Source: Phlebopus portentosus
Taxonomy: Eukaryota; Basidiomycota; Agaricomycetes; Boletales; Boletinellaceae
Direction: 5' to 3'
NCBI GenBank assembly: GCA_037892935.1
Contig: JAYXKI010000005.1
Coordinates: 310,001-374,000, forward strand
Length of the DNA: 64,000 nucleotides
The notes below the pieces were generated by a model. It worked only from the letters and a program-made list of their open reading frames with translations. It was not told the DNA's origin and searched no databases. The position numbers and the translations under genes were made by a program. Position 1 is the first letter of the stretch; every line of letters starts with the position of its first letter. Shown one piece after another: positions 1 through 64,000 of this stretch.

Positions 1-631
1 GAAAGCCAACTAACAAGAAGGCTGGACGCGAACCAAAGTCTGAGTACGAAGAGGCTCAGAGAAAAGCGTACATAATTTTAACCTCCCGCGATTTGAAGCA
101 TCTTCTGATGATCATATCTAGCCTCATAGGATATGTTCCGCCGATGCAGCCTTACGAACTCTCCGAGCTAGTCTCAGATCTAGTGCGATGGGCACGATAT
201 CTACTGCGCCCCGGCGGACGCTTGGTGTTTTTCCTACCCACAGTGACGGATGAATACACGGAAGTAGACGTGTACAGTCTTCTATGCGAAGGTATGGAAG
301 TTATTGCGAATTCTGTGCAAAACTTTGGTTCGTGGGGAAGGAGGGTACGTATACCTTCTGTTGAATTGCTACTCCGTGACGAATAGTGCTGATGCATGCA
401 TGCAATCTTTCTTGCTGGCAGTTGATTACAATCAAGAAGATGACGGATGTTAGTTATCCCTCACCTTTTCAACCCTCGGAAAGGCGTTTGGTGGCCGAAA
501 CTGACGCAAGAGGTCATATCCACATTCCGGCGCATAAAGACTTCCGTGAAAAGTATTTCAAGGGATTTCGGCGAAATGGTGAAGAGGGAGAACACGCGGC
601 GGAACAGACGGCGCCAACTTCGGATCAATAA
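1..631 (+). CDS. TRM11: tRNA (guanine-N2-)-methyltransferase Trm11, C-terminal part (5' end outside window)
   Basis: This is the catalytic half of the enzyme that, with Trm112, makes N2-methylguanosine at position 10 of tRNAs. The reading frame is open from base 3. It contains the family segments YVPPMQPYELSEL, ARYLLRPGGRLVFFLP and SVQNFGSWGRR. A 77 bp GT-AG intron (345-421) joins WGRR to LITIKKM, which reproduces the conserved RRLITM-type motif near the end of Trm11. The stop is at 629-631. The tail after that motif is charged and variable. The stretch around 68-129 (after EEAQRKA) is not conserved in the family and could hide another short intron, but no frame-preserving pair of splice sites was found there. 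Only the C-terminal part is inside the window, so the start cannot be judged. Confidence 0.75.
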
Positions 632-881
632 GAATGAATAAAGATAATCTGACGCTGGGATGACTCGGCGTTGTTCTGTCAATCCGAAGTTGCAGTGTTC
701 ATTCTTTTCATAATAGCTCCGAAAGAAGAAAGTCACACCAACAACCTGTAGGTTTGTTCCCTTGAGTGTCATAATGAACGGCTCTAGTGCGGAATACAAG
801 GTATTACTAAAGCAAGATGGTTGAGATCAAACGCGACACGAGTATGATCTGCAATAGAAACTCACAATAACAAGAGCTCGA

Positions 882-1076
882 TTAGTGATGGTTTCCGGCT
901 TCCTTTACCTTCGTCTTTTCGTTGATGTTGTCATAGACCACGTATGCAGTGAACGCAACGACGGCGATGCCGAAGCCAGGGAATATATTTCTCAGTGCGG
1001 ATGTTTTGGAGAAGATGGGGTGTTTCCTCCACGCCTCACGTTTCGCCCACGGGTCATGGTAAAGGGGACCAGACAT
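882..1076 (-). CDS. NDUFB3: NADH:ubiquinone oxidoreductase B12/NDUFB3-type subunit
   Basis: This encodes a 64-residue accessory subunit of mitochondrial complex I located in the membrane arm. The protein carries the family signature DPWAKREAWRKHPIF, then a single membrane segment IFPGFGIAVVAFTAYVVYD and a short charged tail. The length is normal for fungal B12 proteins. The ATG at 1076 has no upstream in-frame ATG nearby. On the minus strand a CTGATTAG acceptor near 1091 and a GTAAGTAAG donor near 1148 suggest a 5'-UTR intron. The gene is transcribed divergently from topoisomerase I, with about 250 bp between them. A second complex I gene (NDUFS7) lies 11 kb away. Confidence 0.88.
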   Translation of the reverse strand: MSGPLYHDPWAKREAWRKHPIFSKTSALRNIFPGFGIAVVAFTAYVVYDNINEKTKVKEAGNHH

Positions 1077-1149
1077 TCTCTGCAGCGCTAATCAGGAAAA
1101 CTGTGAGATGATTAATATCGCAGTTATGAAAAGACGCTGTGCTTACTTA

Positions 1150-1405
1150 CTACTTGTACTTGGTGGTGGCGGTCAATGGATGAAGACAGGAAAGCGATTG
1201 GATGGACGGACGTGGGATAAGCGTCACATGTCACGTGTTAGGGCCGGCTCATTGGGACTTCAAATCACGGCCTGATTTCCGTTTCCCTATAAAACCCCCT
1301 GCAAGCGTTTCCCTCTTCGTTTTTGCCCTTTTCTTCTATCCTCCACCACGATCTTCCTCTCGTCGTGCCCTCTGCGTCGTTCTGGGTCCGTGGCCATCGT
1401 CTACG
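1150..1405. promoter_or_regulatory. Divergent promoter between NDUFB3 and TOP1
   Basis: This short intergenic region contains a palindromic CACGTG box at 1232-1237, within TCACATGTCACGTG, and a TATAAAA at 1288-1294. The TATAAAA lies about 110 bp upstream of the TOP1 ATG. CACGTG is the usual core of bHLH (Cbf1-like) sites in fungi. Whether either box is used is inference. A pyrimidine-rich stretch follows the TATA-like box, as is common before fungal start codons. Confidence 0.4.
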
Positions 1406-4400
1406 ATGTCAAACGGTCTGTCGATACTCTCGGACGATGCGTCGCTCAGCCAGAATGGCACGGCGAAACCACAGACCAACGGACACGTCGCTTACGCGAA
1501 TGGAAACGGCGCTCTCGACGAGGACAGCCCCATGAGCGAAGACGACAGTGATGATGATGTCCCGCTCCTAGTAAGTCCTTCGAATGCATCGCGTGTCACC
1601 TCTTGTGCTTATATATCTCGTCTGTCCGGAAATGTATTTCTCTGGTCTAGTCCCAGTCTTCTCGGGTTAAAGCAGAGTCCGAGACTCCGAAGCGTCTCTT
1701 GAAGCGCAAAGCTGTAACATATTCGTCTTCAAGCGATGATGACATGCCGCTCGCGTCGTCTCAGATCCGTTCGGCTGCCGTACCTATGCCTGGAGCTGTT
1801 GCCGCCACGACTGTCTCGACAGACGTCGTCGAAGATAAATCGAAAATCAAGCGTGCTACGAAGAGTCGAGACACTCTTCCCGCCCCTGGTAGCTCTTCTG
1901 ACGATGACGATGACGATGACGCGCCATTGGGCACGAAATTAACTCCGAATGGGAAAGCAAACGGTAGGACCAAGGTGCCACCGAAGAAAAAGGTGAAGAA
2001 GGAGGAAGATGAGGATGCAGCATTCTCATCTGGCTCTGATGATTTACCCAAGAAGCGGAAGACCAAGAAAGCTTCTTCGAAGGCAAATGGCGTGGCTAAT
2101 GGCAAGGGCAAGAACAAGGCGAAGGTGAAGTCTGAGGAGGTTTCTGATGACAACAAGCCGGCTACTCCTAAGAAGCGTGCGAAACGCACGACTGGATCTG
2201 ATGGCGACGTGAAGCTGAAGCCGAAGAAAAGGGCAACGAAAGCAAAGAAGGAGGAAGACGAAGGGGAGGCCTCGTCGTCTCAGGCGAAGAAGAGACAAAG
2301 CAAGGAGGATGACGAGGAAGAGGGCGAGGAGGTCTTCCGCTGGTGGGAGGCAGAGGATCCCAACGGCGATGGCTCAATCAAATGGACCATGCTAGAGCAC
2401 AATGGTGTCTACTTCCCTCCTCCTTACCAACCATTACCGCCAGATGTAAAAATGAAGTATAATGGTACGGCTTTCCTGCCTCAGAAAATTTTAAGTCGGC
2501 TCATCGGTCATCAGGCAAACCCGTCGATCTCCCTCCTGAATCCGAAGAAGTTGCTGGCTTCTATGGTGCAATGTTAGAGACCGATCATGCTCAAGATGCC
2601 GTCTTCAATAAAAACTTCTTCAAAGATTTCCTGAAAGTCCTTGAGGAACATCCTCCGGTAGGACCGCTGTCTCACGCTCGTTTATCATTACACTGATGGC
2701 GAGAGCAGCGCGATGGCACTAAGATCAAAGAGTTTGAGCGTTGTGACTTTCGCCCAGTATTTGAATACTATGAAGCAGAGAAGGCGAAGAAGAAAGCTAT
2801 GACCAGCGCAGAAAAGAAAGCTTTAAAGGCGGAGAAGGACAAGCTTGAAGCGCCTTACACAAGTTGTGTTCTCGACGGCCGTAAAGAGAAGGTCGGGAAC
2901 TTCAGGATAGAGCCTCCAGGTCTCTTCCGTGGTCGAGGCGAACATCCTAAGAAGGGTTCTTTGAAGGTACGATTGTCCGTTCTCGACTTCGTCGGTGTCC
3001 CCGGGTACTTATACAATCACAGCTTCGAGTCCGCCCGGAAGATATTACTATCAATATCGGTGAGGGTGTCCCCATCCCACAGCCGAACATGCCTGGGAAG
3101 TGGAAAAGCGTCATTCACGACCAAACTGTGACATGGTTAGCAAACTGGACGGAAAACGTTAATGGTAACCACAAGTACGTCTTCCTCGCGGCAGGTTCTT
3201 CGCTCAAGGGACAGAGTGATATGCAGAAGTTTGAGAAGGCAAGGGAACTGAAGGTGATGCTTACTGTACACTCGAAACCGGAAAATGTCATTGATTGGTA
3301 TTAGAATCATGTGGATCGCATTCGTCAAGATTATAACGCTGAGCTCCGAAGCAAACTTATGGCAGACCGGCAACGGGCGACAGCGATGTACTTCATTGAT
3401 CGTCTGGCTTTGCGGGCGGGTAATGAGAAGGGCGAAGACGAAGCGGACACGGTCGGTTGCTGTTCTCTTCGATGCGAGCACGTTACTCTGGAACCGCCAA
3501 ATTTCGTCATCTTTGATTTTCTGGGTAAAGATTCGATTCGCTTCTATAAGCGGGTCGAGATCGAGCCACAAATCTTCAAGAATATCCGCATATTCAAAGA
3601 GAACAAGGAAGACGCAGATGCACTCTTTGATCGAGTTACTGTGAGTGAACTCCATAAGATGCTGAGCAGTACTAATATCGACTTTTTATCAAGACGACGC
3701 TTCTCAACAAACACTTGCAATCATACATGAAAGGTCTGACGGCGAAGGTGTTCCGTACCTATAACGCATCGATCACATTCCAGGAGCAGCTCGAAGTGTA
3801 TACTCCTAAGGAAGGCTCTGTGCAGGAGAAGCTGAACGCGTACAACAAGGCCAATCGCATGGTTGCTATTCTCTGTAACCATCAAAGATCAGTTCCAAAG
3901 ACGCACTCAGCGTCGATGGAAAAGATGTCCGATAAGGTTGGTCCTCATTCGCTCATGCATCATCCTTGTTTGTTGCATATACTAAGGCGTACTTCCCCTT
4001 AGCTCAAGGCCATCAAATATGAGAGAAGGAAGATGCGCCATGTTCTCTTCGAGCTCGATCCCAAGTACAAAAAGAAAAAGGAGTATAAAGGTGACGAGTC
4101 GGACCTCGATGATGAGTGGATTGCGCGTTACGAAGACTCCCAGAAGGAGAAGGAGATCGAGAAGGCAAAGAAGAAGTTCGCCAAGGATAACGAGAAGGCT
4201 GAGGCCGAGGGTGAGAAACCGAGACCCGATTCTGAGCTGAAAGAACGAATCAAGGATATCGAAGATGAGTTCAAACGGCTCAAGAAGGAAAGGGGTACCG
4301 GCAAAGCGACGTTGAAACGCGCTCGTCCTCCGGAAAAGATCGAGGAAGCCATCGAGAAGCTAAACGAACGTATTAAGACGCACAAGTTACAGATGGTCGA

Positions 4401-4740
4401 TCGTGAAGAGGGCAAGGAAGTTTCTTTAGGCACGAGGTAGGCATCGATAACACGGCTCGCTCTATGGTCCCCGGACTGATCATCTGTTTTATAGTAAAAT
4501 CAACTATCTTGACCCTCGGTGGGCATCCCTTTTTTTTTTCTGACTAACCTCCCTGACACACCAGCCTTCCAGAATTACCTCAGCTTGGTGTAAAGATCAC
4601 GGGGTCCCTATTGAGAAGATCTTCTCGAAAGCCCTTTTGAACAAATGTGAGTCCGGGCTTCTCAATGGCGAATGTTTCTCGTCTGACTCGTCATTCCAGT
4701 CCCTTGGGCAATGGAGGTAGAAAGCGACTGGAAGTTCTAG
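1406..4740 (+). CDS. TOP1: DNA topoisomerase I (type IB)
   Basis: This nuclear enzyme relaxes supercoils through a transient 3'-phosphotyrosyl link. Eleven exons join in frame: 1406-1570, 1651-2464, 2515-2657, 2709-2966, 3023-3253, 3305-3640, 3694-3936, 4003-4436, 4495-4518, 4573-4646 and 4700-4740, giving 920 residues. The N-terminal ~300 residues are acidic/basic low complexity with repeated SDDDxPL motifs and Lys-rich nuclear-localisation stretches. The conserved core follows ([57 protein letters not shown]), then a charged coiled-coil linker (about 4035-4430). The C-terminal SKINYLDPR carries the catalytic tyrosine (codon 4505-4507), and the protein ends in VESDWKF. All conserved blocks are present, so the gene looks functional. 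The catalytic tyrosine sits alone in a 24-nt micro-exon. Confidence 0.97.
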
Positions 4741-5384
4741 GTATACGAAGCTACGATGAACTAATGCGATGCTCTTTGATGCACCATACCTTCCTTTGGA
4801 TGTTACTAGATCTTCCTCAATCTAGGATTGGGGTTTTCGATCAGGCTTGCCAAGTCAACAGCTTCCCGCGCATTTATATACTCATACGCCAATGCATACT
4901 GAACAATAAACATGGATCTGTATCTCAGTTGTCCATTATATTATTTTTTTTACTTCTTCTCAAGGCAATTTTTCTCTTTCGTTTTCTGGTCGCATCAACC
5001 AAATCTACATTTCTTCTCCTTTTTCGCGCATTATTAACAAGCAATATATTATAAACGGCCTGTGCTGTAACCAAGTTACTGTGTTTTTAGCGGAATAGAG
5101 GTTTCTGTTGGTCTTTCTACATCCTCGCGAAAACATTCGATGATTTGAATACGGTCTGATCATGGCTTGTTATGATGTCGTTACCATTTGATAAGATGAT
5201 GTAGAACACTTCGACTGTTAGTGTCCGTTGCTTGTTCGACATGATACGTGTGGAGCACAGCGGTGGTTGCACAGTACAGTCTATTTGTTATTGCTTCGTT
5301 TGCACCGAAAAGGAGCAGAACACCCGCCTTTACATACGGATTGTACCTACACAGTCACTTTTATCACACTCCAACTTCAGTTCT
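4741..5384. other. Intergenic, convergent 3' region
   Basis: This lies between the convergent TOP1 and carboxypeptidase genes. It is AT- and T-rich, with poly-T runs near 4942-4953. No supported gene is seen. Open frames here are short and lack family motifs. Confidence 0.6.
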
Positions 5385-7552
5385 TCACGTGGAAATTAAT
5401 GGCTCCCCTCTCATCGCCTGCTCGAAGAACTGCGCCGCAGCCTGTCCGACGGCGAGACCCGTAAAGTTGTACGCTGGTACTTCGTGCCCCGCCCCAAAGA
5501 CACGGAGGTAAGAGAACGTCCCGACGTTCTTGACGAGCCCCGCTGGGTGCCCCGCTACCGTGTAGTTGGTGAATTGTTCGGCGGCGTAGGTCGCGCTGAA
5601 TTTTGTTTGGAGGTTGTTCACCTTTTATCAGATAGTAAGTAATCAATAATGTGAGGTTGGATAAGGAATAGAGCGGGAAGAACGAACCATTGCTTCGACG
5701 CCCATGAAGTTACAGATGTAATCTGCGTCGCCGTCGTAGATAACAGTGCGAACCTAGAAGGAAATAGCAGAATAGTAATGCAGCAGTAAGTCTAGCGAGG
5801 TTCTACTACAGTCGGGTTCAAGGAACCCAGCTTACCCCGGCATCAACGACAGCAGCGAGATCCGGAGCTGAGTTGAGCATCCAATCACCCGTCGAAGCAA
5901 AGTTACTATACACGCCATTGCTTGATTCCGTAAATGTCGATTCAGCGCCTATCGAGTTCCTTGAGAAAGTTATGTGTTAGCTCAGCCTGAGCTTGGTCTC
6001 GATCAGAGAAGATGAAAAAACACGCACATGAATGATGTGCTCTGTAGCAGCGGCACGATATCCGGCGGATATGGGTCGTCTGATGGCTCGCGAACGTCGT
6101 ACACGTCGAAGCTTCCAGAAAGGGGAGACAGGATATTGTTATTGCATACGGACTGTGCACGAGAGCATGTCGAAGTGGATCCAGTTTCGTAGCATCCCTC
6201 GATCTAAATGCAAATAAGAACACGCAGAAACGCATTTTGAGTTGACTATATGACGATTCTGTATAAGCACGAGCAACATACCAGCGACTGGCACCCGCCT
6301 GAAGCGTAGAATGAGTTATTCGCCCTCTCAATAGTGCTGGTTGATACTGTCTGCCGATACGGGTTGTTCAATGCATACTCCATGTACTGTGGGTACTGAT
6401 TCAGCGGGTCTGTGAGACCATTTCCAATGCCAAGCGTCCTAAGATTGAGGGTTATCCCGCTAATCGAGCCATTTGCGATCGCCTCATTTTGCTCGAGGAA
6501 GTAGTGTGCAAAGGCAGGCCCGTAGTGACCGCCGTATCTGTCAAAGAAGCACAAATATGAGGCATAAACATATCACGACGCTCGGAAAAACATCTTACGA
6601 TTCAGTCCACAACGCAAAGTCGTTCTCTGCCAGATGAGAGAACGTAGAATCCGAGAGGAATATTTGAAGCATTTTCCACACCGCGACTGCAGCCTGTTTG
6701 GCGCCAGAAACTTCCAGATCGCCATGAGAGTAGCCTACACCGACTGCAAAAGAGAAACGTCAGTACGTGGGAAGCGTGATTCCAAAAGAAAACGAACTTG
6801 GTTGGTCGATGTACAACCTATGAAGATGCTGACTGAACAAAATAATCGTGATTTTAGCATTAAAGGAGCTTACATGTTCGCATTGTTATTCCAGGAGAAA
6901 GGATTCAGCGACAGAGTTTGCTCGTCAGTATTTATGCGACATGGCTAGTTCTCAAATTAGCATGAAAAAAACGGAAATGAATTGATAGTAATTCACTCCA
7001 TTCTCTTGGAAGAGACCAATCATAGAAGATGAACCCGGCTACGAGCACCGAGTAAGACCTCGTGAATTCTGGACTTTGGTCAAAAATCTCACGCCTCCAT
7101 TTAGCCAGATTGCCAGAGGTGCCGATGCGGCATTATTTCGTGAGGCAAAGTACCACCACCTGGAATAAGCATCAGCCAAGGTATTAACAAAAAATAGTAT
7201 ATCTAGTTCCTCACTTACCACATACTCTGGGTAGTTGTCAGATCGGCATAACCCGAGGCTTGAAAGACTCCCGGAGTGGTCTCTGGAACGAGAAAGATAC
7301 GTATGATTTTCATACGTTTATTCATCGTAAGAACTGATATATACCACAAACTCCAGAATTGGTGATGAACCGCATTTTGCCCGCAACGGGAGTACCGGAT
7401 ACCTGTGCAACATCCTCAACGATGCGGGATGGACCCTGCGAGGACGTCGAGGTGGGTACACCGCCGATTACACCATCGACTGTAGGGATCTGGCCTGCCG
7501 ACGCCAGGAGCGCCAGAGAGGCGAGAACGTTCAACGCGAGGATCGGAACCAT
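5385..7552 (-). CDS. Serine carboxypeptidase, peptidase family S10 (copy 1)
   Basis: This is a secreted or vacuolar exopeptidase that removes C-terminal residues at acidic pH. The ATG at 7552 opens a signal-peptide-like N terminus (MVPILALNVLASLALLASA) followed by a propeptide-like stretch. Family motifs appear in order across about ten short exons: RFITNSGVC, the NAASAPLAIWLNGG oxyanion region (about 7100), VGVGYSHGD (about 6740), the serine elbow WTES-YGGHYGPAF (6540-6605), GIGNGLTDP (about 6420), the catalytic Asp block YDGDADYICNFMG (5690-5755) and the His block VFGAGHEVPAYN (about 5500). The protein ends in GEPLIST. An intron falls inside the active-site serine motif. No broken exon was noticed. 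Exon limits other than the ends are approximate. A paralogue lies at 53074-55213. Confidence 0.87.
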
Positions 7553-8462
7553 TCCTAGTCGACAGACGAAGATGCGCGTTGACCTTCACCTAGAAACCTC
7601 TTATATCATTTCAATATCTTCGCGGACCGCGCGGACCAATTCATCAGAAAGTAGCAGAGCCTTCATCGCGGAGCCGCATTCGCGGCGTTCGCCACGAGAC
7701 CGGGAAGCTTGATTCTTGCATGGTTTATACAGAACCGCGTGCAAAACGTACTAAGTTTAGTGCAGAAAAGATATGTTATCACCCATTTGCGTGGTGGAGA
7801 TGGAGATAGGCGCGAAGGGCCGCGTGGCTGGAAGTTCGAGAAGGCGGTAAACAATAGTCAGAGGACGGAAGCAGCATAGAGACAGCAAATTTTCCGGTAT
7901 TCCTCCAGGTGGTTCGCAGAGTGGTTGCATCAAGCTATTGTTCAGGAATGGAAGCCGACTGAAGTTGAATCATGTTCTGATCAGAGTCAAGTGGCTTCGG
8001 AATTTGAAGCTTATAGCAGCCGTAAGAGCCTGCAGTCACTATCAAGTCGCACATACTTTGCTCAGTTCTTTAGACATCTCGGTCTTGTCCCCAGCCAGCA
8101 GCCAAGGGAGCATCGATTCGGAACAGGAGGATCCTAGCGGCGGAATCGTAAAAAGTGGTCGCCAACTCTTGAAAAAACGTCTGAAAAAACAGTATTACGT
8201 AACGCGCATTACCGAGCTCTGCCTTTTTTTTTTCTCGGTCTCGGATTCGCCCGCCCGAATGACGTCCCTGTTCCGTTGACTTCGTCCAACTTCACTGCTA
8301 GAGACTAGAGCAACATACACAGTTATTCCAAGTCCAGCATGGCTTTAATATCTTTCTGAATATGCTTTCGTAATCTCTGCGTGGCATCTGAGCGAAATCC
8401 TCTCTTGGGCTCGTTTGCAAAGTTCTGGTTCCTCTCCTTTTCTCGCTACGATCGCTTCGAAC
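7553..8462. promoter_or_regulatory. Divergent intergenic region, carboxypeptidase / phospholipase
   Basis: About 0.9 kb separates the carboxypeptidase (-) from the phospholipase gene (+), so it must hold both promoters. Short open frames at 7925-8279 show no recognisable family, and I do not call them genes. A poly-T run lies at 8224-8233. No clear TATA box was identified. Confidence 0.45.
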
Positions 8463-11400
8463 ATGTCTTGTCTATGTAGATGCAGGACATCGGAAATTTG
8501 CACAAGATCACACAGTCTGATTAGACTCTCCGTTACAAATGCTTCATCTCGTCGTTCTCTTGTCACTCCCTCCCGTTCCTCACAGTCTCAGAGTGGGCGT
8601 TCCAGAGGTAACTCAGTCTTGTACATAAATAATGCTCAGGTTCTAACAATCTATCAGCACTTCTCAAATGGGTAGCGATGGGTGCCTCTGGGCTGGGACT
8701 TGCATGTTATGCTGCACCTCACGTCCCAAAGCATCGCAAAATACATGTTCCCGCGACTTCAAACGAAGATAGATCTGGACCGAGACATGTATCCGAGGTA
8801 TTGATTACCCTGCCGGTTTCTATCTTTTCAGAGGGCTGAATACTGACTATGTAGACCTCTTCTGATACCACCTATCTGTTTCCGAAGAGCACCAAGAAGT
8901 TCGCGTTCGTGGATACACTAGATGAAGTCCGTAAGCATTTATCCCCCGATCAATTTCAAGGTCATAGATAAACATATAATCTTTATAGTCTGAACATAGC
9001 CGAGAAGGAGAAAAGAGCGTGCCACCGTGGCAGGGCCTTTCTTTCCTGCGTTCAGCTCCTACTCTAAACGAGATCCGGACCACACTTTCATCCTGGTCTT
9101 GGCCAGAAAGCTTTTCATGGCTCCAAGAGAAAGCATCTATTTTGCTCCTGGAGTTAAGCCGTGGACCAGGCTCTCTATACGATCAAGTCGTGAAAGACCC
9201 GTCAGATCCGGCGATCCACCCTGAGTGCCAATGGGATGCAGAGGTGCGGGTCGGAGACGACTTGTGCATCAGCGAACGTGCCTTTCTGCGCATGCGGAAA
9301 CGCAGAATGCGCAGGGCATTTGCAAGGTTATTCGGGGTTGACGAAAGCGACATCGACGAGCGCGATCTTCCTATTGTGGCCATCGCAGGGTCTGGTGGAG
9401 GTATATTCTCCCATGTGCATGTGCGCGGTACGCCGACTGATTTGAGTATCAGGTTTCCGTGCTATGTCAAACACCACTGGTTCTCTCGTTGGGGCGGAGA
9501 AATCGGGCCTACTAGATTGTACTACCTATATATCAGGAATTTCTGGTAATTTGAAGTGACCGTATTAACCAGCAACTCATATTCTGACATTCACAATTTA
9601 GGCAGCTGCTGGGCATTGGGTGTCCTGTACTCCGGCGTCTCGGGATATTTGACTCCTCAAAGCGCCGCTAAGCACATCGCAGACCGGATCGAAACCAGCT
9701 ACGTCGACGCGAGCGTTCTGGATATGCTCACTACGCCTCCGACGAATAAGGTAACCTTTTGGATGTCCTTTAAACGATTTCCGGATGCGTGAAACTGACA
9801 GAACACTTTGTAGTACTTACTGGCAGGTATTATTCGCAAGGCCAATGGAGCAAACGGCAATACATCCTTGGTGGATCTTTATGGTACACTTATCTCTTCG
9901 CGCTTGCTAGTCCCAGGCGATTTGTCTCGGCTCGACCCTCGATTCCTTTCTCTGTATAACTTCGGACGAAATATAGACGACGGATCGATGCCACTTCCGA
10001 TCTTCACCGCTGTCCGCCATGGTGCGTCTCGTCATCAGTCTGTATGAGAAATTCTGATAACCAGTGTCTTGTACTGTCTCGTCTTGTTACAGCGATACCT
10101 CCTGAACTGGATAAATCGCTCGACGAAGCGAAGATTCAACAGGAGAACGCTACTAATCCGCTGAGCAAGCAGATGGCTACGCGAGAGGAGGAAGAAATCG
10201 CCGAGCGTTCCAATTGGATGTGGTTTGAGTTCACGCCGTATGAGGTTGGCTGTGATGAAATTGGAGGTGTGTTATCGACAACTCTTCTATAATCCATAGA
10301 CATTAAATCGAGCTTTGACTCGTAGCGTGGATACCAACGTGGGCCCTGGGAAGACGATTTGAGAAAGGCAAATCAGTAGATCGAGTTGTACGAGAAACGA
10401 ATCTTGTACATGAAGTGAATTCCGCATTGACTGCCGACATTTTTCAAGCCGGAACTGAGCTTTTCGATTTTGACCGGGTATGTGAATCAACTTACGTCTC
10501 TTGAAGACAGATCATTCAATCACATATGCCTTTATCAGAGTCTTCGCCTCCGCATTTTGTGCCTCTTTGCAGGTATCTGAATCATCCGGTCTCTATATGC
10601 CGAGTCCGTGCGATTAATCCCTACCTAATAGCACTATGTTAACGAAGTCCAACCTATCTTGCGTCAGCTCCCTGTGCAACTGCGTAACTGGTTGGACGAC
10701 ATTGTTACGGAGAACCGAAAGGAAATCGGGGTTTTGCATCCTGTCGAGCCTGATGAGGTGAGATGCTTCTCAGTCGATGACGAACGCTGCTCAATCACGG
10801 TCTTAGGTTCCCAACTTCGTCAAAGGTATGGATGGATTATTACGCGAGAATAGTCCTGCAGAGGTTACGGAACGAGAGACGTTGGGATTTATGGTATGCT
10901 TGATTTCGGCTTTTGGACATTGATTGATGGACGTTCCCTCTCAGGACGCCGGAGGTAAACTTTCATGATTGCGGTTTAATGTAGAGTAGTACTCAAAAGA
11001 TTCCTCTCAGTTGAACTCAATATTCCTTATTATCCGCTGCTTCGGAGGAATGTGGACTGCATAATCGCCCTGGATGCTAGCGCGGACTCTCAGGTAATCC
11101 CAATGTTTATTTATTTTTAGACGCATTTAGTAATATCCCTATTTTCCAGGATCTCTGGTTTGCTCGAGCTGAACGTAAGTCCTGAGTTTTCTCCCCCTTT
11201 TCTCGTCGTTTGCTGGTGCATTTCGTGTCTGAAACCTGTATTAGAATATGCTGCGCGGAGAGGGTTGTCCACTTGGCCAAAGGGTGCACGCTGGCCGGCA
11301 CTCATCCAATCGTCCAAGCCCGGGGAGGAGCAGCTTGTCGGGGAGGCGGGTTCGAGTGCGTCATCGGTATCGGACGCGTCTGCCGGCGCGGCGAACCGTG

Positions 11401-11941
11401 CACTTGCCGAGGTTCAAGAGACAGAGGCGAGTGACCAGGCGCATAGAGTCAGCGATCGCTCGGATGCGAATATACCCGTCGACGGAGCCCCGATATTACA
11501 GAGCGACTCTGAAGGACACCCAACAACCAGATCCAGGAGGATGAGTTCTTGCACGATATGGATGGGTTCCTCGTCAGGAGCTGAGGACGGGCAGTCGACA
11601 CTGTTGGAGAATATCGAGACTCAAGACCTCATGCAGCGCGATGGGATTGCCATTGTGTACAACCCGCTCATCCCGAACGACGCTGTACCTGGATTTGACC
11701 CTATGAGCGTCTCGACGTGGAGTTTTAGCTTGGAGAGGGAAGAGACTGAGAAAGTGCTTAAGGTTGCTGAGGTGTGTTGATATTATCGATCCACCAAACG
11801 TTCTGGTTCATTCTTATTGTTTGACCCAAGGCGAATTTCGTGGAGGGGCAGGAGAAGATCGTGAAGCTTTTGAAGGCTATCTGGCTGAGGAAGAAAACCG
11901 AGAGGGAACGGAGAGAGAAAGATTTAGAGCAGAGTAACTAG
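8463..11941 (+). CDS. Cytosolic phospholipase A2-like (PLAc family) lipase
   Basis: This is predicted to hydrolyse glycerophospholipids or lysophospholipids by the Ser/Asp dyad of the cPLA2/phospholipase B fold. Many short exons join in frame. The N terminus (ATG 8463) is Arg/Ser-rich and is followed by a hydrophobic stretch WVAMGASGLGLACYAAP, suggesting membrane anchoring or mitochondrial import. The core has the oxyanion loop AGSGGG (about 9390) joined across an intron to FRAMSNTTGSLVGAE. The nucleophile elbow is YISGISGSCWALGVLYSG (9525-9645), and again an intron lies just after the serine codon. The Asp block is MDAGVELNIPYYPLLRRN (10940-11055). A variable Ser/Ala-rich linker (11300-11560) precedes a conserved end region and a charged C-terminal helix. 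The stop is at 11939-11941. The start codon is the least certain point, because a TTG-initiated frame extends further upstream. Confidence 0.82.
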
Positions 11942-12145
11942 CATATTTCAGTATCTAGGTTTTAGGTTATACACACGTAGACTACTACCCCATTACCACC
12001 AAACAAAGAACGCACACGCCAGACGCGTTTCGATCACATGATGCGCTTCAAGGGATGATTACGTGATGATATGATTACCTATCGGGCTCTTTCTTACTGG
12101 CTGGGCTGGGACGGGTTCCGCTGCCCTCACCACTTGACTTTCACC

Positions 12146-13305
<1,160 letters not shown>

Positions 13306-13900
13306 ACCGGATGATATATCTACTCCTTCAATCGCCTTCGTCTGTGTAGATTGTCCTGTCGTAAATTACATCCTAAAACTGCATTTTTTGAGATTCCAAC
13401 TTTTTGTGTATTTAAGAGAGTATGCGTGAGAAATGAGCAGAAAAGAGCGATTTCTTCCGAGGCTTCGAGGCGCCGAATCACCCAATGATCGAATCAAATC
13501 AAATCAAGCATCGTGGCTCGCAACTCAAACTGATACTGCCTATTCACTCGTTCGATTGAGCAATGTCCAACAATCATTTGCATCCCGTTGGTCACCTACT
13601 TATGTACTACTAGAAGAAATGAAGTATAAGCGTGTTTTTACAGATTATGCGACGACGACTGCGGTGACGGTGATTGGTTGCTGGACTGTATACGCGATGG
13701 CCTGAGCCACTTATTACGGCTCTTCGCTTACCTTACCCCCCTTTCCATTCCATTCCATCGCCAAGGCGTCACGCGTGCGCAGTATATATCTTGACTTCTT
13801 CAGACGTCTCTATTCACAACGACGCCCCCGACGCGCTCGGTCTTCTGTCTTTGTGTCTGGGTTACCCCTACACGATACGCGTACGCCTCAGGCGGGCGAG
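13306..13900. other. Intergenic region
   Basis: No supported gene. Short frames at 13433-13705 have no recognisable motif. The last ~150 bp before 13901 contain TATATAT (near 13782) and CT-rich sequence, which may serve as promoter for the next gene. Confidence 0.4.
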
Positions 13901-15526
13901 ATGAGCAAAGCTCAAGATCCCAAAAGGGGTGGCGTTAAGTCGGGCAAGGGCGTAGCTGGTATTCTGGATCGGCGGAACACCGGGTTCGGCGGTTTGCTCA
14001 TCGACTGGAAAACCGTCTTCCATGATAAGGAAAACTCGGAAGTTCGACTCGTCGACGTGTGCGTAGACCATGTTGCGAAACTGAAACCGAAACCGACAAC
14101 GAGCGGGGGCTCGGTTCTACCAGCAGCACGACCGTCCCCGGTTCTTCTTCTGCTGATGCTGCTGCTGCTGCTACTGCTGCTTCGAAGAAGGCTTCTCCCC
14201 GAAGCGCAAGTTCACGTCGATTCCGGTGAAAGTGGATGGGAAGCCGTTCATGACGAGGCCGGCTTTTGATACGTTCTGGGAGTATGCGTCCGAGAGGCAC
14301 GCCGTCGAGGAGAGGAGGAGGGTCGGGGGCCGCAGCCGTGAGTTTGAATTTCTCTTCCTACACACGCAAAAAGTACTCCATACAGAAACTCAAATATATA
14401 TAAACTTAGATGGAGCAAGAAAAGTGTATTCTGGGAGTACAAGTTCTGCAGCGTCTTCCGCGTCGCAGACCGCGGCTCGCAGTTCCTCATCAAAGAGGTG
14501 ATCGAGAAGGGGGGGTCGCAAGAAGAGGAAGAGCTCCTCTTCCGAGTCTTGCTCTATAGCTCCTTCGTGCGCGTCGAGACGTACAAGCTGCTCTCAGCCG
14601 CACTTGGCCCGCTGTCGTGGAAGACGTACGACCACGCGAAGTACGCGCGGGTGCTGCTCGAGGCGGCTGATAATGGGGATAGCATCTACACGGGTGCGTT
14701 TCAGAAGTTCCCGCCCCAGCTGGGGTATAGCCACGCGCATGAGAACCACTTGGCGTTGTTGGAAATTATGATGAGTAATGACCTGCTCGGGAAGCTGAAA
14801 GGGTGCAAGTACATGGCGGATGCGTTCGATGTGATATACCAGTTCCCCGGTTCGGGCGATTTCGTGGCTTTTCAGCTGCTTATCAACCTCTCGTATACCC
14901 CCTTGGTGGATTTCAGCGAGAATGACTTCGTCATCGCAGGCGTTGGAGCCGTCAAGGGGCTCAAGAAGTGCTTCTCACCGTCGGACTCGGTGAGCGGGAG
15001 CGAAAGCGCGCTGATCAGGTGGATGACGGAGACGCAGGAGAAGCATTTCGCGAGGTTAGGGTTGGAGCCTGCGGTGCTCTCGAACGGGAATGGGGCCGAG
15101 AAGCGGAAGATGACGTTGGTGGATGTGGAACATACGCTGTGCGAGTTGCATAAGTACGTGCGGATACTCTCGAGCGCGGAGGGAGGCGGGTACGGTAAGC
15201 GATTTACGCAGAAGACGGCGCGGCTTGCGCGCTGGCCCGTGCTACCGCGCGCGTGGGCCGACCCGACGCGCACGCGCACGAGGCTGAAACCTGGGCGATT
15301 GGGGAACAAGCGCGCGGAGAAGGTGTATGTCGTGAATCGGATATTGGATAAGGGAGAGACGGACGAGGGGGAGGTGGTTTATTTCGTGGATTGGCTTGGG
15401 TATCCTGCGAGTGCGCGGACTTGGGAGCCTAGGGAGAGTCTTTTGGACGATGCGCCGCTTGCTGTGGAGGAGTATGAGCGGGAGAGCTCTGCGGGAAGTA
15501 GTTCGAGGAAGAGGAAGAGGGAGTAG
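13901..15526 (+). CDS. Predicted DNA-base hypermodification domain (5-hmdU DNA kinase helical / aGPT-Pplase-like) fused to a chromodomain
   Basis: Proposed exons are 13901-14058, 14124-14337 and 14410-15526. After a low-complexity Ala/Ser linker the protein has the family blocks RPAFDTFWEYASERH, YKFCSVFRVADRGSQFLI, EEELLFRVLLYSSF, MMSNDLLGKLKGCKYM, FPGSGDFVAFQLLINLSYTP, DFSENDFVIAGVGAVKG and LIRWMTETQEKHFARLGL. These match the domain first described as the helical domain of 5-hydroxymethyl-dU DNA kinase and later linked to thymine hypermodification in phages. The last ~70 residues form a chromodomain (VYVVNRILDKG, FVDWLGYPASARTWEP), a histone-methyl-lysine or nucleic-acid reader, followed by a basic tail. 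Two apparent single-base deletions in homopolymers (C4 at 14197-14200, G5 at 14325-14329) break the frame as given. Whether they are real or assembly errors is unknown. The family call is from memory of motifs; the nuclear role is inference. Confidence 0.65.
14149..14182 (+). repeat. CTG/GCT microsatellite in coding linker
   Basis: This imperfect trinucleotide run (CTGCTGATGCTGCTGCTG and onward) lies in the linker between the N-terminal exon and the conserved domain. It reads as an Ala/Ser-rich stretch in the intended frame. It is a likely length-polymorphic site. Confidence 0.8.
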
Positions 15527-16130
15527 TTTCTTGATTTTTCTTATTCTTATTCTTTTGGATTGAATAGTTCACGGAACTGATTTGTTCTTTACTTATCTGT
15601 ATTCATCAATAGTGATTTTATCTGCAAATATGTCGAAATGGCGGGATCTTGTTGTAATTAACTGTATACACACATCGTTGCTGGTCGCTTGGCGCTATAC
15701 TTGATTTGAATATACTCAACGGTCTACTGCAAAATACTTGTTCTTTCGTGTATGTCAATGACGGGGCCATCAATTTCTTAGTCAGCACGAGTTAAGGTTG
15801 ACGGGGAAATCAAAGCTCGCCTCGAGTCGAGTTCTTCACTGCTCAGCAAGTCCACTTGTCTTCCACCTTCTCGACGACATTCTCGACGCTCTCGACGTCC
15901 GTTGTCGCTGTCGTTGCCGTTCGTCGGGCGTCTCGTATCACCGACGTCGGGTATCGCGAAGCTCTTTCCCTGCACGCATTTGGGTCGTCGCTTGTCGTTA
16001 GCATCACCTGATCACGCTCCTCTTCTCTTTCATTTCTTCCCGTCACTACCTCAGTTTCTGCGCGTCTCCGCGTCTCTTTTTTTTTGTTCCCTATTTTTTC
16101 TCTCTTTCTCTGCTTGTGTCGGCGTGTGCC
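15527..16130. other. Intergenic / 5' leader region
   Basis: The first ~250 bp form an AT-rich 3' flank. The last ~150 bp before ATG 16131 are strongly pyrimidine-rich (TTTTTTTT near 16078-16085, CTCTTTCTC), a typical fungal leader. Apparent frames here lack motifs. Confidence 0.45.
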
Positions 16131-19100
16131 ATGACGACCGCGGCAACCACGGCGGCGGCGGCGTACCCGTCTGCTGTTGACGAACGACATTTCCACCAAC
16201 ACTCTCATCTCTCGGCTGCTGCTACTGCCGTTTATGGCTCAACGGGTATGAGCAACGGTCTGAACGGCATGAGTGGCATTGCCGATGCTGCTGCGACCAC
16301 TACTACTACAACTACAACTGCCGGTGGTTACAACGCAGTACAAGTGGGACAGGACAGCCTCAAGGGTTAGCACCACCGTCGTACGGGTACAGTTATAGAG
16401 ACAGGGAATACACACACCACCACAACAACAACAACAGCATCAACAGCATCAACAGCAACTTTACCCGTCGTTTAGCGAGAGAGGCAGCCCGAGTCCTTTA
16501 CCTCACATGGTCCATTCGTCTTCGTACGGCGCAGGCGAATATCCGGTCGAAAACGCGGCGACGGCGACGGCCTATGATCCCGCCGTGGGACACCCTCCTG
16601 CTTCTGCATCAATTGTTAATGAAAGCCCCGGTACGGGTGCTGATCTGCATATCCGACATCCGTCTTCGCCATATGGGCATGTGCAGGAAGCGACTACTAC
16701 TACTACTACAACGACGAATGCGACGATGACAAGCGCGGCTACAGGAGCAACTTCCATGGCGGATCCTAATGACCGACAAAGGCGGTATACGCATGCACTC
16801 GCGGCGTCGGGGACGACGCCCTACCTCAGCGAATCTTTTCGTCATTCGAAGAACGACTCGGGGATATTCACAGATATCCGTTCCGCGGTCGACACGCCTG
16901 TCGACATCGTGTCCGAGTCGAGCGCGACGCCTGGTGGGAGGCAAACAACGACTCAACAACATCATCAACAGCAAATACAGCAAAACGTAAACGTAAACGG
17001 GTACGGGACTGGGATGCCGAAGCACCCGTCTATCTCTCCCGCTACGCCCACGCACGGGAACGTGCCGCCTCCCCGACATTCGCCAATCGTGCCCTCGAGC
17101 GCGGCGCCGTCGTATAAGCCTGCGGCAATTCCCATCTCGTCGAGCACGCGTGCTGTTGCGCAGCAGCCGACGTACATCACACCCCCGTCCTCTCCCACTC
17201 CCATCGCAGTCAACCCCATCTATACTTATACTGACGCGACACCCCGATATGGTGGTCAACAACAACAACAGCGACAACAGCAGCAGCAACAGACATATCG
17301 TCCCACAACCGGGTACCCTACTCCACCCGACGGCCGGGAGATCTGCGTCGAGTGCGCCATGCGTGACCAAGACATGGCTGACGTCGACGTGACGAGCCCC
17401 GGGGTGTGGGATCGGGAGAGCGACATACTGTATCACGAACTCTGTCGTCAGGAAATGGAAGAGGAGGAAGAGCGGGCGGGCGCGCCAAGGCTTCGAGTTC
17501 TAGCTCTGAATCACATCAGGTCCTTGTTCGGCATAAGGATCTCAATAGGCCACGGGCACGAGGCAATCGCCTCACAGAGCCTCATTTGAAGCTCTGGAAC
17601 TCTATGGTGCGTTGTTATACTTTGTAAAGTTTGATGGATGTGATGATTGATATAACTTTGGCTAAAATTATCATTATTATGAATTTTTGAATTGTAGAAC
17701 CCGCGTGAACCGCAAGCGCGCCAGCAGGGAATTGAACTTTACATCAAAACGCAGGTTGCGCTGCTGGAGGCTGAGGCGCTTGCACATGCGAGAGCTATGC
17801 AGGAATCTCGACTTTTGGAGAGTAAACTAAAAGATACGTACGACCATTTACGACGATCGACGTACGATGTGTCGAACGGCACCACGATGGTCGACGAAAA
17901 TGGGCTGAGGCTCAAAGCGTCATTACACGGCCAGAAACGGTCGGTATCTGGACCGACGCCTATTTCTCTTGGTCCAATCATAGTCGATGGAAACCATCAT
18001 AATCGCCATCATCATCAGAGCCAGAGTCGGGAAGTGACCCTGCTTGAAAATGGCATGATCGTTGAGCAAGTCGATGTGCGCAAGGAAGAGCGTGAGCGCC
18101 GACGCGAAGAGAAGCGCGAGCGCAGTCGGGCGCGCAAGTCGTCCCGCGGTTCGGGCGGAGACCGGAATGGGGAAGTGATGTCGATGTATTCGGCTCACAG
18201 CCCTCTACCGTATCAGACAGATAGTGGATTCTATACTGCTGCGTCTAATGGCTCAGGACCTATGTTGGCTCGAGAACGTGATCGGCCGATGTCGGTCTCA
18301 CAGTCCAGTACGCGCGCGATGAGCGTGCTGACTACGCCTCAGCCTTTGACGCCCCCACCTGGTTCTGCGCCTGGTTCCGTGCGCCCACCAAACACGCGTG
18401 TTCACTCGCAGATATCGCTCGTTGACTCACAAAGTATAAGCTCGGCGAGTATGAATGCGAACCGACGGTCCAAGTTCTTCGGGTTCCGGAACTGGAGCGA
18501 GGCGTGGAAGAGTCGGGATAGCTTTGCACCCTCTGGGGTGATGTCTCTTTCGGGGAGCATGATGGATATGCAGTGAGTTTCTCGTCTTTGTAGATAGCTG
18601 TTTATATATTCACGTTGCGCTTTCTAGTCTTGCACTCGACCGCGAGCGGCAAGCTATGCAGACGCGTCCGATGACGGTTGATTTGGGGAGCAACGCTCCT
18701 TCTATCCGACATAGTCAAATCTTCCCCCGACGCGCGTCGGTGTCTGTCGACTGCGACGTCCCGTCCCGCGGACTCGACCGACCGAAGAAAAAGAAGGGCC
18801 TTGCGAAGATCTGGGGGATGGTCAGAGGCAACAAAGGCTCGAAAAGCGAAGCTCAACGTGCGCGGGATGCCACACCCGTCGAGCGATCTGAGGATGACAC
18901 GCCGCTTGCTCCGCCACCACCTTTATCGTATCTTGTTAATCGTACATCTCGGGATCGATCAATGTCGAATGCGTCGAGGCGTACGTCTGTACCGCCCGGA
19001 ACGGGTGGGGGACCTTCTAACGGAGCGCTTCCTACTCCGACGTCGATACGAAACACGTGGTTGGAGGATGTGACAGTATCAAGAGGTATGGGAGGTATGT

Positions 19101-20104
19101 TGCCTGCGCATACGGAGGAATCGCATAGTAACGCGAATGGGTATGGCGGACCCGAGTCGAATACGACGAGAACGGCTATGCAAGGCCAATCTATGGGTGG
19201 TGAGCCTGAGATGCGTCAGCGTTCACAGGATTACGGACCGGATCTGAATGGGCCTGTCATCCATACACCGGGCTCTCCACGACCAATATCGGTATACTCG
19301 TTGCACAAGTCGCTCCCGCCTTTACCGAACGAGGCTCCGGCGAGCCAGTCGATGCCTACGCCTGTCGACTCGCCGAGGCCTGTGACGATGTTCGATATGA
19401 ACACGCATTCCCACCTGAGCGCGCCGAATATGAACGAGCAGCATAATGACATGCTTGGTTCTCCGCAGCCTTACTTCTCTCGTGATATTCGTCGACAGTC
19501 GTTTGGCGGGATGGCTTCCCGGCCTGACTTGACCGCGTCGGGTACGTTCCCACTGTCGTCTGGGCGTGGAAATACGCGCCCGGGAATGGGAGCGGCACAA
19601 GACCCGTTTGGGTATTCACCGTACGCCGAGATGGGGACTATGAGGATGTCGGCTTCGGCGTCACGTTCCACAGGGGGGCTAGGACTTGGACTCGCACCGG
19701 ACGATACCGTCCGGTGCGGGAGTGACAAGACGGTCGGGAAGCGGAGAAGCAGGTTCGGGTTGTCGAACCTCATTGGCAAGATGACAGGCGGGTCCCGCAC
19801 AAGCATGAATAACAGCAATAGCGCAAGCGAGGGACGTCTGTCCGTCACCGTCTCTCCTCCCGGTCCGCCCACGAGCGAGTCGGACCAGCATCAGGACGGG
19901 TCGCCCTCAGTGACGGAGTACGGCGTGGGGAATGGGAGCAGTCGGTCACGACATAACGGAAATGGGTATGCGACACCTGGGCAGGGCGCGTCGAGGATGA
20001 GCGTTGCGTCGAGGCGCGCGATTGAGGAGCTTGTGGACCAGGACCCCAAGTTCGTTGCGTATCGATACCCGTCGGTGGATCAGAACATCGCACTGCTTCG
20101 TTGA
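16131..20104 (+). CDS. Large low-complexity protein conserved in basidiomycetes, function unknown
   Basis: I do not recognise a domain of known function. Exon 1 is 16131-16337; a 61 bp intron ends at 16398; exon 2 runs from 16399 to 17606; then come 17698-18572 and 18628-20104 (stop 20102-20104). The protein is Ser/Pro/Gln/Thr-rich with poly-Thr, poly-Gln and His/Gln runs. A more ordered motif CVECAMRDQDMADVDVTSPG (about 17345-17400) leads to an acidic run. A predicted coiled coil follows, KTQVALLEAEALAHARAM (about 17745-17800), and then a basic region KKKKGLAKIWGMVRG (about 18790). The frame changes once between EEEEERAGA and KASSSSSESHQ near 17480 with no usable intron there, so one base may be missing in a GC-rich run. 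A fragment of this gene is copied at 56269-56750. Confidence 0.7.
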
Positions 20105-20901
20105 CGTTCGAACGTCTAAATGGGAGGTCCGTCTGTGTATCTGTGTGCTTCGTGACCTCGTGTACTTCAGGTATCGTCCTTTACATCTTGTTTTCTCTCT
20201 TCCGCAAACCCAACTTTTTACGTACGTATGTACAAAGTAGCAATTCCTGTCGTAATATCATGCCTTATGTCCTCTCTCTTTTTCATCCCCTCCCACACAT
20301 CCACACTGACTCTTGTCCCGCTCTCATTTCTCACTCGCTTCTACTACTATTACCACTCTTTATTCTCGCTTTCTCCATCCTTGTCGCTCCTCACTCGACT
20401 TGACATTCGTCCCCAACCTACAACACCGCGTATCCTTTCCTTTCTTCGGGGTCTCCTCTAGGTCCTTTTCAAAGTTTGATACTCTCAGATTTTTTCTTCT
20501 TTTCGTGTCGTTTTGCATTTCATTTCATTTCCGATTCCGATTACCGGTTTCAATTTTTATCAAAATGATGGATCAGTTAATTAATTAATTAATTAATTAA
20601 TTAATTAATCCTATTCCTTCATGCATTCTGTAGGACATTTCCTTTCTCTGGTACTATGTAGTACTTGAGTGATTCGATTCGATTCGATACAGTGCAGTCC
20701 AATACAGTTCAATGCAAAAAGTCGCAAGCATTACAGTGATGACGATGCTTTTTATGTGGACGCATATGTATGTCTACCGCTGTCAACAACTTTTTATTGT
20801 TTCATTTTGCGATGAGATACTGTTCATCTGGTCTTTTCCCCCTCCTTTTCTGTGCACTTGGACCAGAAAGAACAGAAAGTTTATTATTGCTTGATCAATA
20901 T
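20105..20901. other. Intergenic region with simple repeats
   Basis: This is a pyrimidine-rich 3' flank (20230-20550) followed by AT-rich DNA. It contains a TTAA run at 20577-20609 and a GATTC-type run near 20671-20689. No gene is supported. Confidence 0.5.
20577..20609. repeat. (TTAA)n microsatellite
   Basis: Eight perfect tandem copies of the self-complementary tetranucleotide TTAA. Confidence 0.95.
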
Positions 20902-21660
20902 TTATGATAGAAGACATTGCACTATTTGCCTCTCTCCCTTAAGAATCCCTAAAAACCTATCCCAAGTGATGTATCTGCCTAGGGTCTCCTCATCAATTTC
21001 CAGTCCAGACATTGCACTATTTGCTTCCCACCCCTTAAGAATCCTCCAAAACCTATCCCAAGCAATGTATCTGCCTACAGTCTCCTCATCAATTTCCAGT
21101 CCAGGCTCTTTCAACCTCTTCCTTTCCAGAAGAGCATCGAGAAATATCGACAAAAAGGGGTCGATACAGCTTGGTACCAGAGGTTTGTAAAGGTTCGTGA
21201 ATAGGTCGTACATATATGTACATTCAGATCCGAGCACAATGCAGTGGCTGCTTCCGCCTTACACTGGACAAGTACGGTGTCCACAGTCATAATGCTGTTT
21301 CTTCAAAAGTGTCTGTCTTTATTTCAATGCCGTTAGAATTATGGGAGCCGATCCAGCAAATGACATAGAAGAATTAATGCTTCCCAGTCTAGTGTTTCTT
21401 CGCCATTCTTTGCGTTGACAGAGGCCAGATCAAAATCGATCAGGACTCCATATACAGTGTCGTCGTCATTGTAGCGCACCAGCAAGTTATGAAGATTACT
21501 GTAATATCCTTTTGGGAGATTTGCTGTTTGTTTTTAGTCAATATGCCTGTTTGACCCATCTTTTCCGTACTCACTTTGCACGATGTCACTATTACTCTGC
21601 ACATAAGATCTGCCATCTCAAAGTTCATATTTTGCATGCTCTGCTCCAATAAGGATGCTT
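20902..21660 (-). pseudogene. Degenerate FunK1 kinase fragment with duplicated C-terminal tail
   Basis: Minus-strand remnants of a FunK1-type kinase. Near 21400-21500 the sequence still reads as the kinase segment with VLIDFDLAS-like residues (the DFG-equivalent), and near 21340 as part of the C-lobe. The C-terminal tail motif (EIDEETLGRYITWDRF) occurs twice, at about 20915-21009 and 21010-21104, a 95 bp tandem duplication. Large parts of the domain are missing and frames are broken. A copy of its right-hand half lies at 56750-57219. Confidence 0.6.
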
Positions 21661-21737
21661 CGTGTATTTCTGGACCTCTCCTACTTCAACAAGCACTATG
21701 GGCAATTTAGATTTTACATCGGATGATAAATGGATTA

Positions 21738-22952
<1,215 letters not shown>

Positions 22953-23071
22953 TCATGAATGAGGTGGATGAAGCAGGGACGGAGATGATTTGTAGGTGCT
23001 GGGGGTGGATAGAGTGGCATGACAGTACTAGTGGTGGCAAGAGACAAAGAGGACGACACGTCAAAATGCAT

Positions 23072-23269
23072 CTAAGTTCGTCTGACACTTGTCACTCAGT
23101 CTCGCGCGCGTAGATCTGTGTAGATTTACATAGTTTGATTATACAAAATGTAGTCTAGTTCTATATATCAACTCTCAAAATCTAATCAAGCACCATGTCA
23201 GCTAGACAAAACTATACGGACTTTTATGTTGTGTGATCTACACAGAAATGCATATATCTGTGTACATAA
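23072..23269. other. AT-rich spacer
   Basis: Between the hsp70 remnant and the MITE. No gene is supported. Confidence 0.4.
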
Positions 23270-23780
23270 GGGCCTGTTCGGCTGCAGCGTGATCTGAGAT
23301 AGTCTCTGCCAAAAAATGTTGCGTGATTTGAGATGATGTAGAGGGGTGATCTGAGGTTTCGATGAGCGTTCGGTGCACTTTCAGAAATCGCGTTCTCACA
23401 TCACGGTCTCGCAACTTCCCTGCCAAATGGACCTCTATCTGAAAAACAGCTCAGACCTGTTTTTCAGATAGCGATATCTCACATCATCTACCAGTATCTC
23501 ATCCATACACAACAACTCAGTCACAAAAAAAATAATTAAAAATTACAAAAATAATCTATCTATATGGGCGCACGGCTCCCCAGTTGAAATTGAATTTTTA
23601 CATGCATGCAATGTGGTGCTATGGGCTCTCAGCAAAAGTGAGGGTTTGAGACCAGCCGCGAGATGGGGGGTGCAGAAACATTCCCATGGTAGAGGTACTC
23701 AACTTGCTGCAACTTGCACACTTGCATGTTGCGATTGAGGAAAATCACGATCTCGCGAGAAAGTGCAACCGAACAGGCTC
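23270..23780. mobile_element. PIF/Harbinger-like MITE (511 bp)
   Basis: Terminal inverted repeats GGGCCTGTTCGGCTGCA (left) and the complement of GAGCCTGTTCGGTTGCA (right) are flanked by a TAA/TAA target duplication (23267-23269 and 23781-23783). A 3 bp TWA duplication and GC-rich ends starting GGGCC are typical of PIF/Harbinger elements. There is no transposase inside. An internal palindrome (CTGAAAAACAGCTCAGACCTGTTTTTCAG region, about 23440-23470) is present. The TIR and TSD are seen directly; the superfamily is inferred. Confidence 0.75.
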
Positions 23781-24128
23781 TAATGTATCTTGTTCTACAC
23801 AAATTTTCTGTGTGATGTAAGACAAATTTTTGCGTAAATTTCTTTATCTTAGGTATGTACGGCTACACAGGCATGTGTTAGGGACCTCCAATATGCAGTG
23901 ATTGATATGTAATTTGACATTTTCAATATCATTATGCATGTCCTCATTTGGGATATTTAGAATATCATCAAAGCGGATATTCTGATTGACCAAACTTTTA
24001 GGGATATTTGCTTTGATGATATTCTAAATATACCAAATGAGAACATGCATCATGATATTGAAAATATCAAATTACATATCAATCCATTTATCATCCAATG
24101 TAAAATATATACTAAATTGCCCGTAGTG

Positions 24129-24252
24129 ACGTGAAGGGGTGTGACGACGATCGTGACGCGCATGATGATGATTGGATGCACGTGATGCAGAAGACGAACA
24201 CGTGCACGTGCCGTCAACGCGGCCTCGTTCTCATCCATCCACCACCATCACC
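24129..24252 (+). promoter_or_regulatory. FunK1-A proximal promoter with CACGTG cluster
   Basis: Between the foldback element and the ATG there are three CACGTG boxes, one at 24179-24184 and two overlapping in ACACGTGCACGTGCC (24198-24211), plus repeated GTGACG/GTGACGCG motifs. The same boxes are kept in the copy upstream of 57611, which shows they were duplicated with the gene. Use as bHLH sites is inference. Confidence 0.4.
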
Positions 24253-26777
24253 ATGGCCGATAACTTACCGCCTCCTGTGACTCCCAAGAAAGGCAGAATA
24301 AGCAAGCCTCTTAATCCTTCAGACTTCGCAACACCAGCCGGGCGTACCGTCTCATCTTATACTAGCTTCGAAGGTTTCGTTGCGGATCCTCAAACCGCGG
24401 CAAAGTACGACACGATCGATCTAAAGCTCGCGAAACTTATTCCTCTCGACGCCTTCCTACTTGGCTTAGGAGTGCCAGAAGAAAGCTTAAGGGCCGAGGA
24501 TCCCGCTATTAGCTCTGTCGCATCGAGTGGAGAAGTCCTGAACAAGCGGGACCAGTACTGCGCAAAGGTGACCGCGGAGGCGCAACGATACCGGACGTTT
24601 TGCGATTACTCGAATTATATTATCTCGAAATTCGAATCCAAGCGCATTCTTTTCGCTCGAAACGATCCGAGACTCCTCCCGGGGCTATGCTCACTCTCTT
24701 TGAAGCCTGACGTTGTCGCCCTCAGCAGCGATCGGCCCGACATTGCGAACGATCAGTGGACGAAGTTTTCCACTCGAGGGCCAGTCAAGAAACAGGTTTC
24801 ATGGCTGTGGAAAGACGTGAATATTGTAGCGGAGTTCAAGAAGTATCATGAAGTGATACAATGCGAAGAGACGAATGTCAAGTGGACGCTCAATCCCGTG
24901 ACTCATTTTGACAACGAAACGATACCACCTTTAGCAGATCAGCACAGCGAGACTGATTCTCGTGACCATGATATTGCCGCTGCGGTTTCGCAATCTTCGA
25001 AGTCCGGATCTCGGGGTGGCGGCGGCGCTATCGTCGTACCAGCAGGACCCGTGATACCAGTCCCGCCAATGTCGACTTCCGTGTCTGTCGCGACCTCAGT
25101 TTCAGAAGGGAGAAAGAGGATGATAGAAGAAGCCGATGAAAGGGGTTTTGAACCTCATAAAAAGCTTAGACCATCGACGACAAAAGCCATTGTGCGTCGT
25201 GATCTGATAATCGACGGTGCAAAGTATGCCGTCGAGCAGCTGTCCTTCGTGCCTAGTCGGAGACACGCACTCGAATTCCTCATACTGGACGCTAAATTAT
25301 ATCTTGCGTATTATGATCGAGCTGGACCGGTTTATTCGTATCCCTTCTACTTCGCCGAGGACATATACCGATTCGTGTTGCTTATGAAAAGGCTGGCCGA
25401 AATGAATAGTTGGGAAATGGGCTTCCTCGAGAATCTGAAAGATGCCGAAGTACCAGCAACCGACATCGTCCGGGAGTTATTGTCCCAGGGCAACAAAGAA
25501 TCGCCAGCTAGCCCCAGCCCGTCGACATCCTCTCCCGACTCCGCCTCTGATCTCCCGAGCGATACAAATGCATTACAGAGTGCAGAGAAGGAGAAACCTG
25601 GAGACATACCTCCCGAAACCCTCGAGGCAGTAAAAACCATAAACTCGGGGCAGCACTTGTTTAAACTGGAAATTGACATGCTCGTGGTATATCTTATATC
25701 AGAAATAGGAGGGCGTCGTCCATATGGGCTGGTCAGTAGGGGGACTGCAGTGTATATGTCGTATTATCCTGAAAAGAGAGCTCTGGTTGCGGTCAAAATC
25801 AGTTGGCCGGCGGCAAGACGGCTTTCGGAGGTGGAGATATTGAAGAAAGCGCGGGCAGTGCTGCGGAAGGTCGACGCGGATCCTAATCTAAAGCAGAAAT
25901 ACGGTGATAGGAAGCTCGAAGAGTCCTTGCCTTTCATAATCGGACAAAAGGACATCGACGATCTGAAGAAGAAATGGTCATTCAGATGGGTGACGCAGAG
26001 GTACTACACGAACTTTGACGAGGCGTGGAATCGTATCTGCCGAGTAATAATTATGGAACTCCTCCGTCCTTTGTTCTCAGTAACGACGTTGGATCAGTTC
26101 AAGGAAGCGATTCGGGATATTGTACTGGGTGAGCATAGTAGCCATCGGGTGAGTCTTGAGCTGACGGCCTTTCCTGCCCAGCCCATCATTTCCTGTTTAA
26201 CAGTGAAGCTCGAATTCTCCACCGCGATATTAGCCTTCATAATTTGATGGTTCGCTATTATCCTGCTAGTGACAAGATCCACGGTGTTCTCATCGATTTT
26301 GATCTCGCTTCACTGGGTTTACCGACTCCTGAGGGACACTTGGGAAGACGGACGGGAACCCGCCCTTACATGTCAGTAGATCTCCTTCGCGAAGAAACCC
26401 CTCTGCATCTCGAAAGATTCGACTGGGAATCGTTCTTCTATGTCATTTGCTGGATCGCATCCCACTATTCTGCAGGCGATGAAGTGCAAACTGATGCGTT
26501 CAATGAATGGAACGAGCCCGACGATAAAAAGCTCAGGAGTATCAAGAATGAGTTGCTATTCGGGCATAGCGAACCGAACTTGAACGTCCTATTCACGGAC
26601 TTCTATAAGCCGTTATACTTGTCCTGGATCAGACCCATTCAGATAATGTTTCGAGATGCCGATCTAGCGAGGGGTGACTTCAACGTGACTCCAAACGCAA
26701 ATCCTGAGGATTTCGATGAGGAGACGCTCGGTGGCCATGTTACCTGGGAGAAGTTTTGGGGGTTTATAAAACAATGA
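24253..26777 (+). CDS. FunK1 fungal-type protein kinase A (full length)
   Basis: This is a member of the FunK1 kinase family that is expanded in mushroom-forming fungi; substrates are unknown. Two exons, 24253-26128 and 26182-26777, give 823 residues. The ATG gives MADNLPPPVTPKK, since the frame upstream has only a TTG. The N-terminal half is a conserved non-catalytic region (FARNDPRLLPGLC, KPDVVALSSDRPD, WLWKDVNIVAEFK). A Ser/Pro linker follows (about 25500-25570). The kinase domain has RPYGLVSRGTAVYMSY (glycine loop), LVAVKISWPA (ATP lysine), ILHRDISLHNLM (catalytic loop Asp and Asn) and VLIDFDLASLG (DFG equivalent). The end is ETLGGHVTWEKFWGFIKQ. The 53 bp intron (26129-26181) joins VLG/A to HHFLFNSEARILHRD. 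No damage was seen. It is convergent with the truncated kinase B. Confidence 0.9.
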
Positions 26778-27255
26778 TCGTTGCGGAGCGACGTTCATAT
26801 TATTCTTACATGATTCTCTTCTCTTTTTTAATCCTTCAATACAGCGAGACTCTAATTGCTATCGCGTTCTACCCCGTGTAGTTGCTTTGTTTAACTGTTT
26901 TGCATCAGTGTCATGTACTGTACTTATAGAGCATTGCTGTAATATGCCCTCCATCGACGACCCGGACACGACCTATCTACAACTTTATGTACCATTTGAG
27001 CGATTATACTCGTTTTTTCGACGACCTGAAGTCATTTTGTGATCGAAAACTCGGGATAGATTATAATCATCCTGTACATTAGGAACCCTTCAACGCCTGT
27101 AGTACGCTCCGGGCCATGCTTTAGCAATAGCTTTGGAGAATCTCCACGAGTTACTGTGTATAGTTCGGATAGCAAGACAGCTTACGAATTACTGTAAGTA
27201 CGCAGCGGAGACGGTAAATCCGATCCTACAAGACCCAGTCCACCCCAGTCCACCA
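26778..27255. other. Convergent spacer between kinases A and B
   Basis: This is the 3' flank shared by FunK1-A and B. It is nearly the same as 60138-60630 in the second block, with only small indels, so it was part of the duplicated unit. No gene is seen. Confidence 0.55.
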
Positions 27256-28196
27256 TCATTTCTCCAAAATCTGCCAGAATTTGTCCCAAGTAATGTGACC
27301 ACCGAGTGTCTCATGAAACACAAGCGTGTCATCGTCTTTAGGGTTTGAAGCCTTAGCATCCTCGAATTTCTTCCTTGCTTGGTCGGCAGCGAGAAACATC
27401 GACTGCATGTCAGCAATCCACGAGGAGACTAGCGGCTTATACAAGTCCGTAAACAGGATGCGTAAGTTTGGTCGGGAAAACCCGAATAGCACTGATTGTT
27501 TAAACGAAACGAGCAGCTTGTCTACGTCTGTGTCCAATTCATCAAGAGCATCCGTCTGTACTTCGGTGCCATGCGAATAATGGGTCCCAATCCAGCAAAT
27601 GACGTAAAAGAACGACTCCCAATCAAACCTTTCGAGGTGTGGAGAGGTTTCATTCTCGAGCAGATCTATCGCCATGAAACGACGAGTCCCAGTTCGCCTT
27701 CCATGGTGTTCCTCACTGCTCAGTACCCCGATGGAGGCCAGATCGAAATCAATAAAGACTCCATGTACAGCGCCATCATCACTGTAGCGTACCATCAAGT
27801 TATGAGGACTGATATCATCACGATGGAGAATGCGTGCTTCGCGGATGAACGAGAAATGGTGTGCTTTTCAGAGGAAACAATCAAGATGAGACACACTAGA
27901 CGAGAATTGAACGAACCTCGTACGATGTCCCGGATGGCTTGCTTGAAATGGTCCAGGTTCGTCAATCCAAATATTGGATGAAGGCGCTTCATGACCATCA
28001 CACGGCAGATACGATTCCCAGCTTCATCAAGAATTTTCGGAAGCTCCTTTGCACTGAATCGAAAAATCCGTTCTTTCTTCAAATCGTCAATCTCTTTGGG
28101 AGGTAATTTGACCATCAGGAGGGACTGTGCAAGCTTCCTATCGCCGTACTTCTGTTTATGCTTAGTTTGGGTGTCGAGCTTCAATTCAGGAGACAC
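27256..28196 (-). pseudogene. FunK1 kinase B, 5'-truncated
   Basis: It holds only the second half of the kinase. It starts at LKLDTQTKHKQKYGDRKL (corresponding to about residue 550 of kinase A) and so lacks the N-terminal region, the glycine loop and the ATP lysine. It continues through CRVMVMKRLHPIFGLTNL and an intron to ARILHRDDISPHNLM (one extra Asp in the HRD loop), VFIDFDLASIG, and the end ETLGGHITWDKFWQILEK (stop 27256-27258). Without the lysine region it cannot be an active kinase. At its 5' end it abuts a plus-strand kinase tail (28185-28250). Confidence 0.8.
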
Positions 28197-28250
28197 TAGT
28201 ACTTGGCTTTGGCAGCCCGGTCATCCGCGAGAATTTCGTGATCGTCAGGA
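28185..28250 (+). pseudogene. Plus-strand FunK1 C-terminal remnant (next to B)
   Basis: On the plus strand the sequence reads as a decayed FunK1 end (LGFGSPVIRENFV, compare the GHVTWEKFW region of kinase A). It lies directly against the truncated 5' end of minus-strand kinase B. The same head-to-head arrangement recurs at D, E, B' and G. Confidence 0.5.
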
Positions 28251-28546
28251 AAGATAGAGTAAGCATCTTGCTTATGTTATAGAGATACATTCATTTCATT
28301 TCATAGCCTGTAATGTATTTTGACTATGCTTTAGCTGCGGACTCCAGAAATGAAGGAAAGTGAAATCTATGTGCGGAAAGGAACGATGGTATTCCAGGAG
28401 TTCATATCCAATAAATAACCCGATTGTATTATTGCTGGAGGATTGTCCACGAGTTACAGCTCGAAGAGCAAGTCAGGTTACGAATAAAGTGTGGGGCGCA
28501 GACGTTAAATCTGGTTCTACAAGACCCAGAACGCCTTGATCCACAG
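28251..28546. repeat. Spacer repeat of the truncated-kinase unit
   Basis: This spacer (AAGATAGAGTAAGCATCTT, CCTGTAATGTATTTTGACTA and following) recurs with small changes at about 50270-50554, 61670-61967 and 62985-63298. It is the former 3' flank of the plus-strand kinase in each unit. It has no coding potential. Confidence 0.7.
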
Positions 28547-28807
28547 TCAGTTCTTTAAAATCTTCCAGAATTTGTCCCAAGTAACATGACCACCGAGCGT
28601 CTCATGAAATCCAAGTGTGTCTTCTTCAGGGTTTGCAGTCTTAGCATGCACGAATTTCTTCCTTGCTTGGTCGGCAGCGAGAAACATCGACTGCATATCA
28701 TCAATCCACGAGGAGATTAGTGGCTTATAGAAGTCTGTGAATAATTTGTCCAAGTTTGGTTGGGAAAGCCCGACTAGCACCGATTGTTTAGACCAGATGA
28801 GCAAATT
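28547..28807 (-). pseudogene. FunK1 kinase C: 3' half of a copy split by the giant element (other half = D)
   Basis: C-lobe end of a FunK1 kinase (LFTDFYKPLISSWIDDM, ETLGGHVTWDKFWKILKN), with stop at 28547-28549. Its homology ends at GAGCAAATT (28807), where the left terminal inverted repeat of the 19.4 kb element begins. The missing upstream part continues exactly at 48184. Confidence 0.85.
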
Positions 28808-28822
28808 CATCAGGAAAAACCT

Positions 28823-29185
28823 GATCTGCGGAAAGCAATGGAACTAGATAGGGAGATAAGAGAATGGGCGGATCACATGGGGTGGCGGAGAAATGAGTCG
28901 GAACGGACCCGGGATGGAATGGGACTGGAGGAAATAGATACCAGATTAGTCGTAGATCCGCGTGTCCCACTTATCAAGAGTCATTTATGTAATAGATAGA
29001 AGTGCCCATGTGAAGCTTCAGTCAGGTTACCATCCATAAATGGAAATATGATGGTCATGTGAAGATATTGGACTTGAGCTGAGCGCATGCAGAGGCCTAC
29101 AATTGGTCGAAACGGCCTAATTGCTTTCTATGTTAATGTAACTCGTTATTGTTGACTTTCTAGTACATGTACATAATGTATGAAA
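28823..29185. other. Left subterminal region of the giant element
   Basis: Non-coding DNA between the left TIR and the end of the transposase gene. It has GGAACGG/CCGGG-type motifs (near 28900-28915) that resemble those near the right end (48045-48070), as expected of subterminal transposase-binding repeats. Confidence 0.4.
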
Positions 29186-32100
29186 TTAAAACATACTAAA
29201 ATGTGTACTTCGGTCTCTAAAGTCATTCAGGTAGAAGTCAGTACATTCCTCCAGCACATTACTACTTGTCCAATGTGCAGGGGCCACTTTTCCGAATTGA
29301 GGTATTAGATGCACACTACGATGAAAATTCGCTACGGGTATAATAGAAGACTCCCTGCTGCTATCTGGAGTGAGTGAGCGCGAGACTTTATACATTCTGA
29401 AGTTGATATCCGGTTGAGGTGAAAACTTTGAGAACCATTCAATGTAGGCCAGACGACGGGGCACAAGAGCTTGCAGATGGACATGTTCATCGTCCATGAA
29501 GAGCTGTGAGAGAGCTCTGTTATTGAGGGAGAATATAGCACGCGCTTGAGCAACGCAGAACGCTGGAATACGTAGTTAAGCTCACGCATATTATATTGAG
29601 ACAAACACAGACTCACATTGAATGTCTGTGCCTTCACAAATGCGCACGAGCGCCGTGTCGAACCAGCCAGGTACGTCTCTACCTTGCTTATCGAGCTTTC
29701 TTGCCTGGCATGTATCGAATCTACCACAGGCCTGTCGTCATCCATCTCGTTTCGAAACTTGATTCTTTCGAACACTGACACAAGACAAACAATAATTAAT
29801 TCGTCTCTCGCTTTCTGCTCGAGTTCTCTTTGGCGCATATTGGGGTACTTTAAGGATACAGCGTAATGTGCAAGAGCACGATTGAACTGGTGTACCCCGT
29901 ATGAGTCAGCTAGAACCTTGAAGTTGCAGGTTTTCGTTGGATTCTTTGCAGTCGAGATTTCGAGGTCTGGTAGTAACTCGGTGGATGTCCAAGGAGGGGC
30001 CGGCGCGAATCGCTGAGTTCTCCAATCAATATTCTTCTTCAAATCACAAACTTTCTCTTTTCTCTCGAGCCAGCGTGTCATCTGAGGAAGTTCGTCCTTA
30101 TGGTTAGTTGCTGCGTAGGCGTCCTTAGCAAAATCAATGTGCAGGCGTTCCGTAAATTGGGTATTGTAGTTGTCCGTGGTGCCGCGAGACTTAATGCTGC
30201 TAGTATAATGCACCATAGAATGTAACTTGATGAAATTGAAGTCGACTCGTGCTCCCTCATCAATAAAAACTTGCTTATTCTCGTGAAAACACCGCAGTGC
30301 ATCGTCCAGCAACTCCAATGTCTGTGATGTATGGATAGGGTATTGCGCGATGTAGACGAAGTCAAGAATGGCTCGGGTTGCGCGGACGAGTTGTTGCGTC
30401 GCTCGATTGCTGCCCAATTGAAAGCCTGCTAATAATCCAAGCAGGAACTGGCAGATTTGACTGTGTTCTGTTCTGCTCACCCTGTTTAGAATAGACAGGC
30501 CCATATGAAAGACTCTAATACTGTGATTCGGCGGTATGCGCCTGCATCGAGCGTCGAGTTCCTTCTCACCCAGTGTGACCGTAAGCCACTCTATCAAATG
30601 CTTGATGACACCTTGGTGCAGTTGATGAAGGATATCTGGTGTAAGCGCATCGAAAACATCGCAGTATGGCAAATCGATCCAGAACGGGTGTTGAATTGGC
30701 TTGATGCGATGTGCTTTGCATACACGAGAATATTGAGATGGATCATCGGAGTCGAGGATATCCATGATGTCTAACACCTCATCCAGATCGCGGTGCGCGT
30801 GTGACTCTTCCCAGTGTTCTCCGAGTTCATGCTTTCGGCATATGCACTTCGGACAATCTCCTGATATGATGCTGGAGACTTGCACCTGCTCCTGATAATC
30901 GATTGCGACTGCGGCGAGGATGGGGTGACAACGGCGCTCGATCCCATTTCCGTCTGTCATAAGGACACCAGGACCGCCGTGTCTTCCCATGTCACAAAAT
31001 ATGAACCGCATGCAGGCATGGACGAGGTTCTGAAGCATGCGTCGACGGGAGGCATTGCTAGATATGTGCTGGAGGCGACTCGTAGGCAGATACGCTAAGA
31101 GAACCTGAGCTTGTCTCGATGGTTTCTTGCGGATGTCCTTTGGAATATTCGCGATCGTAAGATAGACAGGATACGCTGTCTTTGTACGGAACAGAGTGAT
31201 CTGCGTCTTGTCCAAAGAAATGATAACAGGTATTACGGTCCCACCAGGCTCTTGTTGTTCAATCGCCCGCTAAAATATCTATTAGAATGCAGATTGAAGA
31301 CAAACCAGCATTATCACACACCTGAGAGGCCCACCACCATTCCCCGGTATGCATATCATGATACACCTGAATTCTCTCCTCCTCATCTGCGAAATGACGT
31401 TCTGGTTGAAGAATCAACCCATCCGCAAATTCGGGAGCGCTCAGTAGAGCTCGTATGCACTCCATCGTATCTCTGCTATATAGGTCGACCTGGGTACCTC
31501 CTACGACGATCTCTCGTCGATGAAACAGCAGGCGCCGCGAAGGGATCTGTTTGTCGATTAGCGCGTTGAGTTCTCGAGCATTCCGATATGATAGTCCTAG
31601 CATTTGTACAATCTATTTCGGACTGTCAATACAGATGTTCATAGTATTGTGGTCCTTGCAACCCACACCATCAATCTTCAACAAATCATCCAGAGCATTC
31701 GACCCTGCTCCTCATGTCTTTGCCCAGCACGCAACTTCCCAGTCCAGCTTTGACCGAAATGGTGCATACCTGCCTTCACTGCCTGATCTCATTTGAAGGT
31801 CTCGCGTGAACTGAGTGTATGCTGCGCTCCCCTGTTCAGAAACGTCCGCAGCCAGGTGTCTGTATGCTTTACCGGCCCGTGCATAAGGTACTACGTCGTT
31901 AAATTTGACTATACGAGCTGGGCGATATTGCAACCTTGCCTGAGCAGCGCGGCGCTCGACAATAATCTCCCCAAGGCGTTGTTGTGCCGACTCATCTTCA
32001 TCGTCTATTTCCTCGTCTAGTTCCAGCTCAGCTGGCGTGCGATGAGGTTCCCAGACTCGTTCGGTGTCAGCGTCACTGTCGTCCGAACTACTGTTGTTCT

Positions 32101-32411
32101 GTCGGACCTGTAAAATTGCTCAATGTTTCGAGTACGTACCTGTCGTCGTCGTCGAATGTCATTCCTTCTGAGTTGCAAGCACCATCCCCCATGGGAAAAT
32201 CATCCTCTCCGTAGTCGTTCCCGAAATAATCCCCCGTGAATTCCACCCATCCTTGTCGGTCGATCTCTTCGTTATGTGTAGTATCTCGCAAAGCATCGTA
32301 ATGTATAACGAGCACCTGCTAGCACCTGCTACTTTCTGGCTGATACATCTGATGTCGTCGTACGTCCATGAATCGTCTGTTACAACCCAAACATTCTTCT
32401 CGTTCGCTCAT
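29186..32411 (-). CDS. Plavaka-family DNA transposase
   Basis: Plavaka transposases are RNase H-fold enzymes common in basidiomycete genomes. The ATG at 32411 opens with a zinc-finger-like CLGCNRRF...RRHQMY. Exons follow with GLSYRNARELNALIDKQIP and WWASQ (31300-31600). The long open stretch 31215-29332 carries the hallmark PVYLTIANIPKDIRKKPSRQ, FIFCDMGRHGGPGVLMTDG, CPKCICRKHELG, DALTPDILHQLHQGVIKH and FTERLHIDFAKDAYAATNHK. After the last intron the C-terminal region (FSKFSPQPDINFRMYKVSRS, VLEECTDFYLNDFRDR) ends at 29186. No internal stop was found in the main exon, so it may still be active. Exact exon joins in the first 1.2 kb are uncertain. Confidence 0.8.
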
Positions 32412-33012
32412 TTCCGTTCCTAGTACTACAGTGCAGAATATTAGACTTATATATTGTTCTCCTTAATGAAATATGTATATTTTCTTTATAAAACCTGTAT
32501 GCTACTTGATACAAGAAATTATTTTGGTATACGGTACATTAAATAACGAGGAGAGTCACTGCAGCCGCGACTTGACAGTGGTGGTAAGAAGCAAGACAGA
32601 AAGAAGTGCTTAAAAGTTTGACGCGTCGGTATATTGGACTCGAGCGTGCGAACTTGGGAAGATCACAAGAATAGCATGTGATCTTCCCAAGTTCACACGC
32701 TCGAGTCCAATATACCGACGCATCGATCGTCCTTGTACAGTTTTTCTCTTGTCTCTTTCCACGACCTACCCTGTACGGTAGAAGTAGCGTAGAGAAACAT
32801 ACAGTAGTAAAACAAATAGAAACACTTTTTTGAGTGTCGTTCGGACGCCTCAGAGGACATATATCCACAAGACAACCATAAAAAAAGCAAAAAAAAAATT
32901 TGATTGCGTGCATTACAATTAGAAAGTCGTCTACAATGAGCCATGTATGCATAACGTCGCGATTGTGTGACAATAAAAAATTGATGTGTTTTTGTAGTCA
33001 ACAAGCAAGGAA
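32412..33012. promoter_or_regulatory. Divergent intergenic region, transposase / Spt5-like gene
   Basis: Six hundred bases between two divergent starts inside the giant element. Its main feature is the 99 bp hairpin at 32623-32721. An acceptor-like TTTTTGTAG at 32989-32997 suggests a 5'-UTR intron of the Spt5-like gene. No coding frame is supported. Confidence 0.5.
32623..32721. repeat. Near-perfect hairpin, 45 bp arms, 9 bp loop
   Basis: The left arm 32623-32667 (starting GCGTCGGTATATTGGACTCG) and the right arm 32677-32721 are complementary with one mismatch. The loop is AGAATAGCA. It lies midway between the divergent transposase and Spt5-like genes. Confidence 0.95.
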
Positions 33013-34669
33013 ATGGATACCATGAAGTTTCTCGATCTCTCTGCACAAGTCTGCGATGATACGGATGAAGAATCTGAGGCAAGCAACGCAGAAGGTATGT
33101 ATTACAGTGTCCATGCAAAATACAGTCTATTTATATACGTGAACAGACAACAATTTCATTGATGACGTACAGTTCGATCAAGCGCAGCGCGCAGCACGTC
33201 CTGTGCTGAGCCTGGATGCCCCGCCAGATGAGTCACAAGTCGCCGAGTCGATTGCCAGTGACATCGTGCAGCGAGCACGCAAGCGGCGAAGGACCGAGTA
33301 CAAAACCGAGGCATCCGCAACGCCGCAATGGGGAAGGGATGCACTCACAACGCAGCTGAGGACTGGGCGAGCGTTGTTCCCTGAAGGGATGCATGTCGAC
33401 GATTCGAAATACGAAATGTATTTCATTAGGGTGTGTGTATTCCAAATCTTTCTTTCAACCGAAATGCTCACAAACAACGTATGAAGTCTATGGATGCAAG
33501 CAACAAGTCAGCGCTCATTATGAAACACTTCCCTCCCCATTGTCTTGTCTTCCACATCCCGTGGCTTGCTGGCCGCGTTTATCTCTGGGTCCCGGACATT
33601 CAGATCATCAATGACATGTTCACTGCCCGAGGACGCACCCAGACCACACGCCCGCCAACGCGCGTCCCATCCGATGAGCAAGGCCTAGTGTTCGCCATGC
33701 TGCAAAGAAGCCAACCTGAGTACCACGTCGGGCAGTGGATCAAAGTGAAAAAAGGAAAGTTTGCTGGTGATTTCGGGGTAGTGGAGGAAGTTTCTCATGA
33801 CAGGCGTACCGTTCATATCGCCGCAATGGCATGCGTACATGATTCGCCAGAGCAGGATAATGTGCAGCGGCCTGAAATGCGTCTGGCCACTCTTTCATGG
33901 CTAAGAGACACATTCAAATCTGAGCCAATCACACATTACGAGAATGGCTCTTACGAGTTCCGAGGAGGTCGTTATCGAGACGGGCTACGTTTATTACGCA
34001 TGACGGTTGCGAGTGTTCAACCAGCCTTCCCGAGTTTGCACGAGGTTCAGCCCTTTCGTCTGCAACACTTCGGGGATCTTCAGGATTTGGAGAGCTACGT
34101 ACAGTCTGGAGACCTGGTGGCGATCCATTCAGGTTCATTGATGAATCTAGTCGGCGTCGTACAGGAAAGGCTGGACTTAGAAGTTATAGTCGGTCAGTTG
34201 AGATGACTTGACACCTTGGAAGAAATCATCGACAATGACTGGTTTTCGAGGCCCGCCGGCAAAGAACGGACATACTGGGATTCCCTACAAGGCTTGCGCC
34301 GATCGGACGTGCTTTTAGATCTCAAACAGGATTCTGAAGACGACAAGATCAGAGGGGTCGCCTCCATGCACGTCCATCACATACGCCGCTTTCTCGATGT
34401 CGGCGATGAAGTTCTTGTCAGGGTCGGATTACACTCAGGAAAGCACGGAATGATCGTTGAGCAGCACAGCGACATGCTGAATTTGCTGTTCAAAGACTCG
34501 GAACTCTCAGTGCGTATCATTATCAGTTTGGAGTTTTTCTGTGACTGAGTGCTCTTAGGTTGAAGTTTCGCGTTTTTGGGTTGAAACAGTTTCGAAGGCC
34601 CCAATGCGCGTCGCTCCAGCTCGAGAGGAAAACGCGACTCACATATTCAATAAAGGCACGGTGTGGTAT

Positions 34670-36600
34670 TAGGTGTGGTCTCTCTATCTGAAGGCGCTAC
34701 AGATGTCCATCCTACTAAGGGAGCTGAATGTGTGAAGAAACCTCCAGAAACGAAGCCTCAAGCTATCAGACTCTAACCACTAACCACCTGGCAGGTGCCA
34801 AAACCGTCAGAGACGTCGGGGAGTGGCCTATGGACGCCGAGGTATGAAAGGAATGGAGTAGTAGGTCCGCCGGACAGAAGGGGAGGTCACAGGAGTCCGC
34901 CGGAGTAGCGCAATCTCAGTAGGAGGAAGCTAGGAACTGTATATGACGAATATGAGGCGTAACGTGCAGCGAGTAGGTGAAAAAGACGCCGAGGGGGAAT
35001 ACAATGGAAGGCCTGTGTCGCCAGAGGGCCGCCGAGGTCGAATAGGGGGCTGCCGGGGACGAGGGAGCGTGTACAAATCCGCCGCAGTAGCGTAAACTGG
35101 ATAAATGAAAGGTAGGGACCGTATACGATGGATACGAGGCGTAACGTGTGGCGAGTAGGTGAACAAGACGCCGAGGGGGAATACAATGGAAGGCCTGTGT
35201 CACCGGAGGGCCGCCGAGGTCGAATAGGGGGCCGCCGGGGACGAGGGAGTGTGTACAAATCCGCCACGGTAGCGTAAACTGGATAAATGAAAGGTAGGGG
35301 CCGTATATGATGAATATAGGGGACAACGTGCGGCGAGTAACTGGAAAAGACGCCGCAGGGGTGTAGGACAGAAGGCCTGTGTCGCCGGAGGGCTGCCGAG
35401 GTCGAATAGAGGCCGCCCGACAGGTACAATGGAGTGCGGCGGACGTTTGGGGGTAGGTTCCCAGTCCTAACTCACACACCTGGCCCTTGTATGCTGTGGA
35501 AGCTCTCTGCTATGAATGTGCTCTCGTATCTCTCTTGTCTACTGATGAATATACACTCTATATATACTCTTCTGCTCTCGCCGATGAGTCCTACTGTCTG
35601 ACAACATCTCCTGAGTCACTGGGCTCGCCAAGGGCCGCCGCCGGAGCATCTAGGAGGTGTACGGCAGCACCAACGTGAGGGGGCTATCCAATAGTATGAT
35701 ATATCGTGTATCTGCAATAAAATGGGCACTGGCGGAGTCTGGCTTGGCAGCGGCGGTCGGTGGCTTGGCACGCCGCTGTACCACATGCCTGACTGCCATA
35801 TATGGTCTAGGGTCGCCCGCCGCTTGGGGGGAAGTCGGGAAACATCGGGGCCGATGTTCAGAGGCTCATATCGCATATATGAGATAAAGGGCGCATCAGT
35901 CAGGGTCTCTGGGCCACCCAAGGCCGCCGCCGCACTCAATATAGAGTGTAGGCGATCCATGGTAACTAAGGAGGGCGCCGGAGCGGCGGATCTGCAAGTC
36001 GCCGCTCGATCGGCGGCGGATTCGTAAAGGTGCGGCCTTTGGTGGCATATGAGCAGGGATGATACTAGATAAATCCATAGGCCTTGGGGGACTGCCTGGT
36101 AAGTTGTAGGAGGCCTCAGCGAGGGCACCTGAGGACGCCTGAGTGGCCGCCGGACCAATCTGAGGCTTGGGGGGCCGCCGCAGGGGTGTCCAAATCCGCC
36201 TCGAGGCTGTACGTATGAGGAATTGTAATAACGAAGGCCTATAATGATTGGGGGACATCTCCTATGGTGTCTGGTGCTGGGTAGGAGCCTTTGGCGGATG
36301 TGTATGGGTGCCAGGGAGCCAGCGGCGGACTTGTCTGGGCTCTCGGAGGGCGCCGCAGGGGGAAGTGTAGGCTAGAATCCATAGATATGTGCTCATATGG
36401 CCTCTAGAGTGTGGTATGAGTATGCCTTGGTCCTCTGAGGTGTAGGCGGCGAAGGGATATGGTATCTGAAGTAGGGGAGAGCCATAGTATGAGTGTCCTG
36501 GCACAGGACTGGCCAGGGCACTACAACGGTATGCATATGCATTGGTGAGTACGCTGGACGATGGGGTAAGATACTGCAGGTCGAAGGTAGAGCAAACATA
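34670..36600. other. GC-rich block of about 2 kb inside the Spt5-like gene
   Basis: The composition is unlike the neighbours, rich in GCCGCC/GGCGG. The first part is a 182 bp tandem repeat array; the rest is unique low-complexity DNA. Open minus-strand frames of 180-190 codons exist, but they overlap each other in different frames. The limits are approximate; no inverted ends or target duplication were identified. Confidence 0.5.
34880..35430. repeat. 182 bp tandem repeat, about three units
   Basis: The landmark AACGTG recurs at 34961, 35143 and 35325, exactly 182 bp apart, with the surrounding sequence conserved (GACGCCG, GGCCTGTGTC, GGTCGAATAG). 182 is not a multiple of three. Confidence 0.9.
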
Positions 36601-37715
36601 CTTGTGCTCATACGCGGTGCGAATGGGCACAATGATGTGGTGGTGAGTAACAATAGTCTCCCTATGTTACGAAACAACTAAGAAATATGCAGGAAGAATA
36701 TAGTGCCGATCAACTCGTAGAATGGACTCCAGACATGATTGAACATGGCTCGTTACCACTGGCGACGAAGGACGACATTTACGCAAAGACGCATAGAAGC
36801 CGATTCGTCGGAAAATATGTTTTCATTTGGAACAGGGGCATCTCCACCAGTGGGCGTGGGACAAGGTTTGCAAAGGGGATGCACGGCTTCGTGACGGAAG
36901 TCGATGAGGAGAGGAAAACGGCAGGGGTCGCATTCCAGAACAGAGAGGAAACATTCCCTCTGAGGAATCTGGTGTCTGGGTACGTTCGCTTGATTGATTG
37001 ATTTGTCGATTACCATAGTTAATGATGAGTGCAGGGATTTCCTTTGTAGTCTGGACCGCGAAGCTCCCCTGTCCCTCCCGAGTTCTCGTATCTATTCAGG
37101 CGGGTACAAGAGCTACAGGCCAGAAGGGGGACATTGACGCATGCGTGGGCCTCCAACTTGAACCCACGGCACACGGAGAGATCAGATGAAGAAAGGGCGA
37201 AGGAGTACGAACCCGTCCCGATGCAGTACGAACCCGTCACAGGTTAGGGTACTGCTGATTGACAAGGGCGATTGACTAATGACAAGTACATAGATTTCTC
37301 TCAACCTGGCTTCTGGATCTTTCACCTGAGAGTTCGTTCATTCTTCCCAGCTCACAAGGTATTCGTTCGATGTGCTCGACAAGATCGAGCAGGATATATT
37401 ACTGGAGACCTTGGAGAAGACCATTCGCGATGTTTTGGAGCCCACGACAAATGCAGAGTGCGCATTCATATAGAGAGAGGAAGCACGGTAATAGAGTCGT
37501 CCATTGATGTATGCAATCTGGAGCCCTGTCGTCCGGTGAAGAAAAACGAGAAAGTCCTTCATGTCAGAGGCTTGGAAGGAAGACCGGTTAGGTTACTTGT
37601 CGCTACTGGAGTCCCGAGGCGGCGCGAGCAACCCATTACAGTGTGCGAGCCTGGAAACAACAAGCAAGTCTCATACTTGCAAGGATGGCAGGTAACGAAA
37701 GTAGAGAGTATTTGA

Positions 37716-38291
37716 GAACTTGAACTACGAAGACGTGTAGTTTGGAGAATATTTTATTCCTATTTATTCGTGTCGTACATGCATTATATTAGTAGATACA
37801 CAATATCGTAGAATAATGAGCCGGCTGGCCCGTTGCAGCTGAAATGTACTCTGTATAGAACTGATTCCATACGAGGGCCCCAAACACTTTCGAGTAGATG
37901 ACTTACGATACAGATTTTCCATCGAGGAACTTGTTGGACAAGGAATTGCGCAATACTTTCAGGGCCTGGTGAGTTCCGACTCTTTACACACAATGAATTG
38001 ATCTGAATTCTTGAGAACATTCTTTCAGGAAGTATGGATCGACAAAGTGAACTAAAAAGCTTATCAATAGAAGCTCACGGCATGCGAGCTTATCACCAAC
38101 ATGTCTTCGGCAAGCTTTTATCCTTCTATTTTGAGACCTTGACCTTGGATACATACAGACCCGAACCTCGTAGATGCGATCACATTTTTTTCAGTTCAAA
38201 AACTCGAACTGTCCAACTAATTCCCCCCCCAATCTCTCTCTCAGTAGCGCACATCTCAAGTTCAAAGTTCTTACAGTCTGCGAATACAAGA
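37716..38291. other. Intergenic region inside the giant element
   Basis: Between the Spt5-like gene and the next cargo gene. An in-frame upstream extension (from 38034) exists but lacks the composition of the following protein. C8 at 38223-38230 and CT-rich DNA precede the ATG. Confidence 0.4.
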
Positions 38292-40225
38292 ATGTCTTTC
38301 TCGTATGCTCAAGTGGCTAACGCAATGTACAGGCGAGGCTCGACCCCCTCGACTCCGGCACTGTCGCGTTCTGGCTCGTCTGCGAGCAGTTCGACATTCA
38401 GGAACGTCACCAATACGACTCCTGGCGCAGGCAAAGGAGCTGTCCCCGACACGCCAACGGTAAGACATTACCCATACTCTCAGGCGTGACCTGCTGACTC
38501 CTTGACAGGTCTCCCAGTCGCGCGCCAGTGCAAAAGGAATCGCGTCCGCCCCTGCTGTCGCGGCAGTTGCACAAGACGCCTCCTCGACGCAAGCCACGCC
38601 GAAGGTAAAAACATTATCCAATACTCTCAAACGCGTCCTGAAGACTCCTTGACAGGTGTCTCAGTCGCGTGCCAACAGAAAAGAAGATGCGAATGGCTCC
38701 GATGTCAGGGAAGTCGCGAAGCACGCGTCTTTGATGCAAGCCGCGAGACTCAGGGAGCCCAAGGCCCGGATGCGTACGTCGTAGTGTCTTGATTCCTTCT
38801 ATGCGCTAACCGTCGGGTTGCATTTCTAAGTGAAAGAAAATGCGACTGCACCTGCAGTGAAGGCTGTCGAAGAGGACGCGTCCTCGACGCGCCGCCCGAA
38901 GCGCAAGGCAGCTACAGAGGCCCACATGCGTAATTCTCGTTGTTCTGGCTCATGTAGGGACTAATACTCTCTTCTTTAGACTGGGAGTCCATCAAAAAGA
39001 AGACACGCGGCTCTAAGAAAGCTCGCGTTGCCGGTGCTGGCGACGCGAACGACTTCTTCGCGATGCCGCCGCCTTGTTCCCCTCCGGGATCGGACGTGAT
39101 GCGCACAGTCAGGCAGCCTGCGCCGCGTGGTGCGCTTCGCATTTTATAGTTCTACGAAACTGAAGGGCTGACGTTGGTATAGACAAGTCAGCCTCCAAGT
39201 TCCGCGTGTGGCGTGTCGAAGAGTCCGACGCGCCTTCCTCGACTCTGAGTGATGCGGAAGGTCCCTCTCCCGAAGAGATAAGGCAGATAATGCGAAACTC
39301 CCCCGAGGAGGAGTACGTATCGAAGCGTAGGGAAATGAAGGCACGCAAGAAAGGTAAATAACAGACTGGTTTAATTTCAAGTGTCTCATTCGTCGATTAG
39401 CCGAAGAAGCGCGCCGTCTTGCAGAACAGAACAAGAAAGGCAAGTGTGTACGAGTCGGCTCATAATCATTCTAATGGCGCATTTAGCTTCAGGTATGTGG
39501 CAAAGCAAGACTAACAAGGGTATAGGCAAACAAAGAGCCTCGTCGAATGATCGCGTGAAGACAACGCTCATAGGCAAGAAACTTGCGGTGAGTAGCATAG
39601 ATTATATTTTAGACTCCCAACTCCCTACTGCATTTGTAAACAGATCAAACAAGAGGAAACCGATGAAGAATATTTATACGGTCCAGACACTGACGAGGAT
39701 GAGAGCTGCGCATCCTTATGTGAAGATACCGAAGGCTCGGTAGTCGATGATGAAGATTCGGATGACTTCAAAGAGGATGAGGTGCGTGGCAGCATTGATT
39801 TGCGCCCACATGTTATTTCACGCTTTCCAGGATGCGCACATTCTTTCCGGGGAGACGACTGATGAAGACTCCGATGGTGTCGCCGGGACTACACGAGCCG
39901 TGGCGAGTCGTGCTCTTCCATTGGCAGCGAAATGTCGTGGCCGCACTGCCACAAAGCTGCAGGAAGAAGTAAGTATATGCCTCTTCTGGGGCAGTCATAC
40001 TCACAGGTGCTGTAGGCGGTGTTCGTCAATTTGCTTGATGGCGACAGTGATGAAGAGCATGCTGATGGCCCTACTGTGGAACCTGAGGCGGTTGCGGAAG
40101 CGCAACCCATTGCCTACGATGTTCGTGGGGATCCAGCTCTGCCACCACCTCACGAAGCTCCCTTTGACGCAGCAATTGCAGTCGAACCGGATGCTAACTC
40201 CATCGACATCGTCAATCCGGCACAT
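38292..40225 (+). pseudogene. Uncharacterised intron-rich gene of the giant element, 5' part (split by gypsy element)
   Basis: ATG 38292 gives MSFSYAQVANAMYRRG. About ten exons with 45-70 bp introns encode a Ser/Thr/Ala-rich, then highly charged nuclear-looking protein: SIKKKTRGSKKARVAGAGD, EEARRLAEQNKK, and long Asp/Glu stretches near 39670-39780 and 40030-40100. Exons 2 and 3 are tandem copies (both start VSQSRA). The last exon reads to INPAH-type codons at 40225, where the LTR begins. Joining to 46884 keeps the frame exactly (NPAH/PLLGNQPP), so this and 46879-47879 are one gene. The only stop seen before the join comes from LTR sequence. Confidence 0.7.
38460..38752 (+). repeat. Tandem duplication of an intron+exon unit (147 bp)
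   Basis: The introns 38460-38508 and 38605-38655 and the exons that follow them are similar. Both introns end CTCCTTGACAG and both exons start with codons for VSQSRA. Exon starts are 147 bp apart. Confidence 0.75.
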
Positions 40226-40683
40226 TGTTAGGCGGACAGCTCAAGGACTGAGTTGAGGCAGGCCAACACAACAACAAACAAGCGTGAATGAGATAATCCC
40301 AAACACGTCGCTCAGGTCAAGACAGCTAAGACGAGGCTTAAGTCCAGACCGTCGAACGCTAGGTCGCAGTGAAGGTAAGTAGAATTCAGCAAACTAATAA
40401 TACAAGAGTAGATACCTAGGTCGCAGTGAAGGTAAGTAGAATAGAAAGACAAGGAACGAAAGAGTCAAACTATCTACTTATATAGACTTTGGGCACGGGA
40501 AAGGTCTACCTTAATGGGAAGTCACATGACAAGGAATGGGATGATTAGTGAGCGTGATAGAACATTGTGGAATGTTCCGGCAAAAGGATGAATAAGCACA
40601 TAAGAAAAATAAAAGAAAAGAAAAAGAATATTAAAATAAATGATGACGTCAGAAAAGAAAAGGAAAATGTTCGAGTCCTTACA
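40226..40683 (-). repeat. LTR (3' LTR in element orientation)
   Basis: 458 bp, TG...CA. It contains an internal direct repeat of CTAGGTCGCAGTGAAGGTAA and seven more bases at 40359 and 40416 (57 bp apart), also present in the other LTR. Confidence 0.95.
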
Positions 40684-43600
40684 TCACCCCCCCTTCAAGG
40701 TTGGGCGTCCCGACCAACCACATAAGCCTTCTGAGGACGTGAACTTGTACAGCGCTCGCAGGCTTTGTCGAGGTATCGTTAACTTCCTTGGAGCTCCAGG
40801 ATGTTTGCGGTAGAATTCTTGAATTGACTCCTGCGCATTATCCTTGACGTCAGATTCTGGCTGCCAAGTCGCTTCCTCATATCCAACCCACTTGACCAAG
40901 AATTGGAGCTTGCCTCGATGCAGACGCGAGTCGAGTATTTCTTCAACCTCGTACTCCTCCTGCTCATCAATGATCACTGGCAGTGGTGGAGGTGGTTTCT
41001 TCTGCGATTCAAAGGACGGTTGGACGGCTGGTTTGAGCAAGATCTTATTGAAAACTGGATGGACCTTCTTCCAGGTCTTCGGTAGTTTGAGTCTGTATGC
41101 GCTTGCGCCAACCTTTTCCACTACCTCGAAGGGACCGAACCATTTATCATCCATCTTCTTCATCAGTCGGATCGTCTTGATATTTCGTCCATCTAAGAAG
41201 ACTTTCTGCCCTGCTTCATAGGTAATGGACTTCCCAGCATGGCGGTCGTAGAAACGCTTCATGTCTTCGTTTGCTTAGGTTAGGTTACCTTGAGCGAGTT
41301 CATGCACCTCCTTGACATGCTTGGCAAATTCTTCTGCTGACAGGTTCGATGATGCCATTCCAACCCCCGTGAAGTCTAAGGGGTGCATTCCCGTATTGAC
41401 GAAGAAGGGAGATAGCTTCGTCGCTGAATGTTCACAGTTGTTGTATGCGAATTCTGCGAGAGCCAGCCAGTCCGCCCAGTCCGACTGCCAATGGTTGACG
41501 TATAGCTGCAGGTATTGTTCTAGTTCCTGATTAACCCGCTCTGTCTGTCTGTCAGTTTGTGGGTGATACGCTGTCAATGGGTTGCCTTCAATGTGGAGGA
41601 GCTTGTACAACTCCTTCATCATCTTTGCGTCGAATTGCACCCCTCAGTCATGAATGATCTTCTGTGGTAGTCCGTGTAATCGGAAGACGTGGTCTCTGTA
41701 GATCCTAGCCATGCCTTCCGCCGTTAACTTTGTCGTTGTTGGAATTGCATGGATTTGTTTGCTAAAGCGATCGACCACTACGCAAATCGCATTGAACCCA
41801 TTCGATTCTGGCAACTCTCCGATTAGGTCGACTGTGACAATCTGCCATGGCGCCTCCGGCACCTCATTAGGGTGCAAAACCTTTGCTCTCATTGTCCTTA
41901 GAGCCTTTGTCTGCTGACAACGATCACACCCCCGCACATACACCCGCACATCTGCACTCATCCTCGGCCACCAGTACCTGCGTGCTATCAGCTGGATCGT
42001 CTTTGTTGCTCCTGGATGTCCTGCCAGGGTCGAGTCATGGTGTTCCTTCATGATGTCCTCTCTGATGCTCGCTGGTACATATAGCCGGCGGCCCTTTCTC
42101 CACATGTCCCCTCTCTTCTCGACGTCCTTCAGCCTCACTCCCTCGTCCTCTTGTCTCTGCGCTTCCACGACCTTTTCAATGAGTACTTCTCTTGACATCT
42201 GAACCATTCCTCTAACCAGCCATTCCTTCTTGATGAAAGTCACATTCTCATTATCACGCTCGCCCTTGTCATAATCCGCCCGGCGTGACAACAGATCAGC
42301 TTTTCCCAATGTCTTTCCAGGTTTATGGACTAGCGTGAAATCGAACTCAGCTAAATCGAGTCACCAATGAGCTTGTCGACAATTTAGCTTCTGCGGTGAT
42401 TGGAAGTACGTTAGATTTGCATGGTCTGTCCATACCTCAAATGGTTGGTTAGCTCCCTGGAGATATTGTCGCCATTCCTTTAGGGCTTGAACAATGGCAA
42501 GCATTTCCTTGTCGTAAATCTCATAGTTTCGCTCCGCCTCTAGGAATGTTGATGACCGATAAGCGATCACCTTCCATTTGCCATCTTGTTTCTGGAGAAG
42601 GACTCCACCAGTCGCAAAATCCGACGCATCTGCTTCTACACGGAAAGGGTCCTCATTGTTGGGTATCGCTAACACGGGAGGACTACTCAAACGACGCTTC
42701 AATTCCTCAAACGCTGCCTGCTCATCTTCGCCCCATTTCCATTCCACCTTACCCGTTAGGGTAGTCAAGGGTTTGACGACCGAACTGTAATCCTTAACAA
42801 AATGTCGCAACCAATTTCCTAATCCCAGGAATTGTTGCAGTTCGTGGACGTTCCTTGGAACTGGCCAGTTCTGTACTGCCGCCGTCTTCTTGGGATCCAT
42901 TCGAACTTCGCCATTGCCAATAATGTGTCCGAGGTACTTGACTGTGTCAACTTCGAACTCGCACTTCTGCGGCTTTAGGAAAAGTCCGTTTTGGCGAAGG
43001 ATCTCAAAGACTCGTTTGGTGCGTCTGCGATGTTCTTCTAGATCATTCGAGAAGATGAGAATGTCATCGAGGTAAATGATGACGACACCCTCATGAATTA
43101 GCTCCCAAAAGATGTCATTCATAAAGCCTTGGAACGTCGCTGGTGCATTATACAAGCCAAAGAACATGACTGTGGGTTCGAATAAGCCTAGATTTGTCTG
43201 GAACGCTGCCTTCCACTCGTCTCCCTCGCGAATCTGGATGTTGTAGTATCCCCAACGAACATCGAGCTTCGTGATGTACCTTGCATCCTTAACCTTGTTG
43301 ATGAGCTCATTTATCAGTGGCAATGGGTATTTGTTCTTGACCGTCCCTTCGTTGAGCTTTCGATAGTCTTGGATTGCTCGTAAGCTCCCATCCTCTTTCT
43401 TGATAAAGAAGAATGGTGACGCCATTGGAGACTTCGACTGTCGGATACGTCCTGACGCTAGGTTTTCCTCAATGAACTCCCTCATCGCTTCTTGTTCTTT
43501 TGGCGATAACGGGTAAACCTTGCAGTCGCTGGGTTTGAAATCCGGTTTCAGGTCAATAGCGTGGTCCCACGTTTGGTGGTTTGGTAAGCGTTCGAATGAT

Positions 43601-44508
43601 TCCTCACTAAAGACGTCGGCGTATTCCTCCAGGTAAGGTGGCCATTTTGCCGCTTCCTTCATCCACACATTCCTCACAAACTCTTCATCTATCTCCTCGC
43701 TCGACAGTGGCGACTCACATTCATCAGGGCAACGGGTGAACTTAACTGTTCCTAACCTCCAATCAATCTCAGGATTATGCTTCGTCAACCAGTCATATCC
43801 GAGGAAGATGTTGCTTGACGCTAAGGATGTCACTGCCAGTCAAATCTCTTCCTCGTGTTTCCCAAAGAACATTCATATGACTACGTATTCCTTGATCAAT
43901 CCAGCCTCGTTGCTTGTTCCGTCAGCATTGAAGACTGGTCTAGGCCGAATGTACCTTTGGGTGGGGAAACCATACTGTTTGACAAAACCTTTGTCGATGC
44001 ATGAGCCCATGCACCCTGAGTCGATCAGTGCATGAGCATCAATGAGGTTTTCCTCTTCAAGTAGGGGGTTTGACAAGTCTACTTCATCATCACCTGCTAC
44101 CTTTGGGTGTACGATGCTAACGAAGGCGTCCAACTCCTTTCCTCCCGCCCGTCGCACGAACTGATCTGCGTCCACAATGCCCTCGCGCCATATCTCAGCC
44201 GCACGTCTGCCTACTACATCCCACACTGCTTCAGTGACATTCGCCTGAGCAACAACGTTCTCGCGGTAAGGTGCTTCTGCCACAACCTCATTTTTTATAG
44301 TGGTTTGATTCCGCTCTTCCTCTCTCAATTTGCCTGCTTGCGCATCTGTTCTTCTGACAAATAAATCTTCATAGACTTCGAAGTCATCGTTGTCATCTTC
44401 AGATTCATCTGGCAGCACGTCGGTAAGGATCTTTCGAAGGATGAAACCGTCACTGGTATTCACATCTTGATATTGTACAACAGAACGATTATATTTTAAC
44501 GAGTCCAA
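40684..44508 (-). pseudogene. gypsy pol: protease, reverse transcriptase, RNase H, integrase, chromodomain; five in-frame stops
   Basis: Domains in order on the minus strand are an aspartic protease with IDSGCMGSCID (about 44010), a reverse transcriptase with the YLDDILIF active site (about 43060-43085), RNase H with EADASDFATGG and DHANLTYF, and an integrase zinc finger with H-H-C-C spacing (HHDSTLAGHPG, CDRCQQTK, about 41900-42050). The integrase core follows (VDLIGELPESNG, VVVDRFSKQ), and a C-terminal chromodomain (EVEEILDSRL, WVGYEEATWQP, about 40800-40960) that steers insertion in chromoviruses. One frame runs throughout but is broken at 43873-43875, 43840-43842, 42361-42363, 41644-41646 (all TGA) and 41275-41277 (TAA). 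pol is in a different frame from gag, with about 40 bp between them. Confidence 0.92.
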
Positions 44509-44549
44509 CGAAAAGAGTCCTTTAGGAGACCGACCAGTCGTTCCGACGT

Positions 44550-45791
44550 CTACGCCTGGTCTTCTGGAAAACCCTCGCCTTCTATGAGTTCTTCCAGCTC
44601 AGCGGGTACCGCTCGTACATCGACGTCATCGTCCTCTTCGAAGGAGGATTCCTTTGCTTGGCCGAGTTCCTCGAAGAGCACCTTTCTGTCTGCTGGGACG
44701 AAGGCTGCGATGATGGCACGTATTGCTTCACGACCTCGCGGGCATTCCCTGATGTAGTGGCCCACCTGACCACACTTGTAACAAGAACGTGTACGACGCG
44801 CCTGGTTCATCATCACATCCATGGGTTGTCCTAAGCCTCCATACGTTACTCCTGTAGCATCACGACGATCTTGAGCGGGGGGTATGAAAGGACGGGCTGC
44901 TTGTTGAGGCGGCATAAAACGTCTCATTGGTGGTGTCGGAGCTGGTTTCATCGCTGTCGAACTAATTGTCTTTCTCCGATGTTCAGCCATCAGGTCCCTG
45001 ATTTGGCGCTCGACCCTGTCGACCTTGACGGCGGCCTTCTTGAACTCTTCGTACGACGTCGGTTCATTGGGCAATCTCATGACCCCTTCCACAACCTTCG
45101 GGTTTAGCGCCCTCTTCAGGCGACTCATCAACCATTCGTCGTGTGCCTCTGTTGCTAGGCCAGCATCCACTCGACAAATGTCAAACTTGTTGAAAAACTC
45201 GTCGGCGTTGAGGTCTCCTTGGTACATCGCATCTAGTCGTTCGAAGGCCTTTTGGGATCTGGCAGGGTCATCGAACGAAGTGTCCAGCTTCTTTAAGAAG
45301 GCATCCCAGGTGTCCGTGAACGTCAGGTTGCCATCTGCATCGACTGCTCCACTGGTGTAACTCTCTGCCCAGCGAGCCGCAGCACCACTCTTTATGTACG
45401 ACAGGGCGAACATAATCTTACTCTTGTTCGTCCGGAACTCTGACTCAGATGCGTAGATGTAGAGGCGCAGCTCTCGCTTGAAGTCCACGTAATCGTGTTC
45501 ACCATCAAAGTCTCTTGGTTTGGCGACGTGGACCTTCTTCGACACCTTTGATCCTTGGTTTGCACCTTCGCCTGCAGCTTGGAGCGCTAGTGCGACCGCC
45601 GTTGTGAGATCAGTCATCGCTTCCTTCGATAAAGACATCTCGTGTTCTTCTTCTTCTTCTTCGTCTTCTTCACTCGGTATAAGCGGCGCTGGTTCTCGGA
45701 ACTTTCTAAACGCCGGAGAAGGCTCGACAGTGGGGGCCAACGCTTGAGTGGTCGAACCCGATGGTTCTGGTAAGGGGGCCGTTGGTTGCAT
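44550..45791 (-). CDS. gypsy gag (capsid and nucleocapsid)
   Basis: 413 residues. A Pro/Thr-rich start and an acidic stretch (SEEDEEEEEEHEM) precede the retrotransposon gag domain (DFDGEHDYVDFKRELRLYIY, SRLKRALNPKVVEGVM). One CCHC zinc knuckle, CYKCGQVGHYIRECP (about 44740-44785), binds nucleic acid. The tail is acidic. The frame is intact, unlike pol. Confidence 0.92.
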   Translation of the reverse strand: MQPTAPLPEPSGSTTQALAPTVEPSPAFRKFREPAPLIPSEEDEEEEEEHEMSLSKEAMTDLTTAVALALQAAGEGANQGSKVSKKVHVAKPRDFDGEHDYVDFKRELRLYIYASESEFRTNKSKIMFALSYIKSGAAARWAESYTSGAVDADGNLTFTDTWDAFLKKLDTSFDDPARSQKAFERLDAMYQGDLNADEFFNKFDICRVDAGLATEAHDEWLMSRLKRALNPKVVEGVMRLPNEPTSYEEFKKAAVKVDRVERQIRDLMAEHRRKTISSTAMKPAPTPPMRRFMPPQQAARPFIPPAQDRRDATGVTYGGLGQPMDVMMNQARRTRSCYKCGQVGHYIRECPRGREAIRAIIAAFVPADRKVLFEELGQAKESSFEEDDDVDVRAVPAELEELIEGEGFPEDQA

Positions 45792-46420
45792 CGGAGTAGG
45801 AGGTGAGGGCTCGTCTACGTCGCCTTCTTATTTCACTCTCCAGTGGATGGACCTTCCTTCCCTCTGGGAGTACCACCTCTTGGCAGTCTCGTCCCACCAG
45901 GCGCCGAAGACTTGATTTCCTGCTTTGACGATATAATGTCCCCGCGAGGCGCTCCACCTAGAGTTCGCAGGGAGGGCCGCTCGTTGCTCGTCAGTTAGCT
46001 CCACCTTGATAGGCTGGGGGTGGAACGGGGATCGGGATGCTGTTCGGGCGGGGCCGACTTCGGATAACCGGCTCGTCTTTGAAATTGACGACTAAACGAA
46101 AGGCTCCGAGGTAGATAATGAAGGAGATACTTGTCGACGACTGGACTCTATGCGTTACCCACGAGAAGGTTTGATGGGAGTTCCAGAGAAGGGTGATTTG
46201 GAGCACCACGGTGATGTGATTGGTTGATACTTCGGGTACTATCGGGTCACGTCGGAGTCAATCGGACTTCGACGGGCAAGATAGGGGTTTGTTGTCTGCA
46301 CGGTAGGAACCGGGTTTCGTTCAATGTCGTCCTTCGAAGATATACTTCAGGGGACACGTCACAGGCGAGCGCTCGACGATAACGGAATCGGGCGTGAGCC
46401 AGAGGTCGGTCTTTCTATTA
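45792..46420 (-). other. gypsy 5' untranslated leader
   Basis: Between gag and the upstream LTR. No coding frame is supported. The primer-binding site should lie just inside 46420, but no standard tRNA 3' end complement was recognised there. Confidence 0.6.
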
Positions 46421-46878
46421 TGTTAGGCGGACGGCTCAAGGACTGAGTCGAGGCAGGCCAACACAACAACAAACAAGCGTGAATGAGATAATCCCAAACA
46501 CGTCGCTCAGGTCAAGACAGCTAAGACGAGGCTTAAGTCCAGACCGTCGAACGCTAGGTCGCAGTGAAGGTAAGTAGAATTCAGCAAACTAATAATATAA
46601 GAGTAGATACCTAGGTCGCAGTGAAGGTAAGTAGAATAGAAAGACAAGGAACGAAAGAGTCAAACTATCTACTTATATAGACTTTGGGCACGGGAAAGGT
46701 CTACCCTAATGGGAAGTCACATGACAAGGAATGGGATGATTAGTGAGCGTGATAGAACATTGTGGAATGTTCCGGCAAAAGGATGAATAAGCGCATAAGA
46801 AAAATAAAAGAAAAGAAAAAGAATATTAAAATAAATGATGACGTCAGAAAAGAAAAGGAAAATGTTCGAGTCCTTACA
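46421..46878 (-). repeat. LTR (5' LTR in element orientation)
   Basis: 458 bp, matching 40226-40683 except for about five transitions. Confidence 0.95.
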
Positions 46879-47879
46879 CACATCCGCTGTTGGGTAACCA
46901 GCCGCCAAAGGTCAAGGCCGTCGTGGTCGAAACGAACAAACTAATGGGAAGCACCATTCTCCTGAATGGTGTACTCATGGACCACGACGATCGCAACGGT
47001 GCCATCATCAAGCTTGGTGTCAAAGTAGCCCTTCGGCTCGGTCATCGAGACCTGGCCGCTACTATCGAGCACATTGGGACTCCACAATCTCAAGGCTTCT
47101 ACAGACTGGTAAGTATCTTTCATTTTCCGAATGTTTTACTGACGCATTTGAGCAGGTTGGGGAACGCGTGAGCACCATTCACGGGAACATGAAGAACACC
47201 ATCAAGCCTGCACTTTCTGCATACAGCGTACCGCTGCAGTGCGAAGAAGCAGACCAAACCATCGCATACCTCAAGAAAGATCGGAGATACATTTATTCTA
47301 GTCCAGACGTGGTGAGTGAGTTTGTGTTGGTCTTTCTATTGCTCAATGTCCTTCGTAGCCGCACTGGCAAACGGCATACATGCACCCAGCGATCGTGCAC
47401 GCCCTTCACATTCTTCTTTTCGAGCCTATTAGACCTGCCAGAATGGCAATCGCAACATACGACCCCGACATCTTCCAGCCTGCGGATGATGCATACGGTT
47501 TTGAGAAGGAAATTCCTGATACAATGGTTGCCAGTGCAGCAACTTTGGTAACCGCTTCGCTAATACATACAGAATGGATGTGACAGTGTCTCTTTCAGAT
47601 ATTCTACACATTGGACTGCCTCGTTCGAGATTGCAAGAGTTGCAGGAGACAACCTGATATAACTGATGACCTTTACAGAAAGGAATTCTTGTTCCACTCT
47701 AGGACCATGGAGTACCTTCGTGGTAAGCCTAAAATCCATCATGAACGCCTCAGTTGGCTCTACTGCGCCGTTCAAGAGTAGGTTTTCATGATTCTATCAT
47801 TTTACTACACTGATAATATGTCTGCAGACAACTCGACACGCCGGATCTCGACGATGAGGATGCACTGAAGTGGGAGTGA
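46879..47879 (+). pseudogene. Uncharacterised gene of the giant element, 3' part (continuation of 38292-40225)
   Basis: After the duplicated CACAT the coding frame resumes (PLLGNQPPKVKAVVVETNK). Exons separated by short introns follow: NGVLMDHDDRNGAIIKLGV, GFYRL/VGERVSTIHGNMKN, MHPAIVHALHILLFEP, EKEIPDTMVASAAT and IFYTLDCLVRDCKSC. The last exon joins AVQ/E to QLDTPDLDDEDALKWE with stop 47877-47879. The helical layout, with an alternation of conserved hydrophobics and an ATL-type segment near the end, is reminiscent of the DUF6532-type domain found in many agaricomycete proteins. That assignment is weak. Confidence 0.6.
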
Positions 47880-48168
47880 AGTCCTAAGCATAACCATTCT
47901 CATTGTATATGCAACATATATGTTATTATGCTGGATTGTATGTCGAATAGCTCAATATGCATGCCTATGATTTGGACTTTTTGCGTCCCATTCAAAAATT
48001 GACCGAAAAGAACACCTGAGAATTGATCGGAACTTGCCGGAACGGCTTGGAACACGGAACGGGGTCCGGGAATGTATTAGAATAGAAATTTTTAGATTAC
48101 ATGGAATTTCTACGGAATTTTTGCCCGAATTCTCCGAATTCTGGCCATTCTAAGGTATTCCGGACATG
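47880..48168. other. Right subterminal region of the giant element
   Basis: Non-coding. It contains repeated CGGAAC/GGAAC and CCGAATTC motifs (48025-48150), likely subterminal repeats. Confidence 0.45.
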
Positions 48169-48183
48169 AGGTTTTTCCTGATG

Positions 48184-48870
48184 TTGTCCACGTCTGTGTC
48201 CCATTCCTCAAAAATATCCGTCTTTATTTCTTCGCCGTTCGAATAATGGGTCCCAATCCAGCAAATAACGTAGAAGAATGACTCCCAGTCAAATCTTTCG
48301 AGGTGTGTGTGTGTGTGGGGGGGGGTTGTCCTGCGAGAAGTTCCTTTGACATGAAACGCCGAGTCCCAGTTCGCCGTCCGTGGTGGACTTCGCCGCCCGG
48401 TTCCCCACCAGAAGTCAGATCAAAATCAATTAAGACTGCATGTACAGCGCCGTCGTTATTGTAGCGTGCCATCAAGTTATGAAGACTGATATCACGATGG
48501 AGAATGTGTTCTTTGTTGTTGAACAAGAAATGGTGTGCTATTCCAAGGAAACAGTCAGAAGGAGAGAAACAGTCAGAAGGGGAGACATTGAACGAAAATC
48601 AAACGCACCTAGCACGATGTCCCGGATAGCTTGCTTGAAATTGTCCAGGTTCGTCAATTCAAACATTGGACGAAGGCGCTCCCGGACTATTACGCGAGAG
48701 GTGCGATTCCCAGTCTCGTTGAGATTTTTGTAATATTCCACTGTTCTGCATTGGAAATACTGTTCTCCCTTCAGATTATCGATCTTTCTCGCTAATTCGT
48801 CCATCCGAAAGGGATCCGCAAGGCTCTTATCATGTATTGCTCACGATCAGTACCAGCGTCGAGCTTCAAG
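48184..48870 (-). pseudogene. FunK1 kinase D: 5' half of the split copy (continues in C)
   Basis: Fragments of the kinase from NRTSRVIVRERLRPMFELTN through HILHRDISLHNLMARY and VLIDFDLTSGGE to WDTDVD, ending where the right TIR starts. The frame breaks near 48310-48330 in a GT/G run (GTGTGTGTGTGGGGGGGGG). Together with C it makes one truncated unit equivalent to B, E and G. Confidence 0.8.
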
Positions 48871-48879
48871 AGGTTTTAT

Positions 48880-48946
48880 TTCTGACGAGGAGATACTTGG
48901 CAGTGAGGTCACCCGTGAGAAGATCCCGGCAGTGATAAAGCAGTAA
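48880..48946 (+). pseudogene. Plus-strand FunK1 C-terminal remnant (next to D)
   Basis: Reads SDEEILGSEVTREKIPAVIK followed by Gln and a stop at 48944-48946. This clearly matches the C terminus of kinase A (DEETLGGHVTWEKFWGFIKQ). It directly abuts the truncated 5' end of D. Confidence 0.7.
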
Positions 48947-49270
48947 TAGTGGCCCAGCAACATTATTATTACAAACTCCCAGCATACATAGACGCATCTT
49001 CAGTATAGCAGGCATATTCTCTTCATCGCTTGAAATATATTTGAACTATGCTTTAGCCATAGCCTACAGAGACGAAGGCAGACACAGCTTGCATGGGGTA
49101 AGCAAGGATAATATCCCAGGAGGTCATATCCATAAATAGGCCGATTATATTGTTATTGGAGGATCTAAGCGTCTACGAGTTACAGCTCGAATAATAAGGC
49201 GACTTACGAATTAAGCTCACGACTTAGATTATACATCTGATCCTACGAGACCCCAAACCCCTGGTCCACA
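48947..49270. repeat. Spacer between truncated kinase units D and E
   Basis: A diverged version of the unit spacer (GGAGGATCTAAGCGTCTACG region). No gene. Confidence 0.5.
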
Positions 49271-50233
49271 TTATTGCGCCAAAATACTCCAGAGCTTGTC
49301 CCAAATAACGTGGCCGCCGAGTGTCTCGTCATCAAAATCCTTAGGCGTTCTTAGTCACTCTGAATTGACCCTTCGCCGCATCGGCATCCCGGAACATTGT
49401 TTGAATGGGCCTGATCCAGGATAAGAATAAGGGTTTGTAGAAGTCCGTGAATAGGGTAGCCAAGTCCGGCCTGATGAGCCCAACTAGCACTGATTGTTTC
49501 ACTTCACTGAGTGTGCCGTCATCGTCTGTGTCCCATGTTTTGAGAGCATTCGTCTTTATTTCGACACCATTCGAATAGTGGGTCCCAATCCAGCAAATGA
49601 CGTAAAAGAACGACTCCCAATCAAATATTTCGCGGTGCAGAGGGGTTTCTTTCTCAAGCAGATCTATCGCCATGAAACGACGAGTCCCAGTTCGCCTTCC
49701 ATGATGTCCTTCACTGGTCGGTACCCCGACGGAGGCCAGATCGAAATCAATAAGGACTCCATGTACAGCGCCATCATCACTGTAGCGTACCATCAAGTTA
49801 TGAAGAATGATATTAGGATGGAAAATGCGTGCTTCGCGGATGAACGAGAAATGGTGTGCTTTTCAGAGGAAACAATCAAGATGAGACACACTAGACGAGA
49901 ATTGAACGAACCTCGTACGATGTCCCGGATGGCTTGCTTGAATTGATCCAAGTTCGTCAATCCAAATATTGGATGAAGACGCTCCATGACCATCACACGG
50001 CAGATGCGATTCCCAGCTTCATCAAGAATTGTCAGAAGCTCCTTTGCACTGAATCGAAAAATCCGTTCTTTCTTCAAATCGTCAATCTCTTTGGGAGGTA
50101 TTTTGACCATCAGGAGGGAATATGCGAGCTTCCTGTTGCCGTACTTCTGTCTATGCTTAGTTTGGGTGTCGAGCTTCAACAGTAGGTTCCTTGACGAGGA
50201 GAAACTAGTACTTGGCTTTGGCAGCCCGGTCAT
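49271..50233 (-). pseudogene. FunK1 kinase E, 5'-truncated, frameshifted near its end
   Basis: It begins like B (LKLDTQTKHRQKYGNRKL) and lacks the ATP-binding half. It contains the intron, then VLIDFDLASVGVPTSEGHHG and the C-lobe. The C terminus changes frame after RVTKNA (about 49345), where about four bases are missing compared with relatives; it then reads DFDDETLGGHVIWDKLWSIL with a stop at 49271-49273. A plus-strand kinase tail remnant follows at 50186-50257. Confidence 0.78.
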
Positions 50234-50257
50234 CCGTAAGAATTTCGTGATCGAGCG
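50186..50257 (+). pseudogene. Plus-strand FunK1 C-terminal remnant (next to E)
   Basis: Reads LDEEKLVLGFGSPVIRKNF, a decayed form of the FunK1 C terminus on the opposite strand to E. Confidence 0.55.
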
Positions 50258-50554
50258 TACACTCTCAGGGAAGATAGAGTAAGCATCTTACTTACGTTAT
50301 AGAGATACATTCAGCCTGTAATGTATTTTGACTATGTTTTAGATGCGGACTCCAGAAATGAAGAAAAGTGAAATCTATGTGCAGAAAGGAACGATGGTAT
50401 TCCAGGAGCTCATATCCAATAAATAACCCGATTGTATTATTGCTGGAGGATTGTCTACGAGTTACAGCTCGAAGAGCAAGTCAAGTTACGAATTGAGTGT
50501 GGGGCGCAGACGTTAAATCTGATTCTACAAGACCCAGAACGTCTTGATCCACAG
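50258..50554. repeat. Unit spacer between E and F
   Basis: Close match to 28251-28546 and 62985-63298. Non-coding. Confidence 0.65.
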
Positions 50555-52813
50555 TCAGTTCTTTAAAGTCTTCCAGATCCTGTCCCAAGTAACGATCCCT
50601 CCAATTGTCTCCTCGTCAAAGTCCGGCGTATCACGTCCAGGGTTTGCAGCCTTAGCATCCTCGAATTTGTTCCTTGCTTGATCGGCAGCAAGAAACATCG
50701 ACTGCATGTCAGCAATCCATGAGGAGACTAGCGGCTTATAGAAGTCCGTAAACCGGATGCGTAAGTTTGGTCGAGAATGCCCGAATAGCACTGATTGTTT
50801 CACTTCACTGAGTGTGTCGTCATCGTCTGTGTCCCATGTTTTGAGAGCATTCGTCTTAATTTCGACGCCATTCGAATAGTGGGTCCCAATCCAGCAAATG
50901 ACGTAAAAGAGCGACTCCCAATCGAATCTTTCGCGGTGCAGAGGGGTTTCTTTCTCAAGCAGATCTATCGCCATGAAACGACGAGTCCCAGTTCGCCTTC
51001 CATGGTGTCCTTCACTGGTCGGAAGTCCCACAGAGGCCAGATCGAAATCAATCAAGACTCCATGTACAGCGCCGTCATCACTGTCGCGTACCATCAAGTT
51101 ATGAAGACTGATATCACGATGGAGAATGCGTTCTTCGCTCATGAACAAGAAATGGTGTGCTATTCCAAGGAAACAGTCAGAACGAGACACATTGAACAAA
51201 AGTCAAACGAACCTAGCACGATGTCCCGGATAGCTTGCTTGAAATTGTCCAGGTTCGTCAATCCAAATATTGGATAAAGGCGCTCCATGACTATCACACG
51301 GCAGATCCGATTCCCAGTCGCGTCAAATTCCTTCAAGCTATCATCGTTTTCCGTTCTCCATTGAAAAGACTCGTCTTTCCTCAAATTGTCAATATCTTTC
51401 GCTAGTTCCACCATTGGTAGGGCCTCAGCAAGACTCCTGTTGCCGTATATCCTTCTATGATTAGGATCGGCGTCGAGCATCGATAGCTGATTTCTGCCCT
51501 TCTCCAAGATCTCTGCCTCCGAAGGTCGTCGCGCTGCGGGCCAGCTAATTTTGACTGCAAAAACCTTCTCGTTTGCAACTTCGTAGCCCAGAAATACTGC
51601 CGTTCCTCTACTGATCAGCCCATATGGGCGGCGCCTACCGATTTCTGAGACGAGATATAGTTCACGCTTGCCAAGGTTCTTTCCCGCCGGATCCAAGATT
51701 CTGAGATCAAGTGTGAACAAAATGTTGTTTGTTCCTTCGATTCCGGAGCCTCGGTGATCGATTTCACATCCAGGAATTCATTTCCGTCAGCCTCTTGAGA
51801 AGCAGCACATATGTGTATAAGTCGTCAACAAAGCTGAACTCCTCCGAATACACTGGTCCAGCTCGGTCATAATACGCTAGAGTCAATTTGCCATCTATTA
51901 TAAGGAATTCCAGGACGCGCCGTCGATTAGGAACAGCTGAGACTTGATCTACAGCATATTTCCCGCCGCTCAGCAGCAGATCGGAGCGCACCTCGCCGAA
52001 CTTGAACCCCTTCTGGCTACTTGTCTCGCTAACTTCTAGCACCTTTCGTTTTGGTGCAGGAGTGGCTCGTATTCTTGCACCACTGCTGTGAGAAACGGAC
52101 ATTGAAGATGAGTGCGATTTATGGATCTCCGGAGCAGCTTCTACGTTTGAGCTACTCCCGCCATCCCGAGATGGCGACGTGTATACGAATGGATGATCAG
52201 ACACCGAAGACTGACCAATCTTTATTTCGTTCTGACGGATCTTGAACTCGACAGCAACCTTGATGTCTTTCCACTGCCAGGAAACACTTACACCACCACT
52301 CTGGCGTGGTCCAGAATCATTGTAAGTCTTCCAATTACCGTTTACAACATCCGGATGTGCACTGCTGACGGCGACAACGTCAGGCTTGCGCTTGCTCCCG
52401 CACAAGCCCTCTATTAAATGCGGATCGTTTCGAGCGAAAAGAATAGTCCGGGTCTTTAATTGCGAAATGATGTGATTTGTTAAATCACAAAATGGCCCAT
52501 AGCGAAGTGTCTCGAAAGTCACGCCCTTGCAGTAATTATTGCGCAATTGCAAGACGACTGGATTAGATGCAATAGTATGCACGAAAGCATTCTTTACATC
52601 AAGGTCGTCTTCGGACACTCCGAGGCGGACAAGGAAATCCCTGAGAGGACGAGTTACGGAATCCTGTAGGTCCATTTCGTTGTACTTGTCGGTGATCTCG
52701 ACATTGGCAACGAAGTTAGAACCTCCAGAATATGCCGAGGCAGTTCCTCCCACCGGTGTGGCGGGTCTCGGGTCATTAGCTGAAGAAGCAGGACGATAAT
52801 TCGAATCAGACAT
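50555..52813 (-). CDS. FunK1 kinase F (full length, one frame problem)
   Basis: The only full-length minus-strand kinase here. The ATG at 52813 (MSDSNYRPASS) fits the start of kinase A; an upstream in-frame ATG at 52912 exists. The N-terminal region has FARNDPHLIEGLCG and KPDVVAVSSAHPD. The kinase part has RPYGLISRGTAVFLGY, VFAVKISWPAARR (ATP lysine), RILHRDISLHNLM and VLIDFDLASVG, ending in WDRIWKTLKN. An intron near 51165-51210 joins VLG to AHHFLF as in A. Between EMNSW (about 51770) and FTLDLRILDPAG the frame changes. This could be a short intron or a one-base insertion; I could not decide. The protein is quite diverged from A, so it is an older paralogue. Confidence 0.75.
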
Positions 52814-53073
52814 GTTGTTGGTGAACACACCAGTCCTAAATGCCCTGCTATTTATACTTTTCACGACCTGTCGCGCACGGACCTTCGATTGCGCCTCATA
52901 AACTTGAAACAATCGATGTCCATTCTAGTTGGCCACATATTGCGCTACCACACGCCACTTGATAAAGATCAAGTGGCTAAGATGGTATGCAGAAGTTTGT
53001 GTAAACAATCGTTTTTGGCGAGTTCTGTTTATTTCGTGTCCAACGAAATGAAATAGCAGGCTGAAGATAAAAA
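52814..53073. other. Intergenic spacer
   Basis: Short region between kinase F and carboxypeptidase copy 2. No gene is seen. Confidence 0.4.
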
Positions 53074-55213
53074 TCACGTAGAAGTCAAAGTCTCTCCCTT
53101 CATCGCTTGCTCAAAGAACTGCAGCGAAGCCTGTCCGGTCGCGAGCCCCGTATAGTTATACGCCGGCACTTCGTGTCCCGCGCCGAACACACGAATGTAG
53201 GAAAAGTTACCAGCATTCTTGACTAGTCCTGCGACGTTCCCCGCGACTGTATAGTTTGCGAAGTTTTGCTGGGAGTAAGTCGAAGTGTACTGCGTGTTGA
53301 GATTGTTGACCTGTACAGAGATCAGCCGAAGTCAAACGTGGAAGCGAGAAAAACAAAGCAGACGGACCATCACTTCTACTCCCATGTAGTTGAGGATGAA
53401 GTCTGCGTCACCATCATAAATGACCGTTCGAACCTACAGGTAATGAACGGATAAGCCACAAATTCAGAATACGCGAAATCTTCGCTGAAACGCTTACTCC
53501 GCCGTTAATGACAGCTTCCAAGTCCGGAGCTGAATTCCGCATCCAGTCACCTGTTATGTCGAAATTCGCATGTACATCTTCATTCTCATCCATCCAAACT
53601 GATTTCGCTCCGATCTTCTTCCTGAATCTCGGAATTAGCGTGCTGACGCGTGTCTAGATAAATTTTGACTGCGCACATAAATGTTTGGTTCGTTAAGAGC
53701 GGGTTGATATCCGGTGGATACGGTGCGTCGCCCGATTCTCGTACGTCATATGGGTCTACATCACCTCCAGTCGGCGCAAGAACATTGTTCAAGCAGTAAA
53801 GGTAAGAGGCCTCGCAGACTTCATTAGTTCCATTGGTATAGCAATTCGTGATCTATAAAAATTTAAGTCGACAGGAGAACATGAAGTGCGCAAAGCACGG
53901 CACTGACCTGGTCCCTGCATCCACCCTGATCATAAAACGAGCTGTTTGCTGCGGCAATCATGCTGCTGTTGGCAGTGGCCCTGTACGGATTCGAACCTGC
54001 ATAATTCGCGTATTCTGCATACTGATGCAATGGGTCGGTGAGACCGTTACCGACTCCGAGGGTCTTGAAGTTCAGTGTGATACCGGAGATCGAACCGTTT
54101 GCAATCGCGTCATTTTGCCGAAGGAAATGATGAGCGAATGCAGGTCCGTAGTGTCCACCATAGCTATTGGCAGGAGTCAGCTATGACATGTCTCGGGCAA
54201 TCAGCTGTCTGACTTACGACTCTGTCCATAACGCAAGTTCGTTCTTTGCGAATGGAGAGAAAGCCGGATCCGCGTAGAAAATCTGAAGCATGTTCCAAAC
54301 AGCAACTGCTGCCTCCTTGGCGCTAGAAACGTTCTTCTGGCCATATGAATAACCGACGCCAACTGTTCAAAAACATTAGTCTGGCATTGAGGATAGAGAT
54401 CATTGTAAGAATCCAACCTGGCTGGTCAATGTAGAGCCTGATAAAGCATCTCTATAGTCAATAGCGTAATCACCTCGAACGGATATGGGACTTACATATT
54501 GACATTGTTATTCCAGGAGTATGGGTTTAAAGACGTAGACGTCCCATTAGCGTCTATGCGGCACGGCTGAGTGGAGAGTTAGTAAGCGCAGCTCCAACGT
54601 ACGTTGAAAGCCCGACTCACTCCGTTTTCCTGGAAGAGACCCAGCATAGAAGATGACCCGGGCTAGGGGAAAGAATGAGACACTCTGATCATAAATGTCT
54701 AAGGTAAAGCGGGATCTTACTCCACCGTTTAGCCAAATTGCAACAGGAGCGGAAGCAGAATTGTTTCTCGCGGCAAAGAACCACCACCTACCAAAGAGTA
54801 TAAGATACGGGAGAAACCGACACAAATAAAAATCTTTACTGACCACATATGCTGGTTCTTCGTCAAATCAGCGTAACCAGAAGCTTGGAAGATGCCAGGG
54901 GTCGTCTCTGCAAGACATGGGGAAAACAACGGTTAATCGCATTGGTCTTGAAAGCGAACGCAGTAAGTTCACCACAAACACCCGAGTTGTTCACGTAGCG
55001 CATCGTGCCTGCCTTGACTGCTCGGGAGCTCAACGATCCGGCATCGGCCCAATCAATCGGTTCCGGGGTTCTCGCGATCTTGGTCCACCTTGGGACTAAC
55101 TCGTCCTGACTAAGGTCATCGCTTGCCTTAGAAACTAAGGCAGCAGATACTGAGGATAAAAGCGCGAGACCAACTAGGGCGAAAGCGAAGCTGAAACGTG
55201 AGATAGAAACCAT
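53074..55213 (-). CDS. Serine carboxypeptidase, peptidase family S10 (copy 2)
   Basis: Paralogue of the gene at 5385-7552 with the same exon layout. The ATG at 55213 gives a signal peptide (MVSISRFSFAFALVGLALLS), then MRYVNNSGVC, NSASAPVAIWLNGG (about 54730), the split serine elbow (ESYGGHYGPAF region, about 54150-54235), GVGNGLTDPLHQY (about 54045), the Asp block YDGDADFILNYMG (about 53385-53430) and VFGAGHEVPAYNY (about 53160). The end is KGETLTST, stop 53074-53076. Both copies share the intron inside the active-site motif, so they arose by gene duplication. Probably secreted. Exon limits are approximate. Confidence 0.85.
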
Positions 55214-56268
55214 GGCTGAATCAAAGTCCAAGCCCTAGTCCTACGAATAGAGGGTGTACTTGCGCATGGAAAGGACCGTTGTTTATAACACTGAGAATAG
55301 GAGACAATTAAATTAGGAGACAATTAGATGAGGTTGTCTCGGAGTCCTCTGTTTTGCTCAGACGCGTTTTATTCATGAGGTCTTGAATCTGGATTTGTTC
55401 CGCGGATGACAGAAACCAAACCTTCCCACCCGAGAGACCCAAAAGCGTAGAGCAATGCGACTTTCCCGCCATATCCGATTAATGAATGCGGTCAGGAAAC
55501 GGAAACATGACTTTGAGATACGGGAGAAATTGAGACACCCGTCCACTGCCACATATGAGCAATCTCAGAAGGCAAAACTGCAAAGCTGAAGAGTTCTTTT
55601 TTTACCAGCACATCGTGCATCGGGTCACCAGAGATATGCTCGGGTTTTCATCTTATTGGTTCGCGTTTGTAGGTGAAAGCATGTAGGAGAGCCGATGGTG
55701 AATCAAGAAGAAAACGCGGGGCGGGGCGCTGATGTTTGTTTGGATGGATAAGAGACGTAAACACGTACAAACAAATGCAAAGATGGATTCTTGACTTGTT
55801 TCGGAACTCCCTTTCAACCCACGCTCTGGAACATGTCGTACACGGGAATTAAAAACTCCTATATGCAAGTACGTTCCGTTCATTTGAAGATCCATAGTAA
55901 TCTAACAGTATCAGTCTTTATGATCGATTGAGAAGCAACTTGAATATGGCAGATTGATCAGGGAGACTCAAAGTACGGAATGACCAAACAAACTATCGAA
56001 CTACATACCAGCGAATTATAGTAATAACTGTAATATTAATAAGATGACTTACGTTCTTTATCAGATATTCGGCGTAGTAAGAGCAATGAAATAGTCGTAA
56101 GTTACTTGTAATTTAAATGAGTAGCGGAAGCCAGGAAAAAGAAGGATATGCTTTATGCACGATGGAGAAAGATTTCGATCATTGAGTCAAGATTGAGCCT
56201 CCCCTCCTTTGTCCTCTATCAAAGCAGATCGGCATACTCGTTCAAGCCTTTCACGAGAGCCTTCACTC
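55214..56268. other. Intergenic region
   Basis: About 1 kb without a supported gene, AT-rich towards 56100. Short frames (55653-55895) lack motifs. The second duplicated block begins at about 56269. Confidence 0.45.
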
Positions 56269-56750
56269 GCGCGATGAGCGTGCTGACTACGCCTCAGTCT
56301 TTGACGCCCCCACCTGGTTCTGCGCCTGGTCCCGTGCGCCCACCCATCACGCGTGTTCATTCGCAGATATCGCTCGCTGACTCACAAAGTATAAGCTCGG
56401 CGAGTATGAATGCGAACCAACGGTCCAAGTTCTTCGCGTTCCGGAACTGGAGCGAGGCGTGGAAGAGTCGGGATAGCTTTGCACCCTCGGGGGTGATGTC
56501 TTCTTCGGGGAGCGTGATGGATATGCAGTGAGGTTCTCGTCTTTGTAGATAGATGACGGTTGATTTGGGGAGCAACGCTCCTTCTATCCGACATAGTCAA
56601 ATCTTCCCCCGACGCGCGTCGGTGTCTGTCGACTGCGACGTCCCGTCCCGCGGACTCGACCGACCGAAGAAAAAGAAGGGCCTTGCGAAGATCTGGGGGA
56701 TGGTCAGAGGCAACAAAGGCTCGAAGAGCGAAGCTCAAGTGAATAGGTTG
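56269..56750 (+). pseudogene. Copied fragment of the low-complexity gene (16131-20104)
   Basis: Matches 18310-18596 and then 18672-18855 of the source gene (RAMSVLTTPQSLTPPPGS; FFAFRNWSEAWKSRDSF; MTVDLGSNAPSIRHSQ; KKKKGLAKIWGMVRG). The intron and about 45 bp of exon are deleted between the two parts. After GSKSEAQ it jumps to sequence matching 21204 onward. It has no start or end of its own, so it is a by-product of segmental duplication. Confidence 0.9.
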
Positions 56751-57219
56751 TAGTACATATGTACATTCGGATCCGAGCACCGAGATAACAGTGGCTGCTT
56801 CCGCCTTACACTGGACAAGTACGGTGTCCACAGTCATAATGCCGTTTCTTCAAAAGCGTCCGTCTTTATTTCGATGCCGTTAGAATTATGGGAGCCGATC
56901 CAGCAAATGACATAGAAGAATTAATGCTTCCCAGTCTAGTGTTTCTTTGCCATTCTTCGTGTTGACAGAGGCCAGATCAAAATCGATCAGGACTCCATAT
57001 ACAGTGTCGTCGTCATTGTAGCGCACCAGCAAGTTATGAAGATTACTGTAATATCCTTTTGGGAGATTTGCTGTTTGTTTTTAGTCAATATGCCTGTTTG
57101 ACCGCACGATGTCACTATTACTCTGCACATAAGATCTGCCATCTCAAAGTTCATATTTTGCATGCTCTGCTCCAATAAGGATGCTTCGTGTATTTCTGGA
57201 CCTCTCCTACTTCAACAAG
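56750..57219 (-). pseudogene. Degenerate FunK1 fragment (copy of 21204-21693)
   Basis: Nearly the same as the source apart from small indels (for example a deletion near 57103). Retains the VLIDFDLAS region on the minus strand. The tail duplication present in the source (20915-21104) was not copied. Confidence 0.65.
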
Positions 57220-57487
57220 CACTATGGACAATTTAGATTTTACATCGGATGATAAATGGATTGATATGTAATTTGACATTTTCAATATCATTATGCATGT
57301 CCTCATTTGGGATATTTAGAATATCATCAAAGCAGATATTCTGATTGACCAAACTTTTAGGGATATTTGCTTTGATGATATTCTAAATATACCAAATGAG
57401 AACATGCATCATGATATTGAAAATATCAAATTACATATCAATCCATTTATCATCCAATGTAAAATATATACTAAATTGCCCGTAGTG
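57220..57487. mobile_element. Foldback element with CACTA-type ends, copy 2, uninterrupted (268 bp)
   Basis: Starts CACTATGGACAATTTAG and ends with the near-complement CTAAATTGCCCGTAGTG. Arms of about 110 bp surround a short loop (about 57338-57373). There is no coding capacity. It sits about 120 bp upstream of kinase A'. It is the uninterrupted counterpart of 21694-24128. Confidence 0.8.
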
Positions 57488-57610
57488 ACGTGAAGGGGTG
57501 TGACGGCGATCGTGACGCGCATGATGATGATTGAATGCACGTGATGCAGAAGACGAACACGTGCACGTGCCGTCAACGCGGCCTCGTTCTCATCATCCAC
57601 CACCATCACC

Positions 57611-60137
57611 ATGGCCGATAATAACTTACCGCCTCCTGTGACTCCCAAGAAAGGCAGAATAAGCAAACCTCTTAATCCTTCGGACTTCGCAACACCAGCC
57701 GGGCGTACCGTCTCATCTTATACTAGCTTCGAAGGTTTCGTTGCGGATCCTCAAACCGCAGCAAAGTACGACACGATCGATCTAAAGCTCGCGAAACTTA
57801 TTCCTCTGGACGCCTTCCTACTTGGCTTAGGAGTGCCAGAAGAAAGCTTAAGGGCCGAGGATCCGCTATTAGCTCTGTCGCATCGAGTGGAGAAGTCCTG
57901 AACAAGCGGGACCAGTACTGCGCAAAGGTGACCGCGGAGGCGCAACGATACCGGACGTTTTGCGATTACTCGAATTATATTATCTCGAAATTCGAATCCA
58001 AGCGCATTCTTTTCGCTCGAAACGATCCGAGACTCCTCCCGGGGCTATGCTCACTCTCTTTGAAGCCTGACGTTGTCGCCCTCAGCAGCGATCGGCCCGA
58101 CATTGCGAACGATCAGTGGACGAAGTTTTCCACTCGAGGGCCAGTCAAGAAACAGGTTTCATGGTTGTGGAAAGACGTGAATATTGTAGCGGAGTTCAAG
58201 AAGTATCATGAAGTGATACAATGCGAAGAGACGAATGTCAAGTGGACGCTCAATCCCGTGACTCATTCTGACAACGAAACAATACCACCTTTAGCAGATC
58301 AGCACAGCGAGACTGATTCTCGTGACCATGATATTGCTGCTGCGGTTTCGCAATCTTCGAAGTCCGGATCTCGGGGTGGCGGCGGCGCTATCGTCGTACC
58401 AGCAGGACCCGTGATACCAGTCCCGCCAATGTCGACTTCCATGTCTGTCGCGACCTCAGTTTCAGAAGGGAGAAAGAGGATGATAGAAGAAGCCGATGAA
58501 AGGGGTTTTGAACCTCATAAAAAGCTTAGACCATCGACGACAAAAGCCATTGTGCGTCGTGATCTGATAATCGACGGTGCAAAGTATGCCGTCGAGCAGC
58601 TGTCCTTCGTGCCTAGTCGAAGACACGCACTCGAATTCCTCATACTGGACGCTAAATTATATCTTGCGTATTATGATCGAGCTGGACCGGTTTATTCGTA
58701 TCCCTTCTACTTCGCCGAGGACATATACCGATTCGTGTTGCTTATGAAAAGGCTGGCCGAAATGAATAGTTGGGAAATGGGCTTCCTCGAGAATCTGAAA
58801 GATGCCGAAGTACCGGCAACCGACATCGTCCAGGAGTTATTGTCCCAGGGCAACAAAGAATCGCCAGCCAGCCCCAGCCCGTCGACATCCTCTCCCGACT
58901 CGGCCTCTGATCTACCGAGCGATATAAATGCATTACAGAGTGCAGAGAAGGAGAAACCTGGAGACATACCTCCCGAAACCCTCGAGGCAGTAAAAACCAT
59001 AAAGTCGGGGCAGCACTTGTTTAAACTGGAAATTGACATGCTCGTGGTATACCTTATATCAGAAATAGGAGGGCGTCGTCCATATGGGCTGGTCAGTAGG
59101 GGGACTGCAGTGTATATGTCGTATTATCCTGAAAAGAGAGCTCTGGTTGCGGTCAAAATCAGTTGGCCGGCGGCAAGACGGCTTTCGGAGGTGGAGATAT
59201 TGAAGAAAGCGCGGGCAGTGCTGCGGAAGGTCGACGCGGATCCTAATCTAAAGCAGAAATACGGTGATAGGAAGCTCGAAGAGTCCTTGCCTTTCATAAT
59301 CGGACAAAAGGACATCGACGATCTGAAGAAGAAATGGTCATTCAGATGGGTGACGCAGAGGTACTACACGAACTTTGACGAGGCGTGGAATCGTATCTGC
59401 CGAGTAATAATTATGGAACTCCTCCGTCCTTTGTTCTCAGTAACGACGTTGGATCAGTTCAAGGAAGCGATTCGGGATATTGTACTAGGTGAGCATAGTA
59501 GCCATCGGGTGAGCCTTGAGCTGACGGCCTTTCCTGCCCAGCCCATCATTTCCTGTTTAACAGTGAAGCTCGAATTCTCCACCGCGATATTAGCCTTCAT
59601 AACTTGATGGTTCGCTATTATCCTGCTAGTGACAAGATCCACGGTGTTCTCATCGATTTTGATCTCGCTTCACTGGGTTTACCGACCCCCGAAGGACACT
59701 TTGGAAGGCGAACGGGAACTCGCCCTTACATGTCGATAGATTTACTCGAGACAGAAACTCCTCTCCATCTTGAAAGGCATGATTGGGAATCGTTCTTTTA
59801 CGTCATATGCTGGATCGCATCCCATTATTCTAACGGCGATCAAGTCGAAACCGAGGCATTTAAAGAGTGGGACGAACCCGATGACAATAAACTCAGGTCC
59901 ACCAAGGAAGCGTTACTATTCGGGCATAGCAAACCAAACTTGAATGTTCTATTCACAGACTTCTATAAGCCATTATTCTTGTCCTGGATCAGACCCATCC
60001 AGATAATGTTTCGAGATGCCGATCTAGCGAGGGGTGACTTCATCGTGACCCCGAACGCAAATCCTGAGGATTTCGATGAGGAGACACTTAGTGGCCATGT
60101 TACCTGGGAGAAGTTCTGGGGGATTATAAAACAATGA
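57611..60137 (+). pseudogene. FunK1 kinase A' (duplicate of A, one-base frameshift)
   Basis: Duplicate of 24253-26777. The ATG at 57611 gives MADNNLPPPV (one extra Asn codon). A run of three C in A (GATCCCGCT) is two C here (GATCCGCT, about 57860), which shifts the frame and ends the protein after about 95 residues. From 57928 on the frame is open again to 60137, with the same intron (about 59489-59541) and all kinase motifs (VAVKISWPA, ILHRDISLHNLM, VLIDFDLASLG, GIIKQ). Identity to A is almost complete up to about 59685, drops clearly over roughly the next 250-300 bp (kinase C-lobe), and then rises again. The frameshift could be real or an assembly error. Confidence 0.85.
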
Positions 60138-60630
60138 TCGTGGCGGAGCGACTGTAGTTTCACAGGTCCATATTATTTTTACATGATTCTCTTCTCTTTT
60201 TTATCCTTCAATACAGAACTCTAACTGCTATCGCGTTCTAAACCGTGTATTTTGTCATCTGCTTTGCTTCGCTGTTTTGTATCAGTGTTATGTACTGTTA
60301 TTTTAGAGCATTGCTGTAATATGCACTACATCGACGACCCGGACACGACCTATCTAGAACTTTATGTCCCATTTGAGTGATTATACTCGTTTTTTCGATG
60401 ACCTGAAGTCATTTTGTGATCGAAAACTCGGGATAGATTGTAGTCATCCTGTACATTAGGAACCCTTCAACGCCTGTAGTATGCTGGGCTATGCTTAAGC
60501 AATAGCTTTGGAGAATCTCCACGAGTTACTGTGTATAGTTCGGATAGCAAGACAGCTTACGAATTACTGTAAGTACGCAGCGGAGACGGTAAATCCGATC
60601 CTACAAGACCCAGTCCACCCCAGTCCACCA
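60138..60630. repeat. Convergent spacer (copy of 26778-27255)
   Basis: Same order of sequence as in block 1 with a few small indels. Non-coding. Confidence 0.7.
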
Positions 60631-61552
60631 TCATTTCTCCAAAATCTGCCAGAATTTGTCCCAAGTAATGTGACCACCGAGTGTCTCATGAAACACAAGC
60701 GTGTCATCGTCTTTAGGGTTTGAAGCCTTAGCATCCTCGAATTTCTTCCTTGCTTGGTCGGCAGCGAGAAACATCGACTGCATGTCTGATCCACGACAAG
60801 ACTAGCGGCTTATACAAGTCCGTAAACAGGATGCGTAAGTTTGGTCGGGAAAGCCCGAATAGCACCGCTTGTTTAGAGCAGACGAGCAACTTGTCCACGT
60901 CCGTGTCCCATTCCTCAAAAGCATCCGTCTTTATTTCTTCACCATTTGAATAGTGGGTGCCAACCCAGCAAATGACGTAAAAGAATGCCTCCCAGTCAAA
61001 TCTTTCGAGGTGCAGAGGTGTTTGTCCTCTGAGAAGTTCCTTTGACATGAAACGCCGAGTCCCAGTTCGCCGTCCGTGGTGTTCTTCGCCGCCTGGTTCC
61101 CCATCAGAAGCCAGATCAAAATCAATAAAAACTCCATGTATAGCGCCGCCGTTATTGTAGCGCACCATCAAGTTATGGAGGCTGATGTCACGATGGAAAA
61201 TTCGTGCTTCGCAGATGAACGAGAAATGGTGTGCTATTCCGAAGAAACAGTCAAGACGAGACACACTAGACGAGAATTAAACGCACCTAGCACGATGTCC
61301 CGAATAGCTTGCTTGAAATGGTCCAAGTTCGTCAATCCAAATATTGGATGAAGGCGCTCCATGACTATCGCACGGCAGATACGATTCCCAGCTTCATCAA
61401 GATTTTCGGAAGCTCCTTTGCACTGAATCGAAAAATCCGTTCTTTCTTCAAATCGTCAATCTCTTTGGGAGGTAATTTGACCATCAGGAGGGACTGTGCA
61501 AGCTTCTGTCGCCGTACTTCCGTTTATGCTTAGTTTGGGTGTCGAGCTTCAA
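60631..61552 (-). pseudogene. FunK1 kinase B' (duplicate of B position), truncated and frameshifted
   Basis: 5'-truncated kinase in the same position as B. The first ~150 bp (3' end) are nearly identical to B, up to CATGTC at about 60786. There a small deletion shifts the frame and the sequence becomes clearly different from B, closer to D (GEPGGEEHHGRRTGTRRFM). It keeps ARIFHRDISLHNLM and VFIDFDLASDG. It lacks the ATP lysine half. A further one-base loss near 61402 (AAGATTTTCGG against AAGAATTTTCGG) breaks the upstream frame. Confidence 0.75.
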
Positions 61553-61640
61553 CAGTAGGCTCCTTGACGAGGAGACACTAGTACTTGGTTTCGGCAGCCC
61601 GGTCACCTGTGAGAATTTCGGGGGCATTATAAAACAATAA
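61553..61640 (+). pseudogene. Plus-strand FunK1 C-terminal remnant (next to B')
   Basis: Reads LDEET.VLGFGSPVTCENFG then GIIKQ and a stop at 61638-61640, the same C-terminal residues as kinase A'. Opposite strand to B'. Confidence 0.7.
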
Positions 61641-61967
61641 TCTTGATCGAGTGACTTTATCGCACTCTCTCGGAAAAGATAGAGTAAGCATCTTATGTTA
61701 TAGAGGCACATTCATTTCATAGCCTGTAATGTATTTTGACTATGCTTTTGCTACAGCCTGCAGAAATGAAGAGAAGTGAAATTGTTGCGGGGAAAGGAAC
61801 GATGATATTCCAGGAGCTCGTATCCAATAAATAAACCGATTGTATTATTGCTGGAGGATCTGAGCGCCTACGAGTTACAGCTCGAAGAATTAGACAGCCT
61901 ACGAATTAATTCTGTGACGCGGACGATAAATCTGCCTCTACAAGACCCAGAACGCCTTGATCCACAG
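61641..61967. repeat. Unit spacer between B' and G
   Basis: Matches 28251-28546 and 62985-63298 with small changes. Non-coding. Confidence 0.65.
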
Positions 61968-62889
61968 TCAGTTCTTTAAAATCTTCCAGATCCTGTCCCA
62001 AGTAACGATCCCACCAAGTGTCTCCTCGTCAAAGACCGGCGTATCACGTTCAGGATTTGGTTCTTAGCGTGTCTGGAATTGACCCTTGCTTATGGGCATC
62101 ATGAAACATCGACTGAAGGTCATATATCCATGACAAGATAGCGGTTTATAGAAGTCCGTGAACAGAATAGCCAAAGGACTGACCAAAGCCCGACTAGCAT
62201 CGATTGTTTAGACAGAACGAGCAGCTCGTCTACGTCTGTGTCCAATTCATCAAGAGCGTCCGTCTGTACTTCGATGCCATTCGAATAATGGGTCCCGATC
62301 CAGCAAATGACGTAAAAGAATGACTCCCAATCAAACCTTTCGAGATGTGGAGAGGTTTCATTCTCGAGCAGATCTATTGCCATGAAACGACGAGTCTCAG
62401 TTCGCCTTCCATGGTGTCCTTCACTGGTCGGTACCCCGACGGAGGCCAGATCGAAATCAATAAGGACTCCATGTACAGCGCCATCATCACTGTAGCGTAC
62501 CATCAAGTTATCAAGGCTGATATCAGGATGGAAAATGCGTGCTTCGCGGATGAACGAGAAATGGTGTGCTTTCAGAGGAAACAGTCAAGACGAGACACGC
62601 TAGACGAAATTCAAACGAACCTAGTACGATGTCCCGGATAACTTGCTTGAATTGATCCAAGTTCGTCAATCCAAATATTGGATGAAGACGCTCCATGACC
62701 ATCACACGGCAGATCCGATTCCCAGCTTCATCAAGAATTGTCGGAAGCCTTTTTGCATTGAATCGAAGAATCCGTTCTTTCTTCAAATCGTCAATCTCTT
62801 TGGGAGGTAATTTGACCATCAGGAGGGAATGTGCGAGCTTCCTGTTGCCGTACTTTTGTTTATGCTTAGTTTGGGTGTCGAGCTTCGAC
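61968..62889 (-). pseudogene. FunK1 kinase G, 5'-truncated and frameshifted
   Basis: Begins like B and E (KLDTQTKHKQKYGNRKL) and keeps NRICRVMVMERLHPIFGL, then a broken splice/frame region near 62570, VLIDFDLASVGVPTSEGHHG, and a damaged C-lobe near 62060-62200. The last codons IWKILKN end at 61968. Non-functional. Confidence 0.72.
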
Positions 62890-62976
62890 AGTAGGTTCCT
62901 TGACGAGGAGACAATAGTACTTGGCTTTGGCAGCCTGGTCGTCTGTGAGAATTTCGGGGGAATTATAAAACAATAA
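62890..62976 (+). pseudogene. Plus-strand FunK1 C-terminal remnant (next to G)
   Basis: Reads FLDEETIVLGFGSLVVCEN followed by FGGIIKQ and a stop, the best preserved example of the opposite-strand kinase tail. Confidence 0.75.
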
Positions 62977-63298
62977 TCGTGATCGAGCGACTTTATCGCA
63001 CACTCTCGGAAAAGATAGAGTAAGCATCTTATGTTATAGAGACACATTCATTTCATAGCCTGTAATGTATTTTGACTATGCTTTAGCTGCGGACTCCAGA
63101 AATGAAGGAAAGTGAAATCTATGTGCGGAAAGGAACGATGGTATTCCAGGAGTTCATATCCATTAAATAACCCGATTGTATTATTGCTGGAGGATTGTCC
63201 ACGAGTTACAGCTCGAAGAGTAAGTCAGGTTACCAATTAAGTGCGCGGCGCAGACGTTAAATCTGATTCTACAAGACCCAGAACGCCTTGATCCGCAG
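62977..63298. repeat. Unit spacer between G and H
   Basis: Close match to the other unit spacers. Non-coding. Confidence 0.65.
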
Positions 63299-64000
63299 TC
63301 AGTTCTTTAAAATCTGCCAGAATTTGTCCCAAGTAACGATCCCTCCAATTTTCTCCTCGTCAAAGTCTGGCGTATCACGTCCAGGGTTTGCAGCCTTAGC
63401 ATCCTCGAATTTCTTCCTTGCTTGATCGGCAGCAAGAAACATCGACTGCATATCATTGATCCACGAGGAGACTAGCGGCTTATACATGTCCGTAAACAGG
63501 ATGCGTAAGTTTGGTTGGAAAAGCCCGACTAGCACCGATTGTTTAGACCAGACGAGCAAGATGTCCACGTCTGTATCCCATTCCTCAAAAATATGCGTCT
63601 TTATTTCTTCGCCGCTCGAATAATGGGTGCCAATCCAGCAAATGACGTAAAAGAGTGACTCCCAATCAAATCTTTCGCGGTGCAGAGGGGTTTCTTTCTC
63701 AAGCAGATCTATCGCCATGAAACGCCGAGTCCCAGTTCGCCTTCCATGGTGTCCTTCACTGGTCGGTACCCCGACAGAGGCCAGATCGAAATCAATAAGG
63801 ACTCCATGTACAGCGCCATCATCACTGTAGCGTACCATCAAGTTATCAAGGCTGATATCAGGATGGAAAATGCGTGCTTCGCGGATGAACGAGAAATGGT
63901 GTGCTTTTCAGAGGAAACAATCAAGATGAGACACACTAGACGAGAATTGAACGAACCTAGCACGATGTCCCGGATAGCTTGCTTGAAATTGTCCAGGTTC
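63299..64000 (-). CDS. FunK1 kinase H (partial, runs off the window)
   Basis: 3' part of another minus-strand FunK1 kinase. The segment 63299-63841 is open from MMVRYSDDG through VLIDFDLASVGVPTSEGHHG, ERFDWESLFYVICWIGTHYS, LFTDMYKPLVSSWINDM and the end WDKFWQILKN. The upstream HRD exon and the intron are present to 64000. Whether it is full length or truncated like B, E and G cannot be seen. Confidence 0.75.

Follow-up and report, generated by a model that had tools for sequence, protein, structure and literature searches.

A PlavakaB-type DNA transposon carrying an Spt5-like gene and a DUF6532 gene in Phlebopus portentosus

A cut-and-paste DNA transposon of about 10.85 kb native length, assigned to the PlavakaB type from its sequence, lies in a kinase-rich stretch of Phlebopus portentosus DNA (the window, that is, the whole 64,000-nt stretch examined; all window coordinates count from its first letter). 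Besides a Plavaka transposase, the element carries an Spt5-like gene and a DUF6532 gene as resident cargo, and we propose that the Spt5-like protein may counter host silencing, an explanation to which we give, as a whole, a probability of about 0.75. That these genes belong to the element and reside in it we consider very likely. A search of a limited literature collection found no paper joining Plavaka and Spt5, and an Spt5 paralogue as transposon cargo is, as far as we searched, new.

Boundaries, native length and classification

The copy in the window and its two nested insertions have the following limits.

28808-48183: element, window copy, 19,376 bp including two nested retrotransposon insertions
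28806..28807, no strand: left TSD, TT, based on the sequence and the empty-site alignments
28808..28822, + strand: left terminal inverted repeat (TIR) CATCAGGAAAAACCT; the same end is present in the copy on contig C16
34662..36525, no strand: nested solo LTR, 1.86 kb, with TG...CA ends, the 4-bp TSD ACGG and 182-nt tandem repeats
40226..46878, - strand: nested Ty3/gypsy LTR retrotransposon with chromodomain, 6.65 kb, with 458-bp LTRs and the TSD CACAT
48169..48183, - strand: right TIR CATCAGGAAAAACCT, the inverted copy of the left TIR
48184..48185, no strand: right TSD, TT

In a search of the window, each end was the sole match to the 15-bp TIR at 0-2 mismatches on its strand, and the match between the ends continues to 26 nt at 88%. 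When the flanks were joined in silico, 8 of 12 non-self window matches crossed the junction; five of the eight were read base by base, and all are continuous there at 76-84% identity, the match at 60509-61462 reading CTT then GTCC across it. Frames near these empty-site stretches match Pkinase_fungal (the stretches themselves were identified by alignment only), and the insertion site is a sequence repeated inside a cluster of fungal kinase genes. The TIRs, the TT duplication and the empty site of the original prediction are thus all borne out by the sequence and the junction alignments. Subterminal AATTC motifs number seven in the right 300 bp, compared with 0.53 per 300 bp inside the element, and none in the left 300 bp.

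An intact, TIR-bounded second copy of 10,852 bp with the TSD GT was found on contig C16 (C16:1170-12021), 1.2 kb from the contig end. It is 98.6-99.2% identical to the window copy by segment and has open spliced frames for the transposase, Spt5-like and DUF6532 genes. A second TIR-bounded copy with a different TSD rules out chance. Both retrotransposons are missing from this copy, and the 19.4 kb first proposed for the unit therefore shrinks to about 10.85 kb, the remainder being the two insertions; the proposal of one mobile element whose Plavaka transposase comes with cargo genes of its own is supported independently by the C16 copy and by gene linkage in Sanghuangporus baumii. The smaller insert was at one point taken for an element with an 8-bp TSD, a reading dropped for a solo LTR on account of its TG..CA ends, 4-bp TSD and paired genome matches: its sequence is repetitive in the genome, with seven match pairs 5.1-5.9 kb apart among the matches listed. 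The LTRs of the Ty3/gypsy element differ at 5 of 458 sites.

The two full copies differ mostly by CpG decay. CpG-to-TpG changes in the window copy account for 125 of 145 substitutions, and 8.0% of CpG cytosines are changed versus 0.18% of other C/G, the direction being inferred from the asymmetry between the two copies alone. We take this excess as a sign that the copy was methylated. With all three of its genes broken, the window copy is dead. It decayed at CpG although it carries the Spt5-like gene, an observation that counts against an anti-silencing function.

According to the passages on these families in Kojima 2025 (PMC12730594), PlavakaB transposons have the termini 5'-CATCA..TGATG-3' and 2-3 bp TSDs. 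Both full copies have these termini, their TSDs are TT (window) and GT (C16), and the transposase carries PF18759; the likeness to the PlavakaB transposons described there takes in the transposase family, the termini, the 2-bp TSD and extra genes beside the transposase. The TET+ Plavaka families in the same passages carry a TET/JBP dioxygenase, and this element has an Spt5-like gene instead. Kyakuja/KDZ elements are described there as having a KDZ transposase and 7-8 bp TSDs, Kyakuja being without a TIR. Our element is unlike them in its Plavaka transposase, 2-bp TSD and 15-bp TIR, and only Plavaka, not KDZ, matched in its scanned frames.

The exact 15-mer occurs eight times in the genome, four of them outside the full copies of the element, and the roughly 10 kb running inward from each of these four gave no match to the C16 copy. 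Dispersed in this way without element sequence, the 15-mer is a PlavakaB-type terminus and does not by itself identify this element. Near C8:713721, two TIR-like sequences separated by 1.9 kb were not counted as an element, as one end has three mismatches; by a rough estimate, about 0.1 such partners are expected per 10 kb.

Genes of the element

Three genes and a hairpin were placed in the window copy.

29186..32411, - strand: Plavaka transposase gene, five exons (PF18759, 1e-76; 8.4e-23 for an N-terminal exon)
32620..32724, no strand: imperfect hairpin, 48-nt arms 96% complementary with 9 nt between them
33013..38055, + strand: Spt5-like gene (acidic N-terminus, NGN-like region, KOW; KOW PF00467, 3e-12, at the KOW1 position)
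39474..47879, + strand: DUF6532 gene of about 451 aa, whose spliced model matches PF20149 (5.4e-09)

The transposase and Spt5-like genes diverge from a common upstream region of about 600 bp, the former read to the left and the latter to the right. Between their divergent start codons sits the hairpin, which is present as predicted and which a sequence search found nowhere beyond the two element copies. In the C16 copy the transposase can be read as an open model of 1,004 aa; in the window copy a 1-bp deletion and two new stops break it. Its relatives match nearly the whole model, the S. sanghuang protein (984 aa) over 98% of it and the S. baumii protein (973 aa) over 97%. With catalytic residues assigned by eye, the C(2)C motif that PlavakaB transposases have between the second D and the last E is read as CPKC at 467, between DYQEQ (452) and FTERLH (700), and HQLHQGVVKH at 543 was compared with the PlavakaB H(3-4)H motif, its spacing as read being ambiguous. 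The DUF6532 gene adjoins the right end of the element; it has eight exons in the C16 copy, in a splice model from this genome alone, and is interrupted by the Ty3 element in the window copy. It is probably a resident gene, given that a second Plavaka family also has DUF6532. Between the Spt5-like and DUF6532 genes of the C16 copy, at about 7.6-8.4 kb, lies a stretch with tandem repeats in which no clear gene was seen.

For the Spt5-like gene, the C16 copy yields a 701-aa model with six exons (window 33013-37247) and a 904-aa model with nine exons (to 38055). The longer was set aside as first choice because both relatives end near residue 701, one at VTG and the other 16 residues later, and an in-frame stop lies there; the last 203 residues find support in neither relative, and we treat this tail only as possible. 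The window copy carries the solo LTR insertion, a 1-bp deletion and two new stops, the second of them in the unsupported tail. Where an NGN/KOW gene and a separate intron-rich unknown gene had been predicted, the Spt5-like cargo stands but the division into two genes does not: the NGN/KOW frame splices together with some or all of the following intron-rich stretch, which is probably that unknown gene, into one Spt5-like gene.

The five best matches of a profile search against the PDB were Spt5 (E 1.7e-07 to 3.7e-04), with Spt5 in 7 of the 11 matches overall and ribosomal proteins in the other four. The protein shares with Spt5/NusG elongation factors the order of a weak acidic N-terminus, an NGN-like region and KOW domains; it differs from them in being transposon-encoded, in the low identity of its S. 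baumii relative to host Spt5 (21% over 352 aa) and in that no C-terminal repeats were seen. In the Pfam scan the acidic N-terminus matched under the cut-off and NGN gave no match. PF23042 (KOW1_SPT5) is a precomputed match for both homologues and is not listed for the element's own model. A search of the genome with this family found the host gene only and missed the element copies; the resemblance is therefore distant, and other Spt5-like genes could be missed too. Across the NGN strand, GHVYIEAR of Spt5 aligns with GRVYLWVP of the element, so that the E of host YIEA, a residue that presumably bears on Spt4 binding, is W in the element; Spt4 binding by the Spt5-like protein appears doubtful. 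The host Spt5 locus encodes TPAWGRTPNPY-type C-terminal repeats. None were read in the element's model, whose true C-terminus is uncertain, and the S. baumii protein (predicted structure, mean pLDDT 29) has two isolated TP pairs only, without repeats.

Linkage of the cargo and a second Plavaka family

All three Spt5-like loci found in the genome, one of them partial, adjoin the three copies of this transposase, and none stands alone. Of two ways in which the original prediction might have failed, a TIR dispersed without these genes is thus found at four of the eight exact 15-mers, and Spt5-like genes apart from the transposase are not found. In S. baumii, the Spt5-like ACEPAG_3055 (719 aa, 72%) and the transposase ACEPAG_3056 (84%) have consecutive tags, and in S. 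sanghuang the two relatives are on contigs equally long (4,501,534). The linkage at every locus and the neighbouring genes in S. baumii argue that the Spt5-like gene is a resident of the element and not the passenger of one copy. Homologues were found in one genus only, Sanghuangporus: a profile search for distant relatives, which scored 7,994 candidates, added nothing to the S. baumii and S. sanghuang proteins, though as it depends on shared 5-residue words, absence elsewhere does not follow. A frame open over 701 aa or more, and a 72% relative in S. baumii that is only about 21% identical to host Spt5, point to a paralogue of long standing that has stayed open and not to a recent fragment.

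The same genome holds a second Plavaka family with eight transposase loci (e.g. C14:425612-427193), 27-30% identical to this transposase over the matched parts. The two families are alike in their Plavaka transposase and in a DUF6532 gene near the right end; the second is unlike ours in having a TET/JBP-like dioxygenase gene near the transposase. Its right terminus is CATCAGGAAAA in the three copies read, and its left end was not found, which makes any account of its overall structure provisional. The sequence CATCAGGAAAAGCCC near second-family transposases was rejected as a TIR, as it pointed away from the transposase and three copies show the right end CATCAGGAAAACAGTC. No Spt5-like gene was detected in this family by searches that are not sensitive and that a distant gene could escape. 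Conversely, Tet_JBP had no match in the scanned frames of the Spt5-carrying element, and the second family's TET-like protein as query found no copy inside it.

Possible role of the Spt5-like protein

In the mechanism that we propose, the transposase would cut at the TIRs, DUF6532, a common partner of Plavaka transposases, may bind the element ends, and the Spt5-like protein would counter host silencing, most likely via RNA polymerase II. A CpG-methylated element could thereby remain transcribed, and in the sister family the TET/JBP-like dioxygenase may fill the same role. An anti-silencing or elongation role is our best guess for the Spt5-like protein, tentative and held at somewhat under even odds. 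The CpG-specific decay of the window copy and the TET/JBP-like gene beside the second family lend indirect support to the idea of transcription in silenced chromatin. A comparison is offered by VANDAL transposons, which are Mutator-like. In reports on Arabidopsis VANDALs, VANC is a sequence-specific anti-silencing protein (PMC5735166, PMC10398659); the likeness, hypothetical for our element, is that of a DNA transposon with its own anti-silencing protein, and the differences are that VANC is not an elongation factor and belongs to another transposon superfamily.

The opposite effect must also be weighed. In fission yeast, a shortened Spt5 CTD enhances RNAi-independent heterochromatin, according to PMC10659198, so a tail-less Spt5 could equally favour silencing. 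The effect of CTD length there, the altered NGN strand, the lack of visible C-terminal repeats and a hairpin between the start codons that is found only in this element would all suit a dominant-negative or autoregulatory protein, one that, by competition with the host's Spt5, would damp either transcription or co-transcriptional silencing at the element's divergent promoter with its hairpin; the hairpin might, however, act in cis, for the transposase or at mRNA ends, and we give this reading about one chance in four.

Decidedly improbable, in our view, is captured host DNA that rides as a passive, Pack-type-like passenger useless to the element. DNA transposons often capture genes, the copies are few (three, one partial) and relatives were found only in Sanghuangporus; yet the C16 frame stays open for 701 aa or more, and the 719-aa S. 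baumii relative, at 72%, lies beside an 84% transposase and is itself only about 21% identical to host Spt5. We rate no higher the idea that the protein serves as a tether, holding the transposase complex to RNA polymerase II during transcription and thereby selecting where the element inserts, a targeting role in place of an anti-silencing one. The window copy does interrupt a repeated sequence in a kinase gene cluster, and NGN domains act on RNA polymerase, as PMC13334181 states, but insertion sites with known ends number two, the C16 copy being close to a contig end, and no domain common to the Spt5-like protein and the transposase was seen.

Anti-silencing proteins of transposons, proposed or shown, are few (VANC in plants, TET/JBP in fungi), and if our preferred anti-silencing reading is true, a transposon-encoded elongation factor would join them as such a device. 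A wider reading, which we consider rather unlikely and which we marked down for the insensitive Spt5-like searches in the second family, is that the counter-defence gene of Plavaka transposons can be exchanged: within one genome, a TET/JBP-like dioxygenase would alter methylated DNA for one family, and for another a captured, reshaped Spt5 would drive or reprogram RNA polymerase II across its methylated copies. A public S. sanghuang record labels the transposon-type gene SPT5_1; transposon Spt5-like genes can thus pass for host elongation factors. The genome of P. portentosus offers a natural comparison, since it holds the element both intact and decayed at CpG as well as a second family that has a TET-like gene, and an Spt5 paralogue kept in a transposon would draw the elongation machinery into the arms race between transposon and host.

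Ends, copies and native length of the element

The inverted ends that the original prediction placed at both breakpoints were recovered, with TT outside each of them as the duplicated target site. When the flanks of the window element (28808-48183) were joined in silico, 8 of the 12 non-self matches within the window spanned the junction, and the five of these eight checked base by base were all continuous there at 76-84% identity, in agreement with the empty-site comparison made earlier. The match at 60509-61462 reads CTT|GTCC at the junction, as expected for an unoccupied site. At the level of sequence, the ends, target site duplication (TSD) and gene content of the element are established.

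Features of the window copy and of the second copy on contig C16
28808-28822, + strand: terminal inverted repeat (TIR) 15-mer CATCAGGAAAAACCT, sole match with at most two mismatches on its strand in the window
48169-48183, - strand: the same 15-mer, inverted, likewise the sole match with at most two mismatches on its strand in the window
34662-36525: solo LTR with TG...CA ends, 4-bp TSD and 182-nt tandem repeats
40226-46878: Ty3/gypsy element coding for gag, reverse transcriptase, integrase and a chromodomain; TSD CACAT
C16:1170-12021, opposite orientation to the window copy: second copy, TIR-bounded, TSD GT

The genome from which the window comes (38.37 Mb in 23 contigs) contains eight exact matches to the 15-mer, versus none for a reversed control; two delimit the window element and two the C16 copy. 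The proposed search for other segments bounded by this sequence thus yielded one such copy, while the remaining four of the eight sites have different interiors, and the ~10 kb inward of each is without a match to the C16 copy. Two of these sites (C8:1745955 and C15:118598) share 581 bp of related sequence (94%). Allowing up to two mismatches gave 169 matches (a part of them listed by position) versus 47 for the control, a surplus that would follow from related ends being common. A related end was seen at C5:2602262-2602372, near the end of that same contig; it matches the element's final 111 bp at 86% identity. A partial copy on C14 (269001-277000) lacks TIRs and consists of two fragments (2,502 and 1,559 bp, 99.92-99.94% identical to C16) that sit 18 bp apart in a single stretch of host DNA, with direct duplications of ~31 and ~9 bp at their flanks; it looks like a capture of transposon DNA at breaks.

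The alignment of the window copy with that on C16 falls into three segments of 98.6-99.2% identity, with 145 mismatches and 15 gap columns overall, and 34662-36525 and 40226-46878 are missing from C16. We regard the former as a solo LTR because its genome matches (at least 96 among those listed) include seven pairs 5.1-5.9 kb apart; the two 458-bp LTRs of the latter differ at 5 of 458 sites. Since these nested insertions have no counterpart in C16, sequence comparison puts the native length at ~10.85 kb. The segment is therefore one mobile unit, as predicted, but not one of 19.4 kb, the rest being the solo LTR and Ty3/gypsy insertions.

The Spt5-like cargo and its linkage to the transposase

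Gene models were predicted on the C16 copy from simple GT-AG splicing, which gave long open frames for a transposase (1,004 aa, 97-98% covered by relatives), an Spt5-like protein and a DUF6532 protein (~451 aa). One version of the Spt5-like model, of 701 aa, stops near the ends of both relatives, SPT5_1 of Sanghuangporus sanghuang and ACEPAG_3055 of S. baumii; the other, of 904 aa, has three extra exons that no relative supports, and a frame from this tail had no Pfam match. In the window copy, a 1-bp deletion and two new stops disrupt the transposase; the Spt5-like gene has likewise lost 1 bp and gained two stops (one within the unsupported tail), besides receiving the solo LTR, and the Ty3 element sits in the DUF6532 gene.

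The predicted Spt5-like gene held up: its model matches the Pfam KOW family (3e-12), with the acidic Spt5 N-terminus below threshold, and a profile of three relatives, with E limited to 1, matched 11 distinct PDB sequences, seven of them Spt5, including the five best (1.7e-07 to 3.7e-04), and four ribosomal proteins. The host Spt5 (C8:520428), 21% identical to the S. baumii protein across 352 residues, was the sole KOW1_SPT5 match in the genome; this family search missed the element copies and is therefore blind to such distant relatives. No TP-rich C-terminal repeats were seen in the element's model, and its NGN strand reads YLWV versus YIEA in Spt5, whose glutamate we take to be the Spt4 contact.

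All three genome loci found with the Spt5-like query (C16, the window and C14) adjoin a copy of the element's transposase. Only SPT5_1 (96% identity) and ACEPAG_3055 (72%) passed among 7,992 scored candidates in the protein database. The best 120 of 533 transposase matches include S. sanghuang ACEPAF_43 (98%), whose contig equals that of SPT5_1 in length and which SPT5_1 likely adjoins, and one from S. weigelae (57%), for which no Spt5-like partner was detected among the scored candidates. S. baumii ACEPAG_3056 (84%) has the tag neighbouring ACEPAG_3055. With three of three loci and consecutive tags, the claim that the cargo belongs to the element is borne out for the Spt5-like gene, and its linkage to the transposase is established in a second species.

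DUF6532 and a second Plavaka family

A second Plavaka family comprises eight further transposase loci, 27-30% identical across the matched parts, and one decayed locus on C3. DUF6532 occurs at eight genome loci beyond that of C16; six lie within 25 kb of the nearest second-family transposase and the other two are 36 and 163 kb away, where ~1.3% of random places would fall within 30 kb by chance. Three second-family copies that were read end in CATCAGGAAAACAGTC ~1.4 kb past the DUF6532 match, with differing flanks beyond, and on this basis two Plavaka families that have diverged share DUF6532, in both cases close to the same end. Among the open-licence papers searched, DUF6532 turned up in PMC8955403 alone, which names it together with Plavaka among the Pfam domains of two Ganoderma genomes. 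Searches of a kind that would miss a distant Spt5-like gene found none in the second family.

A frame resembling TET/JBP (Tet_JBP 0.00033, short of the family's cut-off) also occurs near the second family, in eight close copies (C14:417739-418314 and seven on C1, C2, C6, C7 and C14), six of them 7.9-8.8 kb from the nearest transposase, one at 22 kb and one at 160 kb; a ninth, distant relative (C7:735362) is 41% identical. Outside both families lie about nine weaker Plavaka-domain loci (C1:3099682, C5:528247, C7:1364034, C9:354875, C9:404386, C12:392858, C12:690112, C13:990148 and C17:522061).

Possible roles of the cargo and decay of the window copy

The transposase would move the element by cut-and-paste transposition, and DUF6532 may be a common partner of the Plavaka transposase. 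The Spt5-like protein could act on RNA polymerase II against silencing. In fission yeast, according to PMC10659198, a shorter Spt5 CTD enhances RNAi-independent heterochromatin, which counts against a simple anti-silencing version; the protein may instead act in site targeting or as a dominant-negative regulator. In the open-licence papers searched we found neither Plavaka and Spt5 treated together nor an Spt5-like gene in a basidiomycete transposon, and no title on Spt5/KOW domains in captured elements.

The gene at window 14348-15526 (+) combines a chromodomain with a helical domain of the 5-hmdU DNA kinase type (PF18723, 1.3e-89); it looks single-copy because the five other genome matches listed (105 of 188 candidates scored) cover the chromodomain part only.

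From C16 to the window copy, 132 of the 145 differences are C-to-T or G-to-A, 125 of them at CpG, versus six in the opposite direction (five at CpG). Changes affect 8.0% of CpG cytosines versus 0.18% of other C/G, and the window copy was therefore probably long CpG-methylated or the target of a CpG-directed mutation process. This strongly CpG-specific decay is in an Agaricomycete, a group said in PMC12730594 to be without detected hypermutation. One CpG-decayed copy leaves that statement standing, yet it shows pressure on the element.
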